50,000 nt of DNA from Thraustochytrium sp. TN22 (taxonomy: Eukaryota; Sar; Bigyra; Thraustochytrida; Thraustochytriidae): assembly GCA_013306675.1 (NCBI GenBank), contig JABLUY010000159.1:1-50000 (forward strand). Reading direction: 5' to 3'. How positions within the stretch are numbered: the stretch's first letter is position 1; every line of letters starts with the position of its first letter. The notes under the pieces are model-generated. The model did not search any database, was not told where the DNA came from, and worked only from the letters and a program-made list of their open reading frames with translations. Shown here piece after piece: positions 1 to 50,000 of this stretch. The translations under genes and the position numbers were made by a program.

Positions 1-195
1 ATCGCGCTGCCTTGCATCGCGCTGCCTTGCATCGCGCTGCCTTGCATCGCGCTGCCTTGCATCGCGCTGCCTTGCATCGCGCTGCCTTGCACCGCGCTGC
101 CTTGCATCGCGCTGCCTTGCATCGCGCTGCCTTGCATCGCGCTGCCTTGCATCGCGCTGCCTTGCATCGCGCTGCCTTGCATCGCGCTGCAATGC
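1..195. repeat. 15-bp tandem array at the left edge
   Basis: Twelve head-to-tail copies of a 15-bp unit (ATCGCGCTGCCTTGC) fill 1-180. They are identical except for one T-to-C change in the copy at 91-105. Shorter degenerate units with AATGC in place of CTTGC follow to about 195. Each unit is three 5-mers ending in GC, the same 5-bp grammar seen in other arrays here. The array would read as repeated His-Arg-Ala-Ala-Leu in one frame, but nothing supports it being coding. It may continue left of the window. Confidence 0.95.
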
Positions 196-1069
196 GCTGC
201 AATGCGCTGCGCGGCTCGTTCACCCGCATCGACGTGAGCCCGGGCGTTGCGCTCGTGGGCGCTGTGCTCAGCGTGCTGCCTGTGCAGCTTGCTCCACAGG
301 CAGCGCCGGGTCTTCCCTTTCGGCAGGGAGACAGCCCGATGAGCGAGCTTGCAGTGCAGTGCTTCGCCTGGACGACAGACCATTGCACGACGACTCAGCC
401 TGAAGGGCCGACAGCGCGTAGTACTTCATCGACCGCGTGCATCGCAAGGCGGTGGTCCACGAAGCCTTGCGTCTTCCAGTGATCTCTGACGACACGAAGC
501 CGTGACCTTGAAGTTGAAGCTTGAAGCTCCGGCGGGCCACCGGTCCGAGTCATTCGTGTTGGCCGCCGCCGGCTGGACTCGGACGCTGACATCTTGCTCA
601 TGTTTGCCGCACAAGGAAGCCCGCCGGCGACATGCTCCAGAGCCTGGCTGCTCAATGCGCCCGCGACAGCCAGGCTAGCCAGGCATGCTGAAGCTTGTTT
701 CTGGTCGCAGACTCGAATCGAATACATGCACGTCGCACCACGCTCGAGGCGCTCACTGACACATCATCAAGGCTCTTTTCTACCACCACCACGAAGAGAA
801 AGATGCGACTGGCACCTCTGGAATTCGGGTAGTCCAGTGGCGGTGGAATGAATGCGGCTGTAACCTCTGGAACCCGGGTAGTGCAGTGGCCGTAGAAGGC
901 GCTGCGCCATCGACTCCTCGCAGGCACAGCAGCAGCAGCAGCGCAGAGGTGCTGCGCGCGAGACGTGCAATCGCGAAGCGCGCAGCGTCGTCGGCTGGGA
1001 GTGCCGGCGCGAGCTCCGGCGTCGTAGACGGCGGGCGGCGCGTCTCGGAAGGACGGAGCAGGCGGAGTC
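196..1069. other. Intergenic DNA upstream of the kinase-phosphatase gene, with a 35-bp imperfect duplication
   Basis: No convincing gene is seen. A 35-bp segment at 814-848 recurs at 863-897 with five mismatches, a 49-bp start-to-start step, so an approximately 49-bp block was tandemly duplicated. The second copy lies about 170 bp before the start codon at 1070 and contains GGTAGTGCAGT (877-887), which recurs at 45088-45098 upstream of the hydrolase gene. The stretch probably holds the promoter and 5' leader, but no TATA-like element is evident. Confidence 0.6.
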
Positions 1070-3163
1070 ATGGGGGGCTACACGGAGGAGCTGACGAGCT
1101 TGGATGCCCTGGAGCTGGGGCCACAGCTGCACAGGAGCAACGAGAACGTGTGCTTCCATGCCAAGTTCCGCGGCGAGCCGGCCGTGGTGAAGCGGCTGAT
1201 CCTGAGCCGCGCCGACAGCCTGGACAAGTTCGAGGCCGAGGTGCGAATGCTGCTGCGGCCCGAGTACCGCGAGCACATGGTGGTGCCGCTGGCCGTGGTG
1301 CGCAGCCCGCCGCACTACTCGATTGTGCTGCCTCTCATGGAGAATGGGAGTCTGAGCACGCTCATGCAGCGGTGCGTGCTGCCGCTGGAGCTCATCCTGG
1401 CGTTCGCGGTGGACTCGGCGCGCGCGCTGGCGGCCTTCCACCAGACGGGCTTTGTGCACCGCGACATCAAGTCGGCCAATATTCTGGTGGATCGCGAGTG
1501 GCGCGCGCGCCTGACAGACCTCGGGTCGGTGGAGCACGCAGGTGAGCTGGATGACAACGGGCGCATCATCCGCCACATCGTCGATACCGCGCGGCTCACC
1601 CAGCCGTCGGGCGGCTTCCATAAGAGCATCATGGACGGCACGACGCTGGGCTACACGGCGCCCGAGGTGCTGCGCAACTTCCCGGCCATCCAGGCGTCGG
1701 ACGTCTACGGCCTGGGCATGACCTTCGCCGAGATGCTCACGGGCAAGCCGCCCTACATGGGCATGGAGAAGGAGGATGCCGACATGAACACGGTCATGGA
1801 TGCGACGTACTCGGAGCACGCGCTCATCATGGCCATCTGCATGGACCACCTTCGCCCGGGCCTCGTCACGGTCTCGGAAAAGCCCGGCATGCCCATCGAG
1901 CTCATCGACCTCATCCGCGAGATGTGGCACCCGGAGATTCTCTCGCGGCCCTCGGCCGCTGACGTCGTGCATCGGCTGGAGCGCATCGCGGAGCGCGCTG
2001 GCATCGATATCTCCTACGGCGAGCCTCGCCGCGCCTACGCGCGCCACATCGAGTCGGTGGAGGAGTCCTCCAGCCAGCACGGTGTCAACGCCGCCCTCAT
2101 GGCTGCCTCCATGGGCGCAAACCCGCCTCAGGCGCCGCTGCTGCCGCCACAGCAGCAGCAGCAGCAGGGCTACCAGGTCTTTGACGTTCCTACCGTCCCG
2201 CTCGCGGATCCGGCCGGTGGCGACGGCATGGACCTCGACCAGGAGGGCAATGGTCCGGCGGCTGACGCCGTCGGAACGCCGGCGCGCCGCAACGCCTTCG
2301 TGCCCGTGGGCGCCTTTGCCACCTCGGGCCGCCGCGGCGCCGACAAGATGGAGGATCGCCACGCCGTGCAGCACTACCACCTCGGCCAGCAGCGCGGCGA
2401 GCTGAGCGTCATCACCATCTTCGACGGCCACGGCGGCGCAGGTTGCGCGCAATTCGCCAACACATACATGGCGCCGCGCATCGCCGCACGCCTCGCCGTG
2501 CCCGACTTCCCCGACGAAGCCGGCCGCCGTGACGCCGTGGCGCGCGAGTTCGTCGCCGTCGACGAGGCCTTCCGCAGCAGTCCCGTGGCGGACAAGTCTG
2601 GATCCACGGCGCTCGCCGCCGTCGTCTGGCAGCCCGAGCGCCAGACCCGCCCCAACCACGTGCGCATGCTCCTCGCCAACGCCGGCGATTGCCGCGCCGT
2701 GCTCTGCCGCACCGAGAACGGCGTCGACAGCGCCGTGCGCCTAACCACTGACCACAACGCCGCCTCCGCGTCCGAGCAGGACCGCATCCGCGCCGCTGGC
2801 GGCAGCATTGAGACCACGCGCGATGGCAAGCAACGCGTCAACGGCCACATCCAGGTCACGCGCGCCATCGGAGACGCCGCCTTCAAGCCCTTTGGCGTCA
2901 CCGCCGAGCCCGAGGTCTTCGAGTACAGCTTCGACGCGACGGGCGGCGACGACTTCATCATCATCGCCACAGACGGCGTCTGGGACGCTCTCACCGACGA
3001 GCAGGCCTGCCGCGCGGTGCGCAATACTGCCAAGGAGTGTGGCCTTGCCGCCAAGCGAATCGGCGGCGACGCACTCAACGCGGGCTCCACCGACAACATC
3101 TCCGTCGTGGTTCTCTTTCTCAAGGACTTTGACCAGCACGCTGATGTCATCTACGTGAGCTGA
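1070..3163 (+). CDS. Protein kinase-like/PP2C phosphatase fusion protein
   Basis: This 697-residue protein carries a kinase-like domain (about residues 15-310), a linker with a short Gln run (about 361-366) and a PP2C (PPM) Ser/Thr phosphatase domain (about 412-690). The kinase half keeps the VAIK-type lysine (K41), a candidate alpha-C glutamate (E57), HRD (130-132) with the following Lys and Asn, and APE (198-200). The glycine loop lacks GxGxxG, and DFG is DLG (150-152). The PP2C half keeps the metal and catalytic motifs: MEDR (427-430), FDGHGG (451-456), NAGDCRA, TRAIGD, ATDGVWD and DNISV. The same order and similar length occur in the plant protein kinase/PP2C-like family (Arabidopsis At2g40860 type). 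The phosphatase is probably active; kinase activity is less certain. The start is an ATG with G at -3 and G at +4. It is convergent with the PKA gene. Confidence 0.93.
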   Translation: MGGYTEELTSLDALELGPQLHRSNENVCFHAKFRGEPAVVKRLILSRADSLDKFEAEVRMLLRPEYREHMVVPLAVVRSPPHYSIVLPLMENGSLSTLMQRCVLPLELILAFAVDSARALAAFHQTGFVHRDIKSANILVDREWRARLTDLGSVEHAGELDDNGRIIRHIVDTARLTQPSGGFHKSIMDGTTLGYTAPEVLRNFPAIQASDVYGLGMTFAEMLTGKPPYMGMEKEDADMNTVMDATYSEHALIMAICMDHLRPGLVTVSEKPGMPIELIDLIREMWHPEILSRPSAADVVHRLERIAERAGIDISYGEPRRAYARHIESVEESSSQHGVNAALMAASMGANPPQAPLLPPQQQQQQGYQVFDVPTVPLADPAGGDGMDLDQEGNGPAADAVGTPARRNAFVPVGAFATSGRRGADKMEDRHAVQHYHLGQQRGELSVITIFDGHGGAGCAQFANTYMAPRIAARLAVPDFPDEAGRRDAVAREFVAVDEAFRSSPVADKSGSTALAAVVWQPERQTRPNHVRMLLANAGDCRAVLCRTENGVDSAVRLTTDHNAASASEQDRIRAAGGSIETTRDGKQRVNGHIQVTRAIGDAAFKPFGVTAEPEVFEYSFDATGGDDFIIIATDGVWDALTDEQACRAVRNTAKECGLAAKRIGGDALNAGSTDNISVVVLFLKDFDQHADVIYVS

Positions 3164-3550
3164 GGCGGGATCATGTGACCACACGAGGATGATGGTAGTA
3201 AGCAAGTGAGACTTTCCGGTCGATTGGGCGGCCCGGTGCAAAGAAATTGGGGGGGGGGGGGGAGGGAGGGATATTCGGAGCATGGGCACACGACAGCGCC
3301 GTCACTGCCAGTGGCCCTTGCGGAGGAAGATCAGGGTTCTGGAACTAAAAACTAAACACACACACACAAATACACAAATACGCATGAGGGTGATGCCGCC
3401 CGCCGTGGAACGTCTCACATTCTTTGGGTCTTTGTGGTCTCGTCATTTTCTTGCGTGCTCTCGCGCGTGCGCCTGACCGCTTCTCCCTTGTACTTGTACT
3501 TTCGCCTTCGCTCACTGGCAGGCAGGGGCACCGCCTCGGCTCACTCAGTG
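3164..3550. other. Convergent intergenic spacer with a G-tract and AC repeats
   Basis: This gap separates two genes pointing at each other and holds no gene. It has 13 consecutive G (3250-3262) followed by two GGG runs (to 3270), which could form a G-quadruplex on the + strand. Short (AC)n/AAATAC repeats lie at about 3352-3382. Transcription ends for both neighbours must fall here, but no canonical AATAAA is seen on the + strand. Confidence 0.6.
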
Positions 3551-4765
3551 TCAGGGCGCCTTCTCCTCAGGCAAAAAGCCCGTGTCGGCCTGGGCGAGCG
3601 CATCAGCGTCGGTTGCCATGGTGTCCGTCTGCTTGAGGCCGTCGGCCAGCTGCTCGTGCGAGGCGTTGATGATGATCTGGTCAAACTCGTCAAATTTCGC
3701 CACGTCCTCCGGCTGCGGCATCTGCAGCGAGCCAGGCGGGCTGTCCGGGTACGTGTCAAAGTTGGAGGTGTCCTTCTCGTCCAGGACCGTCGGGATGTAG
3801 CTGGGCTGAACGCGACCCTCGAAGATCGCCTTGAAGTCCGTCCCCTGGAACCACTTGCTGCGCACAACGTCCATGACGCCGCCCTTGAGGCAGCCAAATC
3901 GCTTCGTCAGATCAGCCTGCAAAAGCTTCTTGAGGAGCTGCGTCGCGCTCTGGTCGAAGTGCATGGGGTAGTCCACCGCACCGTGCAGGATGCGTTGATA
4001 GATGCCGATCGGGGTGTCTGCGTAAAACGGAGGATACCCTGCGAGCATCTCGTAGATGAGCACGCCGAGCGCCCACCAGTCCACCGGCTCGCCGTGACCC
4101 CTGCTTTGGATAATCTCGGGGGCCAGGTACTCGGGCGTCCCGCAGAGCGTCCACGTACGGCCGTCGATCTTCTTGGCGAATCCGAAGTCAGCAATCTTCA
4201 GATACCCCGTCCGCAAAATGAGAAGGTTCTCCGGCTTGAGATCTCGGTACGCGATGTTGAAGCTGTGCAGATAACCAAAGGCCATGACAATCTGCGCCGC
4301 AAAGAAGGTCGCCTCTTCGTTCTGCAGGCGGCCTTCGTTACGCAGATACGTAAAAAGCTCGCCGCCTGGAACATATTCGAGCACCATGAAGATGCGCGCC
4401 GCGTCCTGGAAGAAGGTCACCATGTTCACGATAAAAGGGTGATTCAGCTTGCCCAGGAGCTCCATCTCGTTCTTGACGTGCGCAACCTGTTTCAGCCGTA
4501 AAATCTCCGTCTTCTTGAGGATCTTCATCGCATACACGCCCTGTGACGCGCCCTCGTCCGGGTATTCAACCAAGCGTACGCGCCCAAAGGTGCCCGTACC
4601 CAAGGTTGTGCCTAGCGTGAAGCTGTCCAGGGTGGCGTTCTTCAGCTTGATGCACCCGGTCGCCTTGGCCTCCGAGCTGCCCTGTGTGATGAGGAAGCCA
4701 TCCAGCGTCGCGCTGCTGTTCGTCGACGTGCGCGTGCCGCCCAGCGCCTTGCGCAAAGAGTTCAT
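3551..4765 (-). CDS. cAMP-dependent protein kinase (PKA-type AGC kinase) catalytic subunit
   Basis: This 404-residue AGC kinase closely resembles PKA catalytic subunits, which phosphorylate Arg-rich Ser/Thr sites after cAMP releases a regulatory subunit. Visible are the glycine loop (GTGTFG, 56-61), K81, E100, a YRD catalytic loop (173-175) with KPEN, DFG (193-195), activation-loop T206 in TWTLCGTPEY (the PKA T197 position) and APE (215-217). The C-tail keeps an FDxYPDSPP-like turn and an FDEF hydrophobic motif. PKA normally ends at that motif; here about 45 further residues follow. HRD as YRD is usual for PKA. The ATG at 4765 has A at -3; an in-frame GTG upstream was not used. No regulatory subunit lies in the window. 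PKG cannot be fully excluded, but no cyclic-nucleotide domain is present. Confidence 0.94.
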   Translation of the reverse strand: MNSLRKALGGTRTSTNSSATLDGFLITQGSSEAKATGCIKLKNATLDSFTLGTTLGTGTFGRVRLVEYPDEGASQGVYAMKILKKTEILRLKQVAHVKNEMELLGKLNHPFIVNMVTFFQDAARIFMVLEYVPGGELFTYLRNEGRLQNEEATFFAAQIVMAFGYLHSFNIAYRDLKPENLLILRTGYLKIADFGFAKKIDGRTWTLCGTPEYLAPEIIQSRGHGEPVDWWALGVLIYEMLAGYPPFYADTPIGIYQRILHGAVDYPMHFDQSATQLLKKLLQADLTKRFGCLKGGVMDVVRSKWFQGTDFKAIFEGRVQPSYIPTVLDEKDTSNFDTYPDSPPGSLQMPQPEDVAKFDEFDQIIINASHEQLADGLKQTDTMATDADALAQADTGFLPEEKAP

Positions 4766-5149
4766 CTTGCTGCACGCCTCCCTCGCCACAATGCGCTGCA
4801 CCTCGTCCTTTTGCTGCGAGTGGTGCTGCTTCTGCTTGCAGTCCAGGACCTAGAGCACAGGCGCGAGCGTGGCGGCCGACGTCACCACCGCCCGCCGCCC
4901 GACCGCCCGACCGCCCGCCCCTCCCGAGCGCGGGGCCGTCGGCTCCGTCTGCTGTCGTCGCGCTCGGCGCTCGCTCGCCGCAGGCCTGGCCAGCCTCGCC
5001 CAGCCTCGGCGGTGGACGCGTGTCCAATTCCGCGGCACTGCAGGCAGTGATTGCTTGGACACACGTCCCCGCGGCCGCGGCAGCCTCCGCGCCCGCAGTG
5101 AGTGACACTGTTCGCCAGCCGAGCGCAATTCGCGCGCGCGGGATAACGA

Positions 5150-5476
5150 ATGCGCCTTTCTCCCTCCCACTGTAAGAGCTTTGCTCCGCATTCTGAAAGG
5201 AGAAGCGTGCTGAAAGGTCGAGTCCGCGCTGAAGTGCTCGCGCCAGCTCGCGCCAGCTCCGTACATCGAAAGAGCCTCACCAATCTCATCGCCACCAAAA
5301 GTCGCCCATCAAGGAGGAAGCCGCAGCTCGAGGTCAGGACTCCAGCCAGAACCGACCCCAGTTCAACGCCAGCTTGCCCTCGCCTTCTCATGGCAGCCAC
5401 GCGTCTTCAAGTCTCGCGATTACTATGGCCAACCGGCTCGCAGAGCCTCGCCTTCAACGCCCCTTCACCTTTATGA
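5150..5476 (+). CDS. Doubtful small ORF (108 codons), unknown
   Basis: An ATG-started frame of 108 codons ends 32 bp before the AATAAA at 5509, the distance expected for a polyadenylation signal, and it lies in locally less GC-rich DNA. The product is basic and Ser/Pro/Arg-rich, with no domain, signal peptide or membrane segment recognised. The start has C at -3, a weak context. It may be a short gene, the end of an unrecognised non-coding transcript, or chance. Confidence 0.15.
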   Translation: MRLSPSHCKSFAPHSERRSVLKGRVRAEVLAPARASSVHRKSLTNLIATKSRPSRRKPQLEVRTPARTDPSSTPACPRLLMAATRLQVSRLLWPTGSQSLAFNAPSPL

Positions 5477-6023
5477 CCGTGACCACTGCATGAGTGCCAG
5501 TGACAAGAAATAAAAGGGTTCGCACACCCCATCCCCGCGTTGGTTCACCTTTTGGCTCTTTTTCTTTCTTTTTCTTTCGATGATGTGCACTGGTGATGGC
5601 ACTCACACGAAGTCAGGCGCAGTCAGTCAGTCTGCCGCGGCCTGTCGTGGTCGCACCACGGTAATGCGCGACGCGCCATCACGCGTCCACGAGAAGCTGA
5701 GCGGACTGCCTCTCGGGCGCGCGACGTCCTTGGCCGGGTTGGCTGCCTGCACCGGTGAGCACCTGTCTTCACGTTGACCTGTGCGATCACCCGTGCGCGC
5801 CGGGGTAGGGGGTGAAACGGCGGCGTCCGCGCGCGTGGCCCTCCTTCCGCCGACGCGGAGTCCTCGGCTTCCTGCGCGTGGCAACTCCTTCCTTTACTGA
5901 TGATCAGCAAGCTTTGCAGGCCAAGGGCAACGGTACGCTGCACGGCGTTGGACGCCGCAGCTCGGACGGAGCAATTCATTCTTGGCAGCCGGGAGGCGAC
6001 GGCGCTCTAGCGCGGCGCGGCAT

Positions 6024-6108
6024 AGCGTGGCGCAGCGCAGCGCAGCGCAGCGCAGCGTGGCGCTAGCGTAGCGCAGCGCAGCGTTGCGCAGCGTTGCGTG
6101 GCGCAGCG
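6024..6108 (+). repeat. 5-bp unit array (AGCGC/GGCGC/TTGCG variants) before the C2HC finger gene
   Basis: Seventeen consecutive 5-mers, mostly AGCGC, GGCGC, CAGCG and TTGCG, run in register and end 15 bp before the start codon at 6123. Similar 5-bp arrays precede several other starts here, so this may be a 5' leader or promoter element as well as a microsatellite. Confidence 0.85.
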
Positions 6109-6122
6109 AAGTGCTGTGCACA

Positions 6123-7618
6123 ATGAGCGGGTACGCCGGCCGATACGCGGAGCGCAACGCGTCGGCGGCTCGCGACTGGGCAGCCGAGCGCCAGGCCAAG
6201 ATTGAGCACGCTAAGCGCCTGCGCGAGGAGCGCAAGCGCGGTGCCGTGACGGAGGACTGCACGTTCGCACCTCAAAAGTTCAACAGCGTAGAGCCGAACG
6301 TCGGCTCCAGCGGCATGGGCCCTGTCTCCGAATACTCGCAGCAGTTCATCCGCGACTTTCACTACGACCCGGTGCGCGAGCGAGATGAGACAAGCGCGCC
6401 TCTCTACGCGCTCAACCGTAAGATGAGCGCCGGCAGCGTCGGGAGCAAGGGCAGCGTCGACAGCTTCGGCCTCAACCACGCTCCGGTGCCGCGCCTCGGC
6501 CGCATGGGCCACGCTGGGCAAGCGATCGTCTCGCAGTCTCGCCACGCAGCCGGAAATCCGGGCAGCGGACGCGGCGGTGATTACCATCATGCCCATCAGC
6601 AGCACCATCCCCAACAGCACCAGCACCAGAATCAGCAGCATCACCACCACAATCACCACAATCACCACCACCATCACAACAACAACAACAACAACAGCAA
6701 CAACAACTTCGACCACGACCACGGCCCGCACGGCGGCAGCGTCGCTCTGGACCCGGAATATGAGCGCAAGAGCGAGTCGCCGCGCATGGACGCCCTGTCG
6801 AGCGAGATGTATCGCCACGGCCGCAGCGACATCCCTCGCGCAGCAAGCGATCTCTCGTACGAGTTCGCGGCGACGGCGTCGCCGCACGCTGGCATGCAGC
6901 GTCAGCGCAGCCGGAACCAGCTTGAGCACGATGCCGAGGTGACGAGGGCGCCGCCACTCTCGCTCCACGAGCCGCAGCAGGCCGTGTCAGACCCGGATGA
7001 CATGCTCACGCTCCCAACGGACCAGCTGCCCGGGTCGAGTCGCCTTGTGCTGCTCAAGAATAAGCTCGCGAGCCCGCACGCGACGCGGCGCCGCACGCCG
7101 ACCAGAGCCAGCAGCACGCGGTCGGGCCGGGCGCCGTCCTCGGGCCTCGCCACAACCACGACGGCGCCGGCGCCCAGCGCAGGGCCTGTGGCCTGCACAC
7201 GCCAATCGGGCTGCATGTGTTCGCAGTGCAACGCGCACACGTCCTTTCAATCTGCGCTGCGTGCCGAGTCCACGGCCGCCTCGCAGCAGCGGGCGCGCCA
7301 GCAACAGAAGAAGGCGGCCAGGCCACCCTGGAACAGCGATTTTGCCACGGACGACGCTGGCATGGAGTCCCTGGCCGTGGATGACGACAAGGAGGAGGCT
7401 GCTGACAGCGTGATGGACACGCGCAACGTGCGGCAAGCCCAGCCTCAGCCTTCGCGGCGTCAGCCATCGCAGCAGCGTTCGGCAGGCCGGCGTCGTGCAG
7501 AGTGGCGCGGTCCGCTGGACGAGGCGCCGGAGAGCCGCGACACCTCCGATCCGGAGGACAGTGCCCGTCGGCAGCAATCGCATCAGCATTCGCATTCGCG
7601 TTCGCAGCAGCAGCCAGC

Positions 7619-7676
<58 letters not shown>

Positions 7677-8570
7677 GTGAATGATATGCGGCGCGAATTG
7701 CGCGGCGATGGTGAGGATTTTATTGCGCAGATGCACAGCCAGCCGCGTTCGAAGCAGCAAGCACAGTCGCAGAGGCAACAGCAGGCTCGCCGGGCACAGC
7801 CTGTGCAGCAGCAGCACGCACAGCAGCAGCCCAAGCATGTGGAATCGAACGCAGCTGGGCAAACGCCGTACCGTGGCATGTTCGTACCGCCGAACGCGCA
7901 GTCGCAATTGCAGCCGCAGGCGCAGCAGCAGCAGCACGGGCCGCAGGATCCGGATGAGATTCCTGCCGTGGCGCAGGCTGGCCTGGGGGGCAACAACGGC
8001 CTGGAGGAGGTTCCCGAGTATGCGCCGCCGGAGCCGCTGCACCCGTGTCGGTCGTGCGGACGCAAGTTCCGCCAGGAGACGCTGGAGAAGCACGCGCGCG
8101 TGTGCAACAAGGTGTTCAACCAAAAGCGGCAAGCTTTTGATGCCAAGGAGGCGCGTCTGAGCGGTGTGCTTAAGAACCCGGACGATGCTCGCGTGGTGCA
8201 GGATGCCTTGCGCGAGGCGCCTGGGCGTGGAGGTGCGAGCAGGGCTGGCAAGAGGGCCGCGGCGGCGGGGTCCCAACAGGGGAAGAAGAAGGGCAACAAG
8301 TGGAAGCAGCAGTCACAGGCGCTGCGCGAGGCGATGAAGTACAACAAGCTCATCAACAAGGCCAAGGCGGAGGGCAAGGACCTGACAAGCCTGCCGCCGG
8401 CGCCGGCGAGCGCTGCGGATAATGATTTGGTTCCGTGCCCGCACTGCGGCCGCACCTTCAACGAGCAGGCTGCGGAGCGTCACATCCCGCGGTGCAAGGA
8501 CACTAAGGCGAAGCCCTCGCGCCTTATGCGCGGCTCGGGCAAGAATGCGATGCGCGGCACGCGTCGTTGA
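6123..8570 (+). CDS. ZC2HC1-like double C2HC zinc-finger protein with His-, Asn- and Gln-rich tracts
   Basis: This 815-residue protein ends in two C2HC fingers of the ZC2HC1/FAM164 type. One begins at C642/C645 with a KHARVC second half; the other begins at C772 (CPHCGRTF) and ends with HIPRC. Between and after them lie Lys-rich helical stretches. The N-terminus has a basic helix with KRLREERKRG and a TFAPQKF-like motif often seen in proteins of flagellated protists. The middle is low-complexity: a His/Gln/Asn tract (about residues 155-200), many QQ runs and a 19-residue Gln tract (7620-7676, pure CAG apart from the last codon). The family's molecular role is poorly known; zinc binding is expected. 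The ATG at 6123 (A at -3) is preferred to an in-frame TTG inside the upstream repeat. Convergent with the SLC12 gene, 148 bp apart. Confidence 0.88.
7620..7676 (+). repeat. CAG trinucleotide run encoding polyglutamine
   Basis: Eighteen CAG codons and a final CAA encode 19 Gln in a row within the C2HC finger protein. The near-pure run is likely to vary in length between strains. Confidence 0.95.
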
Positions 8571-8718
8571 GAGACGTCTAGTTCGGTTAGCTAAAACTTC
8601 GAGTTGAACTTGAAGAGTTAGGCAGTGGCAAAAAAGAAAACACAAGTTCATGGATGCGGCGTGCAAGTTCATCGAGTCAGCAGGAAGCAGGGCCAGTCAG
8701 CGACAGGTACATCACATG

Positions 8719-11700
8719 TCAGAGCTCGGTGGTGACGATGGGGGCAATGTTGGACCCAGGGCAAGCCAGGATGACGGGCGGCAGGCCCTGGGTGAGCACC
8801 TCGAGGTTTTCAATGTAGCGCGCGGCGTTCTTGGGGTTGACGCGGGAGTGGCTGGGCGGGCGCGGCAGCGGCAAGAAGACCACGCATGCCTTGTCAGCGC
8901 TGTGTGTCTGCACCATGGCATTGAGCTCGGCGCAATGCTCAAGCTGCGTGAGGGGTTGGTGACGCCGGTCGCGGCGTACAGCGCGTGGTGCGGAGCCGTC
9001 GGCGGAGGGCGCGCCGCCAGAGTGCTCCTCAAAGAGCGCGGCGCCCACAGCCGGAAGCACGAGGACCTCGGCCTCGACGCGGATCGCGCGCAGCAGTTTC
9101 TTGAGCATCTCGTACGCCTTTTGCGCGTTCTCGCGCGCCTCGGCAGACCCGCGCGCGTCCGTGACGCTGGAGCAGGCGGCGATGACGCGGAGTTTGGTGT
9201 GGTCCTCCCAGATGTCGCAGCGGTGCAGGCCAAACGCCAGCTGCATTTGGAGCGCCAGGGTTCCGGACGGGTCGTTCCAGTCGGACTCATCAGTGGACCA
9301 CAGATCGATGGTGGTGAAGCGATCGAGGTCGTCGAAGTCGCCAAGGTCATCGAGGCTGGCTCCGATCGAATAGGACGCGGTGGCGGGGCTGTCGGCGGCA
9401 CCATCGGTCCTCGCCGTTGCGGAGGAGGAGGACGGACCCGTGTCGCCGTGCACGAGGCTATAGCGAGAGTCGCGGGAGGACCCGGCGCGACGCATTCGAC
9501 TGCCGTCGCGCGCGGTTGGAGCGGCACCCCGGCCCGCTTCCTGGTTCTCCTCCTCCTCCTCCTCCTCCTCCTCCTCCTCCTCCCCCAGCGCTACTTGCTC
9601 GCCTTGGTGGGCGTCCACGGTCCCGCGACCGCCCGCGAAACTCTCGAGATCTGCGTCAAGCAGCCCCCCACCGTTGACTTCTTCCTCAGCATCGTCCTCC
9701 TCTTCATCGTGAAGGCTAGCGCCGCTGCTGGATGCCACGCCCGAGATGCGGAAGCGAAAGGAGAAGGCAGCCGGAGACTTGAAGAAGAAACGGCCGCTGC
9801 GCCGCTGGTTGCGGGCGTTGCGGCGGCGGCGGTAGTCGACGATGAGGTCCTTGTTGAGCTGGTCGAAGTGACGCGCGACAAGGAGGTTCTTCTCGAGGAC
9901 CAGGACGTCGGCGAGCGTCTCGCAAAAGGCAACCTTGGCGTCGGCCTCAGAGCGCGCCGCCTCCTCGGCGAAGGTGTCGAGGAGGTTGAGCACCTCGCCA
10001 AGCATGGAAGCCGCCTTGGAGGGCGCAATGGAGGTATAGGAGGTGTAGGAGGAGGAGGAGGAAGCGCGACGCAGCGGACGGCCGTGGTCGAGAATGGCGT
10101 TGCCCGCGGCGGCCAAAGACGACGACTGCGCGGCAGCGGCGTCGCCGGCGCCAGCGGCGTCGCCATCGCGCTCAAAGAACTGGAGGCAGACGGTGTTGGG
10201 CCGGAGGCCGCCGAGGCCAGCGGTCATGAGCAGGCTGCGCATGCCGTCGACCACAGAGGGCGCGAGGACGACCTCATGGAAGGCCTTGGCGCCAACCTGC
10301 TGGAAGAGGTCGACCCAGAGTTGCTTGAGACGGTCGCAGGCGAGCGCGTAGTCGGGCATCTCGGCCAGCACGCCGCCTGACTCAGAAGGGCGCTTGGGCA
10401 GGATGAGGACGTTGCCGACGACGTAGAGGCCACCCTTCTTGAGGTTGTTGCAAAAGTCGATGAGCGGGAGCTGGCCCTTGGCGTAGCGCGGCAGAAAGAG
10501 AATGGAGGGCCGCCAGAACTTGGGGTGGCTGCGGCGCAGGTCGAGGCGCAGCAGGTACTTGCGCACCTGGTGGTAGATGAGCGCCTGCGAGACGTCGCCC
10601 CAGGGCGTGACGGGCGCCGTGACGTGCACGTAATAGGCGAGGCCGGCAAGCAGGCAGAAGGCCAGCATGCCCTGCTGCGGCGAGGTGATGAAGATGATGA
10701 AGAGCGCCGCGAGCGCGCCGGCCAGCGCGGTGTGCCAGGAGAAGTAGGCAAAGCGGGGCCGGAAGTTGGGCGCGCTGGTCATGCGCAGCGCGAAGCAGGC
10801 GAGGTTGAGGAAGACGTAGACCAGCAAGAAGCAGTCCGTGACGAGCGCCGCGATGGTGTCGAGCTGCCCGTAGAGCAGGCAGACCTGCGCGATGGCCCAG
10901 CAGAGCGCCAGGGCGACCTGCGGCTCGTCGTCGCGCGCAGAACCCTGCGCAAAGGGGTGGAGCGCCGGCAGCAAGCCGTCGCGCGCCAGCGCCTGCAGGA
11001 GGCGCGCCGACCCTTGCAGGTTGCCCAGCGCCGAGGACAGCGAGCATGTGAGGATGCCGACGACGATAAAGAGGGGCGAGAGGCACTCCTCCTTGAACAC
11101 GTAGAGGTTCTGCTTCAGCGTGGCGCGCGAGAGCGTGAGCGCGAAGACCGTGACCAGCAGCGCGTAGAGTGCGACTGTGAAGCCGATGGCCTGCAGCGTG
11201 CCGGGCCCGATGGAGGCGCCTGGGTCGCGCAGGCGACCCGAGGACCCTGCGCCGGCCGTGATGCCTGTAAAGGCCGGGAAGATGATGACGAAGACGCTCA
11301 AAAAGGTGGTCTGCTGACCCTCCACCAGTGCGCCAGCGGCGGGCGCCGAAAAGTCGAACCAGAAGTTCTGCAAGAAGCGCGACAGCGAAGGCGCGGCCTC
11401 GCCTCCCGGCGCGAAAAGCAGGCTGGCGATGCCCAGCGCCACGCTCGACATCATGACGCCTGTGATGAGGTTGGTGAACCTGCCCATGGCCGACCCGATG
11501 GTGGCGGCCGATGCTGTCAGCAGCAGCAACGTGAAGCTCGCCACGAAGAAGGTGAGCAGTGCGCGGTCCTGCACCATGCCCGAACAGTCGTCCGCGTCCG
11601 GGTCGCACACAAAGGCGTTCACGAAGGTCTCCGCGAAGGCGATGAGACTGAAGGAGGTCGATACGCTCAGCGAGAGCGTGAAGATGACGCCCACCGCCAC

Positions 11701-12093
11701 GCCCAGCTCCGGCCCGATGCTCCGCGAGATCATGTAGTAGGCGCCACCGCCCTTCATGGTCCCGTTGGTCGAGATGGCCGCTAGGCTCAGCGCCGTCATG
11801 ACATTCACGAAGGTGCCCGCTGCGATCATGCACATGACGCCCAGCCAGCCCGCCTCGCCTACCGCCCAGCTCATGCGCACGAAGAGCACGGCGCCCAGGA
11901 TCGACGACACGCACGGCATGAAGACGCCCTCGAAGGTGCCCAGCCCGTTCGCGCGCTGCTCCTCGCGGCTTCGGATTCCGCGCAGCCGAGGGCCTCGCCG
12001 AGGTCGTGGCTCCGAGCCCCTGCTCGCCGCGCTGCTTGTGCCTCGCCCCAGCAAGGGCGCTTCATTTGAGCCAATCGGTGCCATCTCAGCCAT
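8719..12093 (-). CDS. SLC12-family cation-chloride cotransporter
   Basis: This 1124-residue protein is an electroneutral K+ and/or Na+ with Cl- cotransporter. After a basic N-terminus (about 1-50), the membrane domain opens with the family segment GVFMPCVSSILGAVLFVRMSW. It continues through KGGGAYYMISRSIGPELG, a stretch typical of the first helices of cation-chloride cotransporters, with about 12 hydrophobic segments to about residue 500. The C-terminal cytosolic domain starts with RKYLLRLDLRRSHPKFWRPS and LKKGGLYVVGNV. That signature recalls SLC12A9 and yeast Vhc1 more than NKCC, so a vacuolar or endomembrane location is possible. An insertion with 12 consecutive Glu (about 837-849) and a Ser/Asp-rich stretch interrupts the C-domain. 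The ATG at 12093 opens the frame. Transported ions cannot be set from sequence alone. Confidence 0.93.
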   Translation of the reverse strand: MAEMAPIGSNEAPLLGRGTSSAASRGSEPRPRRGPRLRGIRSREEQRANGLGTFEGVFMPCVSSILGAVLFVRMSWAVGEAGWLGVMCMIAAGTFVNVMTALSLAAISTNGTMKGGGAYYMISRSIGPELGVAVGVIFTLSLSVSTSFSLIAFAETFVNAFVCDPDADDCSGMVQDRALLTFFVASFTLLLLTASAATIGSAMGRFTNLITGVMMSSVALGIASLLFAPGGEAAPSLSRFLQNFWFDFSAPAAGALVEGQQTTFLSVFVIIFPAFTGITAGAGSSGRLRDPGASIGPGTLQAIGFTVALYALLVTVFALTLSRATLKQNLYVFKEECLSPLFIVVGILTCSLSSALGNLQGSARLLQALARDGLLPALHPFAQGSARDDEPQVALALCWAIAQVCLLYGQLDTIAALVTDCFLLVYVFLNLACFALRMTSAPNFRPRFAYFSWHTALAGALAALFIIFITSPQQGMLAFCLLAGLAYYVHVTAPVTPWGDVSQALIYHQVRKYLLRLDLRRSHPKFWRPSILFLPRYAKGQLPLIDFCNNLKKGGLYVVGNVLILPKRPSESGGVLAEMPDYALACDRLKQLWVDLFQQVGAKAFHEVVLAPSVVDGMRSLLMTAGLGGLRPNTVCLQFFERDGDAAGAGDAAAAQSSSLAAAGNAILDHGRPLRRASSSSSYTSYTSIAPSKAASMLGEVLNLLDTFAEEAARSEADAKVAFCETLADVLVLEKNLLVARHFDQLNKDLIVDYRRRRNARNQRRSGRFFFKSPAAFSFRFRISGVASSSGASLHDEEEDDAEEEVNGGGLLDADLESFAGGRGTVDAHQGEQVALGEEEEEEEEEEEENQEAGRGAAPTARDGSRMRRAGSSRDSRYSLVHGDTGPSSSSATARTDGAADSPATASYSIGASLDDLGDFDDLDRFTTIDLWSTDESDWNDPSGTLALQMQLAFGLHRCDIWEDHTKLRVIAACSSVTDARGSAEARENAQKAYEMLKKLLRAIRVEAEVLVLPAVGAALFEEHSGGAPSADGSAPRAVRRDRRHQPLTQLEHCAELNAMVQTHSADKACVVFLPLPRPPSHSRVNPKNAARYIENLEVLTQGLPPVILACPGSNIAPIVTTEL

Positions 12094-12665
12094 GTTTGCC
12101 GCAATCTGCTGTCCAACACTAGGTCTAGCAAGCTAGCTAGAGCTAGCTGGCTGGCTCGACCACGAATTCGACCACGACCACGGCTTCGCCGGATCAGAAG
12201 AAGATGGAGAGGCCGGGCAATCCTGACGATGGGGCTAACCTTGTGTGTGTCGAGCACGAGCACCACCACGGTCGCGCCAGCTCAGAAGATGAGCTCGACT
12301 GGAGAGGCAATGGCGAGAATCAAGCGTGCGAGGTCCGATGCGCGAGGCAAACGAGGCCAGCAAGTGAGGCCGGAGCGAGAGGCGAGCAAGGCCAGCAGCT
12401 TGCCGCGAGCGGCGATGCTGACGATGCCCGCTGCCCGACCGATTGCGCGATTCCAGCTGCACGAGGCACGCGAGACCTGCCACCAGTTCCGGCTGACGCA
12501 GACGCAGACGCAGACGCTCAGGCCGGAGCGAGAGGCGAGCAAGGCCAGCAGCTTGCCGCGAGCGGCGACGCTGACGATGAGGCTGCCCGATTGCGCGTTT
12601 CCAGCTAGCTGCACGAGGCGCGTGAGACCTGCCACTCGTCCCGGCTGACGAGACGCTGACCCTGA

Positions 12666-12698
<33 letters not shown>

Positions 12699-12988
12699 TG
12701 CCGCCGCCGCCGCCGCTGCTGCCGAGCAGCCGCCGCGGCGCTTGGCCTTGGCCGGGCTTTGGGGCTTGACTCCGCCACTGCTCTCACCCCCGACAACGAC
12801 GACGACGACGACGACGACAGCGACCCAGCGAGCACGGGCGAGCAGACAGCCAGCAATGAAGAGCCAATTCGCGCACGTGCACGGGCAGCAAAGGCCGCCG
12901 CAAGCGACCCGCGAAGGAAGCAAGCAAGCAAGCAAGCAAGAGAGGGAGCCACAGACATCAAAGCAGCGCGCATGTTGTACAAAGGAAA
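12094..12988. other. Intergenic region with an approximately 130-bp direct duplication and microsatellites
   Basis: No gene is seen. A block at about 12367-12498 recurs at about 12520-12650 with a roughly 153-bp offset and few differences. GCC/CTG-type triplet repeats (12664-12725), GAC repeats (about 12795-12825) and (AAGC)n (about 12922-12942) follow. A CTAG-rich patch lies at 12124-12150, just upstream of the SLC12 start. The region separates two minus-strand genes, so it should hold the SLC12 promoter and the 3' side of nothing on the plus strand. Confidence 0.65.
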
Positions 12989-13612
12989 TCAGACTTTGTT
13001 GAGGGCGGCGCTGTCGGACGCGGGCGCGGAGGTGGTGTCGGCCTCCTTGGTAGTGCGGTCGTCGTTGGAGGAGGCCTCGCTCGCGTCCTCCGTGACGCGC
13101 GCGACGGCTGCGAGGCAGATGAGCCAGGTAGCAAAAGCCGCGCAGATGATCTGCATGGCGAAGCCCCAACCCCAGTTGTACTCGAAGAGTTGGTCGGCGA
13201 GCACTTTGCCAATGGCGTCCTCGAGGTCATTCTGGAGCTTTTGCATCTTGGAGACTGCGATGCCAAAGGCGGCGACCGCGGCGCCCACCACAACGCACGC
13301 AAGAACCACCACGAGCGCGTACAACTTGGGCATCCAGCACTGCGCGAAGAACGCCGTCACCGCCATGACCACCGCAAAGGCCAGCGCGACCACGCTTGAG
13401 CGCATGGCGCTGTCCAGCCACTCATCAATGCCCCCCGCCGCGTACGTGAAGCCCCCGACCTGCAGCGTATAGTCGTCCTCGCGGTCCACCAGCGTGAGCA
13501 CGGAGTCCGCGCCGCCGGCCGTCACGTACACCCAGTCGCCCACGAGCGCCAGCACCGCGAACACCACCGTCAGTACCGCCACCACCACCGTGAGCTGCCC
13601 CAGGAACGTCAT
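12989..13612 (-). CDS. Small four-helix membrane protein, unknown
   Basis: A 207-residue protein with four predicted membrane helices. The first is at the extreme N-terminus (about 3-25). A 55-residue polar loop with an acidic, aromatic stretch follows, then a close pair of helices (about 70-90 and 98-122) and a last helix near 155-180 after WGWGFAMQ. The tail is polar, rich in Ser, Thr, Asp and Glu, and cytosolic if the N-terminus is inside. This layout recalls claudin/PMP22-like or tetraspanin-like proteins, but no diagnostic motif (no W-GLW-C-C, no CCG) is present, so no family is claimed. The start is the ATG at 13612 with A at -3; a longer in-frame reading upstream is Arg/Ala-rich and looks like leader sequence. 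Confidence 0.72.
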   Translation of the reverse strand: MTFLGQLTVVVAVLTVVFAVLALVGDWVYVTAGGADSVLTLVDREDDYTLQVGGFTYAAGGIDEWLDSAMRSSVVALAFAVVMAVTAFFAQCWMPKLYALVVVLACVVVGAAVAAFGIAVSKMQKLQNDLEDAIGKVLADQLFEYNWGWGFAMQIICAAFATWLICLAAVARVTEDASEASSNDDRTTKEADTTSAPASDSAALNKV

Positions 13613-16235
13613 GCTGTCGCCGCGCCGCAATCTCCGCGTCCGAGTCGACGAGTCGGCTTTGGTTTGCAGGTCTGCCACCTGCGCGTCACGTCGCGGCGAC
13701 GCGGCCCGAGTCGCCCTCACAGACTCAGCGCAGGCTCCAGCTCTAGCTAGACTCGCATCGTTCTCGCGACTCTCCCGCGCTCGCTGGCCCGCGCTCGCTG
13801 GACAGCCAGCTACCAGATTCGAGCGCACGTCCGGGCCGCTGCCGCCTCCAGTCTCCAGGCCCGCGTCGCCCGCGCTCTTGTCGCCTCGCGTCGCTTTGCT
13901 CTCTCATCACTGTGAGGTCACAGCCTGTTGAGGCGGCACGTGCAGCGGCTTGCCAAGCGTGACCAACCAAGCCCGGCTGGCTGACGAGAAGGCAGCCAGG
14001 CTGAGCGGCCTCAGCTAGCTTCGCTCCTTCGCAGGACGCTGCGGCGCTCGGGTCACGCCGGGACCTCGCGCGCTCTGCGCCCGCCGCCGCGCCGAGCCGT
14101 GCCACGCAGCGTCCCGAAGCGAAGGGATGGATAGAAGGAGTGAACTTGCGCGGCATGGGCGGCGCAGAGGCTCGTGCGCGGCGGCGCAGCGTGGCGCGCG
14201 GCGTCGCGGAAGAGCTCGCATCACCGTCACGAGCTGGTCGCGCGGCTGCTGCCTTTTTGTCTTGTCTTGGCTCGTGACTCGGACTCGCGGCCCGGCTCGG
14301 CGCTGCCCGGCCCGGCTCGTGACGCAGGTTCAAGAGTCACGTCGCGCCGCCGCCGTCTCGGACTCGTCGGGGACAAGCAAGGCCGCAAAGGCGTGCAGCG
14401 CGCGCAGAGGCGCGTAGAGGCGCACTGCGTCCACGTGTCGTGCATGCAGCCAGTAGGCGAAACATGTCTTCGAGGACGAACAATGAGATCTGCCACGAGG
14501 ACGAACAGAGCGATCTGCCACATAGAGTCGCAACTTGACTTCGATGCTGGTGTGAAGACAGTGGCGCGAAATTTTCATGAGCGCAACTTTTGCGAAAGCA
14601 ACCTGACTCAGCGAGCGCCTTCTCGCGAGTCATGGCCGCCTCCCCTGCCTGGCGCCGTGGGTTCATGCTGAAGCTGCAGCCGATACGGCCGACAACGCGA
14701 GCGAGCTTGACTCACTGGCAGAGCGAGTTGTCAGCACAGACTGACCACCCAAGCTGCAACACCGTGACGACTCGGAGTTGGCTGGCAAAATCGTTGTCGA
14801 CGGGAGGCGACAGCTCGCCTTTCTGTGGCGGCTCGAGTCCAAGCTCGCTCCCTCTCTTCTTCCGTGGGGGGGGTGACCCGCGGCGCCGGCGGCTGGCGGG
14901 CGTGAATTGCGCCGCCTCGCATTTCACGGCCGGCCTGACTGTCCCCCGCCGCATAACGCCAGCCAGGCGGTTCCACCGAGCGTCCGGGTGCTGCGGGCCG
15001 GCGGCCGCCATCCAGCAGGCTTTGGCCGACGCGCAGCGCGTCCTCCTGCCGGTCGCTTTCCGCCTTCTTCTTCAAGGTTCACGCTGTTTCGTTTGCTCGC
15101 TGGCGCTCGCTCGCTCGGTGCCAGTTCAAGGAGGCGTTGGTGTCGCCTGGACTAGCCTACTGCTGCCGTGACCGAGGCCGCACCGGGCGTCCCCGCGCGC
15201 ACCTCGCGCCCTCGAAGCAGCGTGCGCGCGGCCCGGCGCAAGCAGGCGCTCGCAAGGGCGGCAGTGCGCGCGATCTCAGAAATGATCCGCCTGCCCTGAC
15301 ATCGAGTCGCGCGGGGCCGGGCTCGATCGCCGCGCTTCGTTCGCCGCCCGCCAGCCCGGGCGCAGCCAGGCGCCCGCCTCGTTTCGCCTCGCCTCGCCTC
15401 GCCGCGCCTCGCCTCGCCGCCCGCCCGCCCGCCGGCACAACAACCTGCGCCTGCGCGAGTGAAATCGCGGCGCGAGATTCCGCGACCTCCCCGGCGCAAG
15501 CTGCAGCAGGTTTTCCGCCTCGCGGAAAAAGCATTACGAGGCCCGCCACCGCCTGCAGTGCGGCCAGCCATGACCAGCGCCGGCGACGGGCGGCGCTGGC
15601 CGGCCTCCACGACGACGACGACGTCCGTACGACGCCTCCGGTGAGGCGCGGGCGGTCGCGGCGCGCTCTCCGCGCGCCAGATTTCACGCTCGCCGGGTCC
15701 GCTCCGAGTCGCCTCGCCTCACGCGCGAGGCTGCGCGAGGCTGCGCGAGGCCACCGACCGAGCGACCGCTCAGCTGAGCTCAGCTCAGCTCGCGCGGCGC
15801 GGCAGTTGGTGTGCGGCTCCGCTCGCGCCTTGCTGACACGCCGCCGGAGCGCAGCGGGTGGTTGACCTCCTCGCAGAAGTGGACGTGCAGGAAGGCCGCA
15901 GCTTCTCACCCGCGCTCCTGCAGCATGCCTTGGGACGGGGCCGCGAAGCCCGCCCGCGTCGGCGGGGCTTGCTTGCGAGCGTGCTTTGAGCCTTTGCCTC
16001 GCAATGTCCTCCTCCCGCCCGCTCCGCTCGTCTCTTTGCGCGCGCTTTTCTGCGAGCGAGCGCTGCGTTGCGCCGTACGGTCTCGGCCTCCGATTGCGCG
16101 CTCCTGCAGGCCGGAGCCCGCGGTCCTGGTCTCTCGGGCCCGCCCGCCCGGCCTCCTCCCGCGGCAGGAGGTTCACATCCATCCAGCTTCGCGAGGCGGG
16201 CGGGCGTTGACGTCGCGGCGCATTCCATCCAAGTT

Positions 16236-16273
16236 CATTGCATTGCATCGCATCGCATCATTTGCATTGCATT
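16236..16273 (+). repeat. CATTG/CATCG pentamer run
   Basis: Five 5-mers (CATTG twice, CATCG twice, CATCA) and two further GCATT copies run nearly in register within otherwise GC-rich DNA. Confidence 0.8.
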
Positions 16274-16755
16274 ACGCCGCGCTCCCGGCACGTGCTTGCT
16301 CGCCCGCCCGCCCGCCCGCTCCCTCGCCGCCTCAGCAGACTTCAATCGCGCTCGGGCCTCCGGCGGCGGCGGCGGCGCGCGGCGGCGGCGCGCGGCAGCG
16401 GGCGGCGGCGGCCGGCGCGCGGGCGCGCGGGCGAGCGGCGGGCAGCGGCTCGGCGCAGGCGGGCGCGGCGCGCGCGTCCGGGCCTGGGATCGGCCGGGAG
16501 CGGCGGCGGCGCCTGTTCATCGCATTTTCACGCTCGTACGGCCAGCTGAGCTGCGTCTTCCTCGCGCGCGCGGCGGCGGCGCGGGCGGCGCCGCGGCGCG
16601 CGGCGCGCGGCAGACCTCGAACGCGGCGGCGGCGGCGGCGGCGGCGCGGCGGCGCCCCGGCGCGAGGCGCAGCGGCGGCAGTGGCTGGCTGCCTGGGTGG
16701 CTGGCCGGTCGGCGCCGGTTGCGGCGGCGGGGCCTAGTTCCGGCGGGGGCCTGGC

Positions 16756-16790
16756 GGCACGGCACGGCAAGGCAAGGCACGGCACGGCGG
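16756..16790 (+). repeat. GGCAC/GGCAA pentamer array upstream of the cyclin gene
   Basis: Seven 5-mers in register (GGCAC four times, GGCAA twice, GGCGG once), about 525 bp before the cyclin start codon. Confidence 0.85.
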
Positions 16791-17315
16791 CGCGAGGAGG
16801 CGGGCACAAGAGCGCCGCGGGAGGCCAGCGCGGCGCGGCAGCAGAGCAGCGGCCTCGGCTCGCGCCGGCCGGCCAGCAACAGCCGGCTCAGCTGCTGCGG
16901 CAGGCCTGGCTCGACCCGGCTGGGTTACCTCACCTCTCAGACAGACAGACTGACTGACTGCTGTGAGTGAGCGAGCTCGGAAAAAGGGCGGCCAGAGGCG
17001 CGGCTTTGCGAGTCCAGGCAGGCTGCTGCGTATACCTACCCGGCGATTTGCGCTCCATTGTGGCATCGTGCCAGGCATCCTGGAGCCACGCGCAAAGCGT
17101 AGCGACGAGGAGAAGCTAGGAGGTTTGGACCAGCTTCAACCAGCTTCAAGGATAGGCGAGGCGGGCCAGGGCAGAGGGCTGGAACTTTACGTACCACCAA
17201 GTGCGAGCGGAGGCTGGCTGCTGCAGCCCGCGAGCATCAATCAAAGCAGCCTGCGAGCCTCACAGCCTGCGAATCTGTCGGCGAGCTCGCTGCAAATCGC
17301 CAAAAGGGGAAAAGC

Positions 17316-18266
17316 ATGCTCCGCGCGGCGCTCGCCGTGGCGGCCAGGAGCCAGGACCGGTCTCGCCAACCCGGTGTCGCGACTGAAGCCGCTGGTGCAG
17401 CTGCCACTTCGCAGGGTGCGGAGCACAGTCGCAAGCGGCGGCGGCGCGACGCGAGCTGCGGCGAGAATGACGAGGGCGCCGCAGCCTCGGCCAACCGCCG
17501 CGCCAGGACCGCGTCCTCGGTGAGCGACGAGAAGCGCGAGGCCTCGGAAGCCACCAGCCCGGCACCCGCGAGCCACACGGCGGGCCACGCCGTGCCGGCG
17601 CCCACGTATCCGTCGCCCTGCAGCGCCAGGTCGCTGTACGGGCGCAGCCCTCCGGCACTCAAGGAGCGGCGCGGATCCGATGCCACGGACGCAGCGGACT
17701 CCCAGGTAGGTGCGCAGTCCTCTCTCATCGCCGCCATCGGCGATGCGCTCGAGGACGTGGCCAGCCTCAACGACTGCTTCTGCGCTGGCGCCGGCAAGCT
17801 TGACGACGACGTGCTGCTCGCCTTTCGCGGCGCGCAGCGGCCCAGCTTCCTCTTTCGGGACTACCTGGCGCGCCTCGTGCACTACCTGTCGGCGTGGAAG
17901 CAGGAGCAGAGCGGCGCGACCGCCGAGGCGGCGGACGCGGCGGACGCGGCCGACGACATTGGCCTGCGCTCGCTGCTCATGGCCCTCATTTACACGGACC
18001 GCCTGCACCAGGCGCACGCGCGCGCGCGCATCTCGACCTTCAACATGCATCGGCTCATTCTCGCTGGCATGCTGGTGGCCACCAAGTTCACCGAGGACTG
18101 CAAGGTGAGCAACCGTTTCTGGGCCCAGGTCGGCGGCATCGCCCTGCCTGAGCTCAACCGCCTCGAGCTGCAGCTCTGCGCGCTCCTCAAGTTCGATTTA
18201 TTTATTCACCCTGATGATTACGCGTCCTGCTCCGCGCTCGTCCATGAGCTCGCCAGGCGCAAGTGA
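17316..18266 (+). CDS. PHO80/P-U-type cyclin
   Basis: A 316-residue protein with a disordered Ala/Ser/Arg-rich N-terminus (about 1-130) and a C-terminal cyclin box (about 132-316). The core LARLVHYLSAW, then LMALIYTDRL, then LILAGMLVATKFTED and NRFWAQVGGI, ending LPELNRLELQLCALLKFDLFI, matches the Pho80/cyclin-P/U family. These cyclins bind CDKs such as Pho85 and act in nutrient signalling or cell cycle control. The conserved Lys (in ATKFTED) and Glu (in ELNRLE) that contact the CDK are present. A roughly 20-residue Ala/Asp-rich insertion separates the first two helices of the box. The ATG at 17316 has A at -3. Same strand as the syntaxin gene, 512 bp upstream of its start. The CDK partner is not in the window. 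Confidence 0.88.
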   Translation: MLRAALAVAARSQDRSRQPGVATEAAGAAATSQGAEHSRKRRRRDASCGENDEGAAASANRRARTASSVSDEKREASEATSPAPASHTAGHAVPAPTYPSPCSARSLYGRSPPALKERRGSDATDAADSQVGAQSSLIAAIGDALEDVASLNDCFCAGAGKLDDDVLLAFRGAQRPSFLFRDYLARLVHYLSAWKQEQSGATAEAADAADAADDIGLRSLLMALIYTDRLHQAHARARISTFNMHRLILAGMLVATKFTEDCKVSNRFWAQVGGIALPELNRLELQLCALLKFDLFIHPDDYASCSALVHELARRK

Positions 18267-18778
18267 GTTGAGTTTGTGTGTGACTGGCCGCGCGTGCTCC
18301 TTTGCCGCACGTCGCGCCTTCACCCGTGATATATTATTTTGTCAAGCACAGCATGAAACTTCAGGTCGGTCTGGACGATTCGCTCAACGCAAATGACCTG
18401 CCCGACGACCCGCGGTGCTTGATGATTCACCCGATGCTTTGCTCGAGCCTACTCTCCGTCTTTGACAGTGGTCTCTAGCGAAGAGCTTCTCTCGTCGTCC
18501 GTCCAAGTCGTCGTTCGTTTGCACGCACCGCCTGCCGAGCGTGAATGCCCGAGTCCCCCGAGTCCGAGTCCTCCTCTCGCTCCGTCTCTGTGCGCGTGTG
18601 TGTCTGCCAATTGTGTCCAAGTCAGAGAGAGACTCACACAGAGAGAGAGAGACAAGTAACAATAAAAGCAAAAGAAGCCACGTGTCGTCTCGGTCTCCCA
18701 GACAGAGAGACAGACGGCGAAGACGCGAGCGCGCAGCGCAGCGCAGCGCAGCGCAGGGCGGTCGCGGCAGTCGCGGCG
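18267..18778. other. Spacer between the cyclin and syntaxin genes
   Basis: Tandem same-strand spacer. It contains an AT-rich patch (about 18328-18343) shortly after the cyclin stop, a GAGA-rich stretch (about 18623-18655), AATAAA at 18661-18666 and a GCGCA pentamer array. The cyclin 3' end and the syntaxin promoter must both lie here. The AATAAA, 395 bp past the cyclin stop, may be its poly(A) signal. Confidence 0.45.
18731..18755 (+). repeat. GCGCA pentamer array just before the syntaxin start
   Basis: Five perfect GCGCA units end 23 bp before the start codon at 18779, so they lie in the likely 5' leader. Confidence 0.9.
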
Positions 18779-19957
18779 ATGGCGCCGTGGCAGGGCGAGG
18801 CGGCGGGCGGCGCCGTGGTGGACCGCACGTCGGAGTTCTTCGGCTGTGTGTCGGCGCAGGTGCATGCCGGGGTGAAGCCGGTGACGGGCCTGAGCGGGGC
18901 CGGCGGCGCGGGCGGCGCCGCGCTGACGGCCACGGAGGAGGCGCGCGTGTTCGGGCAGCGCGCGGCGGAGCTCTCGGGCAAGATCGGGCTCACGTCGCAG
19001 AAGCTGCAGTACCTGGCGCAGCTGACGCGCAGCCAGGGCACCTTCGATGACCCGATGGACGAGATCAACACGCTCTCGGCGCGGCTCAAGGAGGACACCA
19101 AGCTCATCAAGTACGAGCTGGACGACTTGCAGACGTTTCTGAACCGCAACCGCCAGCAGGTGGGCCGCGGCAGCGGCAACGCGGCCGAGCACTCCATGGC
19201 CATTGTGCAGACCATGAAGATGCAGCTGACCCAGACGGCCGCGAGCTTCAAGACGGTGCTGGAGGACCGGCAGAACACCATGCGCAAGAAGGCGGACCGC
19301 CGCAGCCTCTTCGGCTCCAAGCGCGCGCCGCTCAGTGCGCCGCCCCCGCTTGGCGCCCAGGCCGCGCCGCCGTCCACCGCGCCGCCTCCGCCCGGCGCTG
19401 GCCTGCCGCGGCCCGCGCACGTCACGGTGGTGGGCGCGCAGCAGCAGGGTCAGGGCCCGCATCGGCGTGCGGTGGCCAGCGGCCCGGCGACGCCGCCGGG
19501 TGCTGCCGGGCCCGCCGGGGCGGCCGCGGCCCTGCCTTCGCAGCGCCGGACTCCGAGCGGCCACCTCAAGGCCGACGACGACTATGCCGCCGACGACGAC
19601 GATGATGGTGTCAACATCGACATCGAGGCGGACGACAGCGGCCCGCTCATCCAGTACCAGGCCACAGAGCAGGACCACAGCTACCTCACCAACCGCGTGC
19701 AAGCGATGAATTCCATTGAGTCCACCATCGCCGAGCTCGGTGACGTCTTCCAGCAGCTCGCCACCATCGTCGCCGAGTCCCGTGTCAGCATCCGGAGAAT
19801 AGACGACAACGTCACGTCCGCGCAGGAGAACATGCAGCAGGGCTATGAGCAGCTCGTGCGCACCTGGATGGGCGTCAGCAACAATCGCTGGCTCGCCGCA
19901 AAGATCCTTTTCGTCCTCATCTTCTTCATGACCTTTTTCGTCGTCTTTCTCGCCTGA
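18779..19957 (+). CDS. Syntaxin 5 / Sed5-type Qa-SNARE
   Basis: A 392-residue tail-anchored SNARE for ER-Golgi and intra-Golgi fusion. The N-terminus has DRTSEFF (15-21), the short peptide by which Syntaxin 5/Sed5 binds the SM protein Sly1; this also supports the ATG at 18779 over one 234 bp upstream. A helical Habc region (about 45-180) and a Pro/Ala-rich linker with an acidic Asp patch (about 180-290) follow. The SNARE helix runs from about 300 to 362, with IESTIAELGDVFQQLA and RRIDDNV typical of the family. SNNRWLAAKI leads into the terminal membrane anchor (about 371-391). Oddly, the zero-layer position, Gln in the Syntaxin 5 sequences I know, is Ser here (S334). The neighbours give no functional link. 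Confidence 0.95.
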   Translation: MAPWQGEAAGGAVVDRTSEFFGCVSAQVHAGVKPVTGLSGAGGAGGAALTATEEARVFGQRAAELSGKIGLTSQKLQYLAQLTRSQGTFDDPMDEINTLSARLKEDTKLIKYELDDLQTFLNRNRQQVGRGSGNAAEHSMAIVQTMKMQLTQTAASFKTVLEDRQNTMRKKADRRSLFGSKRAPLSAPPPLGAQAAPPSTAPPPPGAGLPRPAHVTVVGAQQQGQGPHRRAVASGPATPPGAAGPAGAAAALPSQRRTPSGHLKADDDYAADDDDDGVNIDIEADDSGPLIQYQATEQDHSYLTNRVQAMNSIESTIAELGDVFQQLATIVAESRVSIRRIDDNVTSAQENMQQGYEQLVRTWMGVSNNRWLAAKILFVLIFFMTFFVVFLA

Positions 19958-20014
19958 CACGATGGAGACGCCAAGACACGAGGGACGCCAAGGCGCTGCT
20001 TGACCAACACGCGC

Positions 20015-20078
20015 ACGATGAAAGAGGTCAACGATGAAAGAGGGCGACGATGAAAGAGGGCGACGATGAAAGAGGGCG
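20015..20078 (+). repeat. 16-bp tandem repeat, four copies
   Basis: Four copies of ACGATGAAAGAGGGCG, the first ending GTCA instead of GGCG, start 57 bp after the syntaxin stop codon. They abut a second repeat family with a different unit. Confidence 0.95.
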
Positions 20079-20183
20079 AGAGACGGAGTCATCAGGCCGA
20101 GAGACGGAGTCATCAAGGCGAGAGACGGAGTCATCAAGGCGAGAGACGGAGTCATCAAGGCGAGAGACGGAGTCATCAAGGCG
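20079..20183 (+). repeat. 21-bp tandem repeat, five copies
   Basis: Five in-register copies of a 21-bp unit beginning AGAGACGGAGTCATCAAGG. The first has one C-for-A-type difference region (CAGGCCG for CAAGGCG) and the other four are identical. The unit is a multiple of three and would encode a Glu-Arg-Arg-Ser-His-Gln-Gly-like repeat in one frame, but no gene structure supports that. Confidence 0.95.
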
Positions 20184-22822
20184 AGAGAGGCGTTTGTTTG
20201 TTCATGGCGGTGGGCACGAGCGACGAGGAGGTCTTCGTCAAACTGATGCTGAGCCAACCTTTCCGCGAGACGATGAGCCAGCGTGACGCCGAAGCGCTTC
20301 ACATCTCGAGCAGGCGCAACGAGGGGCCCGTAGCACTTCCTTCTGAGGCGCACAGGATGGTCTGCAATGCGAAGCACCTGAGGAATCTCCGTCATGGTGT
20401 CGAGCAGAAGCTGTAGATGGTTGCCTTGCAGAAGGGGTGGGCGGGGCGGAGCGCAAGGAGATCGAGGTGAAAGAGATGAAAGATTCAAGTCAACCGACAG
20501 GAAAAGGGCGCTTTGGCGAGCCCGCTGCAATGGAAGGCCATCGAGGCCACGCCCGCACTCGCAGACAGCAGCAGCGTGTCTACCTGCGACGCAAAGGCGC
20601 CCTCCTTTGTCTGGCTCGTCCAGGGCCAACCTATACAAATCATTTTTAAAACCAGACTCACTGGGGCTCGTGTTGCGCAAGAGTGGCTTGACTCGTTGAG
20701 CTTGTGCCCCTCGTCTGCTCGTGCCGCCTCAGGTCGAGCCAAGCAAGCGCCGAGCTGAGTTCTTCAGGAGTTCAAAAGCTGATCGCATGATGAGAGGTGC
20801 CGGCAGCAACATGGCAACAGCCGACCGTCCTCACCATCCTCCGATCTACGCTATCATGAACACAAGTCGCTGCTTCTCAACCAAGGTTAGCACCGCGTCA
20901 ATGCAATTGCTTGGGTGATCAAGCGAAGGAGCGCAGCTAGCCAGCCTGCTGCCTTGTCTTGTCTCCGCGCGCCACGCGCTTGGTGCCAAACTGCGCGTTC
21001 GTCTTGCGCAAAAACCTCATCACGTATGAAACCCTGATGAGACCGGTGGAGCAAAATGCAAAGTGCGAGCCTGCGGAGCGCGTAGGCTAGAAGAACGCAG
21101 GCAGACCCTGACAGTTCATCAGCCGACTCGTACCAGCTACAGTGGTACTTAGGCTACAGAAAGGGCATAAATTGCGCACACTCACCTCTTTTGGGGCGGC
21201 ACGGCCTGGCGGCTCCTGCAGTCAACCCAACCCACCAACGTGCGACTCGTCTTCCGAGCGCCGTCAGCCCTGCACGACTTGCGGGCAGGTTGCCGCGAGC
21301 CTTGGCAAGCAGGTTGCAGCCAGCCAGCAGGCTGCTTGCTCGCTCGGCGGGCCCGGTGACACCACTGCGGCTGCAGAGACGACCGACCTGCTCTTCCGAA
21401 GACTCAGGCCTGCCACTGCAGTGCTTGCCGAGCGAGCGCCTCGCCCAGCGCCTGGCCCGCGCTTCGCCGCGGCGCGGCAGGCTCGCGGCGGGCTCGCAGC
21501 CAGTCAGTCGCTCGTGATCGCTGCCAGTCGGACGCGCTGCCAGCCAGCACCTCGTGCCTGGCCGCGCCTGCCGCTGGCCGCCGCGCCAGCCAGGCAAGGC
21601 CGGGCCAGCCACCGGTGCGGGTAAGCGTCCCGTCGGTCCCGTCCGCGTCGCCGCGAGGCGGACGCGGGGCCGGGCCCGGCCGGCCCTCCGCTGGCAGCGG
21701 CGCGCGGCGGGCGCTCGGGACGCGGGCGAGAGACACGTCGCGCGACGTCGCGGCGCGGCGAGGGGCGGGCCTGGCGCCTCGGGCCGGGGGCAGTCCTCCT
21801 GCCCCGCCCGCGGGCCGGGACGCCGCGTCGCAGCGCAAGCTGCCGCGGAGCCGCGCGCAAGCCGCGCAAGCTGGGTTCAAACCAACAGCCCGAAGCGTCC
21901 CCACCGCAGGTGCTGCAGGGCTGCTAGCCCAGCTATTTGGGCGGTCCCACAGCTGCATATCTCGAATCAGCGCTGCACGTCTCGAAGCAGCGACCTGCAG
22001 CGCAGAGTAGCGCGAGGCAGGGCGCGTCCCCGCCGCCGCTGCGGGCTGCTCCGCGCCGCGCCCGCCCCACGGTGGGCGAACGCCGGCACGATGGTCTCGC
22101 CGCGTGCGACCAGTCCCGCCGCTTCGTCTCCCCTGCCCCGGCACGCGCAGCCGCAGGCAGGCAGGCAGGCGGGCGGGCAGGCGTCCAGGCGTCCAGACGC
22201 CCAGGCGCTGCGCGGCGCTCGGCGGCGCGCGGCGAGGCGGCGCGGCGAGGCGGCGAGGCGCGGCGGCCCGCGCGCGCGCGCGGGCGGTGCCCACGCGGCA
22301 GGCCTCGCCGGGCCCGGCAGCGGCCGCCGCTCCCAGGCGGCGCCCAGCGAGAAGCTGCAGGTCGGGCGCGCGAGCCGGGCAGCTCGGAGCGGCGCGCGCG
22401 GCGGGGGAAGAAAGAGAGGACGGGAGGCTCGCTCGGCCGGCTCGGCTCGGCTCGGCGCGGCCAGCGCTGCTCTCTCTGGCGCGGCGCCCGCGGCGGCGCG
22501 CGGCGCGAGAGGCGAGGCGAGGCGGACGCCGGCGGGCGGCAGCAGACCCCGTTCGTGGTCGGTGCAGGCGCGCGGGCCCAGGCACGGCCGCCTCGCCGGC
22601 CGCCAGCGAGCGCGGCGCTGGGCGCGGCGGCGGCGCGGCGGCGGCGCGGCGCGGCACGGCGCGGCGCGGCTCTGGGCGCGGCGGCGCGCGCGCGAGGCGG
22701 CGCGGCGGCGGCCAGGCTGGTGAAGTCGCGAGGCGCCGGTGCCCGGCGGTGGGGCGCCGCTGTTGGAGGGCGGCTTGGTGTTGTTGTTGTTAGCAGCAGC
22801 AGCAGCGAGCGCGAGGCGAGCA

Positions 22823-22857
22823 AGGCGAGGCGAGGCGAGGCGAGGCGAGGCGAGGCG
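22823..22857 (+). repeat. AGGCG pentamer array
   Basis: Seven perfect AGGCG units in register in the GC-rich region before the LOTUS/NYN-like gene. Confidence 0.9.
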
Positions 22858-22945
22858 CGCGAGAGAGGCGGCGGCGCGGGCCGCAGCGAGGCCGGCGCGG
22901 CAAAGCGCAGCGAGGCCGGCGCGGCAAAGCGGCGCAGCGGCGCAG

Positions 22946-22980
22946 CGGCGCGGCGCGGCGCGGCGCGGCGCGGCGCGGCG
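22946..22980 (+). repeat. CGGCG pentamer array
   Basis: Seven CGGCG units in register, preceded by related GGCGCAGC copies. Confidence 0.85.
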
Positions 22981-23548
22981 CGGGCGCTCGAGCGCAAGCG
23001 AGCGAGCCGGAGCGCGCGAGCAGGGCGCGCAGCGAGCGAGCGGCGGCGAAGCCGCGTGTTTGAAAAAAGCGGCCCAAAGGGCAGCAAAAGAGGCCCGCGC
23101 TGCGAGCGGGCGGCAGAGCGGCCGGCAGACAGACAGGCAGCAGCCACTGCAGGCAGGCGCGCGGCGGCGGCGCGCGGCGGCGGCGCGCGGTCGGCGTCCG
23201 CGGCGGCCCCGCGGCCGCCTGCGGCCCGGAGGCGCGGCCGGAGGCCGGCGCGGCGGCGGAGAGGCCGCTGCACGACGTCCCGAGTCGAGTGGGCGAGCGA
23301 GTGAGCTCGCGCGCACGGCCGTGGCGGCGGCCGCCCGAGGCGGCCACCAGGCTGGGTGAGCCGAGAGAGACAGGCAGGCAGGCGGGCAGGCAGGCAGGCA
23401 GGCGGCAAAGAAGGCGCCTGCGCGGCTCGCGCCGCGCGCGCGCCCGCGCGCGTGAAGAACGGGGCCCACCCGGGGCTTCCGCTGGCGGCGCGGTTGGCGC
23501 GGGACACACGAGACGAGGGCGACCAAGATACCCCCTGTGCAAGGGGAG

Positions 23549-23584
23549 GCAGGCAGGCAGGCAGGCAGGCAAGCAAGCAAGCAA
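23549..23584 (+). repeat. GGCA/AGCA tetranucleotide array
   Basis: About nine 4-bp units, GGCA changing to AGCA, end 150 bp before the next start codon. A similar run lies at about 23370-23403. Confidence 0.85.
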
Positions 23585-23736
23585 GGTAAAGCAGCCAGGC
23601 AAACGAGGCACGGGGTGCTTGTTACCTTCTGCTGATTCTACCTGACGATCGAACCTGCTCGCTCGCTCGCGCGTGCTGTCTCCCTCTCTTCGAATCCCTT
23701 CAACGCGGAGCGGCACGGAGCGGTTGCCCCAAGAGC

Positions 23737-26607
23737 ATGGACGGTGGTGAAAATGGTCCGGAACACCTTCCCTCAGAACTCCTGCTCGCGGCCCTGGCTG
23801 CGACTCTCGAGGTCTATGGAGGAAGCTTGAGACTGCAGGATGTGGCGACCGCGCTGCCGACCTGGGCACAGCGTGCGCTCGAGGCGCGCGGCCCAGATGC
23901 GCTGCCCATTCTGGTCAGCGCGCACAACGACATCTTTGAGCTGCTGGACAACGGCGTCATCGAGTACATGTACGGACTCTGGGACGATCCCACGCAGCCG
24001 GGCGGTCAGCTGGATGACGCCGCCATCGTGGCCGGTGTTGTCATGGCGCTCATTCGCAACGAAAAGAGCGTCCTGGGCGCCACCGTGCTGGAGCAGGTCC
24101 CGGCGCAGACGCGCACCGAGATGATGCACCGCTTCACAACCAAGCCGGTGGCTGCCGTCGTGCGCAGCCAGACTCACCTGTTCCGCATGCGTGAAGACGT
24201 CGTCGAGCTCATCGACGACCTTGACTTCTACGGCATTTTCCCGATTGAGGCCGCGCACGGCACCGCCGCGCGCAGCGGGGTGGGCCCCGACGGCCGCCTC
24301 TCACGCGCCGGCACGCGAATGGCTGGGGTGCTCTTCCGCCACCAGTCACCGGCGCACTGGTTCATCCTGGGCGATCAGCCTGCGCCAGCGCCTGTGGCCG
24401 CGCCAGACAGCAGTCTGCCGCCGCCGCAGGGTGGCGGCGAGATGTTTTACTTCGTCTCGGGCTTCAGTCGCCACTTCCCCGAGTCCAAGCACGCCCAGGT
24501 CGGCATGCGCGCCAGCTTCACCATCGCGCCCGATGCGCCGCGCAAGCCCAACCCGGTGGTCACCGACGTCCAGCTCATTCGCGACGAGGACGGCACGCCC
24601 GTGCGCGTCGACCCGCTGCCTTCGCTCCCGGGAGACAATCGGCCTCCCGCGCTCTCGCACTCGGGCGTTGTGCCGATTGCCGCGGCCATCGCCGCGGCGG
24701 GCTCCGCACGCCTCAACGGCGTCATCGTCAAGAGCCAGGGCTTCTCCAAGTGGTTCCTCCGCGCCGACGACCAGCCGGTCGACCTGCCGGAGCGCAGCCT
24801 CTACTTCGTCACCACCACCACCGCCAACAACTTTCCGGAGGCGGCCCGAGCTAGGGTCGGCATGCGTGTCAGCTTTGCCAAGTCCATGCGCAAGCCCAAT
24901 CCGAACCCAGTCGCACAGCTTGTCCGCCTGCTGCCCGCCTCCGAGCAGCCGCCGGAGTTCGCCGCTCTCGTGTCGCCATCTGCCGCTGCCGACATGGGGA
25001 TTGCTGCGGCTACTTCTGCTGTCGACGCCTTCATCCACCACAACAACATCGGCAACAACAATGACCTCAACTTCAGCCTTCAACTCGACCAAAGCCACAA
25101 CGACGAGGACGAGGACGACAACAACATCAACAACAGTTATGCGGCCGCTGCCGCCACAGCGCCCGCCCATTCCTACATAGACGCGCTTACCGCCTCGGCG
25201 CCCAGCTTTACACCGCCATCCATCGTTGCGAGGAACGCCGCGTCGCCCTCGCGCCTCGCGCCCTCGCGGCCCTCCTCCTCGTCCACGACGTCCTCCTCTG
25301 CCTCTTCTCTCACATCTTCTGTAGCTTCTTCTTCCTTGGATGGGAACGAACAGCGCCAGCGCAAGGGCAGCGGCGCCTCGACGCTGCCGCAGCAGCCCGC
25401 GCCGCCGCCGCCCAACCCGCTGGCCAAGGAGGATTTCCAGCTCTTTCGCAAGGAAGGGCCCATCGTCCTTATCGACGATGACTATTTGCACGAGCTCGTC
25501 GCCGATACCGAGCTTCGCATTGACTTGGGCGACCTCGTTGCGGCCATGCGTGTCGTCACCACCGCCACGCCTGGCGGCAAGCCACGCATGCCCACGCTCG
25601 TCCGCATCTTCAAGCGCGTCGCCGCCCCCGACGCAGCCGATGGCTCTGCCGAGACCGTCGCTGCCGTCTCATCCGCCGAGACCGAGGACGGTGCCGCCGC
25701 CGAAATCGCCGCCGCCCAAGTCGCAGCAGCTGCCGCCGCAGCGACTGTCGACGAGCGCGACGACCTTGGCTTCGGCCACAACGTTGACGACGAAATCGCC
25801 AAGGACCACACGGAGGACGGCGGGGACTCGCTCCAAATGCGATTCGCCTCGCCGCCCGCGCACGTGCTGGACCGCATCAAAGAAGCCCGCGCCGCGCGCA
25901 CCGCAGCCGCCGCCGCGGCGCGCATGGCCCGGGTCATTTCCGGTGACCTGGGCGCCATGACGGCGCAGCGCCTCATGGGCGGTCGCACGGTTTCACGCTC
26001 CTATGTGATCGTGTCCGGCTCCGAGGAGCTCCTCGACGCTGCCGGCGCCGCTCTCGAGAGCGGCCTCGCCGTCGACCTCTGGGCGTGGAAGATAGACCTG
26101 GCTCCCTCCTACGCTGTGTATGAGGACCGCTATCCCAAGTTCCACGTCAACCTCCTCGACGACCTGCTTCAGCAGGTCCGCATCGGGCCCACCGTGTGGA
26201 ACCCCAGCGACCCGCCCGCGGAGCGGACGCTCTTCTTCGGCGCTCCGCAGCGGATGCGTCCGGACCAGGTCCACATCAAAACCATGGTCAGATTCATCTC
26301 CAACGAGATTCAGACGCCCATGGATCTGCACGTCACCCTCCATGGGCGCAAACGTTGGCTCAGCGTCGTATGGCATGGACATCTCGACGAAGGACGCACC
26401 GTGGACGCCTTCAAGCGCAAAGCTGCTGTCGCTTTCCGCAACCTCGAAGGCCTCTCCGTCCTCACCCTGCGCGACTTCAGAGCCCAAGTTCAAGGCGCCA
26501 TTTTGGACTGGACTCTCGTCAGCGCTCCCGAATACATTCTGCCCTCCTTCGTCAAGAACCTCGACGCTCCCTTGCCGCCCAAGGGCATGCCCGTGCGCCG
26601 CAAGTGA
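23737..26607 (+). CDS. Probable RNA-associated protein: two LOTUS/winged-helix-like, two cold-shock-like and a split NYN-like domain
   Basis: A 956-residue protein not matched to a named family. From the N-terminus: two winged-helix-like units (about 11-78 and 92-165), each ending in a hydrophobic His-Asp-Leu-Phe-type strand as in LOTUS/OST-HTH domains. Two related segments of about 80 residues follow (about 194-285 and 323-402), with the pattern GV-(W)F-(L)YFV-NFPE-A-VGMR-SF-KPNPV-VQL, like cold-shock OB folds. A Ser/Asn-rich linker follows. An NYN/PIN-like fold opens with IVLIDDDYL (576-584), is interrupted by an Ala/Glu-rich insertion, and resumes with YVIVSGSEELL (757-767) and VDLWAW. NYN proteins such as MARF1 and LabA-like nucleases cut or bind RNA. 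Here the usual SGDxDF reads SGSEEL, so activity is doubtful. The C-terminal approximately 150 residues are unassigned. The ATG has A at -3 and G at +4. Domain calls are by eye. Confidence 0.8.
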   Translation: MDGGENGPEHLPSELLLAALAATLEVYGGSLRLQDVATALPTWAQRALEARGPDALPILVSAHNDIFELLDNGVIEYMYGLWDDPTQPGGQLDDAAIVAGVVMALIRNEKSVLGATVLEQVPAQTRTEMMHRFTTKPVAAVVRSQTHLFRMREDVVELIDDLDFYGIFPIEAAHGTAARSGVGPDGRLSRAGTRMAGVLFRHQSPAHWFILGDQPAPAPVAAPDSSLPPPQGGGEMFYFVSGFSRHFPESKHAQVGMRASFTIAPDAPRKPNPVVTDVQLIRDEDGTPVRVDPLPSLPGDNRPPALSHSGVVPIAAAIAAAGSARLNGVIVKSQGFSKWFLRADDQPVDLPERSLYFVTTTTANNFPEAARARVGMRVSFAKSMRKPNPNPVAQLVRLLPASEQPPEFAALVSPSAAADMGIAAATSAVDAFIHHNNIGNNNDLNFSLQLDQSHNDEDEDDNNINNSYAAAAATAPAHSYIDALTASAPSFTPPSIVARNAASPSRLAPSRPSSSSTTSSSASSLTSSVASSSLDGNEQRQRKGSGASTLPQQPAPPPPNPLAKEDFQLFRKEGPIVLIDDDYLHELVADTELRIDLGDLVAAMRVVTTATPGGKPRMPTLVRIFKRVAAPDAADGSAETVAAVSSAETEDGAAAEIAAAQVAAAAAAATVDERDDLGFGHNVDDEIAKDHTEDGGDSLQMRFASPPAHVLDRIKEARAARTAAAAAARMARVISGDLGAMTAQRLMGGRTVSRSYVIVSGSEELLDAAGAALESGLAVDLWAWKIDLAPSYAVYEDRYPKFHVNLLDDLLQQVRIGPTVWNPSDPPAERTLFFGAPQRMRPDQVHIKTMVRFISNEIQTPMDLHVTLHGRKRWLSVVWHGHLDEGRTVDAFKRKAAVAFRNLEGLSVLTLRDFRAQVQGAILDWTLVSAPEYILPSFVKNLDAPLPPKGMPVRRK

Positions 26608-26990
26608 TCGGCGAGCATGGATCACGTTGTCGCCCACTCCATTCCCTTCAACCGCACGTCCGTTCCGCCGCCCTCGTATGTTTTCGCACCTGCGAAACGA
26701 AAAGGACATGCCCTTCTTGTCCTTTTTGTGCAGGTGCGCGCATACACTCGGGGTTGGCATGCGCCTTTTCCTTTCCTCTTCTCCCTCTATATTCTCCTCC
26801 TTCCTCCTCCCCCTCCTCGTCCTCCTCCTCCTCGCCCCCTCCACGTGCTACTCGAAACAACGTCCACGCTTGCACGCGCCTGTCCTCTCTTTTGATGGAG
26901 TGACCGGCCCGGTCTCTGCTCTCTCCCACGCTAGTCAGTCAGACTACCCACGTACTCGTCCGCCTCTCCTGAGGCCTACAGCCAAGGCTC

Positions 26991-27013
26991 TGCTATGCAA
27001 GCTTTGCATAGCA
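26991..27013. repeat. Perfect 10-bp inverted repeat with 3-bp spacer
   Basis: TGCTATGCAA and its exact complement TTGCATAGCA flank a 3-bp spacer (GCT). Such a near-palindrome could be a dimeric protein-binding site or an RNA hairpin in a 3' region. Confidence 0.85.
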
Positions 27014-28180
27014 CGTTGCAGCCTTGCGCGATTAACCCAAGAAGCAAAGTTCGATTCAAGTTCCCGTGCCTTGCTCAAGGCTCTACCCCTCGCTCAAGGC
27101 TCTACCGAACTGCTTCGTTGTCTCGTCAATTTTTGCATTGCTACCTGACTACATCATGCGCGTTGCCTGGCCCTGTTTCTATCTCAGGCATGTCGGCGTG
27201 CCGCGGTCGATCAACTCTTGCAGTGGTACCCAGGATTACACGTCAACACTGAGACAAAAGCGCTCCCCTTTTTTTTCCTCCCCTCCTTTCCATCCGGACC
27301 CATCGTCCATAGCGGTGGGGATGTCATCCGGTGGCCACGCATACACGCAAAAAGGAAGCAACCTCACTGGTGCGAAGCAAAGGCTTGGGCGGCTGCTCCG
27401 TTGCCGCGTGGTCGTGAGGGGGTGTCCTGTCCAGCGGTCGCAAGATCTCACAAAGATCCCGCTCGCGCTGGTCAGCTGCTACTACTAGCTAGCTAGCTAG
27501 CCACAGACTCGAGCTTCCTTGGCCCTCGTTCGCCCACGCAGCGAACGAGTGAGCACGGCCACGGTCACCATCCGACCACTCCGTTATCCTGGTCCTGTCA
27601 TTTCCGGACCCGGGTCCCGCGGTCACGTTGAAAATACAGTAGACGCGCACATAAGCAAGAGACTCCCGACCTCGAGCCCGCCCCGCCGCACGGTATTGAA
27701 CGCGCCTGTGCACGCCAATCCGAGCCTCGGCGCGCCAGTGCAGTGGTCACGGTGGCCGTGGCCCGGAAGCCGTGGCCAGTCCCACTTTGGAGTGGCAGTG
27801 GGACACGCGCACGGGGTCACTCGAGCTGGGTGACGCCCAGTGCGACCTTGTCCCTTTTGGTGCGGCCCCTCAGCTGGCGGGCGCGCCCGCACAGCGAGCT
27901 AGTTAGATCGGCACTTGGCCGAGGGACGCGCTCGCGGACATCCGCCAGCAGCTGCGTAGGAAGACGAGCCACGTGCTGCGGGCACCGCCCTGGCCGTGGC
28001 CCGAGCCGCAGGCCGGGGCTGGCCGAGACCTCGCGACGCAGCCCCCCCCACGGCTACTGCGGCAGCTTCTCGGGCACGGCCTCCGGGGCCCCAGTATACC
28101 CCACCGACGCGACTGGCGCTGGCGTTGGCCATAGCAGGAAGGCCCTCCAGCTCCGGCCAGCTAGCATTGGGTAGCACCGT

Positions 28181-28220
28181 CGATCGATTGATCGATCGAT
28201 CGATCGATCGGCGCATCGAT
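28181..28220. repeat. ATCG tetranucleotide run
   Basis: Mostly consecutive GATC/ATCG units with one TTGATC variant and one GGCGC break. It lies about 50 bp past the stop codon of the minus-strand mannosidase-like gene. Confidence 0.85.
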
Positions 28221-28267
28221 CAAGGTCGTCAGGCCGCTGGAGCGAGCAGCCTGGCGGCCGAGGCCGG

Positions 28268-30736
28268 TCAGAGGTCGTCCCGCGGCGGCGAGGCGCGCGG
28301 CGCGGCGAAGAGCGCCACCAGCGCGTCCGCCAGGCCGGCCAACAGCGAGCGTGGCGGCGGCGGCGCATGCGCGGCGGCGGCGGCGCGACCATGCGGCGCG
28401 GGATCCTCATCCTCGAGGGCATCCGCACGTCCCATGCCGCCATCATGGCCATCCGCCATGCCAGCATCGCGCCGCGCGCCTGCATCCAGGGCGCCACCCC
28501 GCTGCACACGCGCCGGAGCGTCCACGCGTACGACGGCGTGGTGCGAAACATGCAGCGTGCGCGCCGACGGGACTTGCGTTGGTAACTCGAACTCGTGCGA
28601 CGCGAGATGCCGTTCTAGGTCACTTGGCACCATGAAAGCCTGCACCTGCTGCAACCGCGGACCCTGGTACCGCGCCGTGCCATCGTCCACCATGGTATGC
28701 AGGCGCTTTCCGTCTGCGCCGTCGTTCACCACAAAGACCGTGTCCACGCGCTCTGACGTTGCGTTCGCGATCGTCGCCACTTTGTGGACGAAGCTACAGC
28801 CCCCGCGCCGCACCACCACCGCCAGCCGCACCGGCAAACCGTCCAGCAGGCGCAGCTCTCCCGCAAGCTGCGCCGCGCCCTCCAGCGCGCCCGCGTTGCG
28901 AAGTGCGCTGCACGCGTCCGCGGGATCTGCGCGCACCAGCAGGTAGTCCCCCGCGCTGGCCAGCGATGCGGCTCGCCCGAAGGCCGCGCCGACCAGCGTC
29001 AACTTGAGGTCCGGGACGCGGTCCGCGCCGCGCGGCATCTCAATCGGCACGCTCAGAAACGGCGTCAGCAGCACCTGCACCTTGACGGTCCCGGACGCCG
29101 CCATACTGTCCTCAGGCTGCTGCCGTGCCGCCCCCACGGCCGCAGAGGTTCCCTCCTCGGGCGCGGACGGCGACGCGCCCCACGGCGCCAGCACGCTCGC
29201 GTTTTTCAGAAAGAACACGTGGCCCTCCGTGCTGAAGAGCGCCGCCTCGCCAAGCGTCGACACCTGCGTCGAGTTTCGCGCCGCCATGTCAAAGAGCATG
29301 TACAGGTACTTGATCGTCTCTGCGATGAAATAGCTGTCCAGGCGGTCCTCGTGATTCGCCCGTATGTTCACGTTCTCCACGTCGCGCAGGGCCGCGTACC
29401 CGCACGTCACGCGACAGCGGTTCTCAATGTCCTGCATGATGCGCGCGCCCGCGCGCACGTACTTTGCGTCGCGCGTCTTCTGGAAGAGCACCATGGCGCT
29501 CTCCGCCAGCTCGGGCCGCAGAAAATAGCTGCGCCCGTGTCGCGTGACCTTGCGCGTGCGCAGGTCGAAGTCCTCCGGCATGGCGCTGTGCGCGCGCCAA
29601 AGCCCGTAAAAGGCATCAAAGCTCTCCTGGGCCTCCGCCACGCGCCCCGACGAAGCGTACAGGCCGGGCCAGAACGCCTGCAGCGCCGACACGCTAAAGC
29701 CCAGCGGCCGCCGCCGCCCCGCCTGCATGTCCACCTCCAGGTGCCACGGCCCGAAGCTCAGGTGCTCGTCCACCTTTGACAGGGCGTCCTCGAAGAGCGC
29801 GCCAAGCGCCTCCGAGCCGACCCGCGCCCGCGCCGCGTCGTAAAAGGGACTCGCAGGGTGCTCCAGTAGCACCGCCGCCTTGTGCAGGTACTCGTAGAAG
29901 CTGTCCACGCCCGGCCCGCTGCCCGTCTTGGACAGCAGCCATTGACCCGTACGCACGTTGATCGTGTTGCCCACCAGGCCGGTCGTGGCGTGGCGCCGTT
30001 CCCAGAGCGCCAGCGTGGCGGCGCGCGCCTTGGCCTCGAACTCCGGCCGCCCTGACAGCCGCGACAGCAGGCCGAACTCCACCAGCAGCGAACCCGCGGC
30101 CGCCGAGCACGTGCGCGGCGTCTCGCGCGGCTCCACGCCGCGCCGCAGGTTCACGCGATGGTACGGGATGCCGGTCGGCGTCCTGAACGCTGGCAGCATG
30201 CGCTCGCCCAGGTCCACCGCCAGCACCAGCAGCTCGTCCTCGTACGTCCAGTTTGGCGGCGCTTCCGGTACCGTGCCGTCCGCCACCAAGAGGTGCGCCG
30301 ACAGCAAGCCCCCCAGCACGCGGATGGTCGACTCAAACACCGAGACCGTCACGTCGCGGTCGAAGCGCACCTCGGCCCGCACGCGGTCCACGGCCTCGTA
30401 GAACGCCGCGTACCGGCCCATCACCGCCAGGCTGTCCAGCGAGTCCACCAGCGTCAGCGCGAAGCCGCCCAGCGTATCATCAATGTCGCCTCTCGCCCTG
30501 CGGTCCCACCTCCGCCCCTCGCAGCTCAGCGGCTTGAGCTCGTCCCACGGGTACGCGTGCGTCATGTAGCTCCCAAACGCATGGTCCAGCATCTCTCCCG
30601 CCTGCGCTCGCCACGCCTCCGCCTGCGCCGGCAGCACCGCATTCCCCGCCGCCGCCGCCGCCGTCGTGGTCGTCGTCGTCGAGCAGGCCAGGTGCACGAG
30701 CACGGCCGCCACGAGCGCCGCGATCGCCGCGGCCAT
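28268..30736 (-). CDS. EDEM3-like ER alpha-mannosidase (GH47) with PA domain
   Basis: An 822-residue GH47-family protein. EDEM proteins trim mannose from N-glycans of misfolded glycoproteins in the ER, marking them for degradation. A signal peptide (about 1-19) precedes the (alpha/alpha)7 barrel (about 35-510). Conserved GH47 residues are visible: E135 in FESTIRVLGGL, D278 and E282 in GVDSFYEYL, E409 in LRPEL, E473 in FIAETIKYLYMLF, and T503 in FSTEGHVF at the calcium site. A protease-associated (PA) domain with VRRGGCSFVHK and VFVVND lies at about 630-730, as in EDEM3. The C-terminus is RDDL, which resembles an ER-retrieval KDEL signal but is non-standard. The ATG at 30736 opens the frame. 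Divergent from the EF-hand gene with 500 bp between. The PA domain and tail favour EDEM3 over EDEM1/2. Confidence 0.93.
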   Translation of the reverse strand: MAAAIAALVAAVLVHLACSTTTTTTAAAAAGNAVLPAQAEAWRAQAGEMLDHAFGSYMTHAYPWDELKPLSCEGRRWDRRARGDIDDTLGGFALTLVDSLDSLAVMGRYAAFYEAVDRVRAEVRFDRDVTVSVFESTIRVLGGLLSAHLLVADGTVPEAPPNWTYEDELLVLAVDLGERMLPAFRTPTGIPYHRVNLRRGVEPRETPRTCSAAAGSLLVEFGLLSRLSGRPEFEAKARAATLALWERRHATTGLVGNTINVRTGQWLLSKTGSGPGVDSFYEYLHKAAVLLEHPASPFYDAARARVGSEALGALFEDALSKVDEHLSFGPWHLEVDMQAGRRRPLGFSVSALQAFWPGLYASSGRVAEAQESFDAFYGLWRAHSAMPEDFDLRTRKVTRHGRSYFLRPELAESAMVLFQKTRDAKYVRAGARIMQDIENRCRVTCGYAALRDVENVNIRANHEDRLDSYFIAETIKYLYMLFDMAARNSTQVSTLGEAALFSTEGHVFFLKNASVLAPWGASPSAPEEGTSAAVGAARQQPEDSMAASGTVKVQVLLTPFLSVPIEMPRGADRVPDLKLTLVGAAFGRAASLASAGDYLLVRADPADACSALRNAGALEGAAQLAGELRLLDGLPVRLAVVVRRGGCSFVHKVATIANATSERVDTVFVVNDGADGKRLHTMVDDGTARYQGPRLQQVQAFMVPSDLERHLASHEFELPTQVPSARTLHVSHHAVVRVDAPARVQRGGALDAGARRDAGMADGHDGGMGRADALEDEDPAPHGRAAAAAHAPPPPRSLLAGLADALVALFAAPRASPPRDDL

Positions 30737-31236
30737 GGCGCCGGCGCCGGGGGCCGCCGCGCCGGCGCTCGCGCGCCGCCCGCGCCGCCGGGCGCGCGGT
30801 CTCGCCTCTGCCGCCGCGCCGCGCGGGCGCGCGCGCCGGCCCGCCGCCGCCGCCGCCGCGATCGAGAGCGAGCCTGGGCGCGACGGAGGCCGCCGGCGGA
30901 ACTCGGGGCGCGGATGCGCCGGCGGTCCGTTACGCGCCGGGTTTCCCCGGCGCAGGCGCAGCGCGTGCAGGAGAGCGCCGCGATCAGCGAGCGCGGCGGC
31001 GGTGGCGACGGCACGACGAGCCGGGCAGCCAGAAAGGCAGCCAGGCTAAGCCTGCCGGGCAGCCCGGCGGAGGTCGAGCCGGCCAAGGCCCGAGAGGCCG
31101 CAGGCGGACGCGAACAAGGCCGCGACGGCAGGCGGGGCGAGGCGCGCGAGGGACCCGCGCCGGACGCGCTGGGCGGCGACAAGGAGGACGCAGCGGCTGC
31201 TGGCCGCGGAGAAGAGGAGGACAGCGGCTGGGAGGC
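30737..31236. other. Divergent promoter region of the mannosidase-like and EF-hand genes
   Basis: The 500-bp gap between two genes transcribed away from each other is very GC-rich, with GCC/GCG triplet stretches (about 30755-30860). No TATA-like box or tandem array is apparent. It presumably holds two promoters. Confidence 0.5.
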
Positions 31237-34200
31237 ATGGAAAAGGAAGGCGAGAAACTCGTGGTGGAGGTGGAGGGGAAGCATGAGGACGAGGAGGAGG
31301 AGGGGATGGAGGAGAGCATGGCGATCATGACGTCGCCAACGCGAGCTGACGCGCGCGGAGCGAGGTGGGGCGCGGCACGAGAGACGCGGAGCCTGAGCCC
31401 GGTCAAGAGGAGACCGCGCAAGGCGATGGAGCTGCCGGTGAGCAAGGCGGAACAGCTGCGCCGTGCCGTCCGGCAGGAACTCCAGGAGCTGGACGCTGGC
31501 AAGGACGAGGATAGCGAGAGCCCAAGTCCGGAGCGTCACGGGTTTTACGTCGCTGACGCGACGACCTCGTGTTCGGAGCGCACGCTGGGCCAGCCGACAT
31601 GGCGCGGGACCGTGGACCAGGACGCGCTGGCCAGAGTCGCGCATATCGATCTGCGCCTGGAGAAGGTGTACCGCAAAAAGGTCAAGGTGCGACGGCATAA
31701 GGGCCAGCGACTCGAGCCGCTGCCTGCTCCGAGTGGTCGCGCACAGGAGGTGCAGACGCTGCTGTCGCGCATGCGCGAGGCTGGGACCTCGTGCGGCGCC
31801 ATGGACGCAGCCGATGCCGAGGCCACCGAGGCGCACTTCGATGAGTGGATGCGTGCGCTGACAGAGGGCGGCGATGACCCCATCGGCGTCGGCAAAGAGT
31901 GCATTGAAGTGTGTGGCACTGAATTTGACGCCTGCCTGAGGTTTCTGCGCGAGGACCTTGCATTCCTGCAGCGCTTCGTGTCTCCCACCGATGAGTCGCA
32001 CAGCGTGCGCGACGCGTGGACCTCTGCTAGTAGCATAGCATCCGTCGACGGCGTTCCGCGCCAGCTCACGCAGACATGCCTGAACCGCAGCGCGAAACTG
32101 CTGCGCCTGTGGCGCGCGGAGCATCGCATCCTGTATTTTCTGCTGGAGCGCTACGAGGAGGATCGCGACCGCTTTGCCCTGGACGGCGACCCGAGCTTTG
32201 TCGTCGCGCTCGAGCAGGCCAACTCGGGATTGCACAAGGAGATTCACGAACGCGATGAGACCATCGCCTCGCTGCAGAACGCGCTCAAAGATTGCAACGC
32301 GATCTTGGACGCTCTCGACGCCTATGACGACGACGCCGACTTGCGGCTTCTCCGGCAAGAAATCGGCATGCTCAAGCCGTCCGGGGTCACCGATACCCTG
32401 CAGCGCCTGCTAGACCACATGCGCAAGGTGACTGTGATTCGTCGGCGCCAGCTGGAGCGCACCAATTCGGATTACTCGGTTTTGAGCGAGGAGGAGGACG
32501 ACCGGCCTGTGCGCCGGGGCAGCAAGATGACCATCGCCGCGGCCGCGGCCGCCTCGGTGGCCGAGGCCGCAGCCGTCCAAGCCGACAACACCCCGGACAC
32601 CGGAGGAGACGGTCTTGAGGACAACCTCGAAAATGTGGGCGAAATGGAGGAGGCCGAGGACTCCTCGCAGGAGATCCCGGAGCTGAACGAGTACGGCAAG
32701 GTGGTAGTGGTGGGTGGCTCGATGAAGCGCCGTCCTTCGCTTTGCATTCAGGATCGCATCGAGAGTAACGTCAAGCTCCTGGATGGGCTGCAGCAGTCCC
32801 AATTTATGGCAAGCTGGCTGACGAGAGCCGACCCCTCGCACCTCAAGAAGATGATCATGGACCTGGACGAGGCGGGCCAGCGCACGCTGGTGGCATCATT
32901 GCTGGAGAGTGCCGCGGACGGCCGTGCCACGAACTTCATTCGCGAGGTTTTGCGTCAAATTCAGTCCAGCAGCGACCGCGTCGACCTCGTGCTGGAGTTC
33001 TTACAGCTTTTGGACAACGAGGAACTGGACATGATTGCGCCCAAGCTCGTCAAGACCGTTACGGCGAGCCGCTTGCAGCAAGTCACGGCGCGCGGCGAGC
33101 AAGAGAAAGACCAGGATGATGAGCAAAACACAGACATCATTGAGTGGTCCACAAGCACTTCGGAGCATCGCGAACGCTTGCGCAACCAGACGGAGTTCGG
33201 CGCATCCAAGTGTGTGCAAACCGACATCTCTATCCCGCTGCTTAGTGAACCAGGCGCTGGCCCTCGCCACGTGATCATGCAGGCGCTCAAGACCCAGCTC
33301 CACCTGAACTGCACAGACGAAGACGAGGAGGACGAAGAAGAGGACGAGGAGGAAGACGAGGCCACGGAACGCAAGAGTGACCTGGACGAGGAGGAGGACG
33401 GCGGCAGAGACCTGCTCGGCGAGGAAGGCGACGCGATGAGAAAGGCGCTCAGCGACACGCAGCCGAGCGTCGAATACGGAGCCGGAGACGAAGGGGGGGC
33501 AGAATCGGAGCGTTTGGTTTTGGAGGAGGAGGAGGAAACGGTGGCGGAGGTAGAGGAGCCTGACAACGCGGCAGCTGAGGAGCTCTTGGCGGGCGACGAT
33601 GTTGACGCGGACGAGCAGACCTCACTGAGCCTGCTGCCGCGAGGCGGCGGCGGCAAACGGCGGCGGCGCGGCAGCGCGGACCTGCAGGCCACGATCGCGT
33701 GCATGGACATCCGTAACAAAGCGCTGCTGCACGAAGGCGGTGAGCTGGCTGTCATGGTGACTCTTCGGCGCATCAACCGCAAGTTCATCACCCCGACGCT
33801 GAACGAGGCGCTGCCGTGGGAGAAGTACCTGTACAAGCCACCCAAGCACCGGCGCGCGCGCAAGATCGAGCCTTCGCACCTAGAGGACATCATCATTGGC
33901 GAAGTGTACCAAAAGAAGGTCCAAAGCGACAAGGCGCTTCGCGAGGCGGGCCGCAAGCCCCACTCCATCGCAAAGACTATCCTGCACTTTTTTACGCAAA
34001 AGTATGGCCTCAAGAAGCTAGCTGAGGAGTACCTCTACGGCATCGTGCAAGCGATTCGCTACGCGCACAAGGAGTCGTTGCGCATCCGCCTCTTTGGCAT
34101 GCTCGTGGGCGTCGTCAATCCGGAGAGCTACTCGCTGACGCTCTGCGACGTGGTCATGACATACCTCGCGGCGGTCTTCCCGCGCGTCGATGGCATCGCC

Positions 34201-34881
34201 AAGGCGCTTGAACATGGCACCGAGCTCACGGTCGTGCAGACCACGGCTGCCGTGCGTGCGGTGCGCTCCATCTTTCGCGTCGTGGAGGGCGACAAGGGCT
34301 CGGCAAGTCCAACTGCCGCGGCGCCCACCAGCCCGGGAGCACCCGGTGACGAGGACGTTGGCAACGCGGTCAGTGATGACGCCGCCGCTGGCGCCGGTGC
34401 GGCGCTTCGGTACTGGGTGATGCCAAACGCATTCCGCCAGAAGCTTCTCAAGTGGGTGGACCAGTGCAGCCTGCCGGAGTCGGAAGTGAACAAGGCCAGC
34501 TCCAGCGACATTAAGGTTGTGAACCTGGACCAGTTCTTGAGCAAGGTGGTTCAAGTCTTCCTCACCAAGGTAGAGTTGGACCGCGCCATGATCATCCAGC
34601 TCTTTCGCACCTTTGACGTGAACGGCGACGGCGTGCTTTCCTTCGAGGAATTCCAGGAGCTCTTGCAGCAGGCGCAGCCGCAGCCGCCGCTCACCGAGTC
34701 ACAGCTCATGGACCTCTGGATCGAGGTCAACGACCACGAGGACGACGACGACCAGGATAGCATCACCGCCGAGGCCTTTGCCACCATTTGCATTCGCAAG
34801 AACCTCGAACTGCCCTACTGGCGCTACGACGAGGAGAACGAGATGCTTCGCCTCGTCAAGCAGCTGGAGGAGGACCTTTGA
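31237..34881 (+). CDS. Large EF-hand protein of unknown function
   Basis: A 1214-residue, mostly helical and acidic protein. After a Glu-rich start, likely coiled-coil segments occur around 310-400. Long Asp/Glu-rich low-complexity stretches occur at about 685-800. A helical module near 870-1000 includes a LEDIIIGEVYQKKVQSDKA-like segment, FFTQKYGLKKLAEEYL and RIRLFGMLVGV; I have seen similar segments in EF-hand and axonemal-type proteins of protists, but no named domain is claimed. Near the C-terminus a canonical EF-hand loop begins at D1127 (DVNGDGVLSFEE), followed by a degenerate partner with an Asp-rich loop, so calcium binding is likely. No signal peptide or membrane helix is seen. The ATG at 31237 has G at -3. 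The Kir fusion gene begins 232 bp downstream on the same strand. Confidence 0.82.
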   Translation: MEKEGEKLVVEVEGKHEDEEEEGMEESMAIMTSPTRADARGARWGAARETRSLSPVKRRPRKAMELPVSKAEQLRRAVRQELQELDAGKDEDSESPSPERHGFYVADATTSCSERTLGQPTWRGTVDQDALARVAHIDLRLEKVYRKKVKVRRHKGQRLEPLPAPSGRAQEVQTLLSRMREAGTSCGAMDAADAEATEAHFDEWMRALTEGGDDPIGVGKECIEVCGTEFDACLRFLREDLAFLQRFVSPTDESHSVRDAWTSASSIASVDGVPRQLTQTCLNRSAKLLRLWRAEHRILYFLLERYEEDRDRFALDGDPSFVVALEQANSGLHKEIHERDETIASLQNALKDCNAILDALDAYDDDADLRLLRQEIGMLKPSGVTDTLQRLLDHMRKVTVIRRRQLERTNSDYSVLSEEEDDRPVRRGSKMTIAAAAAASVAEAAAVQADNTPDTGGDGLEDNLENVGEMEEAEDSSQEIPELNEYGKVVVVGGSMKRRPSLCIQDRIESNVKLLDGLQQSQFMASWLTRADPSHLKKMIMDLDEAGQRTLVASLLESAADGRATNFIREVLRQIQSSSDRVDLVLEFLQLLDNEELDMIAPKLVKTVTASRLQQVTARGEQEKDQDDEQNTDIIEWSTSTSEHRERLRNQTEFGASKCVQTDISIPLLSEPGAGPRHVIMQALKTQLHLNCTDEDEEDEEEDEEEDEATERKSDLDEEEDGGRDLLGEEGDAMRKALSDTQPSVEYGAGDEGGAESERLVLEEEEETVAEVEEPDNAAAEELLAGDDVDADEQTSLSLLPRGGGGKRRRRGSADLQATIACMDIRNKALLHEGGELAVMVTLRRINRKFITPTLNEALPWEKYLYKPPKHRRARKIEPSHLEDIIIGEVYQKKVQSDKALREAGRKPHSIAKTILHFFTQKYGLKKLAEEYLYGIVQAIRYAHKESLRIRLFGMLVGVVNPESYSLTLCDVVMTYLAAVFPRVDGIAKALEHGTELTVVQTTAAVRAVRSIFRVVEGDKGSASPTAAAPTSPGAPGDEDVGNAVSDDAAAGAGAALRYWVMPNAFRQKLLKWVDQCSLPESEVNKASSSDIKVVNLDQFLSKVVQVFLTKVELDRAMIIQLFRTFDVNGDGVLSFEEFQELLQQAQPQPPLTESQLMDLWIEVNDHEDDDDQDSITAEAFATICIRKNLELPYWRYDEENEMLRLVKQLEEDL

Positions 34882-35113
34882 TGACGAATACTTTTTTACC
34901 AATCCAATGTCAAGAGAAGCCCGAAGACGCTGTGTGAAATCCTGTGCGCGTGGCGCAAGGTGCACATTTCGTGCGTGCGCAAGTGCCTGCACTGCAGAAT
35001 CGGTGCGTGCAGATGGAAATCGGTGCGCGCAGATGCAGCAGAGCAGTGGCGGGCAGCAGGAGCAGCAGTACCCGAACGTTGACCCCGAGCGGACCCGAGG
35101 ACGCCTGGGCGCG

Positions 35114-38100
35114 ATGGGCGCGGCGGCGTCGGGCGCGGCGGCGCCGGACGACGCGCAACGGCCCCGCGTGGGCCCCGCGGCGCCGGCCTCGCCGCGCCGT
35201 GGCCGGGCGAGCGTGGCCAGCAGGCTGATGGCGAGGCCGGAGGCGCCAACACTGGACAGCGACGACGACGACGACGACAACGACGACCACGACCACGACA
35301 ACAGCGGCGACGACGTGGAGGCCGGCACGTCGTCGGCAACGTCGGGGGCAGCTACCGGGAGCAGGAGCAGGAGTAACACGCCAAAGGCGAGCCCGAGCTC
35401 GCCCACGCAGGCTGCCATCCTCCAAACGTGCGTGCTGCCGCCCGAGGCCGTGCAGGACACGGCCAAGGAGCCCGAGGAGCAGGAGAACGCCGCGCAGGAC
35501 CAGCTCGTTGTGGAGAGCGGCAGCCTGCCGCTAGAGAAACCCGCGAGCGTGCAGGGACTCGTGGAGCACCTGCCGCGGTCTGCGAGCGAGCTCAGTCGCG
35601 CGTCGGCGGGCAGCGGCAGGAGCCTCATGGCGCGCGAGGCATCGGCGAGGGCGCGCGGCCACGGGCCCGCGATCGGGCTGTCGCTAGCGGAGTGGCGACG
35701 CCTCCGGGTAGAGCGCCTGCGCCGGCGGCAGCGGCACTCGTACAAGCAGCGCAGGTACGCGCCGGACAACATCGTGTCGGGGCGGCGCAAGAAGCGGTCG
35801 GCGCTGCACGGCACGGGCGTGTCCAAGTGGTACGAGGCGAAGAACTGGTACTACGTTCTGCTAGACTGGAGCTGGGGGTTTGTCTTCTTTCTCGCCGTGG
35901 CGTCGTACTCGCTGACGTGCGTGGTCTGGTCCCTGGTGACGTGGTCGCAGGCGGACGACATCGAGTGCGAGTCTGGCGAGAGCGTCTTCGTGCCCGGGAC
36001 GCTGGGCAGCGCCTTTGTATTTACGACGAGCAACATTCTGACACTGGGCTATGGACCCTGCCTCCCCGGCTCGTACGGGCTGTACGCGCTCTCGTGCGTG
36101 CAGCAGTTTTGCGGCATCATGCTGAACGTCATCGTGCTGTCCGTGGTTGTGTCCAAGTTCCAGATCCCCAAGCCGGACGTGGTCTTTAGCAAGAATGCGC
36201 TGGTGACAACGCGAGACGGTGTGCCGACGCTGCTCGTTCGCGTCGGCAACCGGCGCGTCAACCTCATCTACGAGACGCGTGTCACGCTGGCACTCTTGCG
36301 TTTCCACGAAACGATCGAGGGCGAGCACTTTGTGAGCTATGAGGCGCTGCAGGCCACATTTCCGCCCACGCTGACGGCGGTGGCCACCATCATTCATTGC
36401 ATCGACCGGGACTCCCCGCTGCGGCCCTTTCTGCTCGATCCGGAGGAGATGGCCAACATCGTGCTGAGCGTGAGCTTCCTAGGCCACGACTCTGTCTACA
36501 ATGAGATGCTCGTCTGCACGACGCAGTACAAAGGCTCAGACTTGGTACTGGGTGGCATTCTCTTTGGCGACATGATGGAGCGCCGCGCCGGCGGCAAGGG
36601 CCTGCGCGCCAATTTCGACAAGTTTGACGCCGTGCAAGCGGCCGTGGGCGTGACGCACGAGGAGCTCATGGAGGCGCTAGGTGCGGACCTGGGCTCGGAC
36701 AGGGACGAGAACGACGACGACGAGGAGGAGGAGGAAGAAGGTCGCGCACCGCGCAAGGCGGCGCGCGCCGGCCGGGGTCGGCGACGCGCGCGCCACGAGC
36801 TACGCAACGACGCGTCGCGCGCCGTTGTCCTCACGGAGCTGCCCGCCGAGCCCATTGCCGACACGGTGTACGTGTGCTACGGCGCGGTGCGCCTCAAGAA
36901 CTACCTGGTGCGGCTCTGTCCTTACTCGCGCGTCGTGACCATGTTCCTCATTGAGGCGGGGATCGCGCATCAGGTCATCGACATCGACTGGGACAACAAG
37001 CCAGACTGGTACCTGGAGGCGGTCCCGACGGGCCGCACGCCGGCCATCTTCCACGACGGTCGCTGGGTGTACAACTCGCGCGACATCATGCGGTACCTGC
37101 ACAAGCATTTCACCACGCAGGCGGAGCACCTGAGCCGGCCCCACAACCTGCCTGCGCCGCCGTGGTCCTTCTTTGATGTGCTGGAGCGGCACGCGCACTT
37201 GCTCATGTTCTCGAGCCCGGAGAAGATGCACGAGATGCTGAGTATGAGTCCGGACGAGGCGCGCGGCAAGTTCACGCTCCAGCTTAACGCGGCGCAGTCC
37301 TCCTGGGGCGGCAGCAGCGGCCACCTCCACGCGCAGCCGGAGGGCGGCCTGCCCGCGCTCGCCACACCGGTGGCGGCGACCCTAGGACGCATGCGGCACA
37401 ACCGCAAGGCGACGGCCCGGCCCGTTGCGCGCGGCTCCAAGGTGCACCTCGTGGTGGGCGCGCGTCACCGCGGCGACCGGCTGGCGCGCAGCTGCCTGGC
37501 CTCCCAGACGGTCGAGATGGTCTTGCGCGCGCTCGGCATCGCGCACGAAACCGTTCTGGTTGACGAAGACGACCCGCCGCCCTGGATCGCAGCGGATGAG
37601 ATCCCGATGCTGCTCGGACCGGGTCCGGAGGACCGCGTCACCGTTGGTACCAAAGCGATCCTCGGCCTGCTGCACGAGGTCTTTCGCGCGGAGCACGAGC
37701 GCTTGCCGACCCGATTCGCCTTCAAAGAGGCTCTGACAGTGTGCGCGGCCCTGGAGGAGGCAATCCGGGTGTACATGATGCGGCCGGACGGCACAGGCGA
37801 TGAGCCGCAGAGCGATGTTGTGGACAGGGCCGCCTTGGAGGGCCTGCTCGCGGTGCTGAGGCCTCTCGAGGAAATCCTTGCCGAGAATCAAAGTCGCGAT
37901 GCCGTCGGCGACTCCGGGCTTTCGTGGTATCCGTACCTAAACGGGTCACGCGAGCTCGGCCTGGATGACCTCATCCTTGCGCCGCACCTGCACTTCTTCA
38001 TCGACATGATGGCGCGGCCCATGGACGGATTTTGCCTAGAGCGCCACGGTCTTCGCCTGCTCGATGTATACGTGCGTGCAATGAGTCGCACCGCGCTGAT

Positions 38101-39688
38101 GCGCGAGACGTCGGAGCACGAGGGTGGCGAGCCGTTCTACGTGCTGAACGCCGCCAAGTATCTGGCCAGGCGCTTCCCGGACTGGCTGCCACTGCGGTGC
38201 CGGCCGACGGCGGCGCGCGAGCAGGCCGAGGCGGACATGGTGCGCAAGTTGCTGAGCAACTACGGTAAGGAGTGCGTCAAGGTGGGCGGAGACGGTTCAA
38301 TCACCGTGGAGGGCGGCCTGGCGGGCCCTCCGTTCGAGATGAACACGGTGTACCTGGCCGTGGGCTGCGCGTACCGCCAAGAGTACCTTGTAAAGGTGTG
38401 CCCGTTCTCGCGCGTGGTGGAGATGACGGCCCGGCAGGCGCGTATCCCGTTTCACGTCGTCAAGATTGACCTCCTGAGCAAGCCAGAGTGGTTCGCTCGC
38501 GACACGACGGGCAAATGTCCCAGTGTGTATTGGAATGGGCACTGGATCGGCGAGTCCCAGGTGGTGCTGCAGACGTTACGCGCGCTCTTTCCAACCCTCT
38601 ACGGCGCGCTGGACGCGCCGCTGGACCTTGCGGGCCCGCCGCTCGCGGGACTGCGCGAGATGGCGCTCTTTAACGCCAGCGATAATGTGGCGGAGGCCTT
38701 TCTCAAGGCCAAGACCAACGATCCCGAGCGCGCCGCCAAGCGGCGGGCGCTGGAGGACATGTTGGGGCTCCTGGAAGCGCAGCTGGCCGCCTCGCAAGGG
38801 CCGTTCCTCCTCGGCGCCACCTGCTGCGTGGGCGACTTAGCGCTGGCCTCCTCCCTGTGGCGCGTCGTCAAGGTGTGCTGCGCATGGTTCCACAATTTTT
38901 TCTTGGCAGACCAGGGCTTCGTCCTTGTGGACCGCTGGCTTGCGCATCTCGAGACCCTGGAAAGCTTCAAGGTGTCCATGCCGGCGCTGCCAGAGCCCTT
39001 TCTGATCAAGTTCTGCGCCAAATTCTACGGCGACGCGAGCGATCCGGAGCACAGTCCGCTGCAGGTGACGCCGCTCGTCCTGCGCAACGAGCGCGATGCG
39101 GTGGCGAAGCTACGCCTTGTGGAGTACGGGAGTGTCTCGCAGCGCGATGGCCAAGACATGTTCCATCTGGCGCAGCTGGAGGCGATTCTGCGTATCCTTG
39201 ACGACCTTTTGGCGGCTGACGCGGCGTCTGACGCCGGTAACTTTCTCTGCGGTCGAGAGATGGGCTTCGCGGACATCTTACTCTTCTCGGAGGTGCACTT
39301 CATCAACAGCGCCAGTCAGTGCGTGCACAACTTTTACCTTCTGGATCGTGGGTTTCCCAACCTCCAGCGGTACGTGCGCGCCATCGCGGACAAGCCTCGG
39401 TTCCGGGAGCTGATCTCGCCGGTGTTTGGCGAGCTGATGCGCATCCACTTCTCGAACCGGATGTCCATCAAGTTTCCCTACCTCAAGCTTTCGCGCGAGC
39501 AGCAGGAGCACCTGGAGCTGGCCGCCATCAACAGGCTCGGGTCGTTTGCGCGGCGCGGCGGTGGCGGCGCCGACGCCTCCCGACGCGCCGTTGCAACCCG
39601 CGGCAAGTCTTCCGCCTCGCTCTCCACCGAGTCGCAGAGCAGCGGCGGTCACTCGGGCGACGTGGAGGACCTGCTCTTTTGTATCTGA
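35114..39688 (+). CDS. Inward-rectifier (Kir) potassium channel fused to tandem DHAR/CLIC-like glutathione-transferase domains
   Basis: A 1524-residue fusion. A basic, disordered N-terminus precedes a Kir channel: outer helix about 249-277, pore helix, selectivity filter TLGYG (310-314), inner helix about 325-350, and the Kir cytoplasmic domain (about 350-515) with PKPDVVFSKNALVTTRDG, RVGNRR and a late CTTQYKGSDL segment. An acidic/basic linker leads to three thioredoxin-fold GST N-domains whose motifs match DHAR/CLIC: LCPYS (C602) with KPDWYL and TGRTPAI; a degenerate copy at C794; VCPFS (C1096) with KPEWFA and GKCPSV. Each is followed by helical GST C-domain sequence, and an extra C-domain-like unit ends the protein. 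One uninterrupted frame joins channel and GST parts. The start is uncertain: 35114 has the best context; in-frame ATGs at 35033 and 34907 would add 27 or 69 residues. Confidence 0.88.
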   Translation: MGAAASGAAAPDDAQRPRVGPAAPASPRRGRASVASRLMARPEAPTLDSDDDDDDNDDHDHDNSGDDVEAGTSSATSGAATGSRSRSNTPKASPSSPTQAAILQTCVLPPEAVQDTAKEPEEQENAAQDQLVVESGSLPLEKPASVQGLVEHLPRSASELSRASAGSGRSLMAREASARARGHGPAIGLSLAEWRRLRVERLRRRQRHSYKQRRYAPDNIVSGRRKKRSALHGTGVSKWYEAKNWYYVLLDWSWGFVFFLAVASYSLTCVVWSLVTWSQADDIECESGESVFVPGTLGSAFVFTTSNILTLGYGPCLPGSYGLYALSCVQQFCGIMLNVIVLSVVVSKFQIPKPDVVFSKNALVTTRDGVPTLLVRVGNRRVNLIYETRVTLALLRFHETIEGEHFVSYEALQATFPPTLTAVATIIHCIDRDSPLRPFLLDPEEMANIVLSVSFLGHDSVYNEMLVCTTQYKGSDLVLGGILFGDMMERRAGGKGLRANFDKFDAVQAAVGVTHEELMEALGADLGSDRDENDDDEEEEEEGRAPRKAARAGRGRRRARHELRNDASRAVVLTELPAEPIADTVYVCYGAVRLKNYLVRLCPYSRVVTMFLIEAGIAHQVIDIDWDNKPDWYLEAVPTGRTPAIFHDGRWVYNSRDIMRYLHKHFTTQAEHLSRPHNLPAPPWSFFDVLERHAHLLMFSSPEKMHEMLSMSPDEARGKFTLQLNAAQSSWGGSSGHLHAQPEGGLPALATPVAATLGRMRHNRKATARPVARGSKVHLVVGARHRGDRLARSCLASQTVEMVLRALGIAHETVLVDEDDPPPWIAADEIPMLLGPGPEDRVTVGTKAILGLLHEVFRAEHERLPTRFAFKEALTVCAALEEAIRVYMMRPDGTGDEPQSDVVDRAALEGLLAVLRPLEEILAENQSRDAVGDSGLSWYPYLNGSRELGLDDLILAPHLHFFIDMMARPMDGFCLERHGLRLLDVYVRAMSRTALMRETSEHEGGEPFYVLNAAKYLARRFPDWLPLRCRPTAAREQAEADMVRKLLSNYGKECVKVGGDGSITVEGGLAGPPFEMNTVYLAVGCAYRQEYLVKVCPFSRVVEMTARQARIPFHVVKIDLLSKPEWFARDTTGKCPSVYWNGHWIGESQVVLQTLRALFPTLYGALDAPLDLAGPPLAGLREMALFNASDNVAEAFLKAKTNDPERAAKRRALEDMLGLLEAQLAASQGPFLLGATCCVGDLALASSLWRVVKVCCAWFHNFFLADQGFVLVDRWLAHLETLESFKVSMPALPEPFLIKFCAKFYGDASDPEHSPLQVTPLVLRNERDAVAKLRLVEYGSVSQRDGQDMFHLAQLEAILRILDDLLAADAASDAGNFLCGREMGFADILLFSEVHFINSASQCVHNFYLLDRGFPNLQRYVRAIADKPRFRELISPVFGELMRIHFSNRMSIKFPYLKLSREQQEHLELAAINRLGSFARRGGGGADASRRAVATRGKSSASLSTESQSSGGHSGDVEDLLFCI

Positions 39689-39947
39689 TTCTTCCGATTT
39701 GGTTGATGCTGAGCTGAGAGGAGAGGAAAGGCAGATATTTTACAGTCACTAGCACAACTTGCGCAGACGGCCGCGCTGGCGCGCTGCGGAGGGGACCCTT
39801 GGCGGTCGCGGCGCCGACGGTCGTTTCGCCGTCTCTGACGAGCGCGGCGGGTTGGTCTTGCGTGCTCGTTGTGTTCAGCTCCTTCTTGCAGTGCGGTCAA
39901 ATGAGATGCGCTGTGCCGAGCCCTACCGACACGAGGCCCATACCTTT
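39689..39947. other. Convergent spacer between the Kir-GST and OSCA/TMEM63 genes
   Basis: A 259-bp gap between facing genes with no gene. Both 3' ends must fall here; no canonical AATAAA is evident on either strand. Confidence 0.5.
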
Positions 39948-42900
39948 TCAGACAGAATCGAAGATGTCAGCCCCAGGCGAGGTGCCGTCCGCCGGAGCGC
40001 TGCCCGCCGATCCAAGAAGGAGTGCAGAGTCGTCGTCGTCGTCGTCGTCGTTGTCTTCGTCGTCGTCGTCGTCGCCGCCGCCGCTGCCGCCAAGGGGCCT
40101 TGCTTCGTCCTCGTCGGAACGCGGCGAGTCGGCATCTTCTTCTTGTTCTTGTTCTTCTTGAGGCGAAAGACCGTACGAGAGGAGCTTCTTTGGGTCCACG
40201 TGACGCGCTGCGTTCCATAGGGCGCGCAGGTAAGTGAAGTAGGAGAGGTCCTCCTGCGCCGAGGACGGCTCTTCGCAGTCGATGTCGCTGGTGCTGCTGG
40301 AGGAGGAGCGGAAGCTGGCGCTCGGGTTGAAGAGAAAGTTGGCGCGGCGGCGGAACTGACGCTCCGTGACAAAGGGCTGATCCGCGAAGCCGGCGCCGAC
40401 AATCATGCCCTCGTCGTTGTACGTGTCGACCATGTAGACGTAGAGCGCGTCGGAGGCGGTGTAGATGAGGAGTGCAAAGAGCAGCAGGAGCTGCAGCACC
40501 GTGCCTCGGATGACCTGCGTGCCGGGCACGGCCATGGAGGCATCTTGGTCGGAGACCACGGTGCAGCCGCGCGGGTGGCGGCCGGCCTCGACGGGCAGGA
40601 TCTCGTTGCTGATGCAGACGTAGGAGGAGAAGTAGCCGAGCATGCCGAGTTGGAAGAGGAGCAGCGGGATGGGCAAGTAGCGCACGGCAGCGCGGCCGAT
40701 GCGGCAGCGCGGCACGGAGTGGCTCTTCTCGCGGCCAAAGACATGATTGAGCTGGTACTCGTCGACGCAGATCTTGACAAAGAAGTAGATGACGCCAAAG
40801 GGCAAGATGATGGGCACCGAGGCGGAGAAGACGACCACCAAGACGAGGACGGAGAGAAAGGTGGCGTACTCACTGCCGAATTCGAAGGCGTGCTTGTTGG
40901 CGAGCTGCGCGGAGGACGGCGGCGCCGACATGGGGTCGCGCGCGAGGCGGGCCCAGGAGCACGAGCCGCCGCCGCCGGAGGACAGGCAGCGCACGAAAAA
41001 GCGGGAGAGGTCAATGAGCTGGAAGGCGGCGCCCACGAGCGTTTGCGTGATGATGTAGGTGAGCGTGAAGGCGCCCGAAGTGACGACGAAGACTTGGCCG
41101 AGGAGGGCAAAGGGGCTGGCATCCTTGGACACGAGCGAGCCAACGAAGCCCTCGAGGGACTTGAAGGCAAAGGCCGGGATAAAGAGCGTGTTGAGCAGGA
41201 GGAACCAAAAGGTCTTGTGCAGCGAGGACTTTTCTTGCGCCGAGTACGTGTGGTGCGGCTCCCAGCGGCCGAGCGCCGACACGACAAACATGAGCGCCGA
41301 GTTGACGAAGACGAGGAAGAGCTGCGGGATGAAGACGAAGCAGAAGCTCGCGAGGCTGGGCGCATGCGCAGAGACGCCCTCCACCAGGCGCAGCCACCAG
41401 GATTCCATGCCGGAGCCGTCGATCTCGGAGGTGGAGGCGTTCGCGTTGCCTAGATGCGAGATGAGCCCCATCACGGAGGCCGGCATGGTGAGCGCCACGA
41501 GAACGATGCCGATGAGTAGGTTGGCCAGCACAGTGCGCAGCCAGTACACCTTGGGATCCAGGTGCAGCGACTCCCAGATGAAGTCGTGCGGGTCGGGCGA
41601 AGAGACCACTTCCCACTCGCGTAGGCGCGCGCGGTCAAAGTCCACCATGAGAGCCTCGGCTTCGGCGCGCATGCCGACCGAGGAGAGCGAATGCGAGGAC
41701 GACGCACGCCGAAGGTTCGCACCGGCCGGGGGCTCCACGGCAATTTCCGGCGGCACGGCACGCACCGCTTGCGGCGCCGCGGCATAGGGATGCTCGGAGT
41801 CGAGGTGTGCGTGCAGGTCCGCCAGGCCCGCGGACGTCTCGCCTTGGTGACCACCGCCGCTGTCGCTGCCGCGGTCGCCGTTCGCGCTCCCGCTCCCGCT
41901 CCCGCCGCCATCTGCAGTGCCGTGCTCAAGCGCGGCCAAAGCGGCGGCCGCGACCTTGCCGCCGTTGGCCTGTGCCGCGCCGAACTCGTGGCGCAGATGG
42001 GTCTCGATGGAAAGGCGGATGGCCTTCTGGCGCTCGACCGGGTCGGCAAAGGAGGCCGCCAGGTCCTGCGTCGCAAAGGTGACCAAGCACTTGCCGGCGT
42101 GCCGCGCCTGGAGCGCTTCGCCGAGGCGCCGCAGGTCCACGAGCTCGCGTTCCATGTCGGCCACCAGGTCCCAGCCGCGCGACCGCGGTGAGGCGAGCAA
42201 CGGGCCAGACTCCGAGGCGAGGCTCTCGTCAACGCTAAGAGCGTCCTCCGCGGCACCGCCGGTCTGCTCGGCAACGTCGAGCACATTCTCGCCGCCGCCC
42301 CCGTGAGCCATGCTGTTAACGCGACGCCGCAGTGGAGGCGAGCCGGAAAAGGGCGAGCCGACGGCCTCGGGAATGAGCACGCTACCGGCGGCGGCCTCGG
42401 GGTCCGGAGCGCCGGCGGGGCTAGAGCCGCGCACCTTGGCGCGCGCCTCGCGCTTGGCCTGCTGCGCGGCCTGCATGGTGGCGGCAGCGGCGCTGAAGAC
42501 GGCCGCGGCCTGTGGGTGGTCGGGCGGCGCCGAAGACGCGAACTTTCGCAGCGTGCGCAGATCCTGCTCGAGCTGCTGCGTGCGTTGCTCGATGCGCGCC
42601 GCCTCGGAGTTGTCCATGATGATGATGACATTGCTGACCTGGCCCGGGTACAGCAGGTTAAGCAGGCGCTTCGCCTCGAGCTCCGAGACATCCTCCGGGA
42701 AGTTGCCCTTGACGAAGACCGAGGCGTCCCACATGTCCAAAGACCGCGCGCCGATCACGCCGTGCTTCCAGGACCAGTGCACGTGCTGACGACAGCGGCT
42801 CACGTAGCGGAAGTATAGCATGCTGAAGAGAAAGAGGCAGATCGTGTGGACCCAGAGCAGCGGCGAATGCTTGCGCAGGTGCTGGATCGTGGACCGCGTG

Positions 42901-44300
42901 AAGTCCAGCATCACGCGTTCGTCACCTGCCGTCAGGTGCAGTGGGAGCAGCACTGCGCATCCCACGACTGACATCATGGCCACCAGCACGGCTGTCTCGC
43001 GGTGGATCGCAAGGTATAAGGCCGCCTCGCTGCCAAGGTTCTCCAGGTCTTCGCCGCGGCAGTGCCGCAGACGCACCATATTCGCAAAGGCCGACCGCAG
43101 CTGTGACCACGCCAGCGAGGCTGCCGCCTTGGCCTTGGCATGCCAAGTCGGCTGGTTCACCACGGCGCGCCGGTAGTAGGCCAGCGCCGTGGCGAGCGCG
43201 ACCGGCAGGAACACGCTCGCGCCGAAAACCATGACCATCCAGATGGAGTTCCAGCCCTGCGGTGGCTCGTACGCCAGCGAGTGCTGCAGCTTGGACTTGC
43301 TCGCGTCGATCGCCAACGTCTGCGTCGTGGTCCCGCTCCCCGTGCTGTTTGACGTCACCACCACGACGCCGTCGCCGATATCGTCCGACTCCAGCGACGG
43401 CGGCAGCGTCGCTTGCAAGGTCGGCGCCAGCGTTGCAATCACAGCCTGCACCGTCTGCGAGATGGTCGGTGCCAGGACCGCTGCAAATGTCGGTGCGGCG
43501 GGGGGGGGCATCGGGATGCCGTCATCGTTGTTATCGTCCACGATCGGCGGTGCCGGTCCGTTCTCGCTCTCGTCGTTATTGTTGTTGTCCACCACGGGCG
43601 AAACGATCTCCAGGGACGGAGGCGAGGTTGGCGTCGTCAGGAGCGGCGGAGTTGTCGCTGTTGCTGTCGTCTTCGCTGGGTCCGAGGGCTCCTCCGCATG
43701 GCCCACCTCGCTCGGCGACGATGCTGGTGCCTCTTCTTCACCTTGCACAGGTGGAACCACCGGCTGTGCAGGCGGAACCACAGGTTGTACGGGCGAGGCT
43801 ACGGGCTGTGTGGCAGCAGTCGTCGACGAAGGAGAAGGAGGAAGAGGAGATCCTGGTTGCTCCGGCGCTTCCGGCAATGCAGACGGCGGTTGTGAGGGCG
43901 GAAGAGATGGCGGCTGCGTAGCCTTGTCGCCGCCGCCGCCGCCCAACTTAATGCTCGTTACCAAGTTTGGCGCCCCTGGCGCTGGCGCAGCCGGCGGCGC
44001 CGGCGGCGCCGGCGGTTGCGCCTGCGGCACCAGCTCCGACCCCGCCACTGCCCCTTGCGCAGGCTCCGCTGCCGGTACAGGCTGCGCTGCCGGCCCTGGC
44101 GCTCCTGGCGCAATCTCCCCATTCTTTGCGGGCAGCTGACTCGCCTCTTGCTGCTGCAGGAGCGGCGCGGTCGGCGCGGTCGGCGCCGCGGCCTCCGTTG
44201 GCCCCTCCTCAACGTGCGTCTGACCGGTGGCCGCCGGCGTCTCCTCCTGCTGCGGCATGAGCGTCGACTCCTCGCTCGCTTGCGCTCTGCGCAGCTTCAT
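39948..44300 (-). CDS. OSCA/TMEM63 (CSC1, DUF221) channel-type membrane protein
   Basis: A 1450-residue member of the OSCA/TMEM63 family: mechanically or osmotically gated cation channels, some also lipid scramblases. A Pro/Ala/Gln-rich N-terminus of about 350 residues has no membrane segment. A first helix follows (about 353-375, SIWMVMVFGASVFLPVALA), then two more near 430-500. The cytosolic loop begins with the family segment DASVFVKGNFPEDVSE (about 521), is expanded to about 390 residues by Ala/Ser/Gly-rich insertions, and ends in PHDFIWESLHL. The main bundle (about 913-1290) has helices including LFLVFVNSALMFVVSAL, FWFLLLNTLFIPAFAF and TLTYIITQTL, typical of DUF221. The tail is acidic, with an Asp run. 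The ATG at 44300 (G at -3) is used because the upstream open stretch has no ATG and runs into a CTG repeat. Confidence 0.9.
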   Translation of the reverse strand: MKLRRAQASEESTLMPQQEETPAATGQTHVEEGPTEAAAPTAPTAPLLQQQEASQLPAKNGEIAPGAPGPAAQPVPAAEPAQGAVAGSELVPQAQPPAPPAPPAAPAPGAPNLVTSIKLGGGGGDKATQPPSLPPSQPPSALPEAPEQPGSPLPPSPSSTTAATQPVASPVQPVVPPAQPVVPPVQGEEEAPASSPSEVGHAEEPSDPAKTTATATTPPLLTTPTSPPSLEIVSPVVDNNNNDESENGPAPPIVDDNNDDGIPMPPPAAPTFAAVLAPTISQTVQAVIATLAPTLQATLPPSLESDDIGDGVVVVTSNSTGSGTTTQTLAIDASKSKLQHSLAYEPPQGWNSIWMVMVFGASVFLPVALATALAYYRRAVVNQPTWHAKAKAAASLAWSQLRSAFANMVRLRHCRGEDLENLGSEAALYLAIHRETAVLVAMMSVVGCAVLLPLHLTAGDERVMLDFTRSTIQHLRKHSPLLWVHTICLFLFSMLYFRYVSRCRQHVHWSWKHGVIGARSLDMWDASVFVKGNFPEDVSELEAKRLLNLLYPGQVSNVIIIMDNSEAARIEQRTQQLEQDLRTLRKFASSAPPDHPQAAAVFSAAAATMQAAQQAKREARAKVRGSSPAGAPDPEAAAGSVLIPEAVGSPFSGSPPLRRRVNSMAHGGGGENVLDVAEQTGGAAEDALSVDESLASESGPLLASPRSRGWDLVADMERELVDLRRLGEALQARHAGKCLVTFATQDLAASFADPVERQKAIRLSIETHLRHEFGAAQANGGKVAAAALAALEHGTADGGGSGSGSANGDRGSDSGGGHQGETSAGLADLHAHLDSEHPYAAAPQAVRAVPPEIAVEPPAGANLRRASSSHSLSSVGMRAEAEALMVDFDRARLREWEVVSSPDPHDFIWESLHLDPKVYWLRTVLANLLIGIVLVALTMPASVMGLISHLGNANASTSEIDGSGMESWWLRLVEGVSAHAPSLASFCFVFIPQLFLVFVNSALMFVVSALGRWEPHHTYSAQEKSSLHKTFWFLLLNTLFIPAFAFKSLEGFVGSLVSKDASPFALLGQVFVVTSGAFTLTYIITQTLVGAAFQLIDLSRFFVRCLSSGGGGSCSWARLARDPMSAPPSSAQLANKHAFEFGSEYATFLSVLVLVVVFSASVPIILPFGVIYFFVKICVDEYQLNHVFGREKSHSVPRCRIGRAAVRYLPIPLLLFQLGMLGYFSSYVCISNEILPVEAGRHPRGCTVVSDQDASMAVPGTQVIRGTVLQLLLLFALLIYTASDALYVYMVDTYNDEGMIVGAGFADQPFVTERQFRRRANFLFNPSASFRSSSSSTSDIDCEEPSSAQEDLSYFTYLRALWNAARHVDPKKLLSYGLSPQEEQEQEEDADSPRSDEDEARPLGGSGGGDDDDDEDNDDDDDDDSALLLGSAGSAPADGTSPGADIFDSV

Positions 44301-44455
44301 CCCGCCCTCGCGCGCCGCGCCCGCCGCCGCCTCGCCTCGCGTCGGCGGCGTCCTCGCGGTCCTCGCCGGCGCCGTCTTCGCCTTCTCGCCGCTCCTCGCC
44401 CCGCCGCCTCGCCGCTCGCCGCTCGCCGCCGCCGCCGCCCGCGCGCGCGCGCTCC

Positions 44456-44485
44456 CGCCGCGCCGCGCCGCGCCGCGCCGCGCCG
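44456..44485 (-). repeat. CGGCG pentamer array upstream of the OSCA/TMEM63 gene
   Basis: Six 5-mers in register (CGCCG on the + strand), about 155 bp before the minus-strand start codon. Confidence 0.85.
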
Positions 44486-44728
44486 GGCCCACCTTGCGGT
44501 TCTGCGCGGGCGCCGTGGAGGCGGCGCCGCGCTCCACGCCGCGCTCGTAGCTGCCGGGCCCGGGCGCTACGGCGCGCGAGCCGGCCGTGGCCGGGCTCCA
44601 GCCCGAGCTCGAGCCCGACTTCGAGCTCGGGCCCGGCTCCGAGCTCGAGCTCGCCTCGCCTCGGCTCGAGGTCCACGCCGGGCGCCGTGCTCCGCAGGCT
44701 GGGCTCGTACAGGCGCTGCGCCTAGTTG

Positions 44729-44730
<2 letters not shown>

Positions 44731-44786
<56 letters not shown>
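44731..44786. repeat. CTG/CAG trinucleotide microsatellite, about 18 units
   Basis: A pure (CTG)18 run with a final CT lies in non-coding DNA about 430 bp upstream of the OSCA/TMEM63 start, possibly in a 5' leader. It is likely to be length-polymorphic. Confidence 0.95.
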
Positions 44787-44787
<1 letters not shown>

Positions 44788-45200
44788 GGCTCGTCGCCGC
44801 GCAACGCGAGCGGCCTGCGGAGGTGGGAAGCGACGACGCGAGCGCCGAGAGGGCGCCGGAGACCGCAGTCTCGACGTCGCTCGCTCGCTCAGCAGGTCGG
44901 GCCAGCTGCAGTGCGTGCAGCATGGCAGCCACGCTCTGGCAGGCCAAGAACCCGTGCATGGAGAGGTTGGCCGCCACCTCTGGCAGGCAGGACTCGGAAC
45001 CGGCCACGTCGACGCGCCGTTTGTTGATGCATCATCGCTGCGCCTGCATTCTGCATTCTGTTTTCTCGCTCGCTCGTCATCGCTGGAGGTAGTGCAGTAC
45101 CGCACTGCACGCACCGCAGACCAGCCAGGCCAGGCCGTCGGCGGCCAGTTCTGCAACGCCGCCGCTGCACCGCGCGCCGAGGCCGCGGGCGCGGGCGTCG

Positions 45201-45245
45201 CTGCGGTGCGGTGCGGTGCGGTGCGGTGCGCTGCGCTGCGCTGCG
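45201..45245 (+). repeat. CTGCG/GTGCG pentamer array upstream of the hydrolase gene
   Basis: Nine 5-mers in register: one CTGCG, five GTGCG, three CTGCG, ending 168 bp before the start codon at 45414. Confidence 0.9.
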
Positions 45246-45413
45246 CGCTCCTCGCCCTCGCCGCTGCCCCGGCCGGCCGCTCGGTCGGCGTAGGTGGCGC
45301 TGTTCAAGAGGTCCTAGTCGCGGGCGTACGCCGCGACGCAGCAGGACCGCGCCGAGGACCACCTCTCGCGCGGCGCGCGCGGCGCGGCGCGGAGACGGGC
45401 GGGCGGCGCGAGG

Positions 45414-46952
45414 ATGGCGAGCCCGGCGGAGGCAGCGGTACCCCCGGCGGCGGCGGCGGCGGCGCGCAAACGCGATGGCAGCGTGGCGGGCGAGCTGCAG
45501 GGCGACGAGGTGCTGCGCGCGCTGCAAGGCAACGCCGGGCCGGCGAAGCTGGTGATGGCGCTGTGCAAGTGGATGACGCCGGTGAGCGCGGCGGCGCTGC
45601 TGTTCAAGCTGGTGGCGTGGATGAGCGGCCACCACAAGCACCTTCTGGTGCACCCGCGCTCGCGCGCCACGACGGCCATGAACTTGTACCTGCTGGCTGA
45701 GACGGTCTTTGGCGTGTACTGCGCGCGCGTGCGCTGGCGCGGCCAGGCGCACTACGCGGGCGACCAGCTGACGCGCGAGGAGCGCGCGCAGCTCTTCAAG
45801 CGCTGCCTGGCGTCAGTGGACGACCCGCGCGGCTTCTCGTCGGCCTGGCTGCGCGACGCGGACTTTCGCAAGATTCGCCGCGGCAATGTCGAGGACTGGC
45901 TCGCGTGGAGCTTCTTCGTCAAGTCGTACCAGAGCCTGTCGGCTTCCGAGCGCGAGGAGGTGGCCGAGTTCTGCGCGCAGTACGAGCGCGCCACGGAGAC
46001 GCGCCTCCCGGATGGCCACAATGGCGCCATCCGCGCCTACAAGTTCTCCATTGAGCCCGTGCAGTCGGCGCACCGCCCGCTCGGCTACTACGTGCTGGTG
46101 CACGGCATCCTGCAGCGCGTGCTGGCGCCCGCCGGCTACCTGGCGCTCGGCTTTAGCGGCATGCAGCGCGCGGGCTCCTTCAACTACTACCTGCGCCGCG
46201 CGCGCGGCGGCGCGCAGGCGCCGCCGCTCGTGCTCATGCACGGCATCGGCATCGGCCCGCTGCCGTACGTGCCCTTTTGCTACGGCCTGCTCTCGCGTCT
46301 CCAGGAGACGCGCGACCTTCTCGTGCTGGAGCTCCCCGCCATCTCGCAGCAGATCGAGCCGCCCCAGCTCACCTCGGACCTCTTCCTCCAGGACCTGCGC
46401 ACCGTCTTCGCACAGCACAATCTCCCGCCCGCGCGCTTCATCGGTCACAGCTACGGCACCATGTGCATGTCGTGGGTCGTCAAGTCCGCGCCCGAGCTCG
46501 CCGACAGCTATGCGTTTTTGGACCCTGGCTGCTTCCTGCTCCACTACACCAAGGCCCTCAAGGCCATCATCTACAAGGAGGCGCGCTCCGACGGCGAGCA
46601 GCTCTTTGAGTACTTTTTGCGCAGCGAGACCAGCTTCAGCAACCACATGCGCCGTCACTTCGTCTGGTACAAGAACGCGCTCTTCTTCGAGGACATCCCG
46701 CAGCACCAACCCTCGCTCATCATCCTCTCCGACCACGACGACATCATGCCTGTGCGCGAGATCATTCGCGCCTACGACGCCCACCCCGCCAAGGACCAGC
46801 TCGCCCACATCGACTTTATGCGTCTGCCCAACATGACTCACGGCTCCTTCCTCTTCGCCGACGAGCGCGAGGACGTCATGGATGCCATCGTCGCCTTTGG
46901 CGCCGCCGACAGCGCCAGCGAGGCTGACAGCAGCGACGACGCCGAGTCCTGA
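45414..46952 (+). CDS. Membrane-anchored alpha/beta hydrolase
   Basis: A 512-residue alpha/beta-hydrolase-fold protein. An Ala-rich start is followed by a likely membrane helix (about 46-72). The catalytic domain (about 220-490) has the oxyanion-hole motif LMHGIGIG (H276-G277), nucleophile elbow GHSYG (S346), a candidate acid in SDHDD (D440-D443) and catalytic His in MTHGSF (H476), so the triad is complete. The substrate is unknown. The arrangement, with an N-terminal membrane segment and a long pre-domain, is like uncharacterised fungal and protist hydrolases, and esterase or lipase action is plausible but unproven. The C-terminal tail is Ser/Asp-rich. The ATG has A at -3 and G at +4. The VOC gene follows on the same strand about 600 bp on. 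Confidence 0.9.
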   Translation: MASPAEAAVPPAAAAAARKRDGSVAGELQGDEVLRALQGNAGPAKLVMALCKWMTPVSAAALLFKLVAWMSGHHKHLLVHPRSRATTAMNLYLLAETVFGVYCARVRWRGQAHYAGDQLTREERAQLFKRCLASVDDPRGFSSAWLRDADFRKIRRGNVEDWLAWSFFVKSYQSLSASEREEVAEFCAQYERATETRLPDGHNGAIRAYKFSIEPVQSAHRPLGYYVLVHGILQRVLAPAGYLALGFSGMQRAGSFNYYLRRARGGAQAPPLVLMHGIGIGPLPYVPFCYGLLSRLQETRDLLVLELPAISQQIEPPQLTSDLFLQDLRTVFAQHNLPPARFIGHSYGTMCMSWVVKSAPELADSYAFLDPGCFLLHYTKALKAIIYKEARSDGEQLFEYFLRSETSFSNHMRRHFVWYKNALFFEDIPQHQPSLIILSDHDDIMPVREIIRAYDAHPAKDQLAHIDFMRLPNMTHGSFLFADEREDVMDAIVAFGAADSASEADSSDDAES

Positions 46953-47553
46953 CGCGCGCCCTGCGTACGAGTCGCGATTGGCCCTTTTTTGCTGTAATGA
47001 ACAAGAGCACTGCTAGCTAGCTAGGCCTAGCTGCTTGGCCTCGCGCATTTTTCCTTGACTGCGCGCGGCGCGACCCTGACAGTGATCAGTGAGTGCAGCA
47101 GCAGCGGCTTCAAGCTGGGAGAGCTCGGGCGGGTGGCCGGGAGCAGGTCCAGTCCCGAGGGTGATCTTGAGCCCTGACGCTTGCTGCGCGCGAATCGGAG
47201 CGCTCTGACAGGAGCAAAGTGCGCAGCTTGAGTCCTAATAAGAGAAGAGGCATCGCAACGCGGAGCATCCAGCATCCCTCGACTCGTACGGCAAGAGCAG
47301 CTTCGCAAGGTCGTCCTCCTCGTCCTTCTCGCTCCGTGTGAGTCCTCCCTCCCTCGAGGCAGGGACGGACCTGGAGCACCAAGTCCCACGACGCCCAGAG
47401 CCGTAACGCGCGGAGCGGAGCGGAGCGGGCGCGGCGCAGGGCGCGGAGCAGGCCGCCGCTGCCGCTGGCGTGGCTGCCCTCCCCCGCGGCGCGCGCGGAT
47501 ACCCAGCAAGCGCGGAGAGCGCGGCGAGCGCGGCGCATCCCTCGTCGACGACC
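46953..47553. other. Spacer between the hydrolase and VOC genes
   Basis: No gene recognised. It holds a T-run (46983-46990) and a CTAG run (47013-47024) shortly after the hydrolase stop, then a GC-rich leader with GCGGA-type pentamers before the VOC start. A long frame upstream of the VOC ATG lacks any ATG and is taken as leader sequence. Confidence 0.5.
47411..47448 (+). repeat. CGGAG pentamer run upstream of the VOC gene
   Basis: Three perfect CGGAG units, then degenerate CGGGC, GCGGC and GCAGG units, end about 105 bp before the start codon at 47554. Confidence 0.7.
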
Positions 47554-48297
47554 ATGGCGCGGCTCGTGGCGCTGCTGAGCGGCGACGCGCCGAGCAGCTG
47601 GCAGCGCGCGGGCTTCGCGCTGCGCTCGGAGCCCGTGCCCAAGTTCCTGGCCGACCAAGGCTGCACGGCATGGCTGAGCGTGGCCACGCCCAAGAGCAGC
47701 CACCTGGCCGTCGGGCTCGGTGCGCGCGGCGCCGAGGCCTGCGCCAGCGGCGTGCCGACCTGGGCCTGGAGCGGCGGCGACAAGCTCGCCAACGTGGGCG
47801 GCTTCTCCACGCTCGCAGTGCCGGACGAGGAGGCCAAGGCTGTGCTGCAGCTCGCGCCGGCCCCGGACCGCCACCCGAACGGCGTCGTCGCCATCGACCA
47901 CGTCGTGCTCCGCACGCCCGACATGGATGCCACCCTCGCGGCCTTTGAGGCCAATGGCGTCGAGCTGCGAAAGAAGGTTGACAACATTTACCCTGGCATC
48001 ATCCAGGCCTTCTTGCGACCCGGGGGCGACCTTATCATTGAGGTCATGGGCACGAAGCCTGGCGCGCCCGACCACGGCCCTGGCATGTTTGACTTTTCCA
48101 GCAAAGAGCCCGACGTCTGGGGCATGACTGTCGTCACCGAAGACATGGACGCCACTGCCGCCTTTTACGGCGAAAACTTGAGCAAAGTCCGGAAGGCCAA
48201 GCAGGCTGGCCGTCAGATTGCCACCGTGCGAAACAAGCCTCTCGGCATCCGCTTCGCTCTCGCCATCATGACGTCCCATCAAAAGAGCAAGATGTGA
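47554..48297 (+). CDS. Glyoxalase/VOC-superfamily protein
   Basis: A 247-residue protein of the vicinal-oxygen-chelate fold (glyoxalase I, dioxygenases, related isomerases). The C-terminal half shows two VOC modules: one starts at IDHVVLRTPDMDATLAAF and ends GGDLIIEVMG, and the other starts at WGMTVVTEDMDATAAFYG. The N-terminal approximately 100 residues fit less well and may be a divergent module. The His in IDHVV and Glu in LIIEV fall where metal ligands usually sit. The reaction cannot be named from sequence; glyoxalase I proper would show a glutathione-binding pattern I cannot confirm. The ATG has an ideal context (ACC before it, G after). No targeting peptide is obvious. Confidence 0.85.
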   Translation: MARLVALLSGDAPSSWQRAGFALRSEPVPKFLADQGCTAWLSVATPKSSHLAVGLGARGAEACASGVPTWAWSGGDKLANVGGFSTLAVPDEEAKAVLQLAPAPDRHPNGVVAIDHVVLRTPDMDATLAAFEANGVELRKKVDNIYPGIIQAFLRPGGDLIIEVMGTKPGAPDHGPGMFDFSSKEPDVWGMTVVTEDMDATAAFYGENLSKVRKAKQAGRQIATVRNKPLGIRFALAIMTSHQKSKM

Positions 48298-49570
48298 TAG
48301 TCTCGCGAAATGCTGCAAGTGATGCCTGACATCTTTCCGGTCAAGTTGTGATTGTGGTGGCATGGTCAGAAGACACGCCACCCGAAAAGGTGGCAATCCG
48401 CCCCGGTAGGCACTGAAAAAGAGTCAATGCGCGCTGCCTACGAGTGCCGTCCTTGCAATGAGGCACATTTGGCTTTACTTACCTGCCCCCCAATCGTGTC
48501 CTCCGATTTGTCCTTTTGCATTTACAAAGTAGAAAGCAGGCTTGGGGGACAAGACGTGCCAGGCTGCGGTTGAATTTTCGACGAAACCGACTTTGAAAGC
48601 AGATCTCAAGCAAGGTCAGCGAATGGGACGTTGACCTCGGTCGCAATTCACGATTGCAGGACGAGCAGGACCAGCAATACAACGTTGTGAGCGTCCAAGG
48701 CCGGCCTTGCCACCATGCTGGCCTTGCCAATGTAGACTTGCCGATGCTATCTTGCCAATGGCGCAGCCCAACTCCGCTGCCGCTGCGATGAGGCTGTGCT
48801 GCGTGGTTCCGCCGCCGCTGCGGCGGCGCTGTGCTGCGTGGTCCGTGCCTCCGCACTTCCAAAGCGGCGCGTGCTCACCCCCCCTCACACAGTCTGGCTT
48901 CCACAGTGGCACGCAACCTGGCGTTGCGAGCACGCAAAATGTCTCCAGGCTGCGACCTGAGGAGTCAAGCAGCACAGTCAGGCTCTGTTACCGGCCCAAT
49001 GGACACACGAAAAGCCAAGGACGCGCCAGCAGCTTGGGCTTTCAGCAGCACTAGAAGCACACCGAAGCCCTGGCACGTGTGCACCTCCCGTGCAATGCGC
49101 CTCGCCACCGTTTGCGGGGCTACACTTGGCTTTCTCCGAACCAGTGGGTAGAGAGCGTCAAGCTCAGGCCCTTGAGCCCGCGCTGATGAATGTTGGACAC
49201 CCGCCACTCCAGAGAAGCGCCATGAAGTTGGAAGCTATCTGTGTGAATCAAGCTGTGGCAAGCCCTCAGTCTTCTTCGCAAGAACCTGTCGCCAGAGCTC
49301 ATGATCGAAAAGGCACCAAGGAGCATCTCCCTCCTGTTTAGCTTCGCCTTGGTGGCTTGGTAGTGGACGCTCGCAGACTTGAACTTCGGCATCAGCAGGT
49401 CTGCCTAGGGCGCCGCGGCTGGCCACGCCACGCCGCGCCTTTCGCCGCCGCGGCACACGAGCAGCCGCGCGCCGCGGCCCAGAGCAGGCCGCACTCCATG
49501 GCGGCGCCGCCACGGTCCATGGCCCTGCCGGGGCCCAGCAGCGCCCTCGTTTCGCGAGGGCGCCGTACGC
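48298..49570. other. Right-hand intergenic region
   Basis: About 1.3 kb of lower-GC DNA with no recognised gene; open frames are short and give no domain or good start. GCCGCTG/CTGCGGC near-palindromic clusters occur at about 48770-48835. Function unknown. Confidence 0.4.
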
Positions 49571-49615
49571 GCCGCGCCACGCCGCGTCACGCCACGTCGC
49601 GCCGCGCCACGCCGC
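49571..49615 (+). repeat. GCCGC/GCCAC/GTCAC pentamer array
   Basis: Nine 5-mers of the form GYCRC in register, just before the decayed kinase segment. They resemble the arrays that precede intact genes in this window. Confidence 0.8.
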
Positions 49616-49658
49616 AGCCGCGCCACGCCGCACCGCCCACGCCGCCCGCGCGTGGCGC

Positions 49659-49960
49659 GTTAGGGGTTTGGCGAGCGGCGGCAGCGGCGAGCAGGTACGA
49701 GCGCGAGATGCTCGTCTACTCCGCGAAAGCGCCCTACAGGCGCTCCAGGCGGCGGAGAACATGGACAACGTGGAATACACGCGGCCGTCCGCGCTCGATT
49801 TGACTTGGGGATGGTAAAGAAAGCAAGATCGTAGTAGGTGGGAGCTTTGGCTAAAGTAGCTGCGTAGGGAAGAAGACGCTGCTGTACGCGAGTCTCGAGC
49901 TGAAGAAGGTCCTTCAGGGCGTGCTGCCCTGCTCGTGGGGGGCGCCACGCGCCGAGAATG
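49659..49960 (+). pseudogene. Apparent broken start of a protein kinase domain
   Basis: A frame open from 49659 gives a linker ending ENMDNVEYTRPSALDLTWG and then hits a stop at 49815. One base over (from 49813) the sequence reads KESKIVVGGSFG, like a kinase glycine loop, then stops at 49852. The expected K-V continues only in a third register (49853-49864) before TAG at 49865; the earlier register then resumes with GKKTLLYASLELKKVL, like the strand and helix with the ATP-binding Lys. Extra bases at about 49812 and 49852 would explain the shifts. No GT-AG intron fits simply. It could be a pseudogene, sequencing errors in a real gene running past the window, or chance; the order of kinase-like pieces makes chance less likely. 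Confidence 0.45.
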
Positions 49961-50000
49961 CGAGATCGCGCTTGAGGCCGGGGAGGGGGGGCAAGGGGCC

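Follow-up and report, generated by a model that had tools for sequence, protein, structure and literature searches.

An open frame in the genome of Thraustochytrium sp. TN22 raises the question of whether a Kir potassium channel and GST domains can belong to one and the same protein, and of what such a protein would do. The window, that is the whole stretch of 50,000 nucleotides analysed here, carries on its forward strand a stop-to-stop open frame at 34622-39688 which from the ATG at 35114 encodes 1524 amino acids (1524 codons), and which is referred to below as Kir-GST. The initial annotation had read in it a Kir pore and a Kir cytoplasmic domain followed by three GST N-domains, and this order holds, the frame being free of stops and the domains matched. 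The domain search that the annotation had proposed finds the IRK_C, GST_N and GST_C families of Pfam over cut-off on the whole protein, and the cysteines C602, C794 and C1096 as well as the TLGYG filter (residues 310-314) lie where it had placed them. The frame, its N-terminal region, the channel part and the linker are as follows:

35114..39688, + strand: Kir-GST fusion ORF, from the open frame and the codon statistic; start codon likely, not certain
35114..35785, + strand: N-terminal low-complexity region, residues 1-224, probably disordered, begins MGAAAS; no Pfam match
35870..35941, + strand: TM1, residues 253-276, from hydropathy and the KirBac alignment
36041..36055, + strand: selectivity filter TLGYG, residues 310-314, aligned with TIGYG of Kir2.1 and KirBac3.1
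36080..36169, + strand: TM2, residues 323-352, from hydropathy
36179..36640, + strand: Kir cytoplasmic domain IRK_C, residues 356-509, including C429 and C468, from Pfam
36659..36877, + strand: acidic/basic linker from Kir to the GST modules, residues 516-588, in frame and without a GTRAG site

A chance origin of the frame is rejected on account of its length. The remaining five frames contain 16 to 42 stops across 35114-39685, and in 300 first-order Markov sequences of equal length, read in three frames, the longest open run is 460 codons (median 230) as against the 1524 open codons found here. The codon statistic was trained on six presumed genes with 6157 codons, comprising two window neighbours and, from the same genome, three Kir genes and one GST gene; when all six frames are compared in windows of 300 bases, it prefers the Kir-GST frame 30 times out of 32. 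The two exceptional windows overlap the 3' end of an upstream EF-hand gene and the score at window 34922 is slightly negative, and coding therefore probably starts near 35072-35114. In-frame ATGs are also present upstream of 35114, and the codon statistic gives no support for coding before about 35072. The N-terminus MGAAAS (window positions 35114-35131) resembles, by its letters, an N-myristoylation signal.

The linker between the Kir part and the GST modules is charged and of low complexity, and it is here that two genes or transcripts could be read together or the assembly misjoined. Such a reading can draw on the low complexity and on the codon score, which dips to its linker minimum of 0.11 at residue 540. 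It is nevertheless highly improbable, as no stop interrupts the 1524 codons, the Kir-GST frame scores best of the three forward frames in all 15 fine-scale linker windows, and a search for a GTRAG donor in 36640-36920 found none. With the codon signal continuous across the linker the proposal of two genes is rejected, and the sequence argues strongly that the Kir and GST domains are fused within one frame and that this architecture is real. Claims on the function of the protein are of moderate strength at best.

The upstream EF-hand gene (31237-34881, +) encodes a large acidic protein with the EF hand at its C-terminus, and it stops 232 bases before the Kir-GST ATG. The convergent neighbour on the other side (39948-44804, -) matches RSN1_7TM with 96 bits and presumably encodes an OSCA/TMEM63-like channel. 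Elsewhere in the window, a protein kinase domain is followed in one frame by a PP2C phosphatase (1028-3160, +; 106 and 178 bits), making a kinase-phosphatase fusion, and 8722-12132 (-) encodes an SLC12-type cation-chloride cotransporter (AA_permease 196 bits, SLC12 38 bits).

Judged by its sequence, the channel part is a divergent Kir channel. Scanned alone it matches IRK_C with 53.9 bits (cut-off 22.5), and in a phmmer search of the PDB (116 distinct chains with E no higher than 1, the best 60 inspected), residues 241-490 align with KirBac3.1 (E 1e-20) and animal Kir chains are matched too. The IRK transmembrane model stays under its cut-off on the whole protein and also when the Kir part is scanned by itself (19.2 versus 22.7 bits), and a search of the organism's own genome with it did not pick up the Kir-GST gene; the cut-off is treated here as a search threshold rather than a structural definition. 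Hydropathy windows pass at 253-276 and 323-352 only, and since the whole protein has no more than these two hydrophobic segments its GST part is predicted not to cross the membrane.

The Kir part has features of both bacterial and eukaryotic channels. Like KirBac3.1 and other bacterial Kirs it aligns over pore and cytoplasmic domain and has a short loop after TM2, whereas its identity to the KirBac L036 is about 26%. With Kir2.1 and Kir6.2 it shares the same fold by sequence, and N338 aligns with Kir2.1 D172 and with an Asn of Kir6.2, Asn at this position being a sign of weak rectification. K348 aligns with Kir2.1 K182, and Lys is matched at two of the four positions K182, K185, K187 and K188 of Kir2.1. 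C285 and C316 flank the selectivity filter and fall close to the columns of Cys122 and Cys154 without coinciding with them, and a Kir2.1-type disulfide is not claimed. Two results are counted against a redox-regulated channel: a PDB search with the end of the Kir domain by itself matched no Kir chain, and Val occupies the place of Kir6.1 Cys176, a residue that we equate with the Kir6.2 Cys in the alignment. C468 stands in a column that putatively corresponds to Kir2.1 Cys311; the L036 KirBac has Ala in this column, as does the Kir of contig C75, which is counted against a redox role.

In the genome (37.9 Mb in 453 contigs), PfaD-type PUFA synthase is matched with 668 and 661 bits, in keeping with a thraustochytrid source, and the same model also passes its cut-off in 1 of 14 control genomes, so that it does not mark this group specifically. 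The genome contains three further Kir genes, on contigs C75, C4 and C399. In a tree of 14 rows these form a group of their own (100/100), separate from the Kir part of Kir-GST, which has a branch length of 3.0 and finds no firm place; as the tree cannot place this long branch, it does not establish that the Kir part came from bacteria. The GST_N_3 model, which finds modules 1 and 3 of Kir-GST among its 18 places in the genome, has no match on C75, C4 or C399; as it misses module 2 a degenerate GST could escape it, and in the three Kir frames read by eye no GST was seen. A second copy of the fusion was not found in the genome, with one weak match elsewhere that is a GST, and an origin as a recent copy of another gene of the same genome is therefore rejected. 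The nearest frame of the genome that was compared is a gene on contig C110, with 31% identity over 70 aa to module 1 and 24% over 204 aa to module 3. As for the other Kirs themselves, the filter of the C75 channel (L013:1484-3256, -) reads TIGYA instead of GYG, which may point to an altered filter or to a subunit with a modulatory role, and that of the C4 channel reads TLGFG. In the Kir genes at L014:1375-5448 (-) and L015:1110-3722 (+) the cytoplasmic domain is interrupted by a long insert, in which a zinc-finger-like CPVCG...D(E/Q)HLLRH stretch is seen by eye.

Beyond the linker the frame encodes the following GST-type domains:

36878..37129, + strand: GST N-domain 1, residues 589-672, CPYS, C602, from Pfam and PDB; no GST_C match before module 2
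37439..37699, + strand: GST N-domain 2, residues 776-862, CLAS, C794; glutathione site degenerate
37700..38200, + strand: GST helical domain 2, about residues 863-1029; GST_C_2 16.2 bits, under cut-off
38351..38608, + strand: GST N-domain 3, residues 1080-1165, CPFS, C1096; glutathione site largely kept
38609..39013, + strand: GST helical domain 3, about residues 1166-1300, from the DHAR2 alignment; GST_C_2 20.7 bits, under cut-off
39131..39403, + strand: fourth GST helical domain, about residues 1340-1430, without an N-domain; GST_C_3 28.3 bits, cut-off 21.6

On the whole protein, GST_N_2 and GST_N_3 match in three stretches and GST_C_2, GST_C_3 and GST_C all pass their cut-offs. N-domains 1 and 3 also exceed the GST_N_2 and GST_N_3 cut-offs when scanned alone, and N-domain 2 then stays under the Pfam cut-off (19.5 versus 22 bits). 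Compared among four segments only, the N-domains match each other with E of 5e-20 (1 and 3), 7e-9 (1 and 2) and 1e-7 (2 and 3), and identity between modules 1 and 3 is about 36% in a stretch of 101 aa. The label DHAR/CLIC-like that the tail had received is upheld in its DHAR half for two modules, where DHAR and omega-class matches are strong: the PDB matches of module 1 include pyrimidodiazepine synthase (5.5e-9), DHAR (9e-9) and GSTO1 (1e-8), and module 3 together with its helical domain matches DHAR2 (5lol_A, E 5.8e-14). The CLIC half is weak: the CLIC-like_N model reaches 24.0 bits on the whole protein (cut-off 23.5) and 17.6 bits on module 1 alone, and the PDB matches of module 2 are marginal, the best being CLIC1 with E 0.24.

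The three N-domains are as first described, but their pairing with helical domains is uneven. After module 1 no GST_C match is found by Pfam and the alignment shows merely a short stretch, the helical domain being mostly missing, and the helical domain at 1340-1430 is unpaired. This fourth domain is closest to that of module 2 (34% over 112 aa), and searched alone against the PDB it returns nothing clear (a designed ankyrin at E 0.24, a GST at 0.37). The idea was considered that it may complete module 1, with modules 2 and 3 inserted between the two.

For the glutathione site we take chain 5lol_A to be AtDHAR2, with chain numbers shifted by two and the first Cys of CPFS as Cys20. Eight positions were compared, using the AtDHAR2 residues given in section 6 of PMC5307357. 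Module 3 keeps five of these (C1096, K1123, K1134, P1136 and S1148 at Cys20, Lys47, Lys59, Pro61 and Ser73), and E1147 replaces Asp72. Module 1 keeps four (C602, K629, P643 and S655 at Cys20, Lys47, Pro61 and Ser73), with R641 in place of Lys59 and N654 in place of Asp72. Module 2 retains only Cys20 and Pro61 (2/8), Thr replacing Ser73. The active-site residue, cis-Pro and Ser of a GST N-domain are accordingly present in modules 1 and 3, and in module 2 only the Cys and the Pro. The Cys in the catalytic place is conserved in all three modules, and of their motifs CPFS in module 3 agrees with the DHAR motif CPFS/C, while module 1 reads CPYS and module 2 CLAS. None of the three has Asp19, the catalytic-place Cys being preceded by L601, S793 and V1095, which is counted against a redox role; an Asp does precede the catalytic Cys in the three DHAR chains compared, and if these chains are taken to define a DHAR the modules would fall outside. 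The annotation had proposed C602, C794 and C1096 as sensors, a role which is likely for C602 and C1096, whose sites are largely kept, and doubtful for C794, where most site residues are lost. With two of eight positions left in module 2 and most of the helical domain absent from module 1, the tail may not be active over its whole length.

Relatives of the fusion were sought in several sequence collections. Among 299 bacterial genomes drawn from the phylum of a Magnetospirillum match, IRK_C is found in ten, in open frames of 294-440 codons, and with at most 440 codons these KirBac frames have no room for a GST tail. The contig sets were searched with short peptide patterns, which may miss relatives. 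In viral contigs the whole protein gave 2 pattern matches and the GST alignment 65, with no relative in either case, and the same kind of search in phages found none. Plasmids gave 11 records, and of the best 10 of these 11, seven match the Kir part only and three a single GST stretch only, covering at most 17% of the query. In genome contigs a two-row Kir alignment gave 74 pattern matches and one relative, a KirBac. The fusion is known from one genome. That no Kir-GST fusion has been described, as the annotation had stated, agrees with a literature search in which none appeared among the matches listed, absence from these open-licence PMC papers being weak evidence; nor was such a fusion found in protist or stramenopile papers by title or abstract start among the matches listed. 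A 2009 survey of domain fusions in oomycetes has potassium channels as tandem fusions, and the word Kir is absent from the portion of it consulted (PMC2705460).

The reading that we favour, with a probability of roughly 45%, is that Kir-GST would be a tetrameric Kir K+ channel with a DHAR/omega-type GST redox tail that tunes its opening. Kir channels are tetramers and their N and C termini are cytosolic; in Kir-GST the cytosolic Kir domain would carry the GST tail on the same protein, and this tail would hang under the gate. Modules 1 and 3 may bind glutathione on C602 and C1096 and would serve as thiol oxidoreductases or redox sensors near the cytoplasmic gate of the channel. They could add glutathione to channel cysteines or remove it, C468 being a candidate, or they could change shape once glutathionylated themselves, and in either case the opening would follow the GSH/GSSG or dehydroascorbate state. 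A structural role would fall to module 2 and the fourth helical domain. Redox gating and a complement of twelve GST modules per tetramer, both put forward in the annotation, are plausible. A bolder version, which we hold only tentatively and with more doubt, is a redox-gated channel-enzyme, a Kir with its own writer and eraser of glutathionylation in which K+ conductance would be set, in step with GSH/GSSG or dehydroascorbate, by as many as eight live glutathione sites in each tetramer, presumably two per chain.

The favoured reading is in keeping with what is reported for related proteins. S-glutathionylation inhibits Kir6.1 (at Cys176) and Kir5.1 (at Cys158, in Kir4.1/5.1), the inhibition of Kir6.1 is undone by DTT and glutaredoxin, and mutation of Cys311 in Kir2.1 lowers activity (PMC11631806). 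For those CLIC and DHAR proteins that have the CPFS motif, glutaredoxin-like or dehydroascorbate reductase activity is described, as are the formation of a mixed disulfide with glutathione and the reduction of dehydroascorbate or disulfides (PMC4291220, PMC5307357). Because S-glutathionylation inhibits Kir channels and CPFS proteins carry out glutathione chemistry, built-in glutathione redox modules are the simplest reading of the tail. In bacteria, K+ efflux through Kef is reported to be under glutathione control (PMC10224563).

Other uses of the same domains have to be weighed against this. The Kir part could serve as a membrane anchor or K+ leak for a GSH-dependent dehydroascorbate or thiol reductase, gating being uncoupled from the enzyme. 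The alignment of module 3 with DHAR2 in both halves and its five retained site positions would suit such an enzyme and the charged low-complexity linker would permit loose tethering, but an anchor needs neither pore nor filter nor Kir cytoplasmic domain, all of which are kept, and we regard this arrangement as unlikely. Unlikely too is a non-catalytic sensor in which binding of glutathione, its conjugates or some other small ligand to the GST modules would open or close the channel allosterically. Here Kef is a precedent, as glutathione is reported to hold it closed and conjugates to open it (PMC10224563), and the degenerate module 2 and the uneven helical domains suit binding rather than catalysis; against this, the catalytic-place Cys is kept in all three modules and the Pfam scan of the whole protein (16 families at E up to 1) contains no KTN-type domain.

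The GST folds might also do no more than mediate protein interaction or dimerisation, so as to cluster the channel or determine its location, with the cysteines as relics. The few site residues left in module 2 and the fourth helical domain without an N-domain would fit such a scaffold, yet modules 1 and 3 have diverged to about 36% identity and still keep most of their site residues, which makes this distinctly improbable.

Several known systems resemble this predicted channel in part. Module 3 matches plant DHAR2 over N- and C-domain, shares CPFS and keeps five of the eight site positions, whereas the modules of Kir-GST lack the Asp before the Cys, are repeated and are fused to a channel. 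Module 1 is close to GSTO1 (1e-8) and has a CPxS motif as in CLIC1, while the GST part of Kir-GST has no hydrophobic segment and its CLIC match is marginal. The other Kirs of the same genome differ in forming a separate tree group and in having no GST_N_3 match. Animal Kirs under S-glutathionylation have no GST module in the channel chain, whereas in Kir-GST it is built in; in both, glutathione on channel cysteines would control opening, as is reported for the animal channels (PMC11631806). Kef would share with it the control of K+ flux by glutathione, but Kef is an antiporter with KTN domains and a Kir or GST part is not mentioned in the portion of the source drawn on here (PMC10224563).

In the TRPM2 chanzyme the channel and enzyme families differ from Kir and GST. 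Kir-GST, as read from its sequence, likewise has a channel and an enzyme-type domain in one polypeptide, which is one of two features that mark a chanzyme, an enzyme activity linked to gating being the other. For TRPM2 the union of an ion channel and an enzyme-type domain on one chain is described in the cited source (PMC11479946). Overall, the Kir-GST frame suggests a channel whose opening follows the redox state of the cell. Animal Kirs react to oxidants by way of glutathione attached to their cysteines; glutathione chemistry on the same chain would offer a direct test system for the specificity of Kir glutathionylation, and with Kir-GST a further channel superfamily, besides that of TRPM2, would be known to carry an enzyme-type domain of its own.
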